Assembly: GCF_900129725.1 (NCBI RefSeq)
Contig: NZ_FQWQ01000002.1
Span: 1,178,001-1,242,000, forward strand
Length of the DNA stretch: 64,000 nucleotides
Origin: Chryseolinea serpens
Lineage (GTDB): Bacteria; Bacteroidota; Bacteroidia; Cytophagales; Cyclobacteriaceae
Reading direction: 5' to 3'
Part shown: positions 1 through 64,000 of the stretch, piece after piece
Layout of the letters: each line of letters opens with the position of its first letter
How positions within the stretch are numbered: position 1 is the first letter of the stretch
Program-made: the position numbers and the translations under genes
Notes under the pieces: generated by a model
The model's database searches: none
What the model was told of the DNA's origin: nothing
The model's input: only the letters and a program-made list of their open reading frames with translations

Positions 1-3
1 GGA

Positions 4-45
4 TTCTGGCTCCTGGCTCCCGTATTCTGACTCCTAATTTCTCTC
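4..45. repeat. Degenerate heptanucleotide repeat, six units
   Basis: Six consecutive 7-base units of the form TTCTGGC or TCCTGGC, drifting to TCCCGTA, TTCTGAC, TCCTAAT and TTCTCTC. The register is an exact 7. The array overlaps the stop codon of the VOC gene on the minus strand. A related array with the same period lies at 51661-51716. The left edge is cut by the window start, so the full length is unknown. Confidence 0.6.
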
Positions 46-444
46 CCCCAATGAAAACCAGTTTCCCGAATCATCCTTAAACAACGCTTCGAAAGCATAA
101 AATTCTTTCGTTGGGGCTTTCGTGAATTCCACGCCGCGGGCCTTCAATTCCTCGTAGGTCGCTAAGAGATTTTTGCATTCAAAGACGCCGAAGCCGAAGG
201 TACCTTGTTTGACGAGGTCGCGCATGTGTTTGGCGGTGCCGTTTTTGAACATCATGCCTTCTTCTATGGCCATCAGGGAAATTTCCAGGTCGGGTTGTTC
301 GGGTGGGCAGACCGTGAGCCAGCGTGCGCCCGGGCCCATGGGGGCATCGGTGTGGACCTTGAAGCCGAGTTTGTTTACATAGAAATCATAAGCACTGTCC
401 TGGTTCAGGACGAAGATGCTGACGTGGTTCATTTTTGTGATCAT
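34..444 (-). CDS. VOC family (glyoxalase/bleomycin-resistance fold) protein
   Basis: A 136-residue single-domain VOC protein. It opens with a typical first strand (NHVSIFVLNQD), followed by AYDFYVNKLGFKV, and closes with the paired FKDDSGNWFSL strand. Members bind a divalent metal and small substrates, as dioxygenases, glyoxalases or antibiotic-binding proteins; the substrate cannot be read here. An AraC regulator ends 95 bases upstream on the same strand, and AraC-VOC pairs of this kind are common in Bacteroidota. The stop codon lies inside a heptanucleotide repeat array. Confidence 0.8.
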   Translation of the reverse strand: MITKMNHVSIFVLNQDSAYDFYVNKLGFKVHTDAPMGPGARWLTVCPPEQPDLEISLMAIEEGMMFKNGTAKHMRDLVKQGTFGFGVFECKNLLATYEELKARGVEFTKAPTKEFYAFEALFKDDSGNWFSLGERN

Positions 445-539
445 ATCTTTTTGCGTTTGTTGTGCTGTAAAGGTGGGCCTAAGTGGGGAAAGAGGCCCTC
501 TTGAAAATTGCTATTTTCGGACGTTGACGTCGGCTAGCG

Positions 540-995
540 TTATGGTTTGGGATGGGGCGGGGTCCAGCCTTTCTTTTCGGCAAAACAATTGGGAATGAAG
601 TGGAGCGGGTTTTGGATGAGGGCAGCGTGGCGGTCGTGTTGTTGCTGTTGATAGGCCGATGGCGTGAGGCCTGTGAATCGTTTAAATAATCCGATGAAGG
701 AGGTGATGCTATTGAAGCCTACGCGTTCGCAGGTTTCGGTCACGGTGATGTCGGTTTGCAAGAGTTGCTTTGCGTTTTCGATGCGTACGCTGGTCAGGTA
801 TTGGTGTGGCGATTTGCCGTAGGTGGTTTTGAATAACCGGATAAAATGAAATTTGGAGAACGTGGCTTCGTCGGCCATGTTGTCGATGTCGATTGCTTCG
901 GCGTAATGATCGTCGATGAAAAGCTTGGCCTGCACGAGGCGGCGATACAGGTATATTTTTGGATAGGGGTCCAGGGTGGGTGGTTTCCGTATCAT
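540..995 (-). CDS. AraC-type transcriptional regulator, short form
   Basis: A 151-residue protein made almost entirely of the two-helix-turn-helix AraC DNA-binding domain (about residues 20-118). Signature segments are FSKFHFIRLFKTTYGKSPHQY in the first HTH and VGFNSITSFIGLFKRFTG in the second. There is no cupin or other sensor domain at the N-terminus, so it may respond to expression level or a partner rather than bind a ligand. A tail of about 30 residues follows the HTH. The VOC gene at 34-444 lies directly downstream on the same strand and is the obvious target or operon partner. Confidence 0.85.
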   Translation of the reverse strand: MIRKPPTLDPYPKIYLYRRLVQAKLFIDDHYAEAIDIDNMADEATFSKFHFIRLFKTTYGKSPHQYLTSVRIENAKQLLQTDITVTETCERVGFNSITSFIGLFKRFTGLTPSAYQQQQHDRHAALIQNPLHFIPNCFAEKKGWTPPHPKP

Positions 996-1171
996 GTCTT
1001 AAAATTGTTCAATAGCGGCGACTTAAAAAAATCAAACGCACCGGTTTCCGCCCTTCACCGGTAATGTTCACCGGCATACCCCTGCCGGTGATTTATGCAC
1101 AAAATGTTATCTTCACCAGCCTGATCATGCAAAATCCTATTCTACCCTATACAACCTGAATCAGAACCCCT

Positions 1172-1864
1172 ATGAAATTACAGTCCATTGCCCTGCTTGC
1201 CTTTTTATGTTTGACATTTTCCGCCAACGCCCAAACGCGCTCACTTTTTAATGGAAAAGATTTTACCGGCTGGCACATCGACGTTCCTGCCATGGACAGT
1301 AGCGCTTCGGTGCCCTCGCCTTTCATTATTCGCCAGGGCATGTTGGTGAGTTTGGCCACGCCCGAAGGACATATCATTACGGATGCGGTCTACCAGAACT
1401 ATCGCCTGCAGGTGGAGTATCGCTTTCCCGGCAAACCCGGCAATTGCGGCGTGCTCTTGCATGCTTCCACTCCCCGATCGCTTTACAAAATGTTTCCGAA
1501 ATCCATCGAGGCCCAGATGATGCATGAAAACGCGGGCGACTTCTGGTGTATCGTCGAAGACATTACCGTGCCGGATATGGAAAAGCGCCGTGGTCCCAAA
1601 AATGACTGGGGCATAACAGAAGGGAAGGAACGCCGCATCAAGAATCTCACCGACAACTCTGAAAAGCCATTGGGTCAATGGAACACCATGGTGGTCGAGT
1701 GCCTGGGAAGCGCTATTAAAGTGTGGGTGAACGGAGACCTGGTCAACTATGGCACCAACTGCACGGCCAGCAAAGGGCAGATCGCCCTGCAGGCGGAAGG
1801 CTCCGAGGTGGAGTTTCGCAAAGTGGAGCTGACACCGATCACCAAGCTTACCAGCGAAAAATAA
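1172..1864 (+). CDS. Secreted DUF1080 (3-keto-disaccharide hydrolase family) protein
   Basis: A 230-residue protein with an N-terminal signal peptide (about residues 1-20, hydrophobic LLAFLCLTFSANA, then AQ). The LFNGKDFTGWH opening is typical of DUF1080/PF06439, a concanavalin-like jelly-roll fold. Family members include hydrolases of 3-keto-glycosides and sugar-binding proteins acting in the periplasm or outside. Later features of the fold are GNCGVLLHAS, PKSIEAQMMHENAGDFW and the closing strand near VEFRKVEL. It lies divergent to the AraC-VOC pair. A second DUF1080 gene is at 46242-46862. Confidence 0.85.
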   Translation: MKLQSIALLAFLCLTFSANAQTRSLFNGKDFTGWHIDVPAMDSSASVPSPFIIRQGMLVSLATPEGHIITDAVYQNYRLQVEYRFPGKPGNCGVLLHASTPRSLYKMFPKSIEAQMMHENAGDFWCIVEDITVPDMEKRRGPKNDWGITEGKERRIKNLTDNSEKPLGQWNTMVVECLGSAIKVWVNGDLVNYGTNCTASKGQIALQAEGSEVEFRKVELTPITKLTSEK

Positions 1865-2039
1865 AACCCGGACGGTTGCGTCTTTGACTTAGGATGGACA
1901 CTGAACCCGGCTTTTCGGGAAAGGCCTCCCCGAAAGCAGACGGCGCGTTTCTGCCTCGATTTCTTTGGGCATAGAAAACGAAAGGGCTGCAAACGGTGTT
2001 GGAATTTTCAACGATAAGACATTAAACCCAAAAAACGGT

Positions 2040-2414
2040 ATGCAACGCAGCGAAGAGATCTTCAAAGATTATTTACGCCTTCTGGACCGGCATCTCGAGG
2101 ATGTACTGGCCGGTGATGTCGAGGAAATGTTCGAACTCCGCGAGATCGCGTCGCGTCTTTTCATCCATCCTACGCACCTAAGCAATGTGATCAAAGACCT
2201 CACCGGAAAACATCCTTGTTTTTTCTACGAACACAAGATCCTGGATATTGCCAAAGAACTTTTGCAAAATCCAGACAACAGCATCAACGAAGTGGCCCGC
2301 CGGCTCACTTACGATCCTTCCAATTTTACAAAGTGGTTCAAGACGTATGCTGGCATCAGCCCGTCGCAATATCGCAAGCAACTGAAGCTTGCGGCCATCG
2401 AGGTTTTAGCATAG
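2040..2414 (+). CDS. AraC-type HTH protein (stand-alone DNA-binding domain)
   Basis: About 124 residues from the ATG at 2040. A longer in-frame start exists at 1965, but its extra 25 residues do not resemble the family. The protein is a stand-alone double-HTH AraC domain with LFIHPTHLSNVIKDLTGK in the first HTH and LTYDPSNFTKWFKTYAGISP in the second. The upstream residues (EIFKDYLRLLDRHLEDVLAG) are helical and have no sensor fold. It is convergent with the SRPBCC gene at 2421-2882. The target genes are unknown. Confidence 0.8.
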   Translation: MQRSEEIFKDYLRLLDRHLEDVLAGDVEEMFELREIASRLFIHPTHLSNVIKDLTGKHPCFFYEHKILDIAKELLQNPDNSINEVARRLTYDPSNFTKWFKTYAGISPSQYRKQLKLAAIEVLA

Positions 2415-2420
2415 TCTGAG

Positions 2421-2882
2421 TTAATAGGCGCCCTCCGTATTCACGGAAGCATCCCAGGCGTGCTGGTTTGGATAGGGATGGCCCATGCCGGTCTCCACGT
2501 ATTTTTTTAAGCTTCTCAGGAACATCGCCCAGTCGTAGTTGCATTGGTAGAACAGGCGGGTAAGGGGTGGCCATTTATCATGGTTGAACAACAACTGGCA
2601 ACCATCCTCCGCGCGTTTGATGATCTCGAACGTGATTACCGTATCGATCCACTCGGGCACCGCTTCTGTGCAGCGCCAAACTAACATTTTTGGTGGCTCA
2701 TTTTTCACCACCTCCATTTCCTTATAATAGTCGCCGAAGTAGAACCGGAGCGTACCGCCTTCCCCGGGGTCGCCGCTGACACGGGGCGTCCACCAATGTG
2801 ACAAGCCTTCCACCGTGGTCAGTGCGGAGTAGATCGACCATTCCGTTTGGTGAATCGTAAGCAGGTGTCTGATGCAGCTCAT
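2421..2882 (-). CDS. SRPBCC-family (START-like/AHSA1) protein
   Basis: A 153-residue protein with the START/Bet v 1-like pattern: an N-terminal ALTTVEGLSHWW helix-strand, GDPGEGGTLRFYFGD, a central MLVWRC strand, and a long C-terminal helix (WAMFLRSLKKYVETG). The family binds hydrophobic ligands or acts in stress responses. A specific ligand cannot be read. It ends 6 bases from the stop of the convergent AraC gene. Confidence 0.75.
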   Translation of the reverse strand: MSCIRHLLTIHQTEWSIYSALTTVEGLSHWWTPRVSGDPGEGGTLRFYFGDYYKEMEVVKNEPPKMLVWRCTEAVPEWIDTVITFEIIKRAEDGCQLLFNHDKWPPLTRLFYQCNYDWAMFLRSLKKYVETGMGHPYPNQHAWDASVNTEGAY

Positions 2883-3026
2883 GGGAACTTAATAGAGGTT
2901 GGCGATCCCCGAAAACCGTAGCCGAAGATACAAACATTTGTAGAACAACCTTCACCCGCGATTGTTCATCCGCGTGCGTGTCTGGGGATTCTAAACGCTG
3001 TCGTTCATTGAATGCAGGGTCGACCC

Positions 3027-4298
3027 CTATTCCCTACGGCTGGGCCGTATGATCATCCGCAGGGACTGGTCGCGGGTGAAGTAGGCAGCGGTCCAGTTAT
3101 AGAGGGTCTTGAGCCGGTTCCGGTAGTTGATGAGCGACAACAAGTGGATGAAAAGCCACATCGCCCAGGCAATGAAACCGCGGAAGAAGAGGCCCTTCGG
3201 AAGGTCGGCGACAGCTTTGTTCCGGCGAATGATGGCCATAGATCCTTTATCATTATAGGCAAAGGGTTTCATCGGTTTTTGTTTCAACTGCGCCACCAGG
3301 TTTTTCGCCAACAGCTTGCCTTGCTGGATGGCCACCTGCGCTAACTGCGGGTGACCTTCCGGGTAATTTTTGTCAGTCGTCTGGAAGCTCGTGTCACCAA
3401 TGGCATAGATAGCATCCAAACCTTTCACTTTATTGTGCTCGTCCACCAACAAGCGGCGGCCGCGTCCGTAGCTTTCCTTGGGCATTCCCTCAAAGACCTT
3501 CGACGTTACACCAGCAGCCCAAATGAGAATTTTGGTTTCGATCTTTTCGCCGTTGCTCAAGATCACGGTGTCGTCTACGTAGTCTTTCACCGACACATCC
3601 AGTTTTACGGTCACGCCGCTTTCTGTCAGGGTGTCGTAAGTATAGCGCTGTGACTTCTGGCTCATCGGCGAGAGCAGCGTAGGTGACGCATCTACGAGGA
3701 AAATTTTTATTTGAGCGATGTTAAGCTCAGGGTAGTCCTTGGCGAAAACATACTCTTTCATTTCGGCCAACATACCCGAGATCTCCACGCCAGTGGGGCC
3801 GCCGCCGGCAATGACGATAGATCCGAATTTCCTTCGTTCACCGGGATCGGAAATCACCGTGGCTTTCTCTGCTGCTTGCAAAAGATAATTACGCATTTCA
3901 ATGGCATCGTTCACCGTCTTCATCGGTAAGGCATGTTTCTTCACGTTCTCGAGGCCAAAAAAATTCGTCTCCGTGCCCGTGGCCAATACGAGGTAGTCAT
4001 AGCTCAAGTCGCCGCTGGAGAGGACGATCTTTTTCTCTTCGGGGACAATTTTCTGCAGTTCGCCCAATCTGAAGCTGGTGTTGCTTTTGCCTTGAAAAAG
4101 CTTTCGGAAGGGGAAGCTGATGTTCGATGTTTCCAGGAAACCCGTGGCCACCTGGTAGAGCAAAGGAGGAAAAAAATTGTAGTTGTTCTGATCGACGACG
4201 GTTACGCGAAAGTGGGGATTGTTGTAGAGTTGCTGGGCCAGGTTGATGCCGGCAAAACCGCCGCCGACCACTACAACATGCTTGCTATTTTCTTTCAT
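3027..4298 (-). CDS. NAD(P)/FAD-dependent oxidoreductase, type II NADH dehydrogenase-like
   Basis: A 423-residue flavoprotein. The FAD-binding Rossmann motif VVVVGGGFAGINLAQQL is at the N-terminus. The second dinucleotide motif is IVIAGGGPTGVEISG near residue 165, and the FAD site continues at AIYAIGDTS. The C-terminal stretch (GFIAWAMWLFIHLLSLINYR) is hydrophobic and amphipathic, as expected for peripheral membrane anchoring in NDH-2 enzymes. These oxidise NADH and pass electrons to quinone without pumping protons. The length fits the family. It is monocistronic, with pgeF divergent 354 bases away. Confidence 0.88.
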   Translation of the reverse strand: MKENSKHVVVVGGGFAGINLAQQLYNNPHFRVTVVDQNNYNFFPPLLYQVATGFLETSNISFPFRKLFQGKSNTSFRLGELQKIVPEEKKIVLSSGDLSYDYLVLATGTETNFFGLENVKKHALPMKTVNDAIEMRNYLLQAAEKATVISDPGERRKFGSIVIAGGGPTGVEISGMLAEMKEYVFAKDYPELNIAQIKIFLVDASPTLLSPMSQKSQRYTYDTLTESGVTVKLDVSVKDYVDDTVILSNGEKIETKILIWAAGVTSKVFEGMPKESYGRGRRLLVDEHNKVKGLDAIYAIGDTSFQTTDKNYPEGHPQLAQVAIQQGKLLAKNLVAQLKQKPMKPFAYNDKGSMAIIRRNKAVADLPKGLFFRGFIAWAMWLFIHLLSLINYRNRLKTLYNWTAAYFTRDQSLRMIIRPSRRE

Positions 4299-4652
4299 AT
4301 ATCACGGAATGAAGTTCATAACCTGCTGCGAAAACCGCTCCAGGCAAAATAAAAATCGGATGATGCTAAAGCGTCCATCGGTCGGGTACATTCGTTCAAT
4401 AGACCTTGCGTTAGCACCCACACTATAAACGTTTGAAGGCCAACATAAGATTTCCAAAATGCAAGAAATTCAGAGGCCAAAATCGCCTCGACAAGCACCG
4501 ATTTCCCCTCTGTATTTCCATCGTTGCCAAAGCCAAAACAAGATCAAAAATGTGCGTGTGCTTCCGAACGCTCACTCGTACGAACGCAATCGTTTCCATT
4601 TTTATGGATATATTTGAAACCAGACTTTGGATACGCTGTTTATTGAACAAGC
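4299..4652. other. Intergenic region between divergent ndh-like gene and pgeF
   Basis: No convincing gene in 354 bases. Short open frames here show no family motif or plausible start. The right end carries a good -7 element for pgeF (see 4609-4616). The left part must hold the promoter of the NDH-2-like gene, but I could not pick it out. Confidence 0.5.
4609..4616 (+). promoter_or_regulatory. Candidate Bacteroidota -7 element for pgeF
   Basis: TATATTTG matches the Bacteroidota -7 consensus TAnnTTTG exactly and would give a leader of about 30 bases before the ATG at 4653. No clear TTG was seen at the -33 position, so the call rests on the -7 box alone. Confidence 0.4.
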
Positions 4653-5426
4653 ATGAAAAGAATACAGATCGCCGATCTTCATCTATGGCAGTTTGATGAC
4701 CTTGCTGAAACGCCTGGCATAAAACATTTCGTTACCGACCGCAGCACACACGAGGCCGGTGATGAGTTCACCTTGAGCTTCTCCAGCACACCCGATAAGG
4801 AATTGGTCCGGCGCAACCGGCAGCTGTTGGCAAAGGCCATGGGTGTAGATTATGCGCGTTTGTTCTTCCCCTCGCAGGTGCATAAGACCCGGATCGTGCA
4901 GGTCACGTCACAAACACCTTTGGAGGAGCTGATGGAAACCGATGCATTGATGACCAATCAAAAAGGATTGTGCATCGCTGTGATGTCGGCGGATTGCGTT
5001 CCGATTTTGCTCTATGATAAAACACACCAGGCGGTGGCCGCCGTGCATTCGGGATGGCGCGGAACCGTGGCCCGCATTCTCGAGAAAACGTTGCAAGCCA
5101 TGCGCGACGCTTATGGCACCGAAGGAAAAGATATTGTCGCAGGCATCGGGCCCTCGGTGAGCCAGGATGCATACGAGGTAGGTGAAGAAGTCGTGCAGTC
5201 GGTGCATCATGCCTTTGGGAAGGAAAGCGGGCTGATGATCCCGCAAGCGGATGACAAGGCAAAGCTCGATCTGTGGAAGGCCAACCAAATCCAACTGCTG
5301 GAATTCGGTGTACGCGACGAAGCCATCGAGATCTCCAACCTTTGCTCCGTAAAAAACAACGCGCATTTCTTCTCGGCCCGCAAAGGGGACGCCGGGCGCT
5401 TCGCCGCAGGCATCCTCCTAACCTAG
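4653..5426 (+). CDS. pgeF: Peptidoglycan editing factor PgeF / purine nucleoside phosphorylase (multicopper laccase-fold, YfiH family)
   Basis: A 257-residue YfiH/LACC1 family protein. The three metal and catalytic residues are visible: His77 (SQVHKTR), Cys115 (MSADCVPILLYD) and His132 (AAVHSGWRGT), followed by GPSVSQDAYEV. Family members act on purine nucleosides (adenosine deaminase and phosphorylase activity). In Escherichia coli PgeF keeps serine out of the peptidoglycan stem. The length is typical. Only 3 bases separate its stop from the AraC-type regulator downstream, so the two are probably co-transcribed, though a functional link is not obvious. Confidence 0.88.
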   Translation: MKRIQIADLHLWQFDDLAETPGIKHFVTDRSTHEAGDEFTLSFSSTPDKELVRRNRQLLAKAMGVDYARLFFPSQVHKTRIVQVTSQTPLEELMETDALMTNQKGLCIAVMSADCVPILLYDKTHQAVAAVHSGWRGTVARILEKTLQAMRDAYGTEGKDIVAGIGPSVSQDAYEVGEEVVQSVHHAFGKESGLMIPQADDKAKLDLWKANQIQLLEFGVRDEAIEISNLCSVKNNAHFFSARKGDAGRFAAGILLT

Positions 5427-5429
5427 CCT

Positions 5430-6341
5430 ATGGCACCGATGGCAACGCGTTCTCCATCTCCCTCCGATCACACCCCCGTGTATTGCCTCGACACCTTTAG
5501 CAAAAAGGCGGACGACAGTCTCTTCTACATCGAAAAGCTTCAGACCCACCTGAAGCAACACGAATTCATCAGCAAGCCCCACCGCCATGACTTTTACCTG
5601 CTTTTATACGTCATCCAAGGTTCGGGCAAACACGACATCGACTTTGTTTCGTATGACCTCGGCCCGGGATCTTTTTTTGTGATGACGCCCGGCCAGGTGC
5701 ATGCCTGGAACCTGGCACCCGGAACCGATGGCTACATCGTTTTCTTTGTTCCTGAATTTTACCGGATGGGGTTGACGGAAAACAGCCTGCTGGATTTCCC
5801 CTTCTTCCATTCACTCCATCCTAATCCATTGATCCCACTGCCGCCGAATGCGGAACCCATGTTGGACCGGGTGCTTCAGGAAATGCAGGCCGAATTTCAC
5901 CGGCCTTCCCCGCCGGACTTGCGCCTCCTGCGAAGCTACCTGGACATTGTGCTCCTGAAAGTGGCCCGCCACTACGCCACCGGTGTAGCTGGGCAGGCTG
6001 CACAAGGCACGACCTTCAAGCTTCGAAAGCTGGAGGAGTTGATCGACCAGCATTACGCCACCCTAAAGCAACCCTCCGAATATGCCGAACGCATGCACCT
6101 CTCCGCATCTTATCTCAATAACATCTGCAAAAAAAACCTAAACAAGACCCTGAGCGACCTTATCCACGAACGCGTGGTCCTGGAAGCAAAACGGTATTTT
6201 GCTTATTCCGATCTCACCATCAACGAGGTGGCGCATGCCCTGAATTTCACGGAAACGTCCTATTTCATACGGTTCTTCAAAAAACAGACGGGTCTGACGC
6301 CCGAACAGTTTAAAGAATCCATGATCCGTGCTATAGAATAG
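5430..6341 (+). CDS. AraC family regulator with N-terminal cupin domain
   Basis: 303 residues. The N-terminal half is an AraC-type cupin ligand-binding domain, with HRHDFYLLLYVIQGSGKHDIDF and GPGSFFVMTPGQVHAW (about residues 48-95). The C-terminal half is the double HTH: YAERMHLSASYLNNICKKNL and HALNFTETSYFIRFFKKQTG (about residues 215-290). It probably senses a small ligand. It follows pgeF with a 3-base gap. A start three codons later (ATG at 5439) is equally possible. Confidence 0.88.
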   Translation: MAPMATRSPSPSDHTPVYCLDTFSKKADDSLFYIEKLQTHLKQHEFISKPHRHDFYLLLYVIQGSGKHDIDFVSYDLGPGSFFVMTPGQVHAWNLAPGTDGYIVFFVPEFYRMGLTENSLLDFPFFHSLHPNPLIPLPPNAEPMLDRVLQEMQAEFHRPSPPDLRLLRSYLDIVLLKVARHYATGVAGQAAQGTTFKLRKLEELIDQHYATLKQPSEYAERMHLSASYLNNICKKNLNKTLSDLIHERVVLEAKRYFAYSDLTINEVAHALNFTETSYFIRFFKKQTGLTPEQFKESMIRAIE

Positions 6342-6405
6342 CTAAACCGTCCTGTACCACCGGGGTTCCGGATGCGTTTATTTGAATAGCTAAACAAAAA
6401 ACGCC

Positions 6406-6819
6406 ATGGACCTCAGCCGTTCCACTTCCTACAGCATACTGGCCATCCGATGCCCGCGTTGCCACCAGGGCAAGATGTTTCCCAGCGAAACCCTCTATCA
6501 TCCCACCAAATTCACCATCATGAACAAGACGTGTGCTTGCTGCGGGCAGTCGTTTGAGCCCGAGCCTGGATATTACTACGGCGCCATGTTCGTGAGCTAT
6601 GCCATCAACACCGCCCTTTTTGTTGCCGTGTGGGTAGCGCTTTCGGTTTTGGTGAGCGAGATCACCACCACCCTCATGGTTGTCACCTTGTTGGCCGTGG
6701 TGCTCGGATTCCTGCCCATCACTTTCCGGTTATCACGTGTGTTGTGGATCAACATCTTTGTTCACTTCGAAGGGCTATGCGACGAGATTCCCCGCCGCAG
6801 TGAACAAAAGAGTTTATAA
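6406..6819 (+). CDS. DUF983 family zinc-ribbon membrane protein
   Basis: 137 residues. An N-terminal pair of CxxC motifs (CPRCHQGKMF and CACCGQSFEPEPG) forms a likely zinc ribbon, then comes the family-typical YYYGAMFVSY. Two or three membrane segments follow (about residues 60-85 and 90-112). The molecular role of DUF983 is unknown. Its stop overlaps that of the convergent SDR gene by 6 bases. Confidence 0.85.
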   Translation: MDLSRSTSYSILAIRCPRCHQGKMFPSETLYHPTKFTIMNKTCACCGQSFEPEPGYYYGAMFVSYAINTALFVAVWVALSVLVSEITTTLMVVTLLAVVLGFLPITFRLSRVLWINIFVHFEGLCDEIPRRSEQKSL

Positions 6820-7578
6820 GAACATCCCTCCCGAAGCTTCGATCCGTTGGGCGTTGATCCAGCGCGCTTCTTCCGTACAAAGGAACGCTACCACGCCACC
6901 AATGTCGTCGGGCACGCCGGTTCTTCCCAGGGCCGTGTTGCCTTCGATGTGCTTTATGACCTGGGGTGCATGTTCAAAGGTGGCTTTCGTGAAATCCGTT
7001 TGAATGATGCCCGGCGCAACAACATTGGCGGTGATGCCCCGCGATCCTACTTCTTTTGCCAGGTAACGGGTAAACACTTCCACCCCACCCTTCATGGAAG
7101 CATAGGCAGCATAACCCGGTGTGGTGAAACGCGCCAAGCCGGTGGAAAGGTTTATGATACGACCGTTGTCGTTGAGGTGAGGCAAGGCCTTTTGTGTGAG
7201 AAAAAAAACGCCCTTGAGGTGGATGTTCATCAGTTCGTCAAACATTTCTTCTTCCGTTGCCGCGATCGAGGCGTGAATGCCGATGCCGGCATTGTTGATG
7301 AGAAAGTCAAACTTCTCGGCGCCAAAGCTTTCCTCGAGTTGAGCGGACACGCGTTTAAAAAAATCATCGAAGGTCTTGCTGTCGCTCACATTCAATTGGA
7401 GCTCCGCACTTTTTCTTCCGCGGGCTCTGACTTCGGCCACCACGCTTTCGGCTTCCTGTTTATTGCTGTTGTAGGTGATGAGCACGTCGTTTCCCGTTTC
7501 GGCTAGTTTCAAAGCCATGTTCTTTCCCAATCCGCGGCTGCCGCCGGTGATCAGGGCGATCTTGTTTTTAGATTCCAT
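6814..7578 (-). CDS. Short-chain dehydrogenase/reductase
   Basis: A 254-residue classical SDR. The NAD(P) motif TGGSRGLG is near residue 11, NNAG is near residue 95, the catalytic Tyr and Lys are in YASMKGG, and VAPGIIQTDF follows. The substrate cannot be assigned. The VLITYNSNKQEAE region after the Rossmann motif resembles NADP-preferring members. It ends overlapping the DUF983 gene tail to tail. Confidence 0.87.
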   Translation of the reverse strand: MESKNKIALITGGSRGLGKNMALKLAETGNDVLITYNSNKQEAESVVAEVRARGRKSAELQLNVSDSKTFDDFFKRVSAQLEESFGAEKFDFLINNAGIGIHASIAATEEEMFDELMNIHLKGVFFLTQKALPHLNDNGRIINLSTGLARFTTPGYAAYASMKGGVEVFTRYLAKEVGSRGITANVVAPGIIQTDFTKATFEHAPQVIKHIEGNTALGRTGVPDDIGGVVAFLCTEEARWINAQRIEASGGMFL

Positions 7579-7711
7579 AAGTGATTCAATTTTATTGTGC
7601 TACAAAATTGTCCTATTCCGACCGCCTCAGAATGGTGACAGCTTCAGTAAAAAATGGTGACCATTTCAGTATTTTCCGTCCGCTTTGCTTTTTTTCTTCT
7701 TTTTGAACCCC

Positions 7712-8092
7712 TCATTGGGATCTGCAACTCCTCGCAAAGAAACCGATACCTTCCTCCGTAATCGCGATTTTGTAGATCACTCCCGTATAGTCCAGCTTCT
7801 TCCAATCGTCTACATACCCCATGATCAATTCAACGTTGACCTCAAAATTGTCCAGGGCCGTTTCTTCGCCCGCGAAATTATTGCCTTCGAAGATCCGGAC
7901 GTAATTCGCCGTGAGTAGAAAACTGAGTGAGCCGATCAAAGCATTCACCAGTTGATCTTCGTTCGTTCCCAGGATCGTTTTCTTCAGCATTGACAAGATC
8001 TCCATGATCGACAGCGAGTGACCTTGTACTGCGTCGAGCACAAGGCAGTGCATCTCTTTTTGTTCCATACATTTTGTTTTTAGATAGTCCAT
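7712..8092 (-). CDS. Hypothetical protein
   Basis: 126 residues with no recognisable motif. It is mixed helix and strand, with no signal peptide and no clear membrane segment; the LVNALIGSLSFLLTANYV stretch looks like a buried helix. The acidic C-terminal half ends in YTGVIYKIAITEEGIGFF, which resembles the terminal hairpin of a winged-helix-like fold. An alternative start is the Met at residue 9. Codon use resembles that of its neighbours, so I accept it as a gene. Function unknown. Confidence 0.55.
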   Translation of the reverse strand: MDYLKTKCMEQKEMHCLVLDAVQGHSLSIMEILSMLKKTILGTNEDQLVNALIGSLSFLLTANYVRIFEGNNFAGEETALDNFEVNVELIMGYVDDWKKLDYTGVIYKIAITEEGIGFFARSCRSQ

Positions 8093-8411
8093 CGATGAGC
8101 CTTCCTACAGGCATCGTCGATTGACTGGCAGGCGTGTTCTTGAGGAACGGGTCGAGGCGAGTTCACGAGGGTGCTGTTCAAATCTAGAGAGAAAATTCCG
8201 AACAATGAAGGCCCGATTTATTGCCAGCAGGCCTTTACCTCAGGAGGTAGCTAAGAGGCTTTGCCACGCCGTGTGTAGACAAAACTCCGCATTTCTTCAG
8301 GGCGCACCCTTTGGCATGAATTTTCTGCGACCTTATCAAAAATCAATCCCGTTCCGCCGAGTTGATCGCCTGCCTGACATTCGCGTGTCAGCAACATCTG
8401 AACAGAATTTT
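8093..8411. other. Intergenic region upstream of the DUF748-like gene
   Basis: The downstream reading frame stays open across this stretch, but the residues it would encode are basic and low in family character. The ATG at 8412 is followed at once by a membrane segment, so I leave the region non-coding. It contains a short palindrome, TACCTC-AG-GAGGTA, at 8236-8249. No clear promoter was seen. Confidence 0.4.
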
Positions 8412-9665
8412 ATGACCGCTGCAAAAAACAAACATAAAAAAAGAATGGGCCTTATTGTCGCCATCAGTTTTGTGGCGCTGTTGGTGGTTGGCCGGCTCAT
8501 ATTGCCATACGTCGTTTTAAATTATCTCAATAAAACACTAGCCAACATGAAAGGCTATCGTGGCCATATTGAAGACGTGGACATTGCGCTGATCCGTGGC
8601 GCCTATAAAATCGACAGTATTTATCTTCACAAACTGGATACGGCGAAAGACAAAGAGACACCGTTCTTTGCCGCTTACAACGTAGACCTTTCCGTAGAGT
8701 GGAAAGCGCTCTTTCACGGGTCCATTGTCGGCGAATTGGTTTTCGAGCGCCCGATGATCCGCTTCACAAAAGACAAGGTTGAACCTAAACAAGTGCGCAA
8801 CGATTCGACAGGATTTAAAAAACTTCTGGACGATTTCATGCCCTTAAACGTGAACCGCGTCGAGATCAACGATGGCGAGATTCAGTACAAGGACGAATTC
8901 TCAAAACCCAAAGTAGACCTGGCGCTGACCCACACGTATGCCCTGGCGCTCAACCTTCGGAATAGTTACGACTCCGCCGCCCTGTTACCAGCCTCTTTCA
9001 CGATGCGAGCGGATCTCTATGAGGGCAAGCTTTCCCTGAATGCAAAAATGAATCCCCTGGCCGACGATCCCACCTTCGACATGAATGCCGACCTGAAGCA
9101 TACCAACCTGGTAAAATTGAACGAGTTCTTCCAGGCCTATGCTAAGGTGGATGTGAACAAAGGAAAGTTCGGTCTATATACCGAAGTGGCTGCCAAAAAA
9201 GGGAACTTTGCCGGCTATGTGAAGCCGCTCATCCAAGACCTCGATGTTTTGGGTAAAGAAGACCGCAAAGACAATATCTTTCAAAAAATGTGGGAAGGAT
9301 TTGTGGGAACCGTGGGCGAGGTCTTTCAAAATCAGTCAAAAGACCAGGTAGCAACCAAGGTGGAATTTAAAGGAAGCCTCAAGAATCCTGACACCAATGT
9401 TTGGAGCGCGATCTATAACGTCTTGGAAAACGCTTTTATTCAAGCCCTTCAGCCCACGATCGATCACGAGATCAACATTGCTTCCGTAGACACGAAAAAG
9501 GAAGAAAAGAAGAACGTCCTTCAAAAAGTCTTCGGCAAGAAAGACGAGCCGGATAGAAAAAAAGATAAAGCCGAAAGAAAGAAGGAAAGGAAGGAAAAGA
9601 AGAAAAAGAAAAAAGAACAAAGGAAGGAAAAGAGCGAGAAAGAAGCCTCCGGCAACAACGTCTAG
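8412..9665 (+). CDS. AsmA/DUF748-like membrane-anchored protein with lysine-rich tail
   Basis: 417 residues from the ATG at 8412. An N-terminal membrane anchor (about residues 14-38) follows a basic start. The body shows repeated beta-rich motifs typical of the DUF748/AsmA group (GHIEDVDIALIRGAYKI, FHGSIVGELVFERPMIRF, VNRVEINDGEIQYKD). This group includes large bridge-like envelope proteins linked to lipid transport and outer-membrane homeostasis. The last 55 or so residues are almost entirely Lys, Glu and Arg, a highly charged and probably disordered tail. The gene stands alone on its strand. Confidence 0.75.
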   Translation: MTAAKNKHKKRMGLIVAISFVALLVVGRLILPYVVLNYLNKTLANMKGYRGHIEDVDIALIRGAYKIDSIYLHKLDTAKDKETPFFAAYNVDLSVEWKALFHGSIVGELVFERPMIRFTKDKVEPKQVRNDSTGFKKLLDDFMPLNVNRVEINDGEIQYKDEFSKPKVDLALTHTYALALNLRNSYDSAALLPASFTMRADLYEGKLSLNAKMNPLADDPTFDMNADLKHTNLVKLNEFFQAYAKVDVNKGKFGLYTEVAAKKGNFAGYVKPLIQDLDVLGKEDRKDNIFQKMWEGFVGTVGEVFQNQSKDQVATKVEFKGSLKNPDTNVWSAIYNVLENAFIQALQPTIDHEINIASVDTKKEEKKNVLQKVFGKKDEPDRKKDKAERKKERKEKKKKKKEQRKEKSEKEASGNNV

Positions 9666-9743
9666 CGCCGGATCGACGAACTGCCGCATCGATCGCACGA
9701 CTCAAAGTCATACCCGGATAAAATTGACCCTGCCCCCTACTCC

Positions 9744-9983
9744 TCATTGTTCATTGCTGATGGACGAATACAACAGCTTGATACGCTCGATGTATTGCAC
9801 CGCGTTGAGAGAGTTGATTTTGGTTGGATATTCGCTGGTGCCGGGCCGCACAACAATAAAGTTTGCGTCGTCGATCCAGGCGCAACGTTCTTTGGTGTAG
9901 CGCTGCGCTGAACTGTCGCGAAGGTTGCTCCGCAGGATGTTCAATATAATGCTGTAGTCTATCATAAAAATCTCATTTAACAT
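9744..9983 (-). CDS. Hypothetical protein, small
   Basis: 79 residues, no family recognised. It is helical at the N-terminus (IDYSIILNILRSNL) with a strand-rich centre (CAWIDDANFIVVRPG). It has no signal peptide or membrane segment. It lies between the DUF748-like gene and the pyrophosphatase region, on the opposite strand to both. Coding status is moderately supported by length and composition only. Confidence 0.45.
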   Translation of the reverse strand: MLNEIFMIDYSIILNILRSNLRDSSAQRYTKERCAWIDDANFIVVRPGTSEYPTKINSLNAVQYIERIKLLYSSISNEQ

Positions 9984-10146
9984 ACGAATGTCTAACCATC
10001 CGTAACATTCGTACCAGAACAGAAGACAAAGAATTCAATCCCTTTTTGCCCTCTACTTAAAAGTTATGGGGATTCTTTTTCCCCGTCACACCATTAATTC
10101 CACACCTATCGGGATTGAGAAAATACCAGTAGAACTTGGCACGGAA

Positions 10147-10176
10147 TTGAAAGCCGTAAGGATTTGTATATCTTTA
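10147..10176 (+). promoter_or_regulatory. Candidate promoter, TTG-N19-TATCTTTA
   Basis: A TTG at 10147-10149 and TATCTTTA at 10169-10176 fit the Bacteroidota -33/-7 promoter with the expected 19-base spacer; the last base of the -7 box is A instead of G. It would start a transcript about 15-20 bases before the small ORF at 10198, and could also serve the pyrophosphatase gene. Confidence 0.45.
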
Positions 10177-10197
10177 TTTACCTAACTCAGATACAAC

Positions 10198-10317
10198 ATG
10201 AATAACTTATTTAGAGGACTTATTGCCGGCTATGGCGCAAAAAAACTTGGCGGCGGATGCCTGGGCACAGTCCTGGTTTTTATCGTGATCTGGGTGGCGC
10301 TAGGCCAGTGCCAATAA
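10198..10317 (+). CDS. Small membrane protein, 39 residues
   Basis: A 39-codon frame that starts with ATG at 10198 and ends with TAA at 10315-10317. The N-terminus is basic and glycine-rich (MNNLFRGLIAGYGAKKLGGG). It is followed by one transmembrane segment (CLGTVLVFIVIWVALGQC) with two cysteines, a clean one-pass design. A promoter-like TTG-N19-TATCTTTA precedes it, and the pyrophosphatase starts 34 bases after its stop, so they may share a transcript. The function is unknown. Confidence 0.6.
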   Translation: MNNLFRGLIAGYGAKKLGGGCLGTVLVFIVIWVALGQCQ

Positions 10318-10351
10318 TCAGCGACCATCCTATGTTGACTTCTTCGATTCT

Positions 10352-10879
10352 ATGAAACTATCCAGTATTGCCACCTTTGTAAATCAGCATATTCATGTGG
10401 TGATCGAAACGCCGAAAGGCAGTCGCTTTAAATATGCCTACGATGAAAATCTTGATCTCATGGTGGTCCGTCACGAACTTCCGGAAGGATTCATCTTTCC
10501 CATCAACTTCGGTTTCATTCCCCAGACACTGGCCGGCGATGGTGATCCGCTGGATGTGTTGGTCATGAGCGAAACACCAGCCGTTAGTGGGTGCCTGATG
10601 GAGTGCCGCGTGATTGGGGCGGTGACTGCCAGACAGCGGGATAAAACTAAATGGGTGCGCAACGATCGCGTGCTGGCCGTGCCCGTGGCGAGCCGGTCGT
10701 ATGAGAATATCCAATCATTGCGTGATGTCAGCAAAACATTTCTCAATCAGCTCGAACAATTTTTTGCTGCCTATAATGCCGCACGTGGCAAGACCTATCA
10801 ATCGTTGAAGCGCCTCAGTCCGGTGCAAGCGTTGGCTTTGATCCGAAAAAATCAAATCCGGCTCCCACCAAATAAATAA
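10352..10879 (+). CDS. ppa: Inorganic pyrophosphatase, family I
   Basis: 175 residues. It hydrolyses pyrophosphate to phosphate in the cytoplasm, which pulls biosynthetic reactions forward. The family signature DGDPLDVLVMSE, with its metal-binding aspartates, is near residue 65. It is preceded by the substrate-binding FPINFGFIPQTLAGDG and followed by CRVIGAVTARQRDKTKWVRNDR. The length is close to the bacterial norm. The central region is slightly divergent (RQRDKTKWVRND), but the catalytic set appears complete. Confidence 0.88.
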   Translation: MKLSSIATFVNQHIHVVIETPKGSRFKYAYDENLDLMVVRHELPEGFIFPINFGFIPQTLAGDGDPLDVLVMSETPAVSGCLMECRVIGAVTARQRDKTKWVRNDRVLAVPVASRSYENIQSLRDVSKTFLNQLEQFFAAYNAARGKTYQSLKRLSPVQALALIRKNQIRLPPNK

Positions 10880-11054
10880 AGCATCTGTAGCGCCATCGCC
10901 CCCGAAAACTGTGGAATTTCTTTCCCTCTTTGCTGATTCCGGATACTCAAGCTTCGCCAGGTGGTTCCATTTGCCCGGTATAAAAATGCCCTACGCGCTC
11001 GAATAGCATGGTCGTGAACTGGCATTTTTTTCGCGTCGTCAAAGGAAACAACAC

Positions 11055-11396
11055 ATGTCGAAGACTATGCTTACCAAAAGAAAAACCACCTCATCTTCCG
11101 CTCACCGTGACACGCGCAAAACCCGGAAGTGGTCAGCGCGAGTAACCCAGACCAGCGATGCCATGGATCTCCGGAAAAACGTTTTCCGTTTGTCGGATCC
11201 TAAAAAGATCGCCCGCTCCGTCAAACGTTCGGCACAGCAAAGCAACCGCAGGAAGGGCACGCCCTATCAATCCGCGATGTCGATGTTGAACTTCTACATC
11301 AACCGGGCAGGAAAAAATCTAACCCCGGCAAAAAAAGAAAAACTCGAAAAAGCCAAGGAAGAGTTGAAGGTGCTCTTTCACCGGACGGACGACTAG
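11055..11396 (+). CDS. DUF3175 domain protein
   Basis: 113 residues, strongly basic. It carries the DUF3175 core: RKWSARVTQTSDAMDLRKNVF, DPKKIARSVKRSAQQSNRRK and YQSAMSMLNFYINRAGKNL. The biochemical role is unknown; its charge suggests nucleic-acid contact (inference). It stands between the pyrophosphatase and the DUF4142 gene on the same strand, with no obvious coupling. Confidence 0.8.
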   Translation: MSKTMLTKRKTTSSSAHRDTRKTRKWSARVTQTSDAMDLRKNVFRLSDPKKIARSVKRSAQQSNRRKGTPYQSAMSMLNFYINRAGKNLTPAKKEKLEKAKEELKVLFHRTDD

Positions 11397-11454
11397 TACT
11401 CCCGACACTACCCGTAGGATATCTTTTTCAATCATCACGCCAACGCCAACCGCC

Positions 11455-12033
11455 ATGAAAATCAACATGATGTTCCTCATGCTCCTTGCTTTGGTGATCA
11501 TCACCAGCATCGACTCCTGCCATTCAAAAAAATCCCCGCCGGATAGTAAGGAGGTGGCCGAAGCGCAAAACAAAGCAACGTTCGACACCACGAGCGTGGA
11601 GGATGATGTGCAGTTTGCCATTGCCGCTGCCGATGGTGGTCTGCTGGAAATTCAATTGGGGAACCTGGCCCTTACCAACGCATCGTCGGCCGAGGTGAAG
11701 AAATTCGGCCAAAGCATGATCGACGACCACAGTGGGGCCAACAAAGAACTGGCCGCACTGGCTTCGCAAAAAAATATCACACTCCCGCAGACGCTAAGTG
11801 AAAAAAATCAAGAATATTATGACGATCTTCAGAAAAGGAGGGGCAAAGCGTTCGACGAAGCCTACACTGATTTCATGGTGAAAGACCATCAGGAAGACAT
11901 CGACGAATTCAAAAAAGAAGCAAAAAAAGGAAACGACAAAGATTTGCAATCCTGGGCCCAGGGAAAGGTGCCTGTGTTGGAGCACCACTTATTGATGGCA
12001 CAACAAACACAGGAATCGCTGAAGAACAAGTAG
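11455..12033 (+). CDS. DUF4142 domain lipoprotein
   Basis: 192 residues. A hydrophobic signal segment ends at a likely lipobox cysteine (ITSIDSC, about residue 22). The DUF4142 body follows: a ferritin-like four-helix fold with FAIAAADGGLLEIQLGNLAL, EVKKFGQSMIDDHSGANKEL and FMVKDHQEDIDEFKKEAKKG, where His and Glu/Asp recur as expected. It is probably an envelope protein. DUF4142 proteins are often stress-linked, but their activity is not established. Confidence 0.85.
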   Translation: MKINMMFLMLLALVIITSIDSCHSKKSPPDSKEVAEAQNKATFDTTSVEDDVQFAIAAADGGLLEIQLGNLALTNASSAEVKKFGQSMIDDHSGANKELAALASQKNITLPQTLSEKNQEYYDDLQKRRGKAFDEAYTDFMVKDHQEDIDEFKKEAKKGNDKDLQSWAQGKVPVLEHHLLMAQQTQESLKNK

Positions 12034-12227
12034 CGTTTACAAAAAACGATTTCATCATGGGATGAAAGCGGCTGGTTAAAAAAACGCGGCGACCTCAAAT
12101 GGCCCGACTCCTTTTCGCCGGCTGCCGAAGGTAAATGTACTTCACCACCTCTCAACTCCATCTGGAGCGGCCAGCCGATCCCTTCAAACGCTTCAAGATC
12201 AAAGTGCGGCAAGATCACTAACCCAGG

Positions 12228-14639
12228 TCACTCTTCTTTTAAGGATTGGGTTGGACTTACGCGGGAGGCGCGGATCGCCTGACTTCCCACGGTCAACCAC
12301 GTAATGACCAACGCAGCGAGGGCCGGAATCAAAAAGTACCACACATTCAAATCAATCTTATAGGCAAAACTTTGCAACCACAAAGTGACCATAAAATAAC
12401 TGACAGGCACCGCGACTGCCACGGCGGCCAGCACGATCTTTGTGAAATCGCCAGAGAGCAAATAGATGATGCCCATCTCGCTCGAACCCAAAATCTTCCG
12501 GATGCCGATCTCTTTCAAACGGCGTTCGGCTGTGAAGGCGGCGAGGCCGAAGAGACCCAGGCAAGAAATGAGAACAGCCAACAGCGCGAAATAGCGGGAC
12601 AGCACCGAAACACGTTGCTCGGAAGCGTAAAGTGCCTGATAGTCGTCGTTGAGAAATTTATAATCGAACGCCAGGCCAGGGTTTTGATCCTGGTAGAGCT
12701 TTTGGATCTGGGGAAGTGCTTCCGCTTCGGCTCCTTTTTTTATTTTTACCATGATCCGGGGAACCCTGGGCTCCAGTTGGATCAGGCAAGGTTTCATTTC
12801 TTCGAACAGCGATTCGAAATGAAAATTCCGGGTTACACCGATAATTTGCTTCTCCTCTCCCCACACCCGGATGGTCTTTCCGATGGGATCTTTCAGCTCC
12901 ATCATGTCGATGGCCGCTTCGTTGAGGACGATCTTTTTCTTTTCGCCGCTAAGTTCCTTCGAGTACGACCGGCCTTCTTTCATTTGAATGCCCAGGGTTT
13001 CAATAAAATCAAATCCAACCTCGAGATTGGAAAAGCCTTTTTTACTATCCTCATCGCCTGGCTTCCAGTCCACGCCGCCAAGTCCGCCATGATGGCCAAC
13101 GACATCGTGATCAAAGTTCGCTGCATTGACCACGGTGGGGAGACTCCGTACGCGATTCAGGAATGAGGCCACCGCCTGGTCCAGTCCTCCCCCGATCTCA
13201 AAGAAGGTAGAGTCGCCGTTGTTCTTTACTTCGATCTCAAAGTGGATAACGTTATCGCGGTCATAGCCCAAATTTGTGGACTGCACATAGTCGATCTGCT
13301 TATACACCACCAGTACTGCCACGATGAGAATGACGGACGCGGTGAATTGAAACACCACAAGCCCCTGGCGCGCCCAGCGCTCGCCCACCGAGCTGTTCAA
13401 CTTTCCCTTCAACACAACGGCGGGCTTGAATCCTGAAAGGTATAAGGCCGGGTAGCTGCCGGCGATCAGCCCGGTGATGAAGGTGATGCCCAATACCGTC
13501 AGTATAAGGCTGGGTGTTAATTGCAGGGTAAGGTGTTTGCCGGTGATCGCATTGAACTGCGGCAGTCCGATGTCGACCACGAGCACCGACACCGCCAGCG
13601 ACAAAAAAGTCATGAACATCGATTCACTCAGGTATTGCGTCACCAGCGTGTAGCGACTTGCGCCCACGGCTTTCTTGATGCCGATCTCTTTAATGCGCCG
13701 TGAAGCCTTGGCGGTGGAAAGGTTCATGAAATTGATACAGGCAATCACCAGGATAAAAACGGCGATGGCCGTAAACAACCGGACATATTCTATACGTCCT
13801 CCCACCGGCACACCGTTTTCGTAGCGCCCATGCAAATAGCGATCGGAATAGTGTTGCAGCAGTAATGTGTTTTTCGTCTCTTTATTCTTTGTTTTTAAAA
13901 ACCCGGCAATCTTTTCGTTGAACGCCTTGGGATCAGTACCCTTCTTCAGCAACACGAATGTGCTGGGATCGCTGTTGCTCCAATGTTGCAATCCCTCGCG
14001 GCTCGAGAAAAACAGTTCATAGTTCAACAAAATATCAAACGGATCGGTCGCGTTGGCGGGACGGTTCTCAAAAACGCCAATGATGTGACAGGGCTCTTTG
14101 AACTGGTCGCCGTTCCAGCTCACGATCTTGCCCACGGCATTCGCTGGTGATTGGAACAACTGCATCGCCAATTGCTCGGAGATCGCGATACCATATTTAT
14201 CAGCAAACAAAAGATTCTGATCACCCTCTTTAAAAGGGACTGTGAACATCTTGAAGTAGTCTTTGCTCACAAATTGACTGCCCGCCTTCACGCTGTTGTT
14301 TTCAAAGGAAACGATGCCTTTTGCCGAAAACCAATCGGCGGGAACAACTGACGCGGCATACTCGACTTCCGGCATTTCATCGGCTAAGGCACGGGCGAGC
14401 AGTCCTTGCGTGCCGCTGCCGGTTCCGATGTCGCCCTCGTTATAGAAATTCTGCAATACCTGGTAAAGGTGCTCATCGTGTTCATTGAACTTGTCCACAT
14501 GCAACTCGTCGTTCACCCAAAGGTAGATCAGCAATGAGCACGACAAGCCTGCCGACAACCCGATGAGGTTAATGAAAAAAGTGCTCTTGAAACGCTTGAA
14601 GTTCCGGTAGAGTAAAAGAAACGCGTGCTTGGTCATCAT
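12228..14639 (-). CDS. FtsX-like ABC transporter permease (MacB type), array member 4
   Basis: 803 residues. Two MacB periplasmic core plus FtsX permease halves sit in one chain: an N-terminal membrane segment near residues 18-40, an FtsX block with STAKASRRIKEIGIKKAVGAS near 310-330, a middle pair of segments, and a second block with RRLKEIGIRKILGSSEMG near 690-710. Permeases of this type work with a LolD/MacB-like ATPase to act on lipoproteins, peptides or drugs across the envelope. No ATPase gene is present here. It is the last of four tandem genes on this strand, 46 bases after the previous one. Confidence 0.9.
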   Translation of the reverse strand: MMTKHAFLLLYRNFKRFKSTFFINLIGLSAGLSCSLLIYLWVNDELHVDKFNEHDEHLYQVLQNFYNEGDIGTGSGTQGLLARALADEMPEVEYAASVVPADWFSAKGIVSFENNSVKAGSQFVSKDYFKMFTVPFKEGDQNLLFADKYGIAISEQLAMQLFQSPANAVGKIVSWNGDQFKEPCHIIGVFENRPANATDPFDILLNYELFFSSREGLQHWSNSDPSTFVLLKKGTDPKAFNEKIAGFLKTKNKETKNTLLLQHYSDRYLHGRYENGVPVGGRIEYVRLFTAIAVFILVIACINFMNLSTAKASRRIKEIGIKKAVGASRYTLVTQYLSESMFMTFLSLAVSVLVVDIGLPQFNAITGKHLTLQLTPSLILTVLGITFITGLIAGSYPALYLSGFKPAVVLKGKLNSSVGERWARQGLVVFQFTASVILIVAVLVVYKQIDYVQSTNLGYDRDNVIHFEIEVKNNGDSTFFEIGGGLDQAVASFLNRVRSLPTVVNAANFDHDVVGHHGGLGGVDWKPGDEDSKKGFSNLEVGFDFIETLGIQMKEGRSYSKELSGEKKKIVLNEAAIDMMELKDPIGKTIRVWGEEKQIIGVTRNFHFESLFEEMKPCLIQLEPRVPRIMVKIKKGAEAEALPQIQKLYQDQNPGLAFDYKFLNDDYQALYASEQRVSVLSRYFALLAVLISCLGLFGLAAFTAERRLKEIGIRKILGSSEMGIIYLLSGDFTKIVLAAVAVAVPVSYFMVTLWLQSFAYKIDLNVWYFLIPALAALVITWLTVGSQAIRASRVSPTQSLKEE

Positions 14640-14685
14640 GTCTTTGTGTTTTATCGAACGTCAATTGATTTAGGATGGTCAGTAT

Positions 14686-17046
14686 CTATTGTTCCTTCAG
14701 ACACCGGATAGGATTGACCCGGGCCGCTTTGAAGGCCTGCACACTCACGGTAAGCCAGGCGATACACAAGGCGATGAGACCCGCCACCACAAAGTACCAC
14801 CACTCCAATGGCGTTTTGTACGCAAACGCTTCCAGCCAATAGTGTGACAGGAAATAACTCAGCGGCAACGCCACCAGGATGGCGATCAGCACTGTTTTGG
14901 TAAAGTCACCCGACAACAGGAACACGATCCGAAACACACTTGAGCCTAAAACCTTGCGAATGCCAATCTCTTTCAACCGGCGTTCGGCCGTGAACGACAC
15001 CAAACCGAAAAGCCCGAGGCACGAAATGAGCACCGCCAACCCGGCAAAGTAGCGCGACAAAACAGCCACCCGTTGCTCGGCCGCATAGAGGGCTTGTTGA
15101 TTCTGATCCAGAAAACTGTACTCGAAAATAAAACCTGGATTGACCTTGTGAAATGTGTTTTCAATGTGCTTTATCGTTTCCTGCTGGGGCCCCTGCGCCA
15201 GCTTGATCACGATGTGCCAGGTGTTGCCCGGATACATTCTCAAAAACAAAGGCTTCACCTTTTGGTGCAGCGACTCGAAATTAAAATCTTTTACCACGCC
15301 AATGATCTCCATGTTATCCCCCCATAATTTTACCACCTTTCCAACCGGATCCTCCAAGCCCATAAACCGAATGGCCGCTTCGTTGAAAATGATCCGCGCG
15401 GTGTCGGTGTAATCCTTCGAAAAGGTCCGGCCTTCTTTCATCTCAATGCCCATCGTTTCCATCAAGTCGTGGTTAACGGTCATGTTCTCGAATTCTGTTC
15501 TGTCGTTCAAATCTTTTCCAGGCCACTCTACACCGGAAGTGCCACTGTTGTGTCCCATGAGATTGTGCCCCAAGCTCGATGCATTTGCCACACCGGGTAT
15601 CGCTTTTATTTCCGTCAGAAAAGTTTCCAGTGAAGCATCGGTCCAAATGTTCCCTTCGCGGCGCACGAAGATGACATTCTCCTTGTTGTAGCCAAGATCG
15701 CGTGATTGCACGAACTCGATTTGTTTGTATACCACCACCACCGAAACAATAAAGATGATGGAGATCACAAACTGGAAGATCACCAGTCCTTTCCGCGCCC
15801 ATTGTTCACCCCACGAAGCCGTGAACTGACCTTTCAGCACCGTGGCCGGATTGAACCCCGAAAGGTACACGGCAGGATAGCTCCCCGCCAGCAAACCCGT
15901 GAAGACGGTGATGCCAATCAACTGCAGCGCCGCGACGCCATCGAGGTGAAGCGCAATGTGTTTGCCCGTGATCTCGTTGAATTTTGGCAACAACAAATCC
16001 GCGATGAGCACAGCCAGCACCAACGAGAGCAAGCTCATGAATAACGATTCACCGAGGTATTGAAGAATAAGTGTCTTACGTCCCGCGCCAACCGCTTTTT
16101 TGATACCCACTTCTTTCATGCGCCGCGAAGCTTTGGCGGTGGATAAATTCATAAAATTGATAGCGGCAATAACAAGGATAAAGGCGGCAATGATGGAGAA
16201 CAATTTCACATACGTGATCCGGCCACCCACTTCAACACCATTCTCATAATTGCCATGGAGGTAGTTTCTCGAAAAGAGTTTCAGGAACGGCGTGCGATAG
16301 CCATCCTCGTCTTTTGTTTTGACCTTGATATAACTGGCAAACTTTGCATTGAAGGCCTCCACGTCCGCACCCGGCTTGAGCAACACAAAGGCATAGGTTC
16401 CGGTGTTACCCCAATTCAGGAGCCACTCTTTTCCGTCTTTGAACTTTTCGAAGGTGCCTAAAAAATCCAATTGCATCGACGATTGCTGTGGCACTTTCTT
16501 AAACACACCCGAAATCACATACGAATCATGATGATCGTATTCAACGGTCCGACCCACTACATTATCGGTGGTGTTGAAAAGCTTTAGGGCCAATTCGTCG
16601 CTGATCACCAGGGAGCTCTTGTCGAGCAGGACCTGGTTGATGTCGCCCTGCAGCAAGGAGAAGGAGAACATCTTAAAAAAATCCTTTCCCACAAAGCGGC
16701 CCTCCGCTTTCATGTTTTTGTCGCCGATGGTAAATGTAGCGTCCTGCTCTGAAGACACGTTCATGGCGTATTCCACTTCCGGCATTTCTCCCGACAGTGT
16801 TTCACCCAAAAGACCGGACGTCGTGTAGGCTGTCCAAATGCCGCTTGATCTTACGCGGTTTTCGACCACCTGGTACAACCGGTCTCTTTTTTCATGAAAC
16901 TGGTCGACCTGCCATTCATCGTTTACCCAAAAATAGATGAGCAACGAGCACGCCAGGCCAGCAGAAAGTCCGGCCAGGTTGATAAAAAAAGTCGTTTTGA
17001 AACGAAGAAAATTGCGGAAGAGTAAAAGGATGCTATGTTTTATCAT
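14686..17046 (-). CDS. FtsX-like ABC transporter permease, array member 3
   Basis: 786 residues with the double MacB/FtsX layout. It has STAKASRRMKEVGIKKAVGAGR in the first permease half and RRLKEIGIRKVLGSSVFRIV in the second. By eye it is very close to the 786-residue permease at 17123-19483 along its whole length, with the same total length, pointing to a tandem duplication. The first extracytoplasmic domain is the most variable part. No ATPase is encoded nearby. It is in the putative operon driven from upstream of 21927. Confidence 0.9.
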   Translation of the reverse strand: MIKHSILLLFRNFLRFKTTFFINLAGLSAGLACSLLIYFWVNDEWQVDQFHEKRDRLYQVVENRVRSSGIWTAYTTSGLLGETLSGEMPEVEYAMNVSSEQDATFTIGDKNMKAEGRFVGKDFFKMFSFSLLQGDINQVLLDKSSLVISDELALKLFNTTDNVVGRTVEYDHHDSYVISGVFKKVPQQSSMQLDFLGTFEKFKDGKEWLLNWGNTGTYAFVLLKPGADVEAFNAKFASYIKVKTKDEDGYRTPFLKLFSRNYLHGNYENGVEVGGRITYVKLFSIIAAFILVIAAINFMNLSTAKASRRMKEVGIKKAVGAGRKTLILQYLGESLFMSLLSLVLAVLIADLLLPKFNEITGKHIALHLDGVAALQLIGITVFTGLLAGSYPAVYLSGFNPATVLKGQFTASWGEQWARKGLVIFQFVISIIFIVSVVVVYKQIEFVQSRDLGYNKENVIFVRREGNIWTDASLETFLTEIKAIPGVANASSLGHNLMGHNSGTSGVEWPGKDLNDRTEFENMTVNHDLMETMGIEMKEGRTFSKDYTDTARIIFNEAAIRFMGLEDPVGKVVKLWGDNMEIIGVVKDFNFESLHQKVKPLFLRMYPGNTWHIVIKLAQGPQQETIKHIENTFHKVNPGFIFEYSFLDQNQQALYAAEQRVAVLSRYFAGLAVLISCLGLFGLVSFTAERRLKEIGIRKVLGSSVFRIVFLLSGDFTKTVLIAILVALPLSYFLSHYWLEAFAYKTPLEWWYFVVAGLIALCIAWLTVSVQAFKAARVNPIRCLKEQ

Positions 17047-17122
17047 GATGAGATTCGTTTGCTCGAATTTTTTAATGAATGTTCTGTTTCTGGATGCTCA
17101 TTGAATCCCGGGACCCCGGGCA

Positions 17123-19483
17123 TTATTGCTCCTTTAAACATTTGACGGGATTGATCCGCGCCGCTTTAAAGGCTTGCAGGCTTACCGTGAGCCAGGCAAT
17201 ACACAAAGCGATGAGGCCTGCGGCGACGAAGTACCACCACTCCAAAGGTGTCTTGTACGCAAAGCCTTCCAGCCAGCGGTGCGACAAGAAATAGCTCAAC
17301 GGCAAGGCCAGGAGAATAGCGATCACCACCGTTTTCGTGAAATCGCCCGACAACAGGAGCACAATACGAAACACGCCTGATCCCAAGACTTTCCGGATAC
17401 CGATCTCCTTCAGCCGGCGCTCGGCCGTGAACGACACCAAACCGAAAAGACCCAGACACGAGATGAGGATCGCCAAACCGGCAAAATAGCGCGACAAAAC
17501 AGCAACGCGCTGCTCGGCCGCATAGAGCGATTGTTGATTCTGATCCAAAAAACTGTATTCAAAAATAAAACCGGGATTTACTTTGCGAAAAGTCTCTTCA
17601 ATGCGCTGTATCGTTTCGTGTTGATGTTCCTGGGCCAACTTGATCACGATGTGCCATGTATTGCCGGGATACATCCGCAAAAACAACGGCTTGACGGTTT
17701 CATGCAACGATTCAAAGTTAAAATCTTTTGCTACGCCAATGATCTCCATATTACTGCCCCACACCTTCACCACTTTTCCAACCGGATCCTCTATTCCCAT
17801 AAAACGGATAGCCGCCTCGTTGAAAATGATTCGTGCGGTGTCGGTCAAATCTTTTGAGAACGCGCGACCCGCTTTCATTTCGAAACCCAGCGTTTCCATC
17901 AGCCCGCCGTTAACGGTCATGACCTCGAATGCTGTTTTATCGCTTGGATTTTTTCCGGGCCATTCTACGCCGGTGGTACCGCTGTTGCGGCCAGTGAGGC
18001 CGTGCCCCAAGCTTGATGCGTTCACGACGCCGGGAATCGCCTTTATCTCCGTCAGAAAGGTTTCCAATGAAGCATCGGTCCAAATGTTCCCTTCGCGAGG
18101 TACGAAAATGACATTCTCCTTATGGTAGCCGAGATCGCGTGATTGCACGAATTCGATTTGTTTATATACGACCACAACCGAGACAATAAAAATGATGGAG
18201 ATCGTAAACTGGAAGATCACCAGCCCCTTCCGCGCCCATTGCTCGCCCAACGACGTGCTGAATTGGCCCTTCAGCACCGTGGCCGGGTCGAAACCTGATA
18301 GATACACCGCGGGGTAACTCCCCGCCAGCAAACCCGTAACGGCCGTGATGCCAAGCAACTGCAGCGCGGCGATCGCATCGAGATGAAGCGCAATATGCTT
18401 GCCGGTGATCTCGTTGAACTTTGGCAGTATCAAATCCGCTGCGAGGATGGCCAGCACCAGGGCGAGCAAACTCATAAATAAAGATTCGCCAAGGTATTGA
18501 ACCATGAGTGTTTTGCGTCCCGCGCCAACAGCCTTTTTAATGCCCACCTCCTTCATACGTCGCGAAGCTTTGGCCGTCGACAAGTTCATGAAGTTGATCG
18601 CGGCAATGACGAGAATAAAAGCGGCGATGATGGAAAACAGTTTCACGTAGGTGATTCTTCCTCCGGTTTCAACGCCGTTCTCATAGTGGCCGTGGAGATA
18701 ATCCCTCGCAAAAAGTTTCAGGAACGGCATGCGGTGAGCGTCTTCTCCATTTGTTTTGGTCTTGATGTAACTGGCAAACTTGGCGTTGAAGGCCGCGACG
18801 TCCGCATTCGGTTTGAGTAACACATACGCCAGGGTTGCCGTATTGCCCCAATCCTGAAACCACTGCTTTCCATCTTTATATTTTTCGAGCGTTCCTAAGA
18901 AATCGACTTGGATCGTGGATTGTTGCGGCATTTTTTTAAACACCCCCGAGATCACATAGGCATCATGGTGATCGTATTCAACGGTCCGACCCACCACATT
19001 ATCGGTTGTATTAAAAAGTCTTAAGGCTAGTTCGTCGCTGATGACCAGCGCATTCTTATCGAGCAGCACTTTGTTGACATCGCCCTGCAGGATGGAAAAA
19101 GAAAACATCTTAAAAAAATCCTTTCCCACAAAACGGCCTTGCGCTTTCATGTTCTTGTCGCCAAGGGTGAGCGTAGCGGCTTGGTCGGACGATGTGCTTA
19201 TGGCATATTCCACCTCGGGCATTTCGCCCGACAGCGTTTCACCCAAAAGACCCGAGGTGACGTAGGATGTCCAAATGCCGCTGGACCGTACCCGATTTTC
19301 CAGTACTTGATACAGCCGGTCCTTTTTCTCATGAAACTGGTCGATCTGCAATTCGTCATTCACCCAAAAATAAATGAGCAGCGAGCACGCCAGGCCCGCA
19401 GAAAGCCCGACCAGGTTGATGAAAAAAGTCGTTTTGAACCGGCGAAAATTGCGGAAGAGCAAAAGGATATTGTGTTTTATCAT
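17123..19483 (-). CDS. FtsX-like ABC transporter permease, array member 2
   Basis: 786 residues with the same domain plan and motifs as its neighbour at 14686-17046 (FMNLSTAKASRRMKEVGIKK, ERRLKEIGIRKVLGSGVF). A second, weaker sigma-54-type promoter candidate lies just upstream at 19511-19525. That could let this gene and those behind it be transcribed apart from the first permease. The role is as for the other array members: the membrane part of a tripartite or mechanotransmission-type ABC system, with the ATPase elsewhere (inference). Confidence 0.9.
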   Translation of the reverse strand: MIKHNILLLFRNFRRFKTTFFINLVGLSAGLACSLLIYFWVNDELQIDQFHEKKDRLYQVLENRVRSSGIWTSYVTSGLLGETLSGEMPEVEYAISTSSDQAATLTLGDKNMKAQGRFVGKDFFKMFSFSILQGDVNKVLLDKNALVISDELALRLFNTTDNVVGRTVEYDHHDAYVISGVFKKMPQQSTIQVDFLGTLEKYKDGKQWFQDWGNTATLAYVLLKPNADVAAFNAKFASYIKTKTNGEDAHRMPFLKLFARDYLHGHYENGVETGGRITYVKLFSIIAAFILVIAAINFMNLSTAKASRRMKEVGIKKAVGAGRKTLMVQYLGESLFMSLLALVLAILAADLILPKFNEITGKHIALHLDAIAALQLLGITAVTGLLAGSYPAVYLSGFDPATVLKGQFSTSLGEQWARKGLVIFQFTISIIFIVSVVVVYKQIEFVQSRDLGYHKENVIFVPREGNIWTDASLETFLTEIKAIPGVVNASSLGHGLTGRNSGTTGVEWPGKNPSDKTAFEVMTVNGGLMETLGFEMKAGRAFSKDLTDTARIIFNEAAIRFMGIEDPVGKVVKVWGSNMEIIGVAKDFNFESLHETVKPLFLRMYPGNTWHIVIKLAQEHQHETIQRIEETFRKVNPGFIFEYSFLDQNQQSLYAAEQRVAVLSRYFAGLAILISCLGLFGLVSFTAERRLKEIGIRKVLGSGVFRIVLLLSGDFTKTVVIAILLALPLSYFLSHRWLEGFAYKTPLEWWYFVAAGLIALCIAWLTVSLQAFKAARINPVKCLKEQ

Positions 19484-19510
19484 GACGAATGGGTCTGATT
19501 GAATTTGTTA

Positions 19511-19525
19511 GCAACTACTTGACCA
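19511..19525 (-). promoter_or_regulatory. Possible sigma-54 promoter upstream of permease array member 2
   Basis: Read on the minus strand, TGGTCAAGTAGTTGC has the GG-N10-GC spacing and a perfect TTGC at -12. The -24 half departs from TGGCAC at two positions. Transcription would begin about 12 bases downstream, some 16 bases before the permease start at 19483. Confidence 0.35.
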
Positions 19526-19554
19526 TGTATGCTTACTGAATTCGGGATCACTGG

Positions 19555-21927
19555 TCACTGTTCTTTCAAACATTTCGAAGGATTGATCCGCGCCGCCTTA
19601 AAGGCTTGCGTGCTTACCGTCAGCCACGCAATCAAGAGTGAAACCCCACCGGCACTGACAAAATACCAACCGGAAAGATCGATCTTGAATACAAACGTGT
19701 CGAGCCAGTAGCGCACCACAAAATAGCTTGCCGGCAATCCGATCACGATCGACACCAGCACGATCCGGGTGAAATCTTTTGTCAGCAGGTAAACGATGCC
19801 GGCTTCACTGGAGCCCAGCACCTTCCGGATGCCCATCTCTTTCAAGCGTCGCTCGGCGGTGAATGCTGCCAGTCCAAACAGACCCAGGCACGATATGATG
19901 ATGGCCAGCGCCGCGAAATAGCGCGACAAGATCGCCACGCGTTTTTCCGCTACGTATTGGGCCTGGTAATCCTGGTCGAGGAATTTATAATCGAACGTGA
20001 AGCCGGGATTGAAGGTCGTGTAGAACCGGCCGAGGCGTTCCAAGGTTTCTTTTGTTTTGCCGCCCTCGATCTTCACCATAACATGCAGGGTTTCGTCGGG
20101 AACGTACCGAAAGAAGAGCGGTTTCACATTTTCGTGTAATGACTGAAAGTGAAAGTTCTTGACCACACCGATGATCTGCATTTTTTTGCCCCACATTGTG
20201 ATCTCTTTTCCCACGGGGTCTTTCAGTCCCATCACGTCGATGGCCGCCTCGTTGAAAATGATCTTCGATCGCTCATCGCCAAATTGGCTGGAGAACGTGC
20301 GTCCGGCAAGCATCTCCACACCCAAGGTCTCCACCATTTGATAGTTGACGCCGACGTTTTCAAAGGGTATAATGTCTGCAGGATTCTTTCCATCCCATTC
20401 CATCCCGGTCGTGCTGTTTTCAGCCCTCACCATCGCGTGGGCGCTGCTGGATGCGTTGACCACGCCAGGCATCTGTCTCACTTCGGTCAGGAAAGTTTCA
20501 AGGCTTTCGCCAACTTTTCCACTGGGTTTAAAGTAGATGATGTTGTCTTTATCGAACCCGATGTTTTTAGTTTGAACGTACTCGATCTGCTTGTAGATGA
20601 CCATCACCGAAACAATGAAGACGATGGACAGCGCAAATTGAAACACCACCAATCCCTTCCGCGCCCAGAATTCATTGGCGGAGTTAACGAACTGGCCCTT
20701 CAATACCAGTGCCGGGTTGAATCCTGAAAGATAGAAGGCTGGATAGCTGCCCGCCAGCAGGCCTGTAGCCGTGGCGATCCCAACCAAAGCCAGCACGAAA
20801 CGACCGGTAAAGTTCAGCGTCAATTGCTTGCCGGTTACGTCATTGAACAAGGGAAGCAAAAGGTCGACCACCAACACGGCGACGGCCAGGGATAAGAAGG
20901 CCATCAACAGTGACTCCACGAGGTGTTGTGCCATCAATGTCCGTCTTCCCGCGCCGATCGCTTTTTTGATACCCACTTCCTTCATGCGTGTCGTGGCCTT
21001 TGCAGTCGACAGGTTCATAAAGTTGATGCAGGCTATGATGAGAATGAAAATTGCAATAAGAGAAAACAACCGGACGTACTCGATTCTGCCGCCCGCCTGC
21101 ACGCCGTTCTCGTAGTGCCCATACAGGTATCGCTCGGAGTAGCGCTGCAAAAATAAGGTCACGTGCGAAGTCGGGTCTTTTCGTTTTATAAAATCCGCGA
21201 TCTTCGCGTCAACATCGGCTGGGCGCACGCCCTCCTTCAATACCGCATAGGTGTTCGTGCCAAAATTTCCATACGTCAAGGCCTCCTTGCCCACGATCTC
21301 CTTATACACTTCGAACGACAAAGCGAAATCGAACCGGTCGGAAGCGGTGGTGGGCAGCTCTTTATAGACACCGGTGATCACAAATTGTTTCTTGATGTTC
21401 AACACCTCCCAATCCACCACCTTACCTACAACATGGTCGGTCGTGTTGAAAAATTTCTTTGCCAGCGTTTCTGAAATGACGATCGAACCTTTGTCGGTCA
21501 AAACGTTGGCAGGATCGCCCTGCAGAAAAGTATAAGAGAATACTTTGAAATAATCTTCGCTGATCAACTGCCCCACGGCGCTCACGTGCTTGGCGTCCGC
21601 CGAAACCGAAAACTCATAGGGCTCATTGAAGGCGACCGAGGTGGCCACATTTTCAAATTCCGGAACCTCTGCGATCAATGCCTCGCGCAGGATGGCCGGT
21701 GTGGAGGGGGAAGTGTCGATGCCCTCGGTCAATTTTTTATAGGTCATCACCGAAAAGAGACGCGCATCGTTTTTGTGAAATGTATCGACGGTCAGCTCAT
21801 CGTTCACCCAAAGAAAGATCAACACCGCGCAAGTCAACCCGGTCGACAATCCGATGAGATTGATCAAAAATGTGCTCTTGAACCGTTTAAAATTCCGAAA
21901 GACGAGGAGTAAGTGGTGTAGGATCAT
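19555..21927 (-). CDS. FtsX-like ABC transporter permease, array member 1 (promoter-proximal)
   Basis: 790 residues and two FtsX halves (FMNLSTAKATTRMKEVGIKK and RRLKEMGIRKVLGSSEAGIV). It is more divergent from the 786-residue pair than they are from each other. It is the first gene of the minus-strand array. A strong sigma-54-type promoter lies 45-59 bases upstream, and the sigma-54 activator gene starts divergently 223 bases away, so this is the likeliest direct target of that regulator. Confidence 0.9.
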   Translation of the reverse strand: MILHHLLLVFRNFKRFKSTFLINLIGLSTGLTCAVLIFLWVNDELTVDTFHKNDARLFSVMTYKKLTEGIDTSPSTPAILREALIAEVPEFENVATSVAFNEPYEFSVSADAKHVSAVGQLISEDYFKVFSYTFLQGDPANVLTDKGSIVISETLAKKFFNTTDHVVGKVVDWEVLNIKKQFVITGVYKELPTTASDRFDFALSFEVYKEIVGKEALTYGNFGTNTYAVLKEGVRPADVDAKIADFIKRKDPTSHVTLFLQRYSERYLYGHYENGVQAGGRIEYVRLFSLIAIFILIIACINFMNLSTAKATTRMKEVGIKKAIGAGRRTLMAQHLVESLLMAFLSLAVAVLVVDLLLPLFNDVTGKQLTLNFTGRFVLALVGIATATGLLAGSYPAFYLSGFNPALVLKGQFVNSANEFWARKGLVVFQFALSIVFIVSVMVIYKQIEYVQTKNIGFDKDNIIYFKPSGKVGESLETFLTEVRQMPGVVNASSSAHAMVRAENSTTGMEWDGKNPADIIPFENVGVNYQMVETLGVEMLAGRTFSSQFGDERSKIIFNEAAIDVMGLKDPVGKEITMWGKKMQIIGVVKNFHFQSLHENVKPLFFRYVPDETLHVMVKIEGGKTKETLERLGRFYTTFNPGFTFDYKFLDQDYQAQYVAEKRVAILSRYFAALAIIISCLGLFGLAAFTAERRLKEMGIRKVLGSSEAGIVYLLTKDFTRIVLVSIVIGLPASYFVVRYWLDTFVFKIDLSGWYFVSAGGVSLLIAWLTVSTQAFKAARINPSKCLKEQ

Positions 21928-21971
21928 GACGCTTGGTGCTGGTTAAATTAGGTTGCTCGCTCTGTCGCAGG

Positions 21972-21986
21972 GCATGGCATGTGCCA
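21972..21986 (-). promoter_or_regulatory. Sigma-54 (-24/-12) promoter for the permease array
   Basis: Read on the minus strand, TGGCACATGCCATGC fits the consensus TGGCACG-N4-TTGC with the exact GG-N10-GC spacing and only two mismatches outside the invariant bases. The start of transcription would be near 21960, giving a leader of about 33 bases to the permease ATG at 21927. The neighbouring gene encodes a sigma-54-dependent activator, which strengthens the call. Confidence 0.65.
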
Positions 21987-22072
21987 CATTGCCAAAGGCC
22001 GTTTTTAGGGTTGAAAAGCCGCCTTTTTCAGATTTCCAATCCAAAACTGCCCATCCATAGAAAAGGCACTGT

Positions 22073-22082
22073 CCAATATTGG
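22073..22082. promoter_or_regulatory. Palindrome CCAATATTGG, possible operator
   Basis: A perfect 10-base palindrome between the divergent permease array and the sigma-54 regulator, flanked on both sides by the direct repeat GGCACT. It could be a binding site for the response regulator or another protein. The support is only its position and symmetry. Confidence 0.25.
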
Positions 22083-22150
22083 GCACTTTTTATGGTTTTT
22101 CGACGGCTGATGGATAGCTTTAAATCTTCTTCTAAATGTAGCATTGGAAA

Positions 22151-23524
22151 ATGAGTAAACCCCTCGGCCGTATTTTGTTGGTGGATGATGATGAGTTTGT
22201 ACTGCTCTCCGTGAAAATGTTGCTGGAGCCGCATTTCGCCGTCGTAAAGACCTTGAATAACCCCGAACGAATCCCCGCATTAATTGACCAGGAGGGGTTT
22301 GATGTTGTGGTGCTCGACATGAATTTCCGGAGCGGCGACACCACAGGCAACCAGGGACGTTTCTGGCTCAAAAAAATCCTCAGCCAGCATCCCGATACCC
22401 AAGTGATCCTCCTGACGGCTTACGGTGACATTCAACTTGCCGTCGATTCGATCAAGGAAGGCGCGCTGGATTTTATCGTCAAGCCCTGGCAGAACGAAAA
22501 ACTGCTGACCACCGTGAAAACCGCGAACCTGGTGAGCCAGGAAAAAAATAAAGTAAAACAATTGCGCTCTCAACAACGCTCGCTGGTGTCGGCGTTGAGC
22601 CAGAAGAATGAACCGTTGGTCGGTACGTCACCCGGCATCACAGCCATTCGCAAGACGATCGAGAAAATAGCACCCACCGAGGCCGAAGTACTCATCCTAG
22701 GCCAGAACGGTACCGGGAAAGAAGTGATCGCCCGCGAGATCCACGAAAAGTCACGACGCGCCGAGGGCATCTTCATGACGGTGGACGTTGGGGCCTTGAG
22801 TGAAAATCTTTTTGAAAGCGAAATGTTTGGTCATCGCAAGGGTGCGTTCACCGACGCCAAGGAAGATCGCGTCGGCAGATTCGAAGCCGCGGCTGGCGGC
22901 ACGTTGTTACTGGATGAGATCGGAAACCTCCCTTTATCACTCCAGGCCAAGCTGCTCACGGTACTGCAAAGCAAAAAAGTGACACGCCTGGGAACGCACG
23001 AGCCCATCGACCTGGATGTCCGCATCATCTGCGCCACCAATTGCAACCTGCATGCCATGGTGGAATCGGGAAAATTCCGGGAGGATCTTTTATATCGCAT
23101 CAACACCGTAGAACTCACCGTGCCGACACTCTACGACCGGCCCGAAGATATTCCCCTGCTGGCGCAACACTTTCTGAAAAAATTTGCCGTGAAATATCAA
23201 AAGCCTTATCTGAAGATCTCATCGGAAGCCCAGTCGCAACTGGGTGGCTACCGGTGGCCGGGGAACATTCGCGAACTGCAGCATGCGGTGGAGCGGGCGG
23301 TCATCATGTGCGAGGGTGAAGCGCTGATGCCCGGCGATTTTGGGTCGGTGCAACAAACTTTATCCGGTGAGTTTCGATTCGATCGCCTCAACCTGGAGCA
23401 ACTGGAAGCGTGGGCCATTCGCAAGGTCATCGCCAAACATCAGGGCAACGTCAGTCATGCTGCGGAAGAATTGGGTCTTTCGCGCGGGGCTTTATACCGG
23501 AGAATGGAAACGTATGGTATTTAA
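22151..23524 (+). CDS. Sigma-54-dependent response regulator (NtrC family)
   Basis: 457 residues in three domains. The receiver (about 5-125) has acidic residues VDDDE and phospho-acceptor Asp56 in VVVLDMNF. The AAA+ domain (about 155-385) has Walker A GQNGTGKE near 184-191, the sigma-54 contact loop GAFTDA at 231-236 (in place of the common GAFTGA), and Walker B GGTLLLDEIGNL. A Fis-type HTH lies at the end (GNVSHAAEELGLSRGALYRR). It should activate sigma-54 promoters when phosphorylated by the kinase whose start overlaps its end by 11 bases. A possible -7 box, TAGCTTTA, is at 22115-22122. Confidence 0.92.
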   Translation: MSKPLGRILLVDDDEFVLLSVKMLLEPHFAVVKTLNNPERIPALIDQEGFDVVVLDMNFRSGDTTGNQGRFWLKKILSQHPDTQVILLTAYGDIQLAVDSIKEGALDFIVKPWQNEKLLTTVKTANLVSQEKNKVKQLRSQQRSLVSALSQKNEPLVGTSPGITAIRKTIEKIAPTEAEVLILGQNGTGKEVIAREIHEKSRRAEGIFMTVDVGALSENLFESEMFGHRKGAFTDAKEDRVGRFEAAAGGTLLLDEIGNLPLSLQAKLLTVLQSKKVTRLGTHEPIDLDVRIICATNCNLHAMVESGKFREDLLYRINTVELTVPTLYDRPEDIPLLAQHFLKKFAVKYQKPYLKISSEAQSQLGGYRWPGNIRELQHAVERAVIMCEGEALMPGDFGSVQQTLSGEFRFDRLNLEQLEAWAIRKVIAKHQGNVSHAAEELGLSRGALYRRMETYGI

Positions 23525-24869
23525 AAACTTCCGCATCAATGTCATTTTCAGAGTGCTCTTACTGGTGGTGAGCATTGGGTTGCTGGCCTGGTGCCTGGTG
23601 CACGAACGATACCTTCGGAGCGTATACCTCGCTGCCGGTGTTTGCATGGTGGTGGGCGAATTCATTTGGTATGTCGACCGTTTCAACCGGGATATGAAAG
23701 TGTTTATGGTGAGTCTTCTGCAGAAGGACTTCACCACGCATTTCCAGTCGACGGGAAAAGGCAGACGTTTGGATGAGCTCTATGGCATACTGAACGCGAT
23801 CTCCGAGGCGTTTAAAAAAATCAGCACGGAAAAAGAAACACAATATCGCTACCTGGAAATGCTGGTGGAACACATCCGCGTGAGCATTCTCAGCATCGAC
23901 GCAGAGGGAAAAATCCACCTCGCGAACCCGTCGTTAAAAAATCTGCTTCAGAAAAGCATCCTCCCCAACCTGAAAGCGCTGGAGGTATTCGGTGAACCTT
24001 TTGTCAAGACCTTGCGGGAGATACGCTCAGGAGAAACGCGCCTGGAGAAACTCCGGGTGCAAAACGACGTGCTGCATTTGTCTATTCATGCGTCGGAGTT
24101 CAAGCTGCAGGGCCGCTACTATAAACTTATCTCCATGCAAGATATCCGCAGCGAACTCGATGCGCGCGAAGTGGAAGCGTGGCAGAAGCTGATCCGGGTG
24201 CTGGGCCACGAAATCATGAACTCCGTATCTCCCATCACTTCCCTGAGCGCTACCCTCCACGGCATGGTGACCACAAACCAACCGGCATTTGGCGACGAGC
24301 ACGCATCGCTCTACAGTTCCCTCGACAAAGGACTGGAAGCCATCAAAATACGAAGCGAAGGGCTTTATAATTTCACACAGACCTATCGCAAACTAACGGG
24401 CATCCCCAAACACGCCCCCCGAAGAACCAACCTGAAAGACATCGTTGAACGCGTGCACTTACTGTTACAAACGAAACTACTGGAACACAACATCGTCCTG
24501 CAAACCGCCGCCATCGACTTATCCATTTTCGCAGACCCGGAAATGATGGAGCATGTGCTGATCAACCTCATCCTCAATGCGGTCGATGCCCTGGCCTCCA
24601 CGACCGATCCGGTCATTCAGATCAACACGTCGCGTCATCCCAATGGAAGCACCATCATCCACGTTCTCGACAACGGTGAAGGCATGGACGAAGCCACGCT
24701 GGAAAAAATATTTATTCCTTTTTACACCACGCGGAAGCATGGCTCCGGCATCGGGTTGGCCATCACCAAACAAATTCTTCAACTGCACCAGGCCGACATC
24801 CGTGTGAGCAGCGAACCTGGAAAGGGAACCGAATTCATGATCGCGTTGAACGGAACGTCCACCGCCTGA
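23514..24869 (+). CDS. Sensor histidine kinase, cognate partner of the NtrC-type regulator
   Basis: 451 residues from the ATG at 23514, which lies inside the last codons of the response regulator (11-base overlap, so probably translationally coupled). Two membrane segments (about 10-28 and 34-53) enclose almost no periplasmic loop, so it likely senses within the membrane or cytoplasm. A PAS-like region follows (about 115-210). The phospho-acceptor His232 lies in RVLGHEIMNSVSP. The ATPase boxes are INLILNAVDAL, VLDNGEGMD and TTRKHGSGIGLAI. A longer upstream start is unlikely because it would run deep into the regulator. Confidence 0.9.
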   Translation: MVFKNFRINVIFRVLLLVVSIGLLAWCLVHERYLRSVYLAAGVCMVVGEFIWYVDRFNRDMKVFMVSLLQKDFTTHFQSTGKGRRLDELYGILNAISEAFKKISTEKETQYRYLEMLVEHIRVSILSIDAEGKIHLANPSLKNLLQKSILPNLKALEVFGEPFVKTLREIRSGETRLEKLRVQNDVLHLSIHASEFKLQGRYYKLISMQDIRSELDAREVEAWQKLIRVLGHEIMNSVSPITSLSATLHGMVTTNQPAFGDEHASLYSSLDKGLEAIKIRSEGLYNFTQTYRKLTGIPKHAPRRTNLKDIVERVHLLLQTKLLEHNIVLQTAAIDLSIFADPEMMEHVLINLILNAVDALASTTDPVIQINTSRHPNGSTIIHVLDNGEGMDEATLEKIFIPFYTTRKHGSGIGLAITKQILQLHQADIRVSSEPGKGTEFMIALNGTSTA

Positions 24870-24871
24870 TC

Positions 24872-25312
24872 TTAAACGACTCGCTCCCAGGTTACCGTAA
24901 ACACCGTTTCGCCGGTTTGGGTTGGGACGGGCGGTGTGCTCACCTGCAACACGTTGCCCGTGAGCACCGCATAGCGCAGTTGCTCCATCCCTATCCAATT
25001 CGGAAATAGACTTCCTTCCACAAAGTGAATGATTTCGCCCGGGGCGCGTTCGTAATACTTTCCAAAGTACGCCAGGTAACTGTGAAATGCATGCTTCGAT
25101 TCCTCCGCCGTGCCACTATTAATGGAGTCAGAGGCAAAGGGCACACGGCCGGCTTTCATCAATTGGGCGTTCATGTTGCCCGCGATGTCGTACATTAAAA
25201 TGCCCGTGGCCTCTTTCCCGAAGTAATCGATCAACTCGTTCTTTTCATTCACATAGGTCCACGACACCAGTTTCCAGGTACCCACTACCTTATCTTTTAC
25301 AGATTCTTTCAT
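24872..25312 (-). CDS. Lipocalin-like domain protein encoded behind the PKS
   Basis: 146 residues from the ATG at 25312, just 4 bases after the PKS stop; an in-frame longer start would overlap the PKS. The sequence KVVGTWKLVSWTY opens a lipocalin-like barrel (PF13924-type), with GILMYDIAGNMNAQLMKAGR and GEIIHFVEGSLFPNWIG as later strands. There is no signal peptide, so it is probably cytoplasmic. Tight coupling to the PKS suggests a role on the polyketide, such as binding, cyclisation or release. That is inference; the family itself has no single known activity. Confidence 0.75.
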   Translation of the reverse strand: MKESVKDKVVGTWKLVSWTYVNEKNELIDYFGKEATGILMYDIAGNMNAQLMKAGRVPFASDSINSGTAEESKHAFHSYLAYFGKYYERAPGEIIHFVEGSLFPNWIGMEQLRYAVLTGNVLQVSTPPVPTQTGETVFTVTWERVV

Positions 25313-25316
25313 GGCA

Positions 25317-28300
25317 TTAAGAAGGTTGGTTAACAGACAACACAGCTTCTTCATCGCCAATGGAATCCAGGATCGTGGCCGTCACAAACACCGCCTCATG
25401 TTCGATGTAGCGGTGCCCGCCGGGGCGTGAAACCAATTGGAAAGATTTTGTGGTCTCGTTCTGCCACTGCTCCACCTGGTGACGGGTGACGCGTGCGTCG
25501 TCTTCGCCATGGAACCCGACAATAGAAACCGGGAGGGGCTCTTCTGCGGTATATTGATAATTATTCAATAATTCCAGGTCGGCGCGCAAGATGCGCATGA
25601 GGATCTGTTGAAGTTCGGCGTCCTTGCTGTTTTCGATGGATACGTGAGGGAACATCGCGGCCAGGTCTGCGTCGGAAAGTTGGTGATCCACTTGCCCTTT
25701 GTCATAGGAGAACAGGCTTGGGGTGGACGACACGAACAGCTTGTCCGGCAAGGCCTTGTTCAGGCGGCGCAGGGAACGGATCACTTCGAAGGCGATGAGG
25801 CCTCCCATGCTGTGACCAAAGAACGAGAACGGTTTGTCCATTTTGGTAAGCAGCACGGGCATCATGTCTTTCAGCAGATCTTCCAGTTTTCGATACGGTT
25901 GCTCGGCCCAACGCATGCCGCGGCCGGGAAGCTCTATCAATACCACCTCCACGCCATCGCCCAGTCGGTTTTCCCAATCGTGATAGAGCGAAGCATTTCC
26001 GCCGGCGTCGTGAAAACAGAAGAGTCGGCGTATAGCCTTATCGTTCACGCGGGTGGTGACGAACCAACGATTGTCCACCGTGGCCTCGGCGGCGGCGTCC
26101 TGTTGTTCCAGGGCAATGATTAGTCGCTGTTCCGCCGTTTGTGGGCGAAGGTTATCAAAAAGATAGAGCGCATATTCGCGAATGCTGGGATGCGACCAGA
26201 ACATGGCTACCGAAAGCTTCAGGTCCACACTCTTCTCCAACAGGTTTCTCAACTGAATGGCCATGAGCGAATCCACACCCAATCCTTTGAAAGTCATGGA
26301 AGCGTTGATGCGCGCCGCCGGCATCTTGATGATCTTACTGACATGGCGTGTGATGAGTTGTTCCAACGCTTCTTTGCGTTCGCCAGCGTCTGTCATGCGT
26401 CCGAAGGTTTCCAGGAAGCTGACTTCTTTTTCTGCATCGGCCGATTTATCGGTTGCCAGCAAACCCTTGAAGTAGTTCGTACGGGCCATCGTCGAGTAAT
26501 ACGAACCCATTTGCACCGCGTCAATTTTCATAATGCCGATCTGCGTGAAGTCCTGTGCGGCAATGGTATCGTATACTTCCATCGCTTCTTTCATCACGAT
26601 GGGTTCGAACCCTTCGGCGCGTGCATATTTCTCCAGCTCACTTTCATTGGCAACCATGCCCACGTCTTTGATCACGCCCCAGTTGATGCTTTGTGCCGTA
26701 AGGCCTTTTTGCTTGCGGCGATGCGCCAGCACATCCAGGAAACTGTTGGCGGCTACATAGCTGGCTTGTCCGCTCAATCCGATCAGCGATGATGCCGATG
26801 AAAACAGGACGAAACAATCCAGGCTCAGGTGTTGGGTCAGCAGGTGGAGATTCCAGGCTCCCTTCAGTTTCGGCGCCAGCGTTTCCATGAATTCAATCTC
26901 CGAGATCTTGTCGATGGACTTTGCTTCGATGACACCGGCAGCATGAATAACACCTTTCAGGGGTGGCATGGATTTTTGGATTTCTTCCAGCACATTTTGC
27001 AATTGGTCGGCATGGCTCGCGTCGGCTTGGAATGTGGTGAAGCGGCATCCTTGCGACTGGTAGGCCAAGATCTTCGTGAGAACGCTATCGGGTGCTTTAC
27101 CGGTGCGGCTCAGGAGCGCAAAGTTCCGGGCGCCACGACGGATCATCCATTCGATGAAAACAAAACCCAAGCCTCTGAAACCAGTGACGAGGTAAGTGCC
27201 CTGATCCGAATAGCGGGCTTGCAACGCCTTGGCGGCGGTGGCCGTGTTGGACAATGCCTTCAACCGCGGCGCGAACTGCACCCGGCCACGCAAAGTGATC
27301 TCGCGGTCGTTGCTGTCGGATTCCTTGATCAATTGAACAACCTGATCCAGCTCTTCCATCATCGGGTTGAAGCTGAGGTCGTAGCGTTTGGCTTCATACT
27401 GGGGCAACTCATTGCTGACCACCCGCAGCAGGCCCGACAACGCCGCGTGGACGACCTGGGGTTGATGTTTGTCGGAGCCCACCACCTGCATACCGTTGGT
27501 GACTACGGCGAGTTTCGGCGCCGACGTTTGATGCGCCATCACTTCTTGAAGGGCGTACAACACGCTGATGCTGCCGAATACTTGCTCTGCCTCCATTTCA
27601 TCCGAAGTCAGCTCCCGCTCGCTGGAAGGGTAGTAGATTCCGCCCATGTGCAACACGCCATCCAAAACCGGCACATGGTGCGCCAGGTCTTTGGCCAATC
27701 GCGCATAACCGTCTTTATCCGCATAGTCGAGTTTATATTGCAGCAAGCCCGATCCATCTTCCACCCTGCCAAATTCGCGGTCGGGGGTGACGTGGATAAA
27801 CCGGATGCCGGCGGCTTCCATTTTCTCCAGGAGAATGCAACTCAGTCCGTAGACATCGCCGAACAAAAGCCACGTCTGCATTTCCGGTTTGGTGTTTTTC
27901 TTTTCCACAGCGCGCTCGCTCCACTCGACGTCATACAACCAGCTCTTGATCTTTTCGCTTTCGCGGCGGATGAGGTCGGCGTCCAGGATCTTGCCTTGTA
28001 AGCCTGAAACTTTCAACACCACGTTGTCGTGGCTGCCGAAGATGATGAGATCGGCTTTCACCGTGATCGTGCCGCGTTCGCTGTCGGTGCGCGCCGGGTA
28101 GAGCCGGGCTTCTCCGCGAACGGGTTGGGAGTAATCTATTTGTCCAAGGAGTTGCACTTCGTCTACCGAGGTGAGGAACGTGGTCCGGTCGGAAGAGGCA
28201 TCGGGTTGTTGTGCGATGGTGAGGAACAGCGGCTGGAAACAGGCGTCGAGCAAGGCCGGGTGCAGCGCATAGCGGCTCGCATTCTGACGAATGCTTTCTT

Positions 28301-31300
28301 CGGGCTGTACTTCAAACGACACGTAGGTATTGGCACCCCGGCGTTCCATCGACAAGGTTTGAAGTCCCTGAAAATGTTTTCCATACTGCAAGCCAAGACC
28401 TTGCAGCGACCGATAGTATTCTTTTGTATCGACGGAAGAAACCGTCGTTGAGGTCGTGTTGATAAAACGATCCGTATGGATGAGTGAGCCGGTGTACATG
28501 GTGAGCACACCTTCCGCCAGCAATGTCCATCCCGACTTATCGTCCGCACTGCCGCGGGCGAAGAATTTAAAGTCATTGCGACCGTTCTCGTTTTCCACCA
28601 TGCGCAACTGGACGCGCTTGAGTTCACCCTCCACCAGGTTGATGGATTGAATGAAATTGAGCTTCCGGATGATCGGCACGCCAGCCCCGTGAATTTCAAG
28701 GGCGGCTTCGAGGATGATCTCCACGTAGCCGGCGCCTGGAAATACAGGCGTAGCGTTTACCTGGTGATCGGCGAGATAGGGATATTTACCGAGACCGATC
28801 TGCGATTCCCAATACCGCACTTCGTCCAGCCCGGCGAGTGTGATCGATTGGCCCAACAACGGGAAACGCAGGCCGGTGTTTTTGTCGCGTTGCTCGGCTG
28901 AGCGATCTTCCAGCGCATAGGTCTCCCGTTGAAACGGGTATGCCGGAAGGGAAACGATGGGCGCCTTGGCGATACCGTAAAAATCTTTCCAGCACACATC
29001 GAACCCTTTGGCATAAAGATCACCCAGATTTTTAAGAAGCGATTCCTGTTCCGGTTTTTCGCGGAAAAGCGAGGGCACTGTGATGACCTTCATTTTTCCA
29101 GCTTCTGCACATTCGTTGACGGCGTTGGTCAGCACCGGGTGCGGACTCACTTCGATGAACACGACGTGCTGGCGGTCCATCAATTGTTGCATGATCGTAG
29201 AGAACTGCACGGTGTTCCGGAGATTGCTCACCCAATATTCCGCATTCATCTCTCTTCCTTCCATTTGTCGTGCCTGCACGGTAGAGTACAGGGCGATCCC
29301 GCCTTCGCGTGGCGTGATGCCTTGTAGTGCCACGCGAAGCTCTTCCTTCAACGGATCCATTTGCTGACTATGGGAGGCCACATCAACCTTTACCAACCGA
29401 CCGAAGAGACCTTTGCTTTCCAATTCCTGCAAGAGTTGATCGATGGCTTGTTTATCTCCAGCCACCACGGTGGACTTGGGGCTGTTCGATACGGCGACCG
29501 ACAGACCCGGGTAGCGCTGGATCATTTCCGTGGCAGCGTTTTGATCCAGTTCGGTCACCGCCATGGCACCGCCCTGGCCGCTGACGCGCTTCATTAATTT
29601 ACTGCGGGTGCAAATGATGTTGGCGGCATCTTCCAGGCTGATGGTCCCCGCGATGTGCGCGGCCGCCACTTCCCCCATGCTGTGACCAACCACAGCCTGC
29701 GGGCGAACACCCCAAGCCATCCACAATTTGGCCAGGGCAATTTGAATCGCGCAGATGGCGGGTTGGATCACGTTGATCTCATTCCAGCGACCGTTGTTGT
29801 CTGTCGATTGAAGTTGCTCCAGCAACGACCAGTCGGTGTAAGGACGATAGGCCTTGTCGCAGGCTTCGATCGCCTGGCGGAACACCGTTTCCTTTTGCAT
29901 CAGTTCCCTGCCCATGCCAAGCCATTGTGAACCCTGACCCGGAAATACAAAGACCACCTTCTCGCGCGCCGACAGCGGTGCCGCGGGAGTCAACTCCTGG
30001 TCATCTTTCAAAAATTCTTCCAGGCTGCTCAACACCGCTTCTTTGCTGGTGCCCGTGTGCAGGACGCGGAAGTCGAAGCCCGGCTTCAGCAACGCCGTAG
30101 CCACGGAAAGATTGGCGAACGCCTCTTCGTTGCCCGCCTGGATGCGATCGGCATATTCTTTTGCGTATAACTTCAATGCTTTTTGCGAGCGGGCCGACAG
30201 CGGCAGCGCATAACGGTTGGTGACCCGATGCGTGGGCACGGACTGCACCACGATGGGCCTGTATTCTTCGATGACCGTGTGCGCGTTTGTGCCACCCCAG
30301 CCGAAGGAGTTGATGCCGGCTCTCAGTTTTTCACCGTTGCTGGTCGGCCATTGACCCAGTTCGTTTTGCACTTGAATTTTCAATTCTTCAAATGCGATGG
30401 CCGGGTTGGGATTCTTAAAGTTCAGACTTGGGGGGAGCATTTTATGCCGGATCGCGAGCACCACTTTGATCAGGCCTGCCATGCCGGCGGCGGCTTCCAG
30501 GTGACCGATGTTTGTTTTCACAGAACCTACGCGAAGTTTGGTCGTGCGACGCTGGCCGAAAAATTCTCCCAAGGCGCGCGTCTCTGTGGGATCACCCAAT
30601 TTGGTTCCCGTGCCGTGGGCTTCTACATAATGTACGTCTTCGGGTGCAATGCCCGAGCCCGCATAGGCTTCGCGCAACACTTGCTTCTGGCCTTCAATGC
30701 TGGTGGCGGGCAGGTTTACGTTGTAGCCGTTGTTGTTCATGGCCGAACCTTTGATGACGGCATAGATGGTATCGCCGTCGCGCTCGGCGTCTGAGAGTCG
30801 TTTCAGAAACAGCACGCCGGCACCTTCGCCGCGCACAAAGCCATCGGCGGCTTCATCGAAGGTGCTGCACTTTCCTTTTTTGGAGAGCCCTCCGAACTTG
30901 GCGAGCAAAACGTTTTGGTCGGGGTCGAGGATATGGTTGATGCCGGCGGCAAACGACATCTCCGTGCTGCCGTCCCACAAACTTTGACAGGCCAGGTGGA
31001 GTGCTACCAGCGACGAAGAGCAACCCGTGTCCATCACCAGGCTGGGACCCGTGAAGCCGAAGGCAAACGAGACGCGGTTGGCAATAATATTCGACGATTG
31101 GCCCACGGCCGAATGTGAGGTGACCGGGGCATTCTTGTGTTTACGCAAATGTTCGAAGTCGTTCCAGATGTTGCCGACATACACACCGACCTTCTTTCCC
31201 TGCACGGATTGGACGGGGATGGTCGAGTTCTCGACGGCTTCCCAAACCAACTCCAGCATTAGCTTTTGGGAAGGGTTCATCTCCGCGGCCTCCGCTGGCG

Positions 31301-31574
31301 AGATGTTGAAGAACAGCGGGTCGAAGTCATGGATGTTTTCCAGCATGGACGCATGGCGTTGGTGTGACTTGCCCTGGGCGAGTGGATCGGAGTCGTAGTA
31401 GTCATCGTTGTTCCACCGCGACTTTGGTATTTCTGTGATGGTATCCCTACCTTCGCTGAGCAGTTTCCAAAAAGCTTGCAGGGTCTCGGCGTGGGGGAAA
31501 CGGCACGACATGCCGACGATGGCGATGGGTTCTTTCATAACAGAGGATGGTTGGTTGTGATGAGATGTCTTCAT
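25317..31574 (-). CDS. Type I polyketide synthase, single module KS-AT-DH-KR-ACP-TE
   Basis: 2085 residues from the ATG at 31574; starts at 31661 or 31538 are also possible, the last placing the KS at once. Domains: KS 13-440 with Cys185 (DTGCSSS, usually DTACSSS), His320 (EAHGTGT) and His358 (NIGHLEAA). AT about 540-840 with Ser632 (GHSMGE) and VASHS at 732-736. DH about 903-1190 with His937 and Asp1110 (HPALLDACFQ). A structural plus catalytic KR about 1210-1675 with TGFRGLG and Tyr1606 (GQASYVAANS). ACP with Ser1769 (GVDSLMA). TE with Ser1922 (GHSMGG) and His2054 (GGHRY). There is no ER. A lone module that carries its own TE suggests iterative use. A divergent PPTase gene and a coupled lipocalin-like gene flank it. 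Confidence 0.93.
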   Translation of the reverse strand: MKTSHHNQPSSVMKEPIAIVGMSCRFPHAETLQAFWKLLSEGRDTITEIPKSRWNNDDYYDSDPLAQGKSHQRHASMLENIHDFDPLFFNISPAEAAEMNPSQKLMLELVWEAVENSTIPVQSVQGKKVGVYVGNIWNDFEHLRKHKNAPVTSHSAVGQSSNIIANRVSFAFGFTGPSLVMDTGCSSSLVALHLACQSLWDGSTEMSFAAGINHILDPDQNVLLAKFGGLSKKGKCSTFDEAADGFVRGEGAGVLFLKRLSDAERDGDTIYAVIKGSAMNNNGYNVNLPATSIEGQKQVLREAYAGSGIAPEDVHYVEAHGTGTKLGDPTETRALGEFFGQRRTTKLRVGSVKTNIGHLEAAAGMAGLIKVVLAIRHKMLPPSLNFKNPNPAIAFEELKIQVQNELGQWPTSNGEKLRAGINSFGWGGTNAHTVIEEYRPIVVQSVPTHRVTNRYALPLSARSQKALKLYAKEYADRIQAGNEEAFANLSVATALLKPGFDFRVLHTGTSKEAVLSSLEEFLKDDQELTPAAPLSAREKVVFVFPGQGSQWLGMGRELMQKETVFRQAIEACDKAYRPYTDWSLLEQLQSTDNNGRWNEINVIQPAICAIQIALAKLWMAWGVRPQAVVGHSMGEVAAAHIAGTISLEDAANIICTRSKLMKRVSGQGGAMAVTELDQNAATEMIQRYPGLSVAVSNSPKSTVVAGDKQAIDQLLQELESKGLFGRLVKVDVASHSQQMDPLKEELRVALQGITPREGGIALYSTVQARQMEGREMNAEYWVSNLRNTVQFSTIMQQLMDRQHVVFIEVSPHPVLTNAVNECAEAGKMKVITVPSLFREKPEQESLLKNLGDLYAKGFDVCWKDFYGIAKAPIVSLPAYPFQRETYALEDRSAEQRDKNTGLRFPLLGQSITLAGLDEVRYWESQIGLGKYPYLADHQVNATPVFPGAGYVEIILEAALEIHGAGVPIIRKLNFIQSINLVEGELKRVQLRMVENENGRNDFKFFARGSADDKSGWTLLAEGVLTMYTGSLIHTDRFINTTSTTVSSVDTKEYYRSLQGLGLQYGKHFQGLQTLSMERRGANTYVSFEVQPEESIRQNASRYALHPALLDACFQPLFLTIAQQPDASSDRTTFLTSVDEVQLLGQIDYSQPVRGEARLYPARTDSERGTITVKADLIIFGSHDNVVLKVSGLQGKILDADLIRRESEKIKSWLYDVEWSERAVEKKNTKPEMQTWLLFGDVYGLSCILLEKMEAAGIRFIHVTPDREFGRVEDGSGLLQYKLDYADKDGYARLAKDLAHHVPVLDGVLHMGGIYYPSSERELTSDEMEAEQVFGSISVLYALQEVMAHQTSAPKLAVVTNGMQVVGSDKHQPQVVHAALSGLLRVVSNELPQYEAKRYDLSFNPMMEELDQVVQLIKESDSNDREITLRGRVQFAPRLKALSNTATAAKALQARYSDQGTYLVTGFRGLGFVFIEWMIRRGARNFALLSRTGKAPDSVLTKILAYQSQGCRFTTFQADASHADQLQNVLEEIQKSMPPLKGVIHAAGVIEAKSIDKISEIEFMETLAPKLKGAWNLHLLTQHLSLDCFVLFSSASSLIGLSGQASYVAANSFLDVLAHRRKQKGLTAQSINWGVIKDVGMVANESELEKYARAEGFEPIVMKEAMEVYDTIAAQDFTQIGIMKIDAVQMGSYYSTMARTNYFKGLLATDKSADAEKEVSFLETFGRMTDAGERKEALEQLITRHVSKIIKMPAARINASMTFKGLGVDSLMAIQLRNLLEKSVDLKLSVAMFWSHPSIREYALYLFDNLRPQTAEQRLIIALEQQDAAAEATVDNRWFVTTRVNDKAIRRLFCFHDAGGNASLYHDWENRLGDGVEVVLIELPGRGMRWAEQPYRKLEDLLKDMMPVLLTKMDKPFSFFGHSMGGLIAFEVIRSLRRLNKALPDKLFVSSTPSLFSYDKGQVDHQLSDADLAAMFPHVSIENSKDAELQQILMRILRADLELLNNYQYTAEEPLPVSIVGFHGEDDARVTRHQVEQWQNETTKSFQLVSRPGGHRYIEHEAVFVTATILDSIGDEEAVLSVNQPS

Positions 31575-31776
31575 AAAAAATCTTGCTATCGTGAAATAAT
31601 AATCGAATGTACCATGAAGTATTCCTGCATACTTTTGAACAACCCTTGAAACATTACCCAAAAACCTTTTTCGAAAATTGCGCGCAATCCAAGTATTTTT
31701 TTCTGTGTACTCCCCGGAATCAGGGGTGCATCAATGACCATCCCAAACCATTGCAGAACACCACTCACTACGCGAT

Positions 31777-32415
31777 ATGATCACCGGCGCATGTTATGAC
31801 AAAAGAGACTTTTCAGAAATGCCAGGCCTTCAAACGCTTAAAAAGAAAATCGCGCCCGTGTTGTTGCCCACTACGAAATACGTGTTTGAAGGTGAGTTAC
31901 TTAACAGTCTGATCGGACGATGGCTGCTGCAGTGTCTCCTGCAAAAAAAACAAGTTTCGCTTCAAAAGTTACACCTCACTTCCGATCATCAGGGTAAACC
32001 CCGTCTCTCGTTGCCGTTGGATTTTTCTATCACGCATTCGTTCGACTTGGTGATCTGTCTGGTTTCGGATGAGGGTCCTGTGGGCGTTGATGTTGAAAAG
32101 ATCCGCGATGTTCCGCTGGAGGAATATCAATCAAGCTTCACCGAGAGCGAGTGGTCCTTCCTTATGAAAGCTCCCAACACGATCGAATCTTTCTTTTCCT
32201 TGTGGACAAAGAAAGAAAGCTTGCTTAAGATGCATGGGCTCGGGTTGCAAGTTCCGTTGACGAACGTGCAGGTGCTGGATGCAGTCGGTATTATTACGGG
32301 TATGACTTCCGTTTATACCGGGGTGTGGTGTCCTTATTCTATCAGAGACTACAGTTGTAACATAGCCGTTCCTGAAAATGCGTCGCGCGTTCAGATGGAA
32401 GTTGTGGAGTTTTGA
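31777..32415 (+). CDS. Sfp-type 4'-phosphopantetheinyl transferase
   Basis: 212 residues. It moves phosphopantetheine from coenzyme A to the ACP serine, turning apo-PKS into the active form. Family motifs are GVDVEKI (metal-binding Asp105 and Glu107), FTESEW near residue 121 and WTKKESLLKMHGLGL (Trp143, Glu147, Lys151). It stands divergent from the PKS across about 200 bases, so it is the obvious dedicated activator. The N-terminal part is short compared with Sfp itself, but the catalytic core is intact. An alternative start is the Met at residue 15. Confidence 0.9.
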   Translation: MITGACYDKRDFSEMPGLQTLKKKIAPVLLPTTKYVFEGELLNSLIGRWLLQCLLQKKQVSLQKLHLTSDHQGKPRLSLPLDFSITHSFDLVICLVSDEGPVGVDVEKIRDVPLEEYQSSFTESEWSFLMKAPNTIESFFSLWTKKESLLKMHGLGLQVPLTNVQVLDAVGIITGMTSVYTGVWCPYSIRDYSCNIAVPENASRVQMEVVEF

Positions 32416-32568
32416 CCTCACCTCCGGAGCTTCCTCGCACTCGACCATCCCAATCCAAGATCAATTTTTTCAGGCATGCTTTTGATGTTTGTGTTACATC
32501 GGCTATCTTCATTACTTTCATTCGTCAATTGGCCATTATGTTATTAGCCGCAACCCAAACCCAAAATT

Positions 32569-32955
32569 ATGCAGTCATTATCCAAACAGAAGAATCTCGA
32601 AATCAGTTACGACCCCGAACACAAGTATCTCTACTGTAACTGGCTTGGATTCCAGAACAAGGAGTCAATCATGAAGTCCGGTCTCATTATCCTTGACTTG
32701 CTGAAGCAAAAGAAAGTGAGCAAGGTATTGAACGACAATTCACAAGTGACCGGGCCTTGGCAAGAAGCAGCCGAGTGGACGGCTACGGTGTGGTTCCCGC
32801 AAATGATCGAGCATGGTCTCAACCACTTTGCGTGGATCTTTTCTCCCAACATCTTTTCTGAACTATCGGCCAAGAAGGCGATGCCTTCCTCCGGTATCGT
32901 AAAATCTTTTAACTCGTATACTGACGCGTTGAGCTGGTTGATCTTGCAGAAGTGA
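32569..32955 (+). CDS. Hypothetical protein (STAS/SpoIIAA-like fold suspected)
   Basis: 128 residues, no named family. The pattern ISYDPEHKYLYCNWLGFQNKES, then a helix, then KVLNDNSQVTGPWQEAAEW resembles the small Bacteroidota proteins with a SpoIIAA-like alpha/beta fold, where a strand-helix repeat ends in SFNSYTDALSWL. It has no signal peptide or membrane segment. It is downstream of the PPTase on the same strand, but 153 bases away, so linkage to the PKS system is weak. Confidence 0.6.
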   Translation: MQSLSKQKNLEISYDPEHKYLYCNWLGFQNKESIMKSGLIILDLLKQKKVSKVLNDNSQVTGPWQEAAEWTATVWFPQMIEHGLNHFAWIFSPNIFSELSAKKAMPSSGIVKSFNSYTDALSWLILQK

Positions 32956-33073
32956 TCCCTTCGGGCTATCCGCTCTTCGTATATTTTATGGCAAAGGCAC
33001 TGAGAAGCCAGTGAGCGCAAGAAGCTTTTTGCGTTACCGATTTCTTTGCGCCTTTTTTTCTGATCCACAAAAA

Positions 33074-33102
33074 AGCCCCGCCACGGAAAACCGTGCGGGG
33101 CT
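33074..33102 (-). terminator. Rho-independent terminator for the gene at 33159-33362
   Basis: Read on the minus strand, a GC-rich stem (AGCCCCGCACGG paired with CCGTGGCGGGGCT, with one bulged base) closes a TTTT loop. It is followed by a run of six T (33069-33074). It sits 57 bases after the stop of the minus-strand gene. Confidence 0.75.
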
Positions 33103-33158
33103 ACCACGATGTTACATTCGTCCGGGTTAAGGATCGGAGTGCAACATACTGCTAAGGG

Positions 33159-33362
33159 CTAACGGATCATGTCTTTCCACTTGTTGATCACGTGTTGTTT
33201 TTTCAACTTGAGTTTCGATTCATCCAAATACTCGACATGCTTGTCGGCGGTGATCTCCACTTTAAACACTTTGGCCGGCGTTTGCGTGATCAGCTCAAGC
33301 ACCTTGGCCTCCCGGCCGTCCAGCAGTGTTATCAAGTCTCTTTTACGAATGAGTTGTTCCAT
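33159..33362 (-). CDS. Hypothetical small protein
   Basis: 67 residues, charged, no named family. The N-terminal part (DLITLLDGREAKVLELITQTP) reads like a small beta-barrel or KOW-like strand pattern. The C-terminal part is basic and helical (KLKLKKQHVINKWKDMIR). A clear terminator follows it at 33074-33102, which supports expression as a single gene. Function unknown. Confidence 0.6.
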   Translation of the reverse strand: MEQLIRKRDLITLLDGREAKVLELITQTPAKVFKVEITADKHVEYLDESKLKLKKQHVINKWKDMIR

Positions 33363-33643
33363 TTGGGTTTCTTTTAATTAGCGGCCGTAGTAGGGTTGGG
33401 CTTCTAATCAAAATCGGGTGTCGTCTTCACCTGTCGTTACAAACAGGTTCAAAAATTGTACCGGGTACCGGTGATTGAGTTAAGGGTCGTTCATGGTCTA
33501 GGTTATTGGGTTCAGTGGTATAGCACGCCAGCTTTATTCAACCCCCAACCCAGACCAAAAGAAAACTGATTTTCCCAAAATAGAACTAATCTTATCCAGG
33601 ATTGGGAAAACCTGCCGGCCTTAAACGCTCAGCCCGAACCCTC

Positions 33644-34213
33644 ATGCAAGACCTCTCCGAAAAGAATTTTCAGGACCTGTTCCGGCAGCATCATCGGGAA
33701 CTATGCAACATGGCCTATAACCTGGTGAACGACCCGGACGCCGCCAAAGACATCGTGCAGGAAGTTTTTGCAAAACTGTGGGCCGGCCGCGACCACCTCG
33801 ACCTGGATGGCCCCATCAAACACTATCTCTTTAAAGCCACCGCCCACACGGCCTATAATCACTTGCGGTTCCAGAAAAAGATCCTTCGCCTGCACGACCA
33901 CGTAACCGACGACACCCTCCACGCCCACCCCGGGACAGACCGCGTGGAATTCACGGAATTGGAACACCACGTCCGGCAGGCCATCGACAATCTTCCGCCC
34001 CAATGCAAAACGATCTACATGCTCAACCGCCAGGAGGGCATGAAATACCAGGAGATCGCCGACGTGCTGCGCCTTTCGCCTAAAACCGTAGAGAACCAAA
34101 TGGGCATTGCCCTGGAAAAGCTTCGCGTGGCATTGAAGCCTTTTATTACCCTGAAATCGTTTGCAGCATTGGCCCTGGTCGGTTGGGTATGCTATTATTT
34201 ATTGTCACTGTGA
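33644..34213 (+). CDS. RNA polymerase ECF sigma factor, FecI-like
   Basis: 189 residues from the ATG at 33644; a TTG start at 33602 adds 14 atypical residues. Region 2 has FQDLFRQHHRELCNMAYNLV and DIVQEVFAKLW. Region 4 has YQEIADVLRLSPKTVENQ. The end (FAALALVGWVCYYLLSL) is a hydrophobic tail, common among Bacteroidota FecI-type sigma factors. It is followed 73 bases later by a FecR-type gene, its probable membrane anti-sigma partner. Confidence 0.9.
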   Translation: MQDLSEKNFQDLFRQHHRELCNMAYNLVNDPDAAKDIVQEVFAKLWAGRDHLDLDGPIKHYLFKATAHTAYNHLRFQKKILRLHDHVTDDTLHAHPGTDRVEFTELEHHVRQAIDNLPPQCKTIYMLNRQEGMKYQEIADVLRLSPKTVENQMGIALEKLRVALKPFITLKSFAALALVGWVCYYLLSL

Positions 34214-34286
34214 TTATTTCCGGGAGCCGCTTGGGGGTTCCTGCCATGTGGCGTGCTATGAGAGAAGACGTGTAGAAAGTACAAGT

Positions 34287-35387
34287 ATGAACGACCATCA
34301 TTCCCAGGAAGCCGCCATCATCGCTTATTTGTCCAACGAGCTGGATGAGGGCGGGCGGTTGGCGCTGGAATTCTGGTTGGCGGAATCGGAAGAGCATCGC
34401 CGCATCTTCCAGGAAGCAAAGGCCCTTTGGAAAAACTCGGGCAAAAAACTTGTCCTCCATCATCCCGACACCGAGACCGAACTCGTACGTCTCCTGGAGC
34501 GCATTAAAAAAGAAGAAGCAGCCCACTCAAAAAATAGCCATGCTTTTCCCGGCCGGAGGTTGCTCTGGAGAGTTGCGGCCTGCATCCTTGTCGTCATGCT
34601 TTCGGTGTACGGTTACATCCATTTGAATCCTGCCGTTGAATTCGAACGGACAACCGGGGACCAGGTCGCCAGTTTTTATCTGCCGGACAGCAGCAGGGTT
34701 TGGTTGAATACTCATAGCCGGCTTTCCTACACCAAAGCCTTTCACGGCGAATTCCGGCGGGTGACGTTGCAAGGCGAGGGCTACTTTAAAGTGACTCCCG
34801 ATGCGAACCGCCCGTTCGAAGTGATCACCGGCGCCACCACCACGCGCGTGTTGGGCACGTCGTTCAACGTGAAGGCTGAGGATACGCTCACTACACTTTC
34901 CGTGACCGAAGGAAAAGTAAAATTTGCCGCAACCGGAGAGCCGGAAAGTGAAGTGTTGGTCACCACCCACGAACACGCCACCTTTCACACGCGACAGAAA
35001 ACCGTAACCAAAGGCGAAGTCACCGATGTGGGCTTTGCATCTTGGCGCAAAAGGAACAATCCCATCTATGAAGAAGAGGCGCGGAACATCAAGGCGTTTC
35101 TTCATCATCAGCACACGTGGAAGAAAAATCCGATCCGTCAAACCATCATCAACGGACGGATCCGGAACACGGCATCGCTGACCACGTACAAGAATGTTGT
35201 GTTGCTGGTCACCTATGGAAAATCTGCCGACGCTACACGCGTCACGCGCTTTACCATTGTCGAGCCGGTAAAACCAGGACAGGAATTGGCGTATCAGCGA
35301 CGGCTGGTAGACACGTTCACGGACACGTCATTTGTCCGCATCGTCGTGGAGTCGGCGGAATTGGTGCTGGAGGATGATGCCCGCTGA
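34287..35387 (+). CDS. FecR-type anti-sigma regulator with unusual C-terminal domain
   Basis: 366 residues from the ATG at 34287. The cytoplasmic anti-sigma part is about 1-90, a membrane segment is about 95-112 and the FecR domain about 118-235 (RTTGDQVASFYLPDSSRVWL, GEGYFKVTPDANRPFEV, VLGTSFNVKA, TEGKVKF). The typical C-terminal STN-like DUF4974 domain is missing. In its place, residues 284-360 (INGRIRNTAS, YKNVVLLVTY, VEPVKPGQELAY) resemble an FxLYD-type immunoglobulin-like domain. No TonB receptor follows, unlike standard Fec systems. Confidence 0.85.
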   Translation: MNDHHSQEAAIIAYLSNELDEGGRLALEFWLAESEEHRRIFQEAKALWKNSGKKLVLHHPDTETELVRLLERIKKEEAAHSKNSHAFPGRRLLWRVAACILVVMLSVYGYIHLNPAVEFERTTGDQVASFYLPDSSRVWLNTHSRLSYTKAFHGEFRRVTLQGEGYFKVTPDANRPFEVITGATTTRVLGTSFNVKAEDTLTTLSVTEGKVKFAATGEPESEVLVTTHEHATFHTRQKTVTKGEVTDVGFASWRKRNNPIYEEEARNIKAFLHHQHTWKKNPIRQTIINGRIRNTASLTTYKNVVLLVTYGKSADATRVTRFTIVEPVKPGQELAYQRRLVDTFTDTSFVRIVVESAELVLEDDAR

Positions 35388-35680
35388 TCCAAGCCTTTTA
35401 TTTACCAACCAACCTGGACCATAAAAATCCGACATCCGCTTCGTTACGATGATGCTCTTGATTTTTAAAATAAACTTAAACTTCCCGGCACACTACCGAA
35501 ACACGCTCTGAAGCACGAGCCCTCAACCTTCGACTCCTCCACCAGACAAGACACAGTGATTGTCCTGTTTCGGCCAGGGCCTTACCTGAATTCCACATTT
35601 TCGCTAGAAATAGGTTGGTCAATAGGGAGAAATCAAGAATGAACGTTTATTTTTAAGCTGATAAAACTACCCTTGCGTCA

Positions 35681-36856
35681 ATGTTTGAAATTTTGAACAG
35701 ATTGCCCGATCGGCTCAAACGGATCACCACCGGTGCTGAGCTTATCCGGGAAATCGACGGCCTTCGTTTCATTGCCATTTTTACGGTTCTCATCCAGCAC
35801 CTGCACGAACGTTTTGTACGCAATACGATCATCGAGTTTTCCAGCCCGGTGGAGGACAATGTCCTGGCCTTTGTGGCCACACGGGGATTTATCGGCGTGT
35901 ATGTATTTTTTATCATCAGTGGTTTTATCCTGGCGCTACCGTTTGCGGCCAAACGTCTGGCGGGGCAAACGGAAATGAAGCTGAAGAACTATTATATCCG
36001 CCGGCTCACCCGCCTGGAACCGCCCTACATCATTTGGATGTCCATCATGTTTGTGGCGTTTGTTATTTTCAAACACCAAAGTTTTGCTGAATACCTGCCG
36101 CATTATTTTGCCAACATCACCTACACCCACGGCCTTATTTACCAGGGTTGGTCGCTCATCAACCCCGCCACGTGGACGCTGGAGGTCGAAGTCCAGTTTT
36201 ATGTGCTGGCGCCCTTCCTCGCCTGGGGATTTTTCTCCATACGCAACAAGGTGACGCGACGCATTTGTGTAACCGCGTTCATTTTTCTTTTTATGGTGGT
36301 GCAGCAGTACTTTGAATTCTTCCGGCTGCCCTACTACCTCACGGTGTTGGGATACCTTCACTATTTCCTGATCGGCTTTATCCTGACCGACATTTACCTG
36401 GTGGATTGGAAGGTGCGTCCCCGGCGCAACACGATTTTCGATTTCCTGGCGCTGGCATCGCTGGTATTGGTCATCCTGATCTGGGACTGGGAATTCAATT
36501 TCCCCGATCGCCTGGCGGAAGCCGTGCTCTTCTTTGTTTTCTTTTATTCCGTTTTCCGCGGCAACTATGCGAACCGGTTTGTCACCAACCGTTGGATCAT
36601 GTCTATCGGTGGAATGTGCTACACGATCTATCTCGTTCACTTGCCGCTGGCCGAGTTCCTGATGATCCTGACGCGCAATTTGCAGATCACAAACTATTAC
36701 GAGGTAAACTTGTTTGTGCAGGCCCTTATTTTCCTGCCCCTGGTGTTTGTCGTGAGCGTGATCGCCTACCTGCTCTTCGAGAAGCCGTTCATGAACAAGG
36801 ATTGGCCCAAGGCGGTGCTCAACCTGCTTTCCTCCAAGACCCGCAGCACCCTGTAG
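35681..36856 (+). CDS. Acyltransferase family 3 membrane protein
   Basis: 391 residues with about ten membrane segments. It opens with EIDGLRFIAIFTVLIQHLHER, the family's N-terminal signature including the conserved His. GVYVFFIISGFIL and YYIRRLTRLEPPYII are also typical. These enzymes O-acylate sugars of polysaccharides, lipids or antibiotics from the cytoplasmic side. Its neighbour downstream is a polysaccharide polymerase-like gene, so a role in modifying an exported glycan is plausible. A 293-base stretch before it shows no gene. Confidence 0.87.
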   Translation: MFEILNRLPDRLKRITTGAELIREIDGLRFIAIFTVLIQHLHERFVRNTIIEFSSPVEDNVLAFVATRGFIGVYVFFIISGFILALPFAAKRLAGQTEMKLKNYYIRRLTRLEPPYIIWMSIMFVAFVIFKHQSFAEYLPHYFANITYTHGLIYQGWSLINPATWTLEVEVQFYVLAPFLAWGFFSIRNKVTRRICVTAFIFLFMVVQQYFEFFRLPYYLTVLGYLHYFLIGFILTDIYLVDWKVRPRRNTIFDFLALASLVLVILIWDWEFNFPDRLAEAVLFFVFFYSVFRGNYANRFVTNRWIMSIGGMCYTIYLVHLPLAEFLMILTRNLQITNYYEVNLFVQALIFLPLVFVVSVIAYLLFEKPFMNKDWPKAVLNLLSSKTRSTL

Positions 36857-36949
36857 GGATCCGCGATCCGAGGTGTCCAACCCATGCCGGCGGCGGAATG
36901 GCCATCCGAAACCATGTTCCGGGCAATCGTGGGAAAGCGTCAAATTCGC

Positions 36950-36957
36950 TATCTTTG
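36950..36957 (+). promoter_or_regulatory. Candidate -7 element upstream of the 37-residue peptide gene
   Basis: TATCTTTG matches TAnnTTTG exactly and lies 29 bases before the ATG at 36986. No -33 TTG was seen at the usual spacing. Confidence 0.4.
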
Positions 36958-36985
36958 ATCCGAACGCCTAAAAATACTTTAGCGC

Positions 36986-37099
36986 ATGGACGACGATAAT
37001 GAAAATAAAATCGGCTTCGAGAAAATTCACAAGGTTGGCCTGATCGTGCTCGGCGCGGTCACGTCCTTATTCTTTTTCTATAAAATACTTTTTGGATAA
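36986..37099 (+). CDS. Small membrane protein (37 residues) coupled to the polymerase gene
   Basis: A 37-codon frame that starts at 36986. An acidic N-terminus (MDDDNENKIGFEKIHK) is followed by one membrane segment (VGLIVLGAVTSLFFFYKILFG). Its TAA overlaps the ATG of the O-antigen polymerase-like gene as TAATG, so the two are almost certainly translated together. It may stabilise or regulate the polymerase (inference). Its own -7 box is at 36950-36957. Confidence 0.65.
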   Translation: MDDDNENKIGFEKIHKVGLIVLGAVTSLFFFYKILFG

Positions 37100-38568
37100 T
37101 GCCTGATCGTCTCTTTTCCATCCGGAATTCGTGGATCATGGGCATCCTGCTCATTGCGCTCAACGTCGGCATCCTGTTGCTCACGAATCTTTTTGGCATT
37201 GTCATCAATGTGGTGGTCATCGGCATCATCGGGTTCGTTTCTGTTTTTTATATCTCTTACCGGTTTCCCCGCTATAATATATTCTTCCTGCTGGCCAGCA
37301 GTTTTCTGATACCGTTTTTCATCAAGGCCTTCGGGCTGTTCGGCATACCGGTGGGCGAGGCCATCCAGGGACTTTGTTTTGTCATTTTGCTCACCCTTGC
37401 CCTCAACGGGCGGATCGGCGGTCTGAAAACTTTGCCGGGCATTTTGCTTTCCCTCTGGGTCTTTTACCTGTTTCTCCAATTGCTCAATCCTGCCGCCACC
37501 TCGCGCGTGGCCGGCGCGCTGGCCTTGCGTGGATACATCCCGCTGATCTCGGCGTTCTTTATTGTTTACGGTTCGATCGATAGCAAAAAGGACATTCACG
37601 CTTTCTATATCGGCTGGTTTTCGTTGGGGCTGCTTTGCGGGCTCTACGGACTGTTCCAGGAATTTGCCGGCTTACCTTCCTTCGACTATGCCTGGGCCAG
37701 CAGCGATGAAAACTTGTATGGTGCCTTGTTCACCTGGGGCCGTCTGCGCAAATTCTCGTTCTTCTTCTCCCCTTCCGAGTTTGGGATGGTGATGGCCATC
37801 ACGGGTGTCGCTGCGTTCGTTGTTTTCTTTTATGAAACGAAATTGAGGTTGCGCCTTCTCTCGGTGGTCACGTGTTTGGTTTGTTTTTGGTCGATGCTCT
37901 ACACGGGTTCGCGTACGGCCATGATCATGTTGCCGGTGGGTATGGTGATCTTTGCCGCCATCACGTTGCATCGCAAAGTGCTCATGGCCGTGGGCGTTTT
38001 TATTCTTATCGGCGCTGCGGTAGTGGTCGGTCCTTCTTCCGGAGCATTGTATGTGATGAGCACGGCGTTCTCCGTCACCGACGATCCGTCTATGGCAGTG
38101 CGTTTGAGAAACCAGGCTACCATCCGGGCCTACATCCGTGCCAATCCCATAGGCTTTGGGTTGGGTAGCACGGGGTATCTGGGGATGAAGTATTCCCCCA
38201 ACACCTTCATCGGTTCATTCCCGCCCGACTCGGAGTACGTGAAGATTGCCATCGAGACCGGTTGGGTCGGGTTGCTCCTGTGGTGTACCATCTCTGCGAT
38301 CATGTTCGGGTACGGTGTTTCCATCTATTTCAAAACACGCGACCCGGTGTGGCGATCCGTGGTCGTCATTGCGCTCACGGTTTTCTTCATGATGATCGTC
38401 GGGCTTTATCCCCAGGAAGTGTTCTTCATTTCCCAGGTGCTCTCCATTCTCTTTATGGCCATGCTGGGGCTCATCGCCCGCATCGACGCCCGGGTAAAAC
38501 CTGGAGAACCGCGCCCTCCTGAGCCTGACGAATATGTCGAGTCGGAGGAGTATATTCCGCTTCCGTAA
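37099..38568 (+). CDS. O-antigen ligase/polymerase-like membrane protein
   Basis: 489 residues with about twelve hydrophobic segments. The pattern is that of the Wzy/WaaL O-antigen ligase family: a large loop before the TGSRTAMIMLPVGMVIF segment, then NPIGFGLGSTG in the periplasmic loop and PDSEYVKIAIETGWVGLLLW near residue 375. Such proteins link or polymerise lipid-carried glycan units at the outer face of the inner membrane. The C-terminus is acidic and proline-rich (PRPPEPDEYVESEE). It is coupled to a 37-residue peptide by TAATG and lies downstream of an acyltransferase. Confidence 0.8.
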   Translation: MPDRLFSIRNSWIMGILLIALNVGILLLTNLFGIVINVVVIGIIGFVSVFYISYRFPRYNIFFLLASSFLIPFFIKAFGLFGIPVGEAIQGLCFVILLTLALNGRIGGLKTLPGILLSLWVFYLFLQLLNPAATSRVAGALALRGYIPLISAFFIVYGSIDSKKDIHAFYIGWFSLGLLCGLYGLFQEFAGLPSFDYAWASSDENLYGALFTWGRLRKFSFFFSPSEFGMVMAITGVAAFVVFFYETKLRLRLLSVVTCLVCFWSMLYTGSRTAMIMLPVGMVIFAAITLHRKVLMAVGVFILIGAAVVVGPSSGALYVMSTAFSVTDDPSMAVRLRNQATIRAYIRANPIGFGLGSTGYLGMKYSPNTFIGSFPPDSEYVKIAIETGWVGLLLWCTISAIMFGYGVSIYFKTRDPVWRSVVVIALTVFFMMIVGLYPQEVFFISQVLSILFMAMLGLIARIDARVKPGEPRPPEPDEYVESEEYIPLP

Positions 38569-38609
38569 CGACGATCGTTGTCCCCTTATGCTTTGAAGTG
38601 TACCGCTTG

Positions 38610-38924
38610 CTACTCCGCGGCTGTCGCTTTGCGCAGGATGGTCTTGTCGATATAAAATGTTCCAAACGGAATAAAGCTGGCCAGCAATACTTTCCAGGTG
38701 GTGGTCATAAATTTCCAGCGCTGTTCCACCGCCACGCCCAGGGTGATGATGACGTACACCACGAACAACACGCCGTGCACGGGGCCGATGGTCTTCACCA
38801 GCATGGGATTGCCCATCCAATATTTGAACGGCATGCCGACAAATACCAGGACGATCAACGACAAACCTTCGAGAAATGCCACCAGGCGCAACCGGCCGAG
38901 CGGTGAATAGAGATACTGTTTCAT
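38610..38924 (-). CDS. DUF3817 family membrane protein
   Basis: 104 residues from the ATG at 38924; a longer frame upstream is not family-like. It has three membrane segments and the DUF3817 motifs RLVAFLEGLSLIVLVFVGMP and GPVHGVLFVVYV. A basic stretch near the end reads RKATAAE. The family is of unknown function. The next gene upstream (38929-39399) ends 4 bases before its start, so the two are probably one transcript. Confidence 0.85.
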   Translation of the reverse strand: MKQYLYSPLGRLRLVAFLEGLSLIVLVFVGMPFKYWMGNPMLVKTIGPVHGVLFVVYVIITLGVAVEQRWKFMTTTWKVLLASFIPFGTFYIDKTILRKATAAE

Positions 38925-38928
38925 ATTT

Positions 38929-39399
38929 TTAAAATGGTCGGATATACGGACGATGGGCCCACGGCAAAAAGGGCCACGGAACGGCCAGCAATATAACGAG
39001 CAGTCCCACGCCAAACCAACCCAGCATGGTCCGGAATTTATCGCGGCTGGAAACTTTTCGTTTTGTCCACGCCGATCCTACCGTGATCATGACCACGGCC
39101 ACCAGCATACACGTGATGTGGATCCATCCGAAGAATGTCCCTTCCGTAGAGTCTGCCGATGGGTTGGCAGAAAAGTAAGCCTTCACAAAAGGGCTGATCA
39201 GGTACAGGTAGAAACCTGCCGTCAATTGAATATGTGCCAACGTCGCGGTCCAGTGACGTACGGACTCATCGTGGTTTGTGAAATCCAGTTGCAGCCGGTA
39301 GCCGCGGTAGGCGCGATAAAGGGCATACAACAGGCCGGTCAACACCGCCCACCGAAAGAGAGAATGAAACCACAGGACAAAGGCATACATGGGACGCAT
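38929..39399 (-). CDS. Hypothetical membrane protein, four segments
   Basis: 156 residues with four clear membrane segments (about 8-28, 53-75, 92-115 and 128-148). It opens with YAFVLWFHSLFRWAVLTGLL, seen in small Bacteroidota membrane proteins of unknown role. A start three codons later (ATG at 39390) is equally good. It is probably co-transcribed with the DUF3817 gene behind it. Confidence 0.7.
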   Translation of the reverse strand: MRPMYAFVLWFHSLFRWAVLTGLLYALYRAYRGYRLQLDFTNHDESVRHWTATLAHIQLTAGFYLYLISPFVKAYFSANPSADSTEGTFFGWIHITCMLVAVVMITVGSAWTKRKVSSRDKFRTMLGWFGVGLLVILLAVPWPFLPWAHRPYIRPF

Positions 39400-39463
39400 C
39401 GATTTGTTTCCTCACAAAAGAAGTTGGAAACCCGTTGCTGGATTAGGATGAATGCGGACACTT

Positions 39464-40420
39464 TCAGGATTTTTCAATCCTTTTCCGGAATTGCAGGGGT
39501 GTGACCCCTTCCTGTTTCTTGAACAGACGGCTGAAATAGGATGGATCAAAAAAACCGACCTCCGCCGCGACTTCGCTGACCGACAAACTGCTCTGATGCA
39601 GCAGCACCTTCGCTTCCAACACCAGCGCCTCATCGATCCATTTGGTTGGCGACTTGCCGGTAACGGCTTTCACAGACTTATTGAGGTGATTGGCACTGAT
39701 GTTCAGCAACGCCGCATAGTCGCCAACGCGATGATGCGATTTGCTATGCGTGAAGAGCAACGCCTTGAACCGATTGGTGAGGTGCCCGGCTTGCGATGGC
39801 TTATCGACCGATACGTTTGCGCGCGCTTGATTTATTTCACATAACAACGCGATAAAGTTCGACTGGATAACGTCGATGTGCTCCAGTCCATTTTTGGAAT
39901 ATTCGTTGAGCAATCTTTTGAAGAGGTGCTCCACGTGTTGTGACGTTTCGCGGTCCAGGGTGATGCGTGGTGCATTCCATGGTTGAAGAAACTCAAAGTC
40001 CCGGAGCAATGCGTTCTTGCTGAACTTTCCCAGCAGGCCGTCATCGCGAAAATGACACAGGTAGCCTTTGTTCACGTCGCGGTGTCGGAATGAGAAAACC
40101 TGCGTGGCCGGCACGACCAGGCATTCATCCTTGTAGATCGTATGCGATTCGCTGCCGATGGTCATGTTTGCTTCGCCTGACGTCAGGTAGATCAACGTGT
40201 GGGCGGTCGATCGCGCCGGCGGCACAGGTAGTTTGATCAGCCGCAACATGTCCTCTACACGCACGATAAAGAATTTCCCGAAATCCGATTTCAGGATCTC
40301 GTCCAGCGCTTGTTCCTGCTGCATGAACCGGTCGCGAAAAGACCGGGTGTCATAGGTTTTGATCTTCGTTTCTTGCGTAACGTTTTTTCCTTTGCCACCC
40401 CGGTGTTTCCGCTGTTGCAT
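39464..40420 (-). CDS. AraC family regulator with cupin-like N-terminus
   Basis: 318 residues. The N-terminal sensor half has a cupin-like pattern (TLIYLTSGEANMTIGSE, CLVVPATQVFSFRH). The C-terminal double HTH is complete (LLNISANHLNKSVKAVTGKSP and VGFFDPSYFSRLFKKQEG). Its start is 6 bases after the stop of the beta-hydroxyacid dehydrogenase on the same strand, which makes a two-gene operon and suggests that the dehydrogenase or its substrate is part of the regulated process. Confidence 0.87.
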   Translation of the reverse strand: MQQRKHRGGKGKNVTQETKIKTYDTRSFRDRFMQQEQALDEILKSDFGKFFIVRVEDMLRLIKLPVPPARSTAHTLIYLTSGEANMTIGSESHTIYKDECLVVPATQVFSFRHRDVNKGYLCHFRDDGLLGKFSKNALLRDFEFLQPWNAPRITLDRETSQHVEHLFKRLLNEYSKNGLEHIDVIQSNFIALLCEINQARANVSVDKPSQAGHLTNRFKALLFTHSKSHHRVGDYAALLNISANHLNKSVKAVTGKSPTKWIDEALVLEAKVLLHQSSLSVSEVAAEVGFFDPSYFSRLFKKQEGVTPLQFRKRIEKS

Positions 40421-40426
40421 CCCCTG

Positions 40427-41287
40427 CTATTTTTTCTCCAGGTATTTGAAAATGGCCATCACATCTTCTTCCGCGAAAGTGGTTTGGGTTGCTTGCTGAT
40501 AGCTGTCGTGAACGGCCGGGAACATCGGCGTGTCCAATCCCGCGTCTTTCATCAGGCGGAGGTCCTTGGCCATGAGCTTCAAGGCAAACGCAGGCGGAAA
40601 CGCGTTGGCCACAATGGATGACGATTTCAGTTTCAAGGCCGGGCTGGCAAACGAACCCTCATTCAAAATGGTGAGCATGTCTTCTTTTTTCACGCCGTGC
40701 TCTTCGGCAAAGACCACCATCTCGGCAAGGCCCTGTAGTGTCAGCGCCACGAAGTAGTTCATCGCGAGCTTGGCCGAGCTGCCCGCTCCCTGGCCACCCA
40801 GATGGAGCGAGATTTTGCCAATAACATCAAAAAGTGGTTTCGCCCGGGCATAGGCCTCTGCCTCACCACCCGCCAGGATAACGAGCGTGCCATCCTGAGC
40901 CGGCTTCACACTGCCAGATACCGGTGCTTCCAGGAACGCGATGCCTTTCTCATTGCAACGGTCGGCCAGGTAACGTGACGTTCCGGGCGCTACCGTGCTC
41001 ATGTCGATCACCAGCTTGCCGGGGTATTCTTTTTGCAACAAGCCGTCTTTTCCATCGAACACCACCTTCACCGCCGCATCATCCGAAACCATCGTGAAGA
41101 TGATGTCGCATGATTCCATGATCGCGGCAGGGCTTGTGGCCGAAGTTGCTCCGGTCCTTACGGCTTCCGTTTCTTTTTCTTTTGTGCGATTGAAGACCTG
41201 GACACTGTAGCCGGCCTTCAACAAATTCTTTACGATGGGTGTGCCCATATTGCCCAGCCCAATCCATCCTACTTTTGGTTTACTCAT
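40427..41287 (-). CDS. NAD(P)-dependent beta-hydroxyacid dehydrogenase family protein
   Basis: 286 residues. The N-terminal Rossmann motif is GWIGLGNMGTPIVKNLLKAG. The family catalytic signatures follow: LEAPVSGSV near residue 120 and the active Lys in GSSAKLAMNYF near residue 172. Members reduce or oxidise short 3-hydroxy acids or semialdehydes such as 3-hydroxyisobutyrate, tartronate semialdehyde or succinic semialdehyde; the exact substrate cannot be read. The operon partner is an AraC regulator. Confidence 0.87.
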   Translation of the reverse strand: MSKPKVGWIGLGNMGTPIVKNLLKAGYSVQVFNRTKEKETEAVRTGATSATSPAAIMESCDIIFTMVSDDAAVKVVFDGKDGLLQKEYPGKLVIDMSTVAPGTSRYLADRCNEKGIAFLEAPVSGSVKPAQDGTLVILAGGEAEAYARAKPLFDVIGKISLHLGGQGAGSSAKLAMNYFVALTLQGLAEMVVFAEEHGVKKEDMLTILNEGSFASPALKLKSSSIVANAFPPAFALKLMAKDLRLMKDAGLDTPMFPAVHDSYQQATQTTFAEEDVMAIFKYLEKK

Positions 41288-41409
41288 CTTTTATGGTTTA
41301 AAATCCAAAGCTAATGTAGTCGACAAATATTTCGTAGTCGTTCTTCTTCGAATGATCGCCCGATCGAAATGAGGCTCGTCATTTTTAAAAAACACATTGA
41401 ACCGCCTCG

Positions 41410-41470
41410 CCTTCGCTAACGCTTCGACGAGCAAAGAAAGACGCCCTCCTTCGCTGAAGCTTCGGCGGGC
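41410..41470. repeat. Two copies of a GAAGCTTCGG-type intergenic repeat
   Basis: Copy A (41410-41432) and copy B (41448-41470) are each 23 bases and share CCTTCGCT-n-A-n-GCTTCG-n-CG-n-GC. Copy B contains the palindrome GAAGCTTC. A third copy lies at 61487-61511. All three are outside genes, next to stop codons or between genes. Confidence 0.55.
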
Positions 41471-41512
41471 AGGCAGCAAAAGTCAACGCAAAGAAATGCA
41501 AGTGCCCTTTAC

Positions 41513-42286
41513 TTACCAATGCGGTGGAATTTTGAAGAAGTCGTGTGGCGTGAGACCGGTGAATGTTTTGAAATCTTTTATGAAATGTGCCTGATCGAAA
41601 TAGCCTGCCGCATGGCCGGCATAGGTCAGGCTTTTATGGGTGGAATAATTGTCGATCAATGCTCGCAGCCGCACGAGCGATGAAAAATGTTTGGGTGAAG
41701 TGCCTACAATCTTGCGGAAACGTTTCTCGAATGGATCGCGACTGATGGGTAACGTGTCCATGAGCGTGGCGATACGAATGTCGCCTTTTGCTTGCTGTAT
41801 AGTTTGCACGGCGTGGAGCACCAGGGGATCGTGCGGGGCTTGTCTTTTTGTGGACAAAAGAAATTGTTCTACTAAAGCAATACGCTGGCGGTTGTTCGTG
41901 GCTTCCATCAACTGCTCTTCCAACGCCCGGAGCCGATCGCGGCGAACAATGTCCTCCAGGCCAACGCTCGACCCAAACCATTCGTGCAGGGATTCCCGAA
42001 ACCATGCCGACGCTCCGCCCTCTTCAAAAATGACCAGCAGGGTGGCTGCTCCTTTTTCGTAACGGACAAGCCGGGGTGTTTTTCGCAAGCCGGTGATGAT
42101 GGAGGTGGGCAACGGTGCCGTGTTGTCCTGTTCCGTGATCGCGATGTCGCCGGCAAGCCGGAAAGCCATCACCATGGATGTGCTGGGCAAAATCCGGTTT
42201 TCCATACCCCCATCGCTTGCCACGATCATGAACGCCTTGATGTAAGACCTCAGCGCGGGGGTGGGAATGTATTTTTCTACCTTCAT
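41513..42286 (-). CDS. AraC family regulator with N-terminal sensor domain
   Basis: 257 residues from the ATG at 42286; the longer frame from 42364 adds residues without family character. The N-terminal half (EKYIPTPALRSYIKAFMIVA, then STSMVMAFRLAGDI) is the DUF6597-like sensor found in many AraC proteins. The HTH pair is IATLMDTLPISRDPFEKRFRK and AGHAAGYFDQAHFIKDFKTF. There is no linked target gene; the repeat array at 41410-41470 lies behind it. Confidence 0.85.
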   Translation of the reverse strand: MKVEKYIPTPALRSYIKAFMIVASDGGMENRILPSTSMVMAFRLAGDIAITEQDNTAPLPTSIITGLRKTPRLVRYEKGAATLLVIFEEGGASAWFRESLHEWFGSSVGLEDIVRRDRLRALEEQLMEATNNRQRIALVEQFLLSTKRQAPHDPLVLHAVQTIQQAKGDIRIATLMDTLPISRDPFEKRFRKIVGTSPKHFSSLVRLRALIDNYSTHKSLTYAGHAAGYFDQAHFIKDFKTFTGLTPHDFFKIPPHW

Positions 42287-42372
42287 GCGAAATGCAATGT
42301 CGTAGAAACGCGGGCGCCCAACAAAAAGTTTGGGTTCCCTTGGGTGAAGTGACGCCCTGGGCAAAAAAAATC

Positions 42373-42633
42373 CTAGGGCGACAACCGGAACAACGGATCG
42401 GCAGGCTGATCTTCCATAGGCAGGACCTCGGCATGAAATCCGAATTCCTCCAAAATATCGATCAGCACCTGCGGCTCCAGTTCATCTGTAGACGATTTCA
42501 CGCGGAGGATCCGGTCGCAATCATCCAGGTCGAAAGTAGCTTTGTAGTGCGGGCAGGTTTCATGGATGCGGTCGATCAGCATGTTAGCGATGGCACGATG
42601 CCGGACGTTGGTTTTAAAAACTTCGATCATCAT
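42373..42633 (-). CDS. Conserved hypothetical protein, ferredoxin-like/HMA-like fold
   Basis: 86 residues. MIEVFKTNV opens a beta-alpha-beta pattern, the FDLDDCDRILRV strand follows, and VLIDILEEFGFHAEVL closes it, which is the layout of heavy-metal-associated-like domains. The metal-binding CxxC is absent, so metal transport is not implied. Function unknown. Confidence 0.6.
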   Translation of the reverse strand: MMIEVFKTNVRHRAIANMLIDRIHETCPHYKATFDLDDCDRILRVKSSTDELEPQVLIDILEEFGFHAEVLPMEDQPADPLFRLSP

Positions 42634-42680
42634 GATGTAAGCGTTACAGGTGGTCTCAAAAAACTTGAACTAAAGTAAAA

Positions 42681-42714
42681 GCGGGCCGCCGATAGATGTC
42701 CACCGGCAGCCCGC
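42681..42714 (-). terminator. Rho-independent terminator after the PhnB-like gene
   Basis: On the minus strand, an 11-base stem with one mismatch (GCGGGCTGCCG with CGGCGGCCCGC) around a 12-base loop is followed by TTTTAC. It lies 17 bases behind the PhnB-like gene and before the next minus-strand gene, so it separates the two. Confidence 0.7.
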
Positions 42715-42730
42715 CACCTTCTACCATTTG

Positions 42731-43153
42731 TTATTTATTCGTATCCTGGTTGATCATCCAGGAGATCCCAAACTTGTCGGTGGCCATTCCAAAGTATGCG
42801 CCCCAGGCTTGGTCCGCCATCGGCATCACGGGTGTGCCTCCTGCCGAAAGGGCCTTGAACAGTCTGTCGGCCTCCGCTTTGGAGTCGGGACTCAGGCACA
42901 AGTGAATGTTGTTGCCCGGCATCACCTTTTGTCCCATCGATTCCACGGCATCGGTTCCCATGAGCATGTTGCCCCCTATCGGCAGGGATACGTGCATCAG
43001 GCCATTCGCTTCTTTGGGCGACATGCCAGCACCGGCCGGTGTCTCGTTGAAGCGTTGTATGAACACAAATTCCCCACCAAATACAGACTTGTAAAAGTTG
43101 AACGCTGCTTCCGTGTTGCCCTGGAAGTTCAGATAAGGATTTAAGGTTACCAT
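42731..43153 (-). CDS. VOC family protein, PhnB-like
   Basis: 140 residues from the ATG at 43153; the longer frame adds 14 residues with no family character. The PhnB/3-demethylubiquinone-methyltransferase-like layout is clear: NPYLNFQGNTEAAFNFYKSVFGGEF at the start, the central MHVSLPIGGNMLMGTDA, and the closing WGAYFGMATDKFGISWMI. The substrate is unknown. A terminator follows it. The sequence CAAATATA at 43254-43261 is a perfect -7 box on the minus strand and may be its promoter. Confidence 0.85.
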   Translation of the reverse strand: MVTLNPYLNFQGNTEAAFNFYKSVFGGEFVFIQRFNETPAGAGMSPKEANGLMHVSLPIGGNMLMGTDAVESMGQKVMPGNNIHLCLSPDSKAEADRLFKALSAGGTPVMPMADQAWGAYFGMATDKFGISWMINQDTNK

Positions 43154-43253
43154 TTTATTTAATTTTTTAGGTTGATGGATCACGGTTGGTGTCACACGCC
43201 CTCTGTATTTCTAAACCGCTCCAGGAGCAGAAATGTTATGCGTGATAACGATA

Positions 43254-43261
43254 CAAATATA
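43254..43261 (-). promoter_or_regulatory. Candidate -7 element for the PhnB-like gene
   Basis: Read on the minus strand, TATATTTG fits TAnnTTTG exactly, about 95 bases before the start of the PhnB-like gene. No good -33 box was found. Confidence 0.3.
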
Positions 43262-43436
43262 TTGGCGGTAGCTACAGCAGAGGGTGCCTGAACGCGGCAA
43301 TTAGAGGGGTGGTTTGCGACACTTTTTCGCTCGAGAGGGGCGAGGAAGTAAAATAGACATGAAAGCTCCCGTGGATCAGGGACGATTGGGCACGTGATGT
43401 TTCACGCCCTGCTATTTCAAAGGAAATACTTTTTAC

Positions 43437-43820
43437 TTAGAGCACCAACTCATGATACAGTCGTAACAAGGTTTTGTGTGCGTCGTCACACAATCCTGGG
43501 TGCACTTTGGATGTCTGGAGGATCGTGCTGCGCGTGGCCGTGAGCCAGCGGAAACGCTCGGCGATGGAGAGCGCGCCGATGGGGCCGGCGGTGGACCCTC
43601 CGTGACAAATGCGCTCGAAAGATTCAATGTGATTGTTCAACTCCACCAGGTCGAGGTCGCCACACAAGGCCTTGATCCGATCCGGGTTTAGGATGAAGCG
43701 GGTGTCCAGAAATTTTTGATGTGAGCAATACAGGATCACGCCCACGTTGACGAACTCCTCTCGCTCGACACGGGGCACCACGCGGATGACGGCGTACTCA
43801 AACAAGTGACTCTCTTGCAT
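43437..43820 (-). CDS. DUF3037 domain protein
   Basis: 127 residues. The family opening is EYAVIRVVPRVEREEFVNVGVILYC, followed by DPDRIKALCGDLDLVELNNHIE-like helices, GPIGALSIAERFRWLTATRS and HPGLCDDAHKTLLRLYHELV. The role is unknown. Its start lies within the last codons of the HipA-like kinase gene (23-base overlap), so the two are translationally linked. This pairing seems to be a recurring one. Confidence 0.85.
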   Translation of the reverse strand: MQESHLFEYAVIRVVPRVEREEFVNVGVILYCSHQKFLDTRFILNPDRIKALCGDLDLVELNNHIESFERICHGGSTAGPIGALSIAERFRWLTATRSTILQTSKVHPGLCDDAHKTLLRLYHELVL

Positions 43821-44601
43821 ACTGGGCTTCTTTTACAAAAAAATCGGAATGGGCAATGCGCGTGGTCAGAAATTGCGTATAGGCCTCGCGGTGTTTCTCA
43901 GGTGTTTCAAAGGGCGTGCCCTCCACGAGCCACTCGTCGGGGATCAGGGCCACGATGTCGCGGATGCGGGCTTCGGTGAGCAGCGCTTTGTATTCGGCGT
44001 TCACGGCATCCAGTTCTTTGGCCTGGCGCAGCAGCACGTGATTCTTGACCAATGGGAATGGCTTTTCAGGTTCCTCCCAACCGTTCCAGGAATGATGAAA
44101 ATACAATGACGCGCCATGATCGATCAACCACAACTCTTTATGCCACCACAACATGTTGGTGTTGCGCGCTGTGCGATCCACGTTCATGAGCAAACTATCG
44201 AGCCACACGATCCGGGAGGCCAGGCGCGTGTCTATCGGGATCACCAGGGAATCGAACGTGATGGAACCTGACAGATAGTGGAGCGCGAGGTTCAGGCCCA
44301 CGCTGGCTTTTAGCAGGTCTTGTATTTCTTCGTCGCCTTCAATTCTTCCGAAGGCGCTGTCGAGGTTGGCGAAAACTATTTCGGGGACCTGCAGGCCCAG
44401 GGTGCGCGCGATCTCGCCACCGACCAATTCGGCGATGAGGGCCTTGGTGCCCTGGCCTGCGCCGCGGAACTTCAGCACATATAGAAACTGGTCGTCGGCT
44501 TCGGCAATGGCCGGCAGCGATCCGCCTTCACGCAGGGGCGTGACGTAGCGGGTTACGTTTACGGTTCTCAGTTGAGGGCGGTCGTCCTTCATAGGGTGCA
44601 A
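43798..44601 (-). CDS. HipA-like family kinase
   Basis: 267 residues, shorter than HipA toxins (about 440). A nucleotide-binding front half has LYVLKFRGAGQGTKALIAEL. The catalytic loop is DRTARNTNML, with Asp and Asn. The metal site is LIDHG. It lacks the N-terminal HipA subdomain and no HipB-type antitoxin is encoded near it. The partner is instead DUF3037, overlapping by 23 bases. Whether it phosphorylates a protein or a small molecule is unknown. A start at 44592 is equally possible. Confidence 0.8.
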   Translation of the reverse strand: MHPMKDDRPQLRTVNVTRYVTPLREGGSLPAIAEADDQFLYVLKFRGAGQGTKALIAELVGGEIARTLGLQVPEIVFANLDSAFGRIEGDEEIQDLLKASVGLNLALHYLSGSITFDSLVIPIDTRLASRIVWLDSLLMNVDRTARNTNMLWWHKELWLIDHGASLYFHHSWNGWEEPEKPFPLVKNHVLLRQAKELDAVNAEYKALLTEARIRDIVALIPDEWLVEGTPFETPEKHREAYTQFLTTRIAHSDFFVKEAQYARESLV

Positions 44602-44674
44602 GGGGTTCAGCTTGGGCTGGACAAACGTCTAAAAGTACAACGAAAACGAATACGCACGATACGGGTCTGCATAC

Positions 44675-46033
44675 CTAACTTGCCGGGTAAAGATTGACCT
44701 CCAGGAATTCGTTTCTGAATTTACCCTGGGGATCATACTGGCTAAAAATTTTCCGGGCGTCGTCCAGTTTTTCGATGCGCGACTGCAGCACCGATGGCGC
44801 CAGGGTGAACAGCTTGCCCCAGTGGGGGCGTGCTCCGAAGGGTGCGAGTTGTTCTTCGATGAGCGGCAGCACCGCCATCACACCATCCCAGTTCTGCTTC
44901 CAGGTGGTGTGCAATGCCACGGCATCGCGTTTATAGCAGGGACTTAACCAAAGGTTGTCGGCAGCAATGGTGCGGATCTCCGAGATGAAGATGTGCGGGG
45001 CAATCTTATCGTGAAGCTTTTCCATGGCCATCATGGCTTCATAGCCATGTTCGAGCGGCACAAAGTATTCGGATTGCAGTTCTTTGCCGGCGCTGGGAGT
45101 GAATCCCATCTTAAAGTGAGGCAGCCGCTCAAACCACGGACCGGGAACGCCCATTTGTTCCGTGCAATTTCCTGCCGGCTGGTCTTCGATGGGGTGCATG
45201 TTTTGCGCAGCAAGTTTTGCCCCGTAAAACTCCGGTGCGATGGTGGGAGTCACACCCGCCTCTGCACGACTTTTAATCCAGACCTCATTTACATTTTTGT
45301 TCTTCCAATCCGTAAAGAGACTCACGCTATAGCCGCTGGACATGATGTCGAGGAAATTATTCTCCAACGCCTGCATGGGCAGATTGCGATACACCACTTG
45401 TTGCACGTTGAAGGTGGGCTCAAGTTGCAGCGTCACCTTCGTGACCACCCCAAGTCCTCCTAAACCAACCACGGCGCCATAGAACACATCGCCATCTTTT
45501 TCGGCCGACAAGTTTATGACCTCGCCATTGCCACTCACAAATTCGAGCGCGATAACCTGTGTGGCCAGGTTCCCATTTTTAACCCCCGACCCGTGTGTGG
45601 CTGTAGCGATGGAACCGGCGATGGAGATGTGGGGTAACGATGCGAGGTTATGTAACGCAAAACCGTTCTCGTGCAAGTACTGACATACCTCGCCATATTT
45701 CACGCCCGCCTCCACGGTGACGGTACCGGCGGTTTTGTCGAGGGAAACGATCTTGTTCAGGTCCCGTGTCGAGATCTGGTTTACCGTGCTGTCGGCAATG
45801 CGGTTGAAGGAATGGCGTGAGCCGAGGGCACGCACCTTGTCGCATTGACGTACCGCGGCCTGCACCTCTTCCACAGTTTTGGGATAGAACACATTGCCGG
45901 TGCCGTATTCCAGGTTGCCCGACCAGTTTGACAATGGTTTTTTATCGGGCGAACAAGCCACCAGTCGCGATAAAGCCGTGCCGGCCACCAAAGCGGTTGA
46001 TGCTTTTAGAAATGATCGTTTATCCATGGACAT
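44675..46033 (-). CDS. FAD-binding oxidoreductase, D-arabinono-1,4-lactone/alditol oxidase type
   Basis: 452 residues from the ATG at 46033. The N-terminus (KRSFLKASTALVAGTALSRLVAC) looks like a Tat-type signal with KR in place of RR, ending at a lipobox-like Cys. The FAD-binding PP-loop domain follows (RALGSRHSFN, VEAGVKYGEVCQYL, HISIAGSIATATHG). The C-terminal ALO substrate domain ends with RPHWGKLFTL. It oxidises a sugar, alditol or lactone with oxygen or another acceptor in the periplasm (inference). The divergent DUF1080 gene may take part in the same pathway. Confidence 0.82.
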   Translation of the reverse strand: MSMDKRSFLKASTALVAGTALSRLVACSPDKKPLSNWSGNLEYGTGNVFYPKTVEEVQAAVRQCDKVRALGSRHSFNRIADSTVNQISTRDLNKIVSLDKTAGTVTVEAGVKYGEVCQYLHENGFALHNLASLPHISIAGSIATATHGSGVKNGNLATQVIALEFVSGNGEVINLSAEKDGDVFYGAVVGLGGLGVVTKVTLQLEPTFNVQQVVYRNLPMQALENNFLDIMSSGYSVSLFTDWKNKNVNEVWIKSRAEAGVTPTIAPEFYGAKLAAQNMHPIEDQPAGNCTEQMGVPGPWFERLPHFKMGFTPSAGKELQSEYFVPLEHGYEAMMAMEKLHDKIAPHIFISEIRTIAADNLWLSPCYKRDAVALHTTWKQNWDGVMAVLPLIEEQLAPFGARPHWGKLFTLAPSVLQSRIEKLDDARKIFSQYDPQGKFRNEFLEVNLYPAS

Positions 46034-46241
46034 GTTTTTTTGAGGAAGCTGGAGATGGTCTCCGTTAACAAAGATGCAAAAATCGAAGCAATCCAGATGA
46101 CCCGATGCATTTATTCGGCGAAGCATTTATTCCCGGAGCTACCGCACATCCATTCCGCCTTGCCTCTTGTGTATTCCGTTTGTGGAACCGGTTCGCTTTA
46201 GGAAGATTTCGGTATCTTTATTCTTCACAAAAAACTCAGCC

Positions 46242-46862
46242 ATGAAAACCATCGTCACACTCTGCCTGCCCCTCCTCTTGTTGCTCACCCTGTCGTCGCA
46301 TCGATCGCCCGAACACAAAACCAGCGAATGGATCAGCCTGTGGGATGGCAAGACGTTCGATGGCTGGAAGGCTGCGGAACACCCAGGCACGTTTACCATT
46401 GCCGATGGAGCGATCGTCGTGAATGGCGATCGTGCGCACCTGTTCTACGAGGGGCCTGTGATGAACCACACGTTCAAAAATTTTGAGTTCAAAGTCAAGG
46501 TCATGACCACACCGGGATCGAACTCCGGCATCTTTATTCACACCGTCTACCAGGAAGATGGATGGCCATCCAAAGGGTATGAGATCCAGGTGAACAATAC
46601 GCATACCGACTGGCGCAAGACCGGCAGCATCTATGCCATCCAGGATGTGAAAGAAGCTCCTGCAAAAGACAATGAATGGTTCACGCAAAGCATCACCGTG
46701 CAAGGCAAAAAGATCACGGTGAAGATCAACGATAAAGTGATCAACGAATACACCGAAGGTGAGAACGGCAAACTCTCCAGCGGCACGTTCGCCTTGCAGG
46801 GACATGATCCGAAAAGCAAAGTATACTACAAAGACATCCTGGTGAAACCCCTGCCCGACTAA
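46242..46862 (+). CDS. Secreted DUF1080 (3-keto-disaccharide hydrolase family) protein
   Basis: 206 residues from the ATG at 46242. The signal peptide is about residues 1-20 (TLCLPLLLLLTLSS). The DUF1080 fold has WISLWDGKTFDGWK, NHTFKNFEFKVKVMTTPGSNSGIFIH, KGYEIQVNNTH and the closing FALQGHDPKSKVYYKDILV. It fits 3-keto-glycoside hydrolases or binding domains of the periplasm. It is divergent from the FAD oxidase, which could supply a keto-sugar, but this is inference. TATCTTTA at 46213-46220 is close to a -7 box. Confidence 0.87.
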   Translation: MKTIVTLCLPLLLLLTLSSHRSPEHKTSEWISLWDGKTFDGWKAAEHPGTFTIADGAIVVNGDRAHLFYEGPVMNHTFKNFEFKVKVMTTPGSNSGIFIHTVYQEDGWPSKGYEIQVNNTHTDWRKTGSIYAIQDVKEAPAKDNEWFTQSITVQGKKITVKINDKVINEYTEGENGKLSSGTFALQGHDPKSKVYYKDILVKPLPD

Positions 46863-46896
46863 TCGGGCTGTTCACCTTTTATATCATTCAAAAATA

Positions 46897-47940
46897 TTAC
46901 GATAAGGGCCTGACAAATTTCAGGATCACTTCTGCCATGTCGTGTGGCGACGGCGTTGAAAAAATTTCTTGTTCCACCAGGAGGAGATGGCGCGAGTAAA
47001 AGTCCGGATCGGTCGTGGGTTCTTTTGGCGTGAAGGCCGGCGAACAGAGCAGCATGTGAAATTCTCCGTCGCGTACATCAAAAATGACGGTTTGAAGGAT
47101 GCCATTCTCCGAGGGGTCCGAATATTGCAAAAGCAGAGGAAAATCGAACAACTCGAAGTCCTTCAGGTCGGGCACGAGGTTCGCATCAAAATATTCGTAT
47201 TTCAAGATCTGGCCAGCCGGCAAAAGTGCATTCAGACTTTCAAGTTTGTTGCGCATCACCTGGTAAGGCACGTCGTCGTCGGTGAATTGGGCGATGGGCA
47301 CCCACTGCTGGGTGGTGAGTTTTAGAAATTGAAGGGCCGCGCGGCCAATGGTGAGCTTGTAGTCGAAATAGGAGTAGCCGGGGACAAAATATCCCGGATA
47401 AAAATACTGGAGCCCCTGCATTTTACAGAAGTCCATTTTCCGGTAGATCAGGTATTTCCCCAGGCTGTATTTTTTGTATTCCGGGTCGTACACCGAGGTA
47501 ATGCCCATGGCGCTGTTTAGTCCCAGGTCAAAAAATCCCACGGCGATAAGCTTTTCGCCATCGTGTACCGTTATCTCGTAGGTGTTGTAGATGGTGTTCA
47601 CGGCGCGCTTGCCATACAACAATTGACCCAGCGAGGCCGATGGCTCGAACGCCAGCGGCTGCCGGTAACGGTGATAGAGCGCTTCGTGTTCGGAAGTGAG
47701 CACCGCCGGCTGAATGCGGGTTCGGAAATTTTTGTTCTGCCGGAACAATTTTGCCTGGACGCTGTCATTACCAAAACTCCCGAGCGCTACACGCAGCCAA
47801 ATGGCGCTATACATTTGGTCCGAAAAATGCAGGAAGTTTGTGGTGAAGATGGTTTGACCCATCCTAAACCAGCCTCGCGCCAGGTAGGCATCCAGCGCTT
47901 GCGGATCTAAATGGTCGGGTTGCTCAACCTGGGCAAACAT
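46897..47940 (-). CDS. Arginine-tRNA-protein transferase (ATE)-like protein
   Basis: 347 residues from the ATG at 47940. The C-terminal half matches the ATE C-domain pattern: VYDPEYKKYSLGKYLIYRKM, GLQYFYPGYFVPG and FDYKL near residues 190-240. This is the acyl-transfer fold used for N-degron tagging. The N-terminal domain (about 1-130) lacks the CxxC cluster typical of canonical ATE and Bpt. A further C-terminal extension follows (about 270-347). It may be a divergent aminoacyltransferase or have a new role. Confidence 0.75.
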   Translation of the reverse strand: MFAQVEQPDHLDPQALDAYLARGWFRMGQTIFTTNFLHFSDQMYSAIWLRVALGSFGNDSVQAKLFRQNKNFRTRIQPAVLTSEHEALYHRYRQPLAFEPSASLGQLLYGKRAVNTIYNTYEITVHDGEKLIAVGFFDLGLNSAMGITSVYDPEYKKYSLGKYLIYRKMDFCKMQGLQYFYPGYFVPGYSYFDYKLTIGRAALQFLKLTTQQWVPIAQFTDDDVPYQVMRNKLESLNALLPAGQILKYEYFDANLVPDLKDFELFDFPLLLQYSDPSENGILQTVIFDVRDGEFHMLLCSPAFTPKEPTTDPDFYSRHLLLVEQEIFSTPSPHDMAEVILKFVRPLS

Positions 47941-48148
47941 AGCGGAGTTAAAAAATAGCGCGTGACGGTCATCAAAAAAGGATATCGAATGCGTAAATAT
48001 AATGGTCCGGAATAATTTTCTCCGGATTTCGGAAGACAACCGGAAAATTGGCAGAATCCTTGATCATACCTGCTTAAACCCCGCCCCCTCAACCTAGTCT
48101 AACCCAAAAGGCGTGCAGTCCTGAAGTGCAGACATAAACAATGCAGAC

Positions 48149-49243
48149 ATGAAAACAACGAAGATCATATTCATCATAGCCTATACGCTCGTCGCCGGGG
48201 TGCTCCCGGCGCAAAACAGCGTGGCGCAAGATTCCACCGGTCTGCCGGGCGATAACTTCAGCCTGGAAGGCGCCCTGGAAATGTTCAAAAAAGCGGGTTC
48301 GCCGGAGGAATTCGAGCGCATGATCAACACCGAAAACAACGGCGTGAACAACCTGGATCTGAACGGCGACGGTGACATCGACTACATCCGGGTGATCGAC
48401 AAACGCGACGGCGACAATCACGCCTTCGTTCTCCAGGATGCCGTATCCGAAACCGAGAACCAGGACATCGCCGTAGTGGAAGTGGAGCGGAAAGGAAATC
48501 AAAACGTGGTGCTCCAAATCGTGGGTGACGAAGATATTTACGGTGAGCAATTGATCGTGGAGCCGCAAGCCACCCAATCCACCCCAGCCAGCCAGCCCGC
48601 ACCCGCCGCGGCTGTAACGCCGCCGGTAGTCGTCAATGTTTGGGGTTGGCCTGCCGTGCAATATGTCTACGGCCCTTCGTATGTGGTCTGGGCGTCGCCG
48701 TGGGTTTGGGGTGGATGGCCCCTGTGGTGGCATCCCTGGCGTCCGTGGGGCTGGCATAGATTCTACACCTATTGCTCGCCATACCGTCCCTATTATCGCG
48801 TGGTGAATTATCACCGGGTGGCGTACGCGCACCGCATGTACTCGCCCATGCGATCGACCTCGGTCATCGTGCGGACCCGTACAGCACCGGCGGTCACACA
48901 CTATCGTTATACTCGATCGGTTTACCACCCGTCCAGTAGCCACTACGTGAACCGGACGCGAACCACCGCCGACTATGGCACCCACGGTCGCACACGACCC
49001 ACGACCTACCAGGGAACCAATGGCCGAACCAGGACCGCCACCTACCAGGGGACCAACGGACGAACCCGGACCAGCACGTACCAGGGAACCAATGGCCGGA
49101 CACGATCCACAACGGTTCACGGCACCAGCGGCCGGTCGCGCACCACGGTGGTTCACGGAGGAACCGGTGGCAGGACACATGCCTCAACACCTCACGGAAC
49201 CGGTGGCCACTCGCATTCCGTGCGCGCGCCATCGCATCATTAA
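48149..49243 (+). CDS. Secreted repeat protein with C-terminal 12-residue tandem repeats
   Basis: 364 residues. A signal peptide (about 1-26) is followed by a small domain (about 36-138) with the EF-hand-like LDLNGDGDIDYIRV and VERKGNQNVVLQIVGDEDIYG. A tryptophan- and proline-rich stretch (163-205, PWVWGGWPLWWHPWRPW) comes next. The tail (279-352) is a tandem repeat of about 12 residues, TYQGTNGRTRTA and variants. No named family was recognised. The basic Thr/Arg/Gly tail suggests an envelope or surface location. Confidence 0.75.
   Translation: MKTTKIIFIIAYTLVAGVLPAQNSVAQDSTGLPGDNFSLEGALEMFKKAGSPEEFERMINTENNGVNNLDLNGDGDIDYIRVIDKRDGDNHAFVLQDAVSETENQDIAVVEVERKGNQNVVLQIVGDEDIYGEQLIVEPQATQSTPASQPAPAAAVTPPVVVNVWGWPAVQYVYGPSYVVWASPWVWGGWPLWWHPWRPWGWHRFYTYCSPYRPYYRVVNYHRVAYAHRMYSPMRSTSVIVRTRTAPAVTHYRYTRSVYHPSSSHYVNRTRTTADYGTHGRTRPTTYQGTNGRTRTATYQGTNGRTRTSTYQGTNGRTRSTTVHGTSGRSRTTVVHGGTGGRTHASTPHGTGGHSHSVRAPSHH
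48983..49204 (+). repeat. 36-base tandem repeats coding for the Thr-Gly-Arg tail
   Basis: About six units of 36 bases that encode TYQGTNGRTRTA-like segments. The three central units (about 49006-49100) are nearly identical in DNA; the outer units diverge. Such arrays expand and contract by slippage. Confidence 0.7.
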
Positions 49244-49268
49244 GATTCTGAAGAATAAATTTGGAGAG

Positions 49269-49296
49269 GGCATCCGCCGTGGCGGATGCCTTTTTT
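49269..49296 (+). terminator. Rho-independent terminator after the repeat protein gene
   Basis: A perfect 10-base stem, GGCATCCGCC-GT-GGCGGATGCC, followed by six T, lies 25 bases after the stop of the + strand gene and abuts the stop of the minus-strand esterase. Confidence 0.8.
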
Positions 49297-50209
49297 ATTT
49301 CATGATGCTATCCAGGAAGGCAAACAATTTTGTGCGCACTTCCTCCGTGTCGAACATTTCGCCATAGTGCGGAGCGCCTTTCACGACGGTCAGCTCGTTC
49401 TTTACGTGGGCTACGTCCAGATAGGCTTTGAGCAGATACGATTGCACTTGCGGAACGTCCTGGTCCTTTTCGCCGTGAACAATAAAAAAGGGTGGGTCAT
49501 TTTTATCGACGTAGGTCACCGGGCTCGCCGTGTTGCTGAGGTCGGGGCGTTTCAATGGAGACGCGCCGAGCAATTTGGTGACCGGTGTGTCGTCTGCTGC
49601 GTTGGGATCTGCATTGCCGTAGAAAAGCAGAAAGTTGCTGGGTCCATAAAAATCCAACACGGCTTTGATGGAAAATGAGGGCTTCTTATTCCCCGCATAA
49701 AAACCCGGTTGGTTTTGGTTGTTCGACAGGGCCAACAGCGACGCCAGGTGTCCACCGGCAGAGAAACCCATCAGCACAAATTTATTCTTATCGAGCTTGT
49801 AGGTTGCTGCATGGTTGTACAGGAATTCGACCGCCTGGTTACAGTCCTGGATCTGAGCCGGGAATACCGCGGTGGTGCTGTGACGATAGTCGATGGAAGC
49901 CAGCGCATATCCTTTTTCCAGGATCGTGCGGATGGTGTTCTTCATATAGCCCATGTCCGCATACTTATCATTCAACATCCACGCGCCTCCATGCACCCAG
50001 ATCACTAGCGGCGTGCTGGCGGTGGCTTTGGCGGGGAGGTAAATATCCAGTAAATGTTTTTTTAGCGTATCGTTGGCATAGGCTATGTTTTGGTGCATGA
50101 CCGTGCCTTCGGGGAAGATCGATTTGATCCGGTCAGGCTGTGCCGTAACGTGCAGGGTAACGCAAAAGAAGACGAAGACAAAAGCGGGCAAGAGAGGTTT
50201 CATCTGCAT
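49295..50209 (-). CDS. Alpha/beta hydrolase (esterase/lipase, HSL-like)
   Basis: 304 residues from the ATG at 50209, with a signal peptide (about 1-22, LLPAFVFVFFCVTLHVTA). The oxyanion motif is HGGAWM, the nucleophile elbow is GFSAGGHLASL, the acid lies in HGEKDQDVP, and the His is in APHYGEMF. It resembles acetyl-esterase and carboxylesterase members that act outside the cytoplasm. A start at 50203 is equally good. Confidence 0.87.
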   Translation of the reverse strand: MQMKPLLPAFVFVFFCVTLHVTAQPDRIKSIFPEGTVMHQNIAYANDTLKKHLLDIYLPAKATASTPLVIWVHGGAWMLNDKYADMGYMKNTIRTILEKGYALASIDYRHSTTAVFPAQIQDCNQAVEFLYNHAATYKLDKNKFVLMGFSAGGHLASLLALSNNQNQPGFYAGNKKPSFSIKAVLDFYGPSNFLLFYGNADPNAADDTPVTKLLGASPLKRPDLSNTASPVTYVDKNDPPFFIVHGEKDQDVPQVQSYLLKAYLDVAHVKNELTVVKGAPHYGEMFDTEEVRTKLFAFLDSIMK

Positions 50210-50320
50210 ACGGGTTATGAATATGAAATGTAGGAAATTGGGCACTGAAAAGCTTCGTCCCTATTTTTTTTGTTTCGGGCGGGCCTGGGGTGAGCGTAAG
50301 GGAAACGGTATTCGCCCGGG

Positions 50321-50737
50321 CTAATTGATTTTATAGACCTGCGAAGATTTCAGGTTCTTCAAAATAGATTCGAGGTCCTGGCGCAGTTTAGCATAATTTG
50401 TGGCTTTGCAGAGATAATCGGACGCGCCCAGTTCCAGGCATCGCACCACTTCGTTCTCGGTGCTGGAAGTCGAGTACATCACCACCGGGAGTTTCTTCAA
50501 GTATTTGTCACGACGAATCTCCATTAGGCACTCTTTGCCGTTGATGAGGGGCATGTTGATGTCGAGGAAGACAATATCGGGGAGGACGATCGCTTCCCGT
50601 AGTACCTTCAGCGCCTGAAGGCCGTCGGCCGCATACAGGAATAGGATGGAGCGATCGATCTCGCGCAAAATCTCTTGAAACAATTCGACGTCGTCTGCAT
50701 CATCATCCGCATACAACACACAGATCTTTTTCTCCAT
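50321..50737 (-). CDS. Single-domain response regulator (receiver only)
   Basis: 138 residues. It has acidic residues (YADDDADD), a phospho-acceptor Asp in IVFLDINMPLINGKECL, Thr/Ser in MYSTSS and Lys in YLCKATNY. There is no output domain, so it works by docking to a partner, as is typical of Bacteroidota lone receivers next to hybrid kinases. No kinase gene is adjacent. Confidence 0.88.
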   Translation of the reverse strand: MEKKICVLYADDDADDVELFQEILREIDRSILFLYAADGLQALKVLREAIVLPDIVFLDINMPLINGKECLMEIRRDKYLKKLPVVMYSTSSTENEVVRCLELGASDYLCKATNYAKLRQDLESILKNLKSSQVYKIN

Positions 50738-50901
50738 ATTTTAAACACCAGAGAACGGGGCTATAGACAGGTGTTCTCCTCCCGGCAAAAATAATGTTTT
50801 CGCGAAAGGAAATCTATACCCGAATAAATAAACCATCCCAGTCCTGTAGCTACAACAATTGTTGCCTTCAGGTTTAAGACTGCAATCGATAAAGCAGGTC
50901 C

Positions 50902-51096
50902 TTAGGAGGATTTTGCTCTCGCCTTTTTCAGGCGGGCTTGTTCGGCCGGGGACTCGTTGCCCTCCCTCACTTTTTGGGGCGTCGACGTTTCCGGGCGACG
51001 GGTGTCGTAGGAGGTGAACTTCCGGTCGTCGTTGCTTCCCTTCGTCGAGGGGGTTTTGCGGTCGTGATCGTTTGGATTTTTTGGTACCTTTTTCAT
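50902..51096 (-). CDS. Hypothetical small basic protein
   Basis: 64 residues from the ATG at 51096. It is hydrophilic, rich in Lys, Arg, Asp, Pro and Ser (DRKTPSTKGSNDDRKFTSYD and EQARLKKARAKSS), with no hydrophobic core, so it is likely disordered. No family was recognised. Coding status is uncertain; a longer frame to 51159 is possible. Confidence 0.4.
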   Translation of the reverse strand: MKKVPKNPNDHDRKTPSTKGSNDDRKFTSYDTRRPETSTPQKVREGNESPAEQARLKKARAKSS

Positions 51097-51330
51097 AGTG
51101 CGTTGTGAACAGCAGTCATGGATAGCAACTACAATTTCATGCCACCGTTGATCCTTCAAAACCGGCTCTCCGGGGGTGCCTCCTCACGTGTATGGGGTAG
51201 TTTTCCGAATCTCTGGGGATTTTTGCCTACAGGATCCTTGCCGGTCGTCGAAAAATCGGATTTCTAAAATACATTTCAGTTTGATCGCATGAACTATTTA
51301 CAGACTTTCACCCGCAAAACCCTCTGACAA

Positions 51331-51639
51331 ATGATCACCCGAATCTGGCATGGGAGAACCGCTCCGAAACACGCAGCATCCTATCTCCAATTTCTCCTCC
51401 ACGAAGGCACACGCGAATACCTGCAAACACCCGGAAACCTATCGGTCAAAGTATGGCAAAAGATGGACCCCGATTGTTGTCATTTCTGGACAGTAACCGA
51501 ATGGACCAATATTGAGGCAATCAAAAAATTTGCAGGAGAGGACTATAACAAGGCGAAGTACTATCCGGAGGATGAAGGGATATTGCTGGAGTTTGAGGAA
51601 GGCGTTGAGCATTGTGAGAGTTTTGTCGTAAGGGAATGA
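51331..51639 (+). CDS. Antibiotic biosynthesis monooxygenase-like (dimeric alpha-beta barrel) protein
   Basis: 102 residues. MITRIWHGRTAPKHAASYLQFL is the usual opening of the ABM/ferredoxin-like family. A central VKVWQKMDPDCCHFWTVTEW strand pair and a closing HCESFVVRE strand follow. Such proteins range from monooxygenases to heme-degrading or simple dimeric proteins. The activity is unknown. A heptanucleotide array lies just behind its stop. Confidence 0.75.
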   Translation: MITRIWHGRTAPKHAASYLQFLLHEGTREYLQTPGNLSVKVWQKMDPDCCHFWTVTEWTNIEAIKKFAGEDYNKAKYYPEDEGILLEFEEGVEHCESFVVRE

Positions 51640-51660
51640 TCCGGAGCCCGAATGCCTGGC

Positions 51661-51716
51661 TACCAAATACTGGCTACTGAACACCAACTCCTAGATTCTG
51701 GCTTCTGGCTCCTAGC
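51661..51716. repeat. Degenerate heptanucleotide repeat, eight units
   Basis: Eight units of seven bases, with the core pair TTCTGGC-TTCTGGC and related TACTGGC, TCCTAGA and TCCTAGC. The period and consensus are the same as at 4-45. It lies 22 bases behind the ABM-like gene and is not coding in any convincing frame. Confidence 0.65.
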
Positions 51717-51764
51717 CTTTGGATCGCCCGAATGCCTTTTCTTTTTGAATGGTAAAATTAAATT

Positions 51765-51778
51765 ACGGTAGTTGCCGT
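51765..51778. promoter_or_regulatory. Inverted repeat ACGG-N6-CCGT upstream of the NarL-type regulator
   Basis: A 14-base dyad, 22 bases before the ATG at 51801. It could be an autoregulatory site. Only position and symmetry support it. Confidence 0.25.
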
Positions 51779-51800
51779 TTATTTTTTGTAAAATAGGATT

Positions 51801-52457
51801 ATGAGCAAGATCAAGGTATTGTTGGCCGATGACCATAAGATCATTCGGATTGGGTTGCGGGGGATACTGGAGCGCGAGGACGACATGGAGGTTGTGGGGG
51901 AGGCTGAGAGCGGGACGGAGGTGTTGGATATGCTTCAAAAGACCGTGACGGATGTGGTGTTGATGGATATCGACATGGGGCGGAGCAATGGAACGGAAAC
52001 CACGCGGAAGGTACGGGCGATGTTTCCGGATGTCAGGGTGCTGGCGTTGACCATGCATGAAGAAGCAGAACACATCATTTATATGTTGGAGGCGGGTGCG
52101 AGCGGCTATTTGTTAAAGAATGTGGGGCGCGATGAGCTGCTGTCTGCTATCCGCACCGTTGTGCAGGGGAATAGTTATTTTAGTCATACCGTGTCGGCCA
52201 CATTGCTGAAGGCCATTACCGATCTGAAAAGCAAGCCCGCTTCGGCTGCCAAACAAGCTTCGGGTTCGCCCCTTTCCGATCGCGAGATCGAAGTGCTCAA
52301 GCTCATCGCTCAGGAACACTCCAATGGGGAGATCGCCGAAAAGCTTTTCATCAGCATTCGCACGGTGGACACACACCGCAGAAACATCCTGGAAAAATTA
52401 CAGGTAAAGAATACGGCGGGGCTTGTCAAATACGCCATCGAAAAAGCCCTTATTTAG
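51801..52457 (+). CDS. NarL/FixJ-type response regulator with LuxR HTH
   Basis: 218 residues. The receiver has LLADDHK acidic residues and the phospho-Asp in VVLMDIDMGRSNG (about residue 54), with MHEEAEH and LLKNVG further on. The C-terminal HTH (LSDREIEVLKLIAQEHSNGEIAEKLF, then RTVDTHRRNILEKL) is complete. No kinase gene is adjacent; the CHASE3 kinase is 1.6 kb downstream. It probably acts on promoters near dyads such as those at 52477-52512. Confidence 0.9.
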   Translation: MSKIKVLLADDHKIIRIGLRGILEREDDMEVVGEAESGTEVLDMLQKTVTDVVLMDIDMGRSNGTETTRKVRAMFPDVRVLALTMHEEAEHIIYMLEAGASGYLLKNVGRDELLSAIRTVVQGNSYFSHTVSATLLKAITDLKSKPASAAKQASGSPLSDREIEVLKLIAQEHSNGEIAEKLFISIRTVDTHRRNILEKLQVKNTAGLVKYAIEKALI

Positions 52458-52476
52458 GTCAATTTCACGCGTGGAT

Positions 52477-52512
52477 TACGAGAAATGCGCAGCGGCTACG
52501 AGAATTGCGTAG
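52477..52512. promoter_or_regulatory. Two 16-base direct repeats upstream of the ECF sigma factor gene
   Basis: TACGAGAAATGCGCAG (52477-52492) and TACGAGAATTGCGTAG (52497-52512) differ at two positions and are spaced 20 bases apart, about two helical turns. The second copy has a TACG-N7-CGTA dyad. Together they look like a tandem binding site, about 100 bases before the sigma factor ATG at 52614. Confidence 0.45.
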
Positions 52513-52613
52513 GGCGCTAAGGGTTTTACCGGTTTTTTAAAATACGCTTTTATACTCTACCCCGCTGGTTTGGGATGAGCCACCTTTAGGCATCATTTCA
52601 AAACCCCCAGCGT

Positions 52614-53207
52614 ATGAAAACCGAAGTCCGCAAATCCGACGAAGAACTGATCACCTCCATCCTGGCAAACGACACCGATGCGCTTGGTGAATTATATAAC
52701 CGCTATTACAAAAAAGTTTTCCAAAAATGCCTCTCGCTGGTGAAAGATCCGGACGAGGCGTTTGACCTGGCGCAGGAGGCCCTGTTGAAGGCTTTCGATC
52801 ATCTGAAGAATTTCCGGAAGGATTCCTCCTTTTCCACCTGGCTGTATATCATCGCGCACCGCCATTGCCTGTTGGCGCTGCGGAAGAAGAATAAAAACGG
52901 CGTGCAATCCACCGAAGCGTTGGATGAGGAAGCCGACCGTCTTGCCGAAAATTCCGACGAAGTGGAGCGTCGCATCGAATCAGAAACCATCATGTTCAGC
53001 CTCATCAACCAGTTGCCCGAAGCCGACAAAGAACTGCTCTTCCTGAAATACCGCGAAGGCGAGTCCATCGAATCGCTCCAGGAAAAATTGCAGCTTTCCA
53101 CCAGCGCCATCAAAATGCGTCTGAAACGTTCCAAGGAAAAATTGAACAACGTCTATGTGGTCGCCCTTAGCGTTGGCCTAGCGGAAGCGTTGGCCATGTT
53201 GGCATAA
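52614..53207 (+). CDS. RNA polymerase ECF-type sigma-70 factor
   Basis: 197 residues. Region 2 has DALGELYNRYYKKVFQKCLSL and DEAFDLAQEALLKAFDHLKNF. Region 4 has KYREGESIESLQEKLQLSTSAIKMRLKR. A hydrophobic end (VVALSVGLAEALAMLA) follows. No anti-sigma gene is next to it. A tandem direct repeat lies in its upstream region, and the NarL-type regulator ends 156 bases before it. The next gene starts 42 bases after it and may be co-transcribed. Confidence 0.88.
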   Translation: MKTEVRKSDEELITSILANDTDALGELYNRYYKKVFQKCLSLVKDPDEAFDLAQEALLKAFDHLKNFRKDSSFSTWLYIIAHRHCLLALRKKNKNGVQSTEALDEEADRLAENSDEVERRIESETIMFSLINQLPEADKELLFLKYREGESIESLQEKLQLSTSAIKMRLKRSKEKLNNVYVVALSVGLAEALAMLA

Positions 53208-53249
53208 TGTGACTTTCCCGCTTTTCGCGCTCTAAAGAAAAATGGCAGT

Positions 53250-53798
53250 ATGACCAAGACCATTCTCTATCCTTTCCGGATCGATCATGATTTTCGCATG
53301 GGCTATGCCTGGTCGGCCGAACTGGCGCGCCGGCTAAAGGGTCGTTTGTCGCTGTTCACCACCGTGACGGAATCTACGGGGGAATCGCTGGAGGAGGTCT
53401 ATCATTCGCTGGCCGATGCGCAAGGCTTTTACGTAAAGAATTTCCAACTGCTCCAGCTCCGGCTTAAACCTGTGCGATCGGAACGGAATTTTTTAAAGGG
53501 CGAATTCCTGCCCACGTTTCGTGATTTCGTGAACCGGGATCTACCGCACATCCTGGTCCTGCCCTCCCTCATTTTTCCCAACGATGTGATCAAGGAATAT
53601 ATCGCGGCCGGTCAACCGCTGGCCGTGCTGCCATCCTTCCAGCATTCAGAAATCCCCACCACGCGAAGAGATCGCTCGCAGTGGTTCATCGGGATGTTGA
53701 AAGATGTTGCCCTCTATAACGTGCCCGCGTCCTTCTTTGTCACCATCAGCGAAGACCAGGGGCTTTTCAATTCCATCGCGGCTTTTTTCAGGAAATAG
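53250..53798 (+). CDS. Hypothetical protein, possible UspA-like fold
   Basis: 182 residues. MTKTILYPFRIDHDFRMGYAWSAELARRLKGRLSLFTTVTE opens like a universal-stress alpha/beta domain, and a second strand-helix unit (LPHILVLPSLIFPNDVIKEYI) follows. The ATP-binding glycine motif of UspA was not seen, so the assignment is weak. It lies 42 bases downstream of the ECF sigma factor, probably in the same transcript. Confidence 0.55.
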   Translation: MTKTILYPFRIDHDFRMGYAWSAELARRLKGRLSLFTTVTESTGESLEEVYHSLADAQGFYVKNFQLLQLRLKPVRSERNFLKGEFLPTFRDFVNRDLPHILVLPSLIFPNDVIKEYIAAGQPLAVLPSFQHSEIPTTRRDRSQWFIGMLKDVALYNVPASFFVTISEDQGLFNSIAAFFRK

Positions 53799-53815
53799 AT
53801 CATCCTCAAAAAAAA

Positions 53816-53837
53816 AGCCACTCATCCCTGAGTGGCT
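53816..53837 (-). terminator. Hairpin with T-tract on the minus strand
   Basis: A 9-base stem, AGCCACTCA-TCCC-TGAGTGGCT. On the minus strand it is followed by nine T (53808-53816). On the plus strand it lacks a T-run. No minus-strand gene precedes it here, so it would stop antisense or read-through transcription, or act as a plus-strand RNA end structure. Confidence 0.4.
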
Positions 53838-54047
53838 CTACCCTACCTAATCCTGCAAAACCTGTCTACCATTTTCCGGGCCGTATGGATTTGGTCCGGC
53901 GACTTGTTTCCCTTTAGATGACTCACCGGGGACAAAGTCACAGCACCAGCAAATTTTCATATTGACCGTTTATAGGGCAGAGCGCCCGGCTTGCCGTTTC
54001 CGGCGTATATTTTCCCTATTTTAGACGCCAAATCGGGAACCCCTCGC

Positions 54048-55457
54048 ATGAAGATAAAACCCAACCGGTTACAGGCCACCGGCATCTATGTCTTACTCGT
54101 GCTCTCCATTTTGTTGGTGATCGTGAGTGCTTACATCACGCACTATAACACGGTTGAAAAAGAGGAGTCGACACAGACCGTGATCCGGCGCTACCGTTCC
54201 ATCGAGTCGGCCACGAAGCTGCTGTCGCTTATTCACGACATGGAGTCGGCGCAACGGGGCTATATTCTTTCCGGTGACAGTATTTTCTTAACGCCCTATC
54301 GACAGGCCCAGGATGGGATCTCAACCGAAACCAACACCTTAAAAAAACTGATCAACGACAACGAGGAGCAAACCCGTTTTCTGGAGGGAGAAATCCTGCA
54401 GGGGATCCAGCGGCGCTCGCAAGACCTGGACAGTGGCATCCGCATCTTTAATGCCCACGGCAAAGACAGCGCCGCACATCGCCTGAACATCAAGACCGGA
54501 CAGACCCACATGGACTCGTTGCGTGTTTTGGTGGAGGACCTCGTACGCCGGGAGCGTCTGCTGCTGGCCCGCCAAAACGAGACGCTGGAAAAGAACATGA
54601 GCATGGAGGACAGCGTACGCTTCTTTGCTTTCTCCCTCATCGGTCTCACATCGCTGGTGGCCCTGGTCGCGTTGATCGAACGGCAACGGAACATCAAGAA
54701 TCTCGTCGAGACTTTAAATCGCGCCAACGAGGCCCTGGAAGAAAAAGTGCAGGAGCGCACCAAGCAACTCGTGGAAGCCAATGCGGCGAAAGATCATTTC
54801 CTCGGCATTGCGTCGCATGACCTGAAGGCACCCTTGTCGGGCATCCTCCGGCTCATCGAGTTGATGAAACTGGAAGAGTCCGGTCGCGTGGAAAAAGACC
54901 GGGAATACCTCAACTACATGGAGGACGCCTGTCACGACATGCTGCGCCTCATCCTGAACCTGCTCGACATCAACCGCATCGAACGCGGGGCCACGCCCAT
55001 CGCGAAACAGCCGGTGGAGGTGGGCAAGCTCATGGCCAAACTGGAGAATGAATTTTCGCACCAGGCCCGGCTGAAGCACATCGATTTCAAGGCGGTGATC
55101 ATGCCGGGTCTGCTCTATACCGACGCCGACGCGTTGTCGCGCATATTGGAAAATCTTCTCTCCAATGCTATCAAATTTTCGCCGCGCCACCGGGTCGTAC
55201 AATTGCATGTCGAAAAAAATAGCGATGGCTTTCGCTTCACCGTCACGGACGAAGGACCGGGCATCCCGGAAGAAGACCTTCCCTATCTCTTCGGAAAATT
55301 CCAAAAGCTCTCCAATAAACCCACCGGTGGCGAAGGCTCGACCGGGCTGGGACTATCGATCGCCAAAGAGCTGACGCAACTGTTGGGAGGGGAGATCACC
55401 GTCACCAGCGCGTTGGCCAAAGGAACGGTGTTTGTGGTGACGATCCCGGAAAGCTAA
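54048..55457 (+). CDS. CHASE3 sensor histidine kinase
   Basis: 469 residues from the ATG at 54048. Membrane segments are about 12-30 and 191-211. The extracytoplasmic CHASE3 domain lies between them (SATKLLSLIHDMESAQRGYI). A coiled linker (about 215-245) leads to the HisKA domain with His257 (GIASHDLKAPLSG), and the ATPase domain has LENLLSNAIKFSP, TDEGPGIP and GLGLSIAKELTQ. No regulator is coded next to it; the NarL-type gene 1.6 kb upstream is a candidate partner. It overlaps the convergent VOC gene stop by 4 bases. Confidence 0.9.
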   Translation: MKIKPNRLQATGIYVLLVLSILLVIVSAYITHYNTVEKEESTQTVIRRYRSIESATKLLSLIHDMESAQRGYILSGDSIFLTPYRQAQDGISTETNTLKKLINDNEEQTRFLEGEILQGIQRRSQDLDSGIRIFNAHGKDSAAHRLNIKTGQTHMDSLRVLVEDLVRRERLLLARQNETLEKNMSMEDSVRFFAFSLIGLTSLVALVALIERQRNIKNLVETLNRANEALEEKVQERTKQLVEANAAKDHFLGIASHDLKAPLSGILRLIELMKLEESGRVEKDREYLNYMEDACHDMLRLILNLLDINRIERGATPIAKQPVEVGKLMAKLENEFSHQARLKHIDFKAVIMPGLLYTDADALSRILENLLSNAIKFSPRHRVVQLHVEKNSDGFRFTVTDEGPGIPEEDLPYLFGKFQKLSNKPTGGEGSTGLGLSIAKELTQLLGGEITVTSALAKGTVFVVTIPES

Positions 55458-55828
55458 GCGGGGCGTTGGACAAACCGTAGCGTGTTCCCATCGGGATCAT
55501 CCACATAGAATTCGCGCGTTCCCCAGGTTTGATCCGTCGGACCCTGATGAACCGGTGAATCCATCTTTGAGGTCGTGTTCAACCCGCGCGCTACATACTG
55601 CTGAAAAAGATGATCGATGTCGTGAACCAGGACGGAGGCCACATTGCCAAAGGTACCGTCGCCGGAATGACTGGACAGGTGCAACTCGGCACCCTCCCGG
55701 CTGACAATACCAAAGGACGGCGATCCGGTTTCGGGCCACGTTCCATGGTGCTTGAAGTCGAGCACGGTTGTATAGAAGGCCACTGATCGCGCCACGTCCC
55801 GGCATCGCATTGAAGGAATGATGTTCAT
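55454..55828 (-). CDS. VOC family protein, bleomycin-resistance-like
   Basis: 124 residues. MNIIPSMRCRDVARSVAFYTTVLDF opens the first module and REFYVDDPDGNTLRFVQ closes the second, both typical of glyoxalase/bleomycin-resistance proteins. His and Glu metal ligands are plausible, but the ligand is unknown. Its start is 43 bases after the stop of the GlxA-like regulator on the same strand, so the two are probably one operon. Confidence 0.85.
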   Translation of the reverse strand: MNIIPSMRCRDVARSVAFYTTVLDFKHHGTWPETGSPSFGIVSREGAELHLSSHSGDGTFGNVASVLVHDIDHLFQQYVARGLNTTSKMDSPVHQGPTDQTWGTREFYVDDPDGNTLRFVQRPA

Positions 55829-55870
55829 AGCCTTTGCTTAAGGATGATGGTAACACAGATCTAAACGAGA

Positions 55871-56854
55871 TCACACTGTGACCTCCAGCTTATTGTATTT
55901 ATTCCTGTACTCAACCGGGGTTAGCCCCGTAATTTTTTTGAAAATGGTACGGAACGCTTTTGTGTCGGTGTAGCCGACATCGTAGATCACTTCGTTGATG
56001 TTTTTGCCACTCGTTTCAAAATCACGTTTTGCCGCTTCGATCTTGATGCGTTGGATATATTCCATCACGGTATTGCCCGTGGCTTTTTTGAACCGGCGCT
56101 CGAAGCTTCTTCTGCCCAAGGCAAATTGGTGAGAAAGTTTATCGACCGTGATGCGATCCTGGTAGTTGCCTTCAATAAAGGCCTGCACTTGTTTGATGGG
56201 CTCGTCCTGGTGTGACTTCTGTCCTTCAAAAATGATGAACGGCGATTGGCTTTGACGGTCGATGTCGATCGCGTAGGATTTCGAGGCGAGCACAGCGATG
56301 TCGCGGCCGGCCATTCTTTCCACGAGGTACAGGATCAGGTTGAGGTATGAATAGGCTCCACCGCTGGTGTAGATGCGATCTTTTTCGGTGATGATCTTAT
56401 TGTCCATCAGGTTCACCTGCGGGAACATTTGTCGGAATGCGGAGGCCATCTTCCAATGGGTGGCGCAAGGCTTGTCGTCGAGTAGGCCTGTGGAAGCCAG
56501 AAAGAATGCGCCCAGGCATAAGCTTGCCACGGATGCGCCTTGTGCGTATTGCGATTTTATCCAGGGAATAAATTCGGCGTTCATCTCCATGGCTTGCTTC
56601 TGGTCGCCGTGCACGGAGGGGATGACGATGAGGTCGGTCTTTTTTACATCGCGGATCAGTACATGGGGCGCGATCGTGAAAAGACCGTTGCGCTGGCTGG
56701 TTCCTTTTTCAATGCCGACCAACTGCACGGTGAACATGGGCGCTCTGCCGAGCTCGTTCAGAAAAACATTCAGCTCCGAGAAGATCTGGTGACTCCCTTC
56801 AATGTTCACCAGGCTGGTATGGCCGCGCGGTACGAGAATGGATATGTGTTTCAT
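55871..56854 (-). CDS. GlxA family AraC regulator (DJ-1/PfpI domain plus HTH)
   Basis: 327 residues. The N-terminal half is a DJ-1/PfpI-like class I amidotransferase fold, with the Cys of VASLCLGAFFLASTGLLD in the elbow position, and DKPCATHW. The C-terminal half is a full AraC HTH pair (LSHQFALGRRSFERRFKKATG and VGYTDTKAFRTIFKKITG). Members sense small metabolites or stress. It lies divergent from the PhnB-like and DoxX genes and upstream of the VOC gene, so it may control both sides. Confidence 0.88.
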   Translation of the reverse strand: MKHISILVPRGHTSLVNIEGSHQIFSELNVFLNELGRAPMFTVQLVGIEKGTSQRNGLFTIAPHVLIRDVKKTDLIVIPSVHGDQKQAMEMNAEFIPWIKSQYAQGASVASLCLGAFFLASTGLLDDKPCATHWKMASAFRQMFPQVNLMDNKIITEKDRIYTSGGAYSYLNLILYLVERMAGRDIAVLASKSYAIDIDRQSQSPFIIFEGQKSHQDEPIKQVQAFIEGNYQDRITVDKLSHQFALGRRSFERRFKKATGNTVMEYIQRIKIEAAKRDFETSGKNINEVIYDVGYTDTKAFRTIFKKITGLTPVEYRNKYNKLEVTV

Positions 56855-56998
56855 GATAGTAAATATAAAACAATGTTCGTCCCTAAATCAATCGTGTCGG
56901 AATCAACCTTTCAATTGACGGAATCCCCCCTTTTCATTCCCCCTGTGACGCCCCAACTTTGTGTCATCAAACCAGACCTGATCCAAACATCGAAAAAT

Positions 56999-57418
56999 AT
57001 GGCCAGCATCAGTTCCTATCTCACATTTTCCGGCAATTGCCTCGAGGCGATGACCTTCTACAAGGAGTGCCTGGGGGGTGAGTTGGTGTTACAGACGGTA
57101 GGGGAATCACCCCTGGCCGCATTCATGCCGTCGCATATGAAACACTATGTGCTCAACTCCACGCTCACCAACGACACCCTGGTGCTGATGGGCTCCGACA
57201 TGGTTCCGGAGACGGGGCTTTCGCATGGAAATTCCATTTCCATGATGCTCCGCTGCAACAGCGAAGAACAGGCCCGCACCTATTATTCACGTCTCGCGAC
57301 CGATGGCGTGCCAACGCATCCCCTGGAAGACACGTTTTGGGGCGCCGTGTTTGGTGATCTCACCGACAAATTCGGCAACCACTGGCTCCTTTATTTTGAA
57401 AAAAAATCTAATGCTTAA
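56999..57418 (+). CDS. VOC family protein, PhnB-like
   Basis: 139 residues from the ATG at 56999; the open frame runs further upstream but overlaps the divergent regulator gene. SSYLTFSGNCLEAMTFYKECLGGEL opens, and WGAVFGDLTDKFGNHWLLYF closes, as in the PhnB-like gene at 42731-43153. The ligand is unknown. It is followed 36 bases later by a DoxX-like gene, probably in the same operon. Confidence 0.87.
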   Translation: MASISSYLTFSGNCLEAMTFYKECLGGELVLQTVGESPLAAFMPSHMKHYVLNSTLTNDTLVLMGSDMVPETGLSHGNSISMMLRCNSEEQARTYYSRLATDGVPTHPLEDTFWGAVFGDLTDKFGNHWLLYFEKKSNA

Positions 57419-57454
57419 CTTTCTTAACAACTACATCCAAAACCTTAAAACGTC

Positions 57455-57832
57455 ATGAAAAAAATTAACATCCTGTATTGGATCTTCACCGGGTTCTTCG
57501 CCGCCCTGATGATCTTTTCATCTTTCTCCAATATCGTCACTGCGCCCGATGCTGTGGAATTGATAAAAACAAAATTGGGGTATCCCACCTATATCATTCC
57601 CTTTCTTGGGGTAGCGAAATTTGTGGGCGCCATCACCATCCTCATTCCCCGCTTTCCACGACTGAAGGAATGGGCCTATGCCGGACTGATGTTCGACCTG
57701 ATCGGTGCAACCTATTCGGCATTCGCGATTGGCGAAGCAGGCGCGGCGTTCATGTTCATCTTTGTCGCCCTCGGATTTACTTCCTATTACTTCTATCGCC
57801 GGAGAGAAACGATGATGGCGGCGTCGAAATAA
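57455..57832 (+). CDS. DoxX family membrane protein
   Basis: 125 residues with four membrane segments. The DoxX-like pattern KLGYPTYIIPFLGVAKFVGAITILI, a charged turn (PRFPRLKEWAYAGLMFDLIGA) and a C-terminal YYFYRRRE tail fit the small DoxX/DUF417-like group, which is tied to thiol and redox balance in some bacteria. It lies behind the PhnB-like VOC gene and ends in a clear terminator. Confidence 0.85.
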   Translation: MKKINILYWIFTGFFAALMIFSSFSNIVTAPDAVELIKTKLGYPTYIIPFLGVAKFVGAITILIPRFPRLKEWAYAGLMFDLIGATYSAFAIGEAGAAFMFIFVALGFTSYYFYRRRETMMAASK

Positions 57833-57863
57833 TTTTCCGCTAATCAATTATCAACACGACATC

Positions 57864-57893
57864 AGAACCGGCATCCCTTGCCGGTTCTTTTTT
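57864..57893 (+). terminator. Rho-independent terminator after the DoxX gene
   Basis: A perfect 10-base stem, AGAACCGGCA-TCCCT-TGCCGGTTCT, followed by a run of T, 31 bases after the stop codon and just before the convergent permease stop. Confidence 0.85.
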
Positions 57894-57895
57894 AT

Positions 57896-60307
57896 TTATT
57901 GATCTTTCAGACTCTTCGCGGGATTGGCCATCGCGGCCTGAATCGATTGCCCGGCAATGGTGGCCAGGGTCGCTACCAGCACGATCACTCCCGGCAACAC
58001 GATCATCCAAACCTGGACATCGATCTTATAGGCAAAAGTTTGCAGCCATTGGCGCGTCAAATAATACGCCAACGGAAAGGCCAACACACAACTGATGATG
58101 ATCAGCCTGACATAGGTCTTCGAAAGCATGACCAGGATATTCCACACCGAGGCGCCCAACACTTTGCGCACGCCGATCTCCTTTGTCCGTTTCACCATCG
58201 CCAGCGACGCCATGCCGAACAGCCCCAGGCTCGCCACAGCGATAGAGATAATACTAAAAAGATTTAACAAGCGCGCGAAAAGCTCGTCGGCCTGGAATTG
58301 CTCTCCAAAAAAACGATCCATGAAATAATAAATGAACGGGTCGTTCGGATAATGTTTATGCCACAACGTCTGCAGATTCTGGAGATAATCGCCTTGACGC
58401 GACTGGACATAGAATGTGTAATAGCCATACTCGTTCGGGTGGCGATGATAGAACACAATGGGATCGACGGGTTTGTGCACCGATTCGTGATGATAGTCTT
58501 TCCAGACACCGACAACGGTTGCCTTGTCGTGGGCAGCGTTCATGATCGTGGTGTTCACTGCATCGGTCGGGTTCTCGTAGCCCAGTGCGCGTGCGGCCGT
58601 CTCGTTGATCATGCACGTGAGGCCCGGTTCCCGTTCGAGAAAGTTGCGCCCTCCAAGCAAGGTGAGGCCGAAAGTTTCCTGGTAACCTTCGTCGATCCAC
58701 ATGACCCAGTACGATTGCTTTTTAATATTGGAAGATCCCACGGCGTGAATGTCCTCATCGTGAAACCGGATCTCCTGTCCGGGGATGTTCATGGATGCCG
58801 TGCCCGACCGGAAAGCGGAATGCTGCATCACGTCATTACGGAACGAGCGGTAGCGCGAACGCCGCAGCGAGTCAGAGTTGGTGGAGGCCGGTGCGCGCAG
58901 GGTGATGGTGTGGCTGGTGTTGAAGCCCGAGTCAAAGTTACGCATAAAGGTGAGCTGCCGTCCCGCAATCAGTGTGATGCCAATGATGGCCACCGCCAGG
59001 AAAAGCTGGAACACCATAAGACTATGCTGCAACACGCCGGCTTTGCCCCGGCCGATGCTGAGCTTGTTCTTGAGGATGAGGGCCGGCTTGTAGCGCGAAA
59101 TGAAAAGGGCCGGATAAAACGCGATGAGCGTCGTGCCGGTCACAAAACCCGCAAAGTATAGCGCCCACGTGGCGGGTTGGGTTGGGCGGAAGGCAATGTT
59201 GGTAAAGAGCAGGTTGGCAAACGGCCCCGTAAACAGAAGGTAGAGCCCCGCCCCCAAACCAAAGGTGACACTGGAAAGCACGACTGCCTCCAACAGGAAT
59301 TGCCCGCTGATCGCCGACCGCGACGCCCCGAACACTTTGCGCACGCCGATCTCGTCTGCGCGCTCCAGCGAGCGGGCCAGCGACAGATTCACATAGTTTA
59401 TCCACGCCGCCACCACAATGAAGATCGCCAGCGAGATCAACGCAAACAAAATCGTTTTGCTGATGGCCGGTTTGGCCTCGCCCGACAACGCACCGGCCGA
59501 GGTGTGCAGGTCCTCATAGGGACTCAGAGCATACCGCGCCGTATGCCCCCGTTTCTCCAATGTCGTGATGTGTTTGTTGGCCATGTCTGTCAACTCGCGG
59601 TCAATGGCAGCGATGTCGGTCACGTGGTCTTTCAGCTTCACATAGGTAAAGGTCCACGGTGCATTGAAGTCGCCGTCGCGCGAGATCCATCCGTAGTAGG
59701 GCATGGTCGACCACGAGAGGAGAAAGTCAAATTCCAGGGAGGTGTTGGCAGGGATATCTTCAAACACGCCGGTCACCGTGAAGGGCAGGCGCTCGTTGAA
59801 GTACAGGATCTTTCCCATCGGGTCGGCGTCGCCGAAGTAGACGTGGGCTTGCGATTTAGAGATCATCACCGAACTGGGCGGCGTCAGCGATTGATCCACC
59901 GAGCCGCTGATGAGCTTTAGCGGGAACACTTTCAGGAACGAGCTGTCGACGTATAGCATGTTCTGATCCACGATGCGCACGTCTTCCGTGAAGATATAGG
60001 CCTTCTCATTGTACACCCGCGTTACGGCCTCCACCTGGGGTGCGTAGGCATGCATCAGCAGGGCCGTGCGGTCGTGCGTGCGGGCGCTTTGCAATACGGG
60101 TTGCCCTTGCTGGTACTCGAAATAGTCGACGCGGTAAATACGATCGCCACCCGGATAAAATTTATCGTAGCTCAGTTGATAGCCCACATAGTTCGTCAAC
60201 GCCAGGAACACGGCCATACTGATGGACAGGCCGATCATATTGATGATCGTGAAACGCTTGTGGCGGATAAGATTCCGGAGGGCGGTATTCCAATAATGTT
60301 TGAGCAT
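57896..60307 (-). CDS. FtsX-like ABC transporter permease
   Basis: 803 residues, double MacB/FtsX plan: an N-terminal membrane segment (RHKRFTIINMIGLSISMAVF), first permease motif ERADEIGVRKVFGASR, second MVKRTKEIGVRKVLGASVW. It is more distant from the array at 12-22 kb than those genes are from each other (LERADEIG in place of TAKASRRMKE). No ATPase is next to it. The MORN-repeat protein gene is divergent, with 201 bases between; no sigma-54-type site was found there. Confidence 0.9.
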   Translation of the reverse strand: MLKHYWNTALRNLIRHKRFTIINMIGLSISMAVFLALTNYVGYQLSYDKFYPGGDRIYRVDYFEYQQGQPVLQSARTHDRTALLMHAYAPQVEAVTRVYNEKAYIFTEDVRIVDQNMLYVDSSFLKVFPLKLISGSVDQSLTPPSSVMISKSQAHVYFGDADPMGKILYFNERLPFTVTGVFEDIPANTSLEFDFLLSWSTMPYYGWISRDGDFNAPWTFTYVKLKDHVTDIAAIDRELTDMANKHITTLEKRGHTARYALSPYEDLHTSAGALSGEAKPAISKTILFALISLAIFIVVAAWINYVNLSLARSLERADEIGVRKVFGASRSAISGQFLLEAVVLSSVTFGLGAGLYLLFTGPFANLLFTNIAFRPTQPATWALYFAGFVTGTTLIAFYPALFISRYKPALILKNKLSIGRGKAGVLQHSLMVFQLFLAVAIIGITLIAGRQLTFMRNFDSGFNTSHTITLRAPASTNSDSLRRSRYRSFRNDVMQHSAFRSGTASMNIPGQEIRFHDEDIHAVGSSNIKKQSYWVMWIDEGYQETFGLTLLGGRNFLEREPGLTCMINETAARALGYENPTDAVNTTIMNAAHDKATVVGVWKDYHHESVHKPVDPIVFYHRHPNEYGYYTFYVQSRQGDYLQNLQTLWHKHYPNDPFIYYFMDRFFGEQFQADELFARLLNLFSIISIAVASLGLFGMASLAMVKRTKEIGVRKVLGASVWNILVMLSKTYVRLIIISCVLAFPLAYYLTRQWLQTFAYKIDVQVWMIVLPGVIVLVATLATIAGQSIQAAMANPAKSLKDQ

Positions 60308-60508
60308 CTGGGGGTGGGGCTATATCGAAAGGTAAAATACTGAATTGAAATAATTCCACATTATTTATTTTGAAATATGGCCGGAAACGATGCCTGCTGG
60401 TGCGTGCGAGCACTCCGGCGAGGTCACATCCCGGGTAAAAAACATCGCTCATTTGTCGATAAACTCGTATTTTGCGCCAACATCCCGTATTGATTTTTAC
60501 ACGGACCT

Positions 60509-61486
60509 ATGAAAAAAATCGTCTTCGTTACTTTGTTCAATATGCTGATCGTCGCGCTTTCTCAAGCGCAGACGGTCCTGAAATATCCGCATTGCAATTG
60601 TGAGGAAAAGATCACCTACTCCACCACCGAGCCCAAAAGACCGGACGGCCCCTATGAGTGGATTTGCAACGAGGTGGTGATTGAATCAGGTCATTTCAAG
60701 AACGGCTTGAAGGACGGCGCGTGGATCAGCAAAAGCAAGCGGGGTGTCATCATCGGCCAGATCGAATACACCGATGGAAAATTGAATGGCGCCTACGAAC
60801 TCTTTCACTCCGATGGAACGCCCAAACTGGTGGCGCGCTTTGTGAACGGAAACCCGGAAGGAAGCTGGCAATACTTCAATGCAAAAACCAAAGTGATCAA
60901 GACCGGGAGCTATAAAAACGGAACGCCCGTGGGCGTTTGGACCATCTATGACAAGTTCGGCAAGAAGGTGTTGATGGAGTACAACTTTGATCAGAAATCC
61001 ATGGCGCCCGAAACGCTAGCTCCCTATTACAAGAACAACACCATGCTCCACGACGATCAAAGCGAAGAGTTCGTCATCCTCTACTACCCCGACCGTACAC
61101 CGCGCGCCGACGTGCAACCGCTGGGTGGCTTTTTGCTGGCCAACGATTATTTTGTGGAATACATGACCATCCCTGCAGTGATGATGGACACCTACACCAA
61201 CTACAATTTCCAGGTGAGCGTTGCTGTCGAGGCCAATGCCGTGAAGGCGATCGATGTGCTTTTTGTGGATAAAATGGAATACCATCCCCAGACGCCATCC
61301 CTGCCCTACATCGTGTCGACCAATCCCTCGGGGAAACTGCAACGGATAGACCACACGGTATTGAATCTGAAATACCTCAGGGGAAAGATCCAGGAAGCCA
61401 TGAGTATCATGGGCCCGTGGGTGGGCACGTCGGGAAATCCGGTGGAGATCCACATTCCTTTTGTGCTGAACGATATCAAGCGCTAG
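60509..61486 (+). CDS. MORN-repeat (YwqK-like) secreted protein
   Basis: 325 residues. A signal peptide is about 1-20 (FVTLFNMLIVALSQAQ). At least three MORN-like repeats run from about 70 to 160 (HFKNGLKDGAWISKSK, YTDGKLNGAYELFHSDG, YKNGTPVGVWTIYDKFG). The C-terminal half has no repeat motif (YYPDRTPRADVQPLGG, AVMMDTYTNYNFQVSV). Proteins of this class form extended beta sheets in the envelope; the function is unknown. It sits between two permease genes of the minus strand. Confidence 0.82.
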   Translation: MKKIVFVTLFNMLIVALSQAQTVLKYPHCNCEEKITYSTTEPKRPDGPYEWICNEVVIESGHFKNGLKDGAWISKSKRGVIIGQIEYTDGKLNGAYELFHSDGTPKLVARFVNGNPEGSWQYFNAKTKVIKTGSYKNGTPVGVWTIYDKFGKKVLMEYNFDQKSMAPETLAPYYKNNTMLHDDQSEEFVILYYPDRTPRADVQPLGGFLLANDYFVEYMTIPAVMMDTYTNYNFQVSVAVEANAVKAIDVLFVDKMEYHPQTPSLPYIVSTNPSGKLQRIDHTVLNLKYLRGKIQEAMSIMGPWVGTSGNPVEIHIPFVLNDIKR

Positions 61487-61511
61487 CCTACGCTGAAGCT
61501 TCGGCGCAAGC
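61487..61511. repeat. Third copy of the GAAGCTTCGG-type repeat
   Basis: CCTACGCTGAAGCTTCGGCGCAAGC matches copies at 41410-41470 and lies directly after the stop of the MORN gene, before the convergent permease stop at 61541. Confidence 0.5.
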
Positions 61512-61540
61512 GTGGGTTGGCCAGAAGCAGCAACACGCTG

Positions 61541-63952
61541 CTACTCCGACCGCAAGCTGTTTACCGGGTTCATCAACGCCGCTTTCACCGATTGGAAACT
61601 CACCGTGATCAGCGTGAGCAACACGGCACCCAACCCCACGTAGAGGAACACCCAACCGGAAATACTGATCCTGTAGGCATAGTTTTGCAACCAGCCATCC
61701 AGCGCATAATAAGCGATGGGAATGGCCACCGCACAGGCCACCACGGTGAGCACCACAAAATCTTTCGACAGCATTTGCCAGAGGTTGAATACGGATGCGC
61801 CAACGACCTTGCGGATCCCAATTTCTTTGGTGCGTTGTTCCGCCACGAAAGAAGCCAACCCAAAAAGGCCGAGACAGCTGATGAAAATGGCGAGCACGGA
61901 AAATACGGACGCCAGCTTCCCCACGCGTTCTTCCGAGGCAAACTTCAAGGCAAATTGTTGATCCGTGAATTTATAATCGAACGGCACGGACGGGATTATT
62001 TTTTTGAACACGGCTTCGATCTTGGGCATGGCCTGGCTGATGCTGACATTCGGATCGATCTTCATCACGAACCAGCCGTGCCAGCCCTGCACAAAATAAA
62101 TGGTGGGTCGCACCGGTTCGAAAGGTGATTCCATGACCATGTCTTTGATCACACCCAATATTCTGTAGTCGCGGTCCACACTATACGCATCATTTTTCCA
62201 GTGCATGATCTGGTTTACCGGATTTTTTATATTCATGTATTTGACCGCCGCCTCGTTCAGCACAAATCCGCTGGAGTCGGATGCGTACTCCTCGGAAAAA
62301 TCGCGGCCGTCGACGAATTGCCATCCTACGGCACGGCCGAAAGTATGCGAGACGGAGAGTGTGGCGAAGTTTGCATCAAGAGCCGGGTCCTTGCCTTGCC
62401 AGTCGAAACCGCCGTTGCCCGACCATGATTCCGTTAGCTGTCCACCGGACTCGGCGAATTCTTTCACCACGCCAGTTTTCAACAACTCGTTTCGAAGCGC
62501 CTGGGCCTGGCTGAAGAATTCATCGGTTTTGCGTTGCACCATCACCAATCCCTCACGGTCGTAGCCGGTCGGGCGGTCTTTAGCATACATCACCTGTTGA
62601 TAAATAATGATCGTTCCAATGATGAGCGACACCGAGACCGCAAACTGCATTACCACCAATACTTTGCGGGGCAATGAGGCCAGTTTGCCCATCCGGAAAG
62701 TGCCCTTCAGCGCACGGATGGCATTGAAAGACGAAAGATAAAGGGCTGGATAACTTCCGGCCAACACGCCCGTGACGACGCAAAAGCAAATACAGCTCAC
62801 CCAAAACCAAAGGTTTGTCCAGGGCATTTGCATTTCTTTTGACGTGAGGTCGTTGAACCCTGGCAGTGCCACCGCGATCGCCACGAGACTCAGCAGGAAA
62901 GCGAGGCCCACCACCAGGAACGACTCGCAATAGAACTGCCAGATCAGTTGGCTCCGGATGGACCCAATGGATTTTCGTATGCCCACTTCTTTGGCTCGTT
63001 TTTCGGAGCGCGCCGTGCTCAGGTTCATAAAATTGATGCAGGCCAACAGCAGCACAAAGCCCCCGATCATGCCGATGATGCGCACCGACTGGATGGGCCC
63101 GTTCTCGAGTATACCCTGCTTGAAGCTGGAGTACAAATGCCAGTCAGACATAGGATGGATCATGATCGCTGGGCTGTACGCCAATTCGGGTTGCATGGCC
63201 GGAATGTTGCGGATGGCGGTGATCTCGGCTTCACGAATACTCTCATTTACCTGGGCCAGCGTCGTGTTCGGAGCGATCTCCGCATAGATGAACAGAAAAT
63301 GGTTTGCCCAGCTCTGCTCCTTCATCCACGGGTTGTTGATCTCGTTGAGCGCCCAGGGCATCACCACTTTCAGAAAATTAAATTGCGTGTTGTACGGAAG
63401 GTCCTCATAAACCCCCGTGACTTTCACATCGATCTTACTGTTGACCTGGATGATCTTGTTCAAGGCGTTATCGGTTTCTCCAAACAAGGCTTTTGCCGTG
63501 GAGGCTGATAATAAAATCGAATGCGGATCCTGGAGTCCCGAGCGCGTGCCCGCCAGCATGTGCAACGTCAGCATGTCGGGCATCCCCTCCCCGGTATAGG
63601 CGCCACTTTGCGAGATGATCTTTTCTCCAAAAGACAAAACATAGTCGCCGCCCCAGAAAGGGACGATGTGTTTGAAATTACTGCTGTAGTGGGTCTTTAG
63701 CTGTTCGATCAGCGGGTGTGGAAGATGGCGTTGGCCTCCGTAGCTTTTGCCCTCATAGACGCCGCCTTTCATGATCTGTACGATGCGGGGGTAGTTGTCG
63801 TGATAGGTATTGAACGACAACTCGTCGAACACCCACAGCCCGATGAGCATCGCCACCGTCATCCCCGCGGCCAGGCCCCCGATGTTGATGGCGGAATATC
63901 CTTTGTTCTTCCGGAGGTTGCGCAGGGCAACGGCGAGGTAATTTCTGATCAT
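61541..63952 (-). CDS. FtsX-like ABC transporter permease
   Basis: 803 residues. Its N-terminal segment begins NLRKNKGYSAINIGGLAAGMT. The first permease half carries FMNLSTARSEKRAKEVGIRKSIGSI and the second VAEQRTKEIGIRKVVGASVF. The extracytoplasmic parts differ most from the other five permeases. Its start is 48 bases from the window edge, so its promoter is cut off. No ATPase partner is visible. Confidence 0.9.
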   Translation of the reverse strand: MIRNYLAVALRNLRKNKGYSAINIGGLAAGMTVAMLIGLWVFDELSFNTYHDNYPRIVQIMKGGVYEGKSYGGQRHLPHPLIEQLKTHYSSNFKHIVPFWGGDYVLSFGEKIISQSGAYTGEGMPDMLTLHMLAGTRSGLQDPHSILLSASTAKALFGETDNALNKIIQVNSKIDVKVTGVYEDLPYNTQFNFLKVVMPWALNEINNPWMKEQSWANHFLFIYAEIAPNTTLAQVNESIREAEITAIRNIPAMQPELAYSPAIMIHPMSDWHLYSSFKQGILENGPIQSVRIIGMIGGFVLLLACINFMNLSTARSEKRAKEVGIRKSIGSIRSQLIWQFYCESFLVVGLAFLLSLVAIAVALPGFNDLTSKEMQMPWTNLWFWVSCICFCVVTGVLAGSYPALYLSSFNAIRALKGTFRMGKLASLPRKVLVVMQFAVSVSLIIGTIIIYQQVMYAKDRPTGYDREGLVMVQRKTDEFFSQAQALRNELLKTGVVKEFAESGGQLTESWSGNGGFDWQGKDPALDANFATLSVSHTFGRAVGWQFVDGRDFSEEYASDSSGFVLNEAAVKYMNIKNPVNQIMHWKNDAYSVDRDYRILGVIKDMVMESPFEPVRPTIYFVQGWHGWFVMKIDPNVSISQAMPKIEAVFKKIIPSVPFDYKFTDQQFALKFASEERVGKLASVFSVLAIFISCLGLFGLASFVAEQRTKEIGIRKVVGASVFNLWQMLSKDFVVLTVVACAVAIPIAYYALDGWLQNYAYRISISGWVFLYVGLGAVLLTLITVSFQSVKAALMNPVNSLRSE

Positions 63953-64000
63953 GGCATTTACAGTTTACGTTTTAAAACACGACGTACCCTACCCGGCATA

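Follow-up and report, generated by a model that had tools for sequence, protein, structure and literature searches.

The described systems closest to the locus analysed here each resemble it in part. In the enediyne systems, a lone iterative type I polyketide synthase (PKS), termed PKSE, is accompanied by a thioesterase called type II and by a small beta-barrel fatty-acid-binding protein, DynF (PMC8725005). That paper describes DynF as a barrel of eight strands that contains palmitate and proposes that it binds the PKSE polyene, although its co-expression with a PKSE and a thioesterase still gave palmitate (PMC8725005). The term lipocalin is not used in the paper, and the likeness drawn here is one of description. 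DynF is not among the best 50 fold matches listed for the lipocalin of the present locus, which excludes nothing. Unlike in the enediyne systems, the thioesterase (TE) here is fused to the PKS and is of the RifR kind. PKSEs have a different domain order, working KR and DH domains and a C-terminal PPTase; the PKS analysed here has the TE at its C-terminus, and its PPTase is a separate gene. MAS-like PKSs contain an ER and no TE. Similarity to MAS extends from the KS to the psiKR (query 44-1448) and the AT is of the same broad kind, but the present PKS has no match to the zinc-dehydrogenase (ER) family, carries a TE, has a shortened KR loop, and does not reach the curated score of the related NCBIfam models.

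For the KR, the nearest likeness is to C2-type KR modules (DEBS, pikromycin KR3), which in the available portions of the sources keep the Tyr, have an altered NADPH motif and belong to alpha-methyl-branch modules (PMC11228615, PMC5331325); those of DEBS and pikromycin are part of an assembly line, and an epimerase role here is putative. Fungal lipocalin-like Diels-Alderases also work with PKS-NRPS enzymes, as far as the accessible text goes (PMC9701702), but their context is fungal, and their likeness to the present protein is one of description. Discrete type II thioesterases (RifR, 3qmv/3qmw) are the nearest solved relatives of the TE domain, which here is instead fused at the PKS C-terminus as the sole release domain. 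Among the literature matches listed, a bacterial PKS with Lipocalin_5 is not named in titles or the starts of abstracts, which is no proof of absence. The earlier note had known of no assigned product, and neither a product nor a close described cluster with the same genes was found among these matches.

Genes of the locus

The window, that is, the whole stretch of 64,000 nucleotides that was analysed, contains a single-module type I PKS on the minus strand (25317..31574) that was delimited from Pfam and relatives. Judged from the relatives, its start is likely the ATG at 31574 rather than the TTG at 31661. The earlier note had described one KS-AT-DH-KR-ACP-TE protein; Pfam agrees, and a psiKR region was additionally recognised, so that the order reads KS-AT-DH-psiKR-KR-ACP-TE. 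In the PKS frame of 2114 aa, Pfam places the KS at 44-415 (30417..31532, active site DTGCSSSL), the AT at 570-886 (29004..29954, with GHSMG and VASH motifs), the DH at 934-1227 (27981..28862, His/Asp dyad present), the KR at 1488-1665 (26667..27200), the ACP at 1769-1834 (26160..26357, GVDSL) and the TE at 1878-2091 (25389..26030), all on the minus strand; the psiKR, the structural half of the KR, lies at about 1240-1450 (27312..27944, minus strand). KS, AT and ACP have their catalytic residues, as expected of a type I PKS module. In this Chryseolinea-like genome of 8.36 Mb the PKS has the only strong type I KS, the other ten KS matches being in frames of 343-445 aa, which agrees with the description of a self-contained lone PKS.

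Behind the PKS, on the same strand, lies a gene for a 146-aa Lipocalin_5 protein (24872..25312; PF13924, E 8.5e-32, 110.4 bits against a cut-off of 25, profile 1-142 of 142), for which the predicted model shows a closed beta-barrel like known lipocalins. The PKS ends with TAA at 25319-25317, and the ATG of the lipocalin gene is at 25312, which leaves 4 nt between the two genes, in accordance with the earlier note. The lipocalin residues R56, E71, H96, N105 and R113 are conserved. A PPTase (31777..32415, plus strand; PF01648, E 1.4e-12) is divergent from the PKS. The locus had been read as one of three genes, which overlooked a fourth member further along the plus strand (32569..32955). It encodes a small protein of 128 aa with a predicted STAS/SpoIIAA-like fold and has no Pfam or NCBIfam match, and thus no match to a named STAS family.

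Conservation and distribution of the pair

The comparison covered 32 full-length single-module relatives, comprising a first set of 11 that includes the window and a second set of 21 more; G008 (broken frame, downstream side beyond the contig) and the second G131 copy (start beyond the contig) were left out. The KS motif DTGC, the AT motif VASH and the lipocalin occur in 32/32. In each the lipocalin gene lies on the same strand behind the PKS, as it also does in one cut copy, and the proposed coupling of the two genes therefore stands. The gap between them has a median of 5 nt in 37 loci (the 32, the cut G131 copy, two bimodular and two cyanobacterial loci) and is within 60 nt in 30/37; it was measured from the ATG nearest the PKS stop, a choice that favours short gaps. 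In 291 genomes of the order, all 11 lipocalin matches of at least 150 bits adjoin TE-PKS genes; for one of them (G239, contig C353) the neighbour is a TE fragment at the end of its contig. The match that follows in the ranking scores 89 bits.

The PPTase lies near the PKS in only 17/32 loci (4/11 of the first set and 13/21 of the second), and the genome holds four PF01648 matches. A place for it in the fixed core is thus ruled out: the divergent PPTase of the earlier note is real, but as a dedicated partner it is facultative, and the gene order is kept for the PKS and lipocalin and not always for the PPTase. The STAS gene is near the pair in 29 of 30 assessable loci (10/11 and 19/19), with L279 and L287, which both end at a contig edge, left out of the count. 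The single miss is L077, and in G239 the gene is missing. Its position varies, being beyond the PPTase in Chryseolinea and on the opposite strand in five KR-less relatives. The window genome holds only one match of its family at E 1e-5. The family has matches in 179/390 genomes of the order, with as many as 11 in one genome under a ceiling of 11 scored candidates, which rules out that the protein is exclusive to the PKS.

The distribution of the pair is patchy. It was found in 3/6 genomes of the genus, 30/295 of the family, 7/390 of the order sample and, in a phylum sample of 395, in the window genome only, and members weaker than the E limits of these searches would escape the counts. The family figure includes the broken G008 and is derived from 33 matches less three (G1024, G937 and G1001, 36-37% identity) that by identity and extent are like another PKS class; the two other PKS matches of the phylum sample (36% identical) had no lipocalin in the stretches read. 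The 30 genomes of one search were picked for having a TE match and are no random sample. In a KS-AT tree of 40 rows, the 32 relatives form one clade (100/100) adjoining the bimodular pair G103/G221. The five KR-less relatives are nested in it as one clade (100/100), sister to Chryseolinea with a support of 91/95 that falls below the strong mark of the tool, and Tyr-less KRs sit in two further places. The KS closest to this clade from outside is that of a two-module PKS, which lends no support to the iterative chain building suggested in the earlier note. Since the trees contained no characterised iterative KS, the KS placement is uninformative on iteration, with which the lone module is compatible.

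Lipocalin_5 also accompanies PKSs outside this family. It lies behind KS-AT-ACP-TE in the bimodular G103 and G221 and behind KS-AT-cMT-ACP-TE in the cyanobacteria Brasilonema and Nostoc mirabile; in a third cyanobacterium, Nostoc favosum, two other genes stand between the PKS and the Lipocalin_5 gene behind it, and this PKS contains an ER as well as a KR whose loop has the full length. Four of these five PKSs end in a module without a KR match. A Lipocalin_5 of similar score was seen without a PKS in an Anaerolineales genome (L253, 125 bits). Of 69 matching plasmid records, four loci were opened, and three of these have a Lipocalin_5 at 109-119 bits and no annotated PKS. Outside Cytophagales, a clear-cut score threshold that would set PKS-linked lipocalins apart is therefore ruled out. 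The Nostoc favosum arrangement and the PKS-less cases count against the reading preferred below, as does the lack of a single supported clade for the Cytophagales and cyanobacterial PKS-lipocalins. Among the viral contigs searched no lipocalin relative was confirmed.

State of the reductive domains

The KR of the window keeps K, S, Y and N and two loop glycines, but its NADPH loop, TGFRGLG (27165..27185, minus strand), is one residue short, which is not the form of a reducing (A/B type) KR. The gap is also visible against the solved DEBS KR1. It is shared by 12/12 family KRs of the first set (the 11 full-length ones and the broken G008), and outside the family by 1/34 rows (the bimodular G103), the remaining 33 being ungapped; 46 rows were readable, and the 33 include at least three truncated duplicates of a gene that is in the count anyway. 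The KR loop of the bimodular G221 is not gapped and is degenerate in another way. In the second set a KR is present in 16/21, with the short TGxxG form in 14/16 and that form lost in two, and neither psiKR nor KR matches were found in the other 5/21. Overall, the KR is absent in 5/32 relatives (the G856 type), and its catalytic Tyr is lost in three of the 27 that have one (G239, G1011 and G983). Thus the KR has been lost in one clade and is dead by motif in two further places.

A KR with the Tyr present and the NADPH motif absent is predicted to be of C2 type, according to the accessible part of one source (PMC11228615); in the window KR the Tyr is present and the loop is altered, with two glycines kept. 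In the preferred reading the KR of the window PKS is probably redox-inactive. The domain is nevertheless under purifying selection (dN 0.017, dS 0.64 against G001), and its mean identity across the first 11 (52.8%) is far above that of the psiKR (30.5%). This suggests that it does something, and it may still reduce.

The DH gives a related picture. Its mean identity in the first set (33.4%) is barely above that of the psiKR, compared to 52.0% and 30.4%, respectively, in a control of eight one-module PKSs of another class at a similar KS identity (71.2% in the control, 69.2% here). However, the AT, KR, ACP and TE of the control class are also better conserved than those of this family, by 8 to 17 points, and part of the DH difference is therefore general. 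The catalytic His and Asp are kept in 11/11 of the first set, and in the second set the His is lost in 6/21 and the Asp in 7/21. The KR and DH listed in the earlier note cannot be read as working, given the short loop, the missing KR in 5/32 and the missing Tyr in 3/32. The constraint on the window KR and the intact DH dyads of the first set count, for their part, against a product that keeps its beta-ketone.

Proposed function and neighbourhood

The best matches of the AT among solved structures are EryAII (DEBS), and MAS ranks above PpsA, PpsC and CurL. ATs of DEBS and MAS take methylmalonyl. The genome contains methylmalonyl-CoA mutase genes. One source takes VASH and YASH as motifs of the methylmalonyl type, although VASH alone does not fix the choice of the AT (PMC8058987). 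The terminal modules of G103 and G221 both carry VASH; the cyanobacterial ATs carry HAFH, and their PKS genes have a methyltransferase domain. Because each has either a VASH AT or a methyltransferase domain, every lipocalin-linked PKS examined whole is predicted to place an alpha-methyl group. The TE has as nearest solved relatives 3qmv/3qmw, which we take to be RedJ, 6vap and RifR (5.5e-32 for 3qmw, 5.5e-23 for RifR), and its 13 matches include just one PKS chain, a DEBS-RifR fusion (9pc6). With a Ser-Asp-His triad in 11/11, it is closest to discrete enzymes and qualifies as a type II thioesterase. The TE that the earlier note assigned to the lone module is fused, but of the discrete type II kind.

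The conserved core of the system is KS, methylmalonyl-type AT, ACP, TE and lipocalin, and the tools for the beta-carbon are being lost. The pair persists even in relatives whose reducing domains are degenerate or missing, which suggests that the small protein acts on an unreduced keto product, either handling it or closing it. The simplest account is that the beta-ketone remains in the product and that the lipocalin holds this product or acts on it; to a beta-keto-retaining, alpha-methyl PKS whose lipocalin binds or cyclises the product we give a probability of roughly 0.5. The PPTase, its own or another of the cell, would activate the stand-alone PKS, and the KS would join some acyl starter to one or more methylmalonyl units selected by the AT. 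The beta-ketone would be retained; the role of the KR might be limited to setting the alpha-methyl stereocentre, in the manner of C2-type KRs, and the DH would be vestigial or repurposed. After hydrolysis of the chain by the fused type-II-like TE, the lipocalin barrel may take up the alpha-methyl-beta-keto product, or it may take up the ACP-bound chain, and then either cyclise the product, for example to a methylated pyrone, or shield it against decarboxylation. For the STAS protein, a regulatory role or docking on the ACP is conceivable, and the YchM STAS-ACP complex 3ny7 offers a lead for the latter. More tentatively, Lipocalin_5 could represent an off-loading partner of a new class, namely a small enzyme with a barrel fold by which alpha-methyl-beta-keto (poly)ketides from TE-ended PKSs would be cyclised. 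It would act beside methylmalonyl-type PKSs in Cytophagales and C-methylating PKSs in cyanobacteria, within a PKS family that is losing its reductive loop.

The reading of the earlier note, partly supported overall, is close to one in which KR and DH work despite the atypical loop and the PKS runs through several cycles to an alpha-methyl polyene or enoic acid, which is released by the TE and carried by the lipocalin. This strain has retained the residues K, S, Y and N as well as the DH dyad, its KR is strongly constrained, no other type I PKS was found in the genome, and a carrier role of this kind has been proposed for DynF, the palmitate-holding barrel beside PKSE (PMC8725005). We nevertheless consider such a partially reducing iterative PKS rather unlikely, as the KR is absent or Tyr-less in 8/32 relatives, the sister clade included, the loop is shortened throughout, and the DH hardly exceeds the psiKR in conservation while that of the control does so clearly. 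A single condensation could also yield an alpha-methyl-beta-keto acid that is decarboxylated to an ethyl ketone or passed on, with the lipocalin protecting or transporting it. The PKS has one module, no loading domain was found in it, and the related bimodular PKSs divide two condensations over two modules, so that each KS there need act once only; the locus, however, has no other module or obvious acceptor enzyme, and we judge this single round to be unlikely. That the lipocalin is a co-regulated bystander outside the pathway, as occurrences of Lipocalin_5 without a PKS might imply, is very improbable in view of its linkage in all 32 relatives, across strongly diverged PKSs, and the adjacency to TE-PKS genes of every order match at or above 150 bits, far above the next.

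As read here, the locus is a minimal polyketide system of two genes, one of them for a dedicated pocket protein, and is compact enough to be rebuilt in E. coli. The relatives offer a natural series: the KR is altered in some, dead in others and deleted in a third group while the other parts stay the same, so that the contribution of the reductive loop and the role of a bacterial lipocalin in polyketide release can be tested directly.

The claim that there are no transporters fails for the surroundings, because a MacB/FtsX-type permease gene (19555-21927) lies 2.9 kb from the locus. Its neighbourhood is kept in the congeners G001 and G002, and frames related to it (33-37% identity) are found close to the cassettes of L072 and L073 as well; we did not count these genes in the system, although a link is conceivable. 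A comparison of the flanks of 12 loci with part of the window showed little other recurrence among the neighbours: three loci share a gene of about 675 aa, and the remainder are mostly genes common to L074 and L075.

Cyanobacterial PKS loci with Lipocalin_5

A compact cyanobacterial counterpart of the PKS-lipocalin cassette is the Nostoc mirabile locus (L251, 1406-9448), in which an AMP-ligase-ACP gene stands with a gene for a KS-AT-cMT-ACP-TE protein and a Lipocalin_5 gene that overlaps. The gene row of Nostoc favosum (L252, 8250-18953) consists of a reducing PKS, a P450, a short-chain dehydrogenase, Lipocalin_5 and a sulfotransferase.

Other PKS loci in relatives

One-module PKSs of a second class, approximately 2430 aa long and carrying a TE, were seen at seven loci (L044, L045, L046, L049, L050, L079 and L080). 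Their KR loop is full length, a PPTase-like gene adjoins the PKS in 7/7, and no lipocalin match was found at these seven loci. Pfam placed an ER in the PKS of L044, the only one of the seven scanned. In the relative G008 (L043, 1-7011) the PKS is split into several frames, with a PPTase still beside it. A second PKS in the congener Chryseolinea lacunae (L048, 1505-10564) contains two AT domains, and a separate thioesterase-like frame lies close by.

Neighbouring genes

A gene of about 675 aa, which we take to resemble UvrB at its N-terminal start, adjoins the cassette in three genomes (L041, L074 and L075; 80-91% identity among the copies). Divergent from a bimodular PKS, a large protein gene (L216, 1031-6310) is kinase-like, judging from its first residues; a relative adjoins the bimodular PKS of genome G221.

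In the window, large frames of about 786-803 aa each stand in rows at 12228-21927 and 57896-63952. The two frames checked from both rows (19555-21927 and 57896-60307) are MacB/FtsX-type permeases, and genes for a sigma-54 regulator and a histidine kinase adjoin the first row. Close to the STAS gene is an ECF sigma factor/FecR pair (33602-35387), after which come acyltransferase and O-antigen ligase genes.
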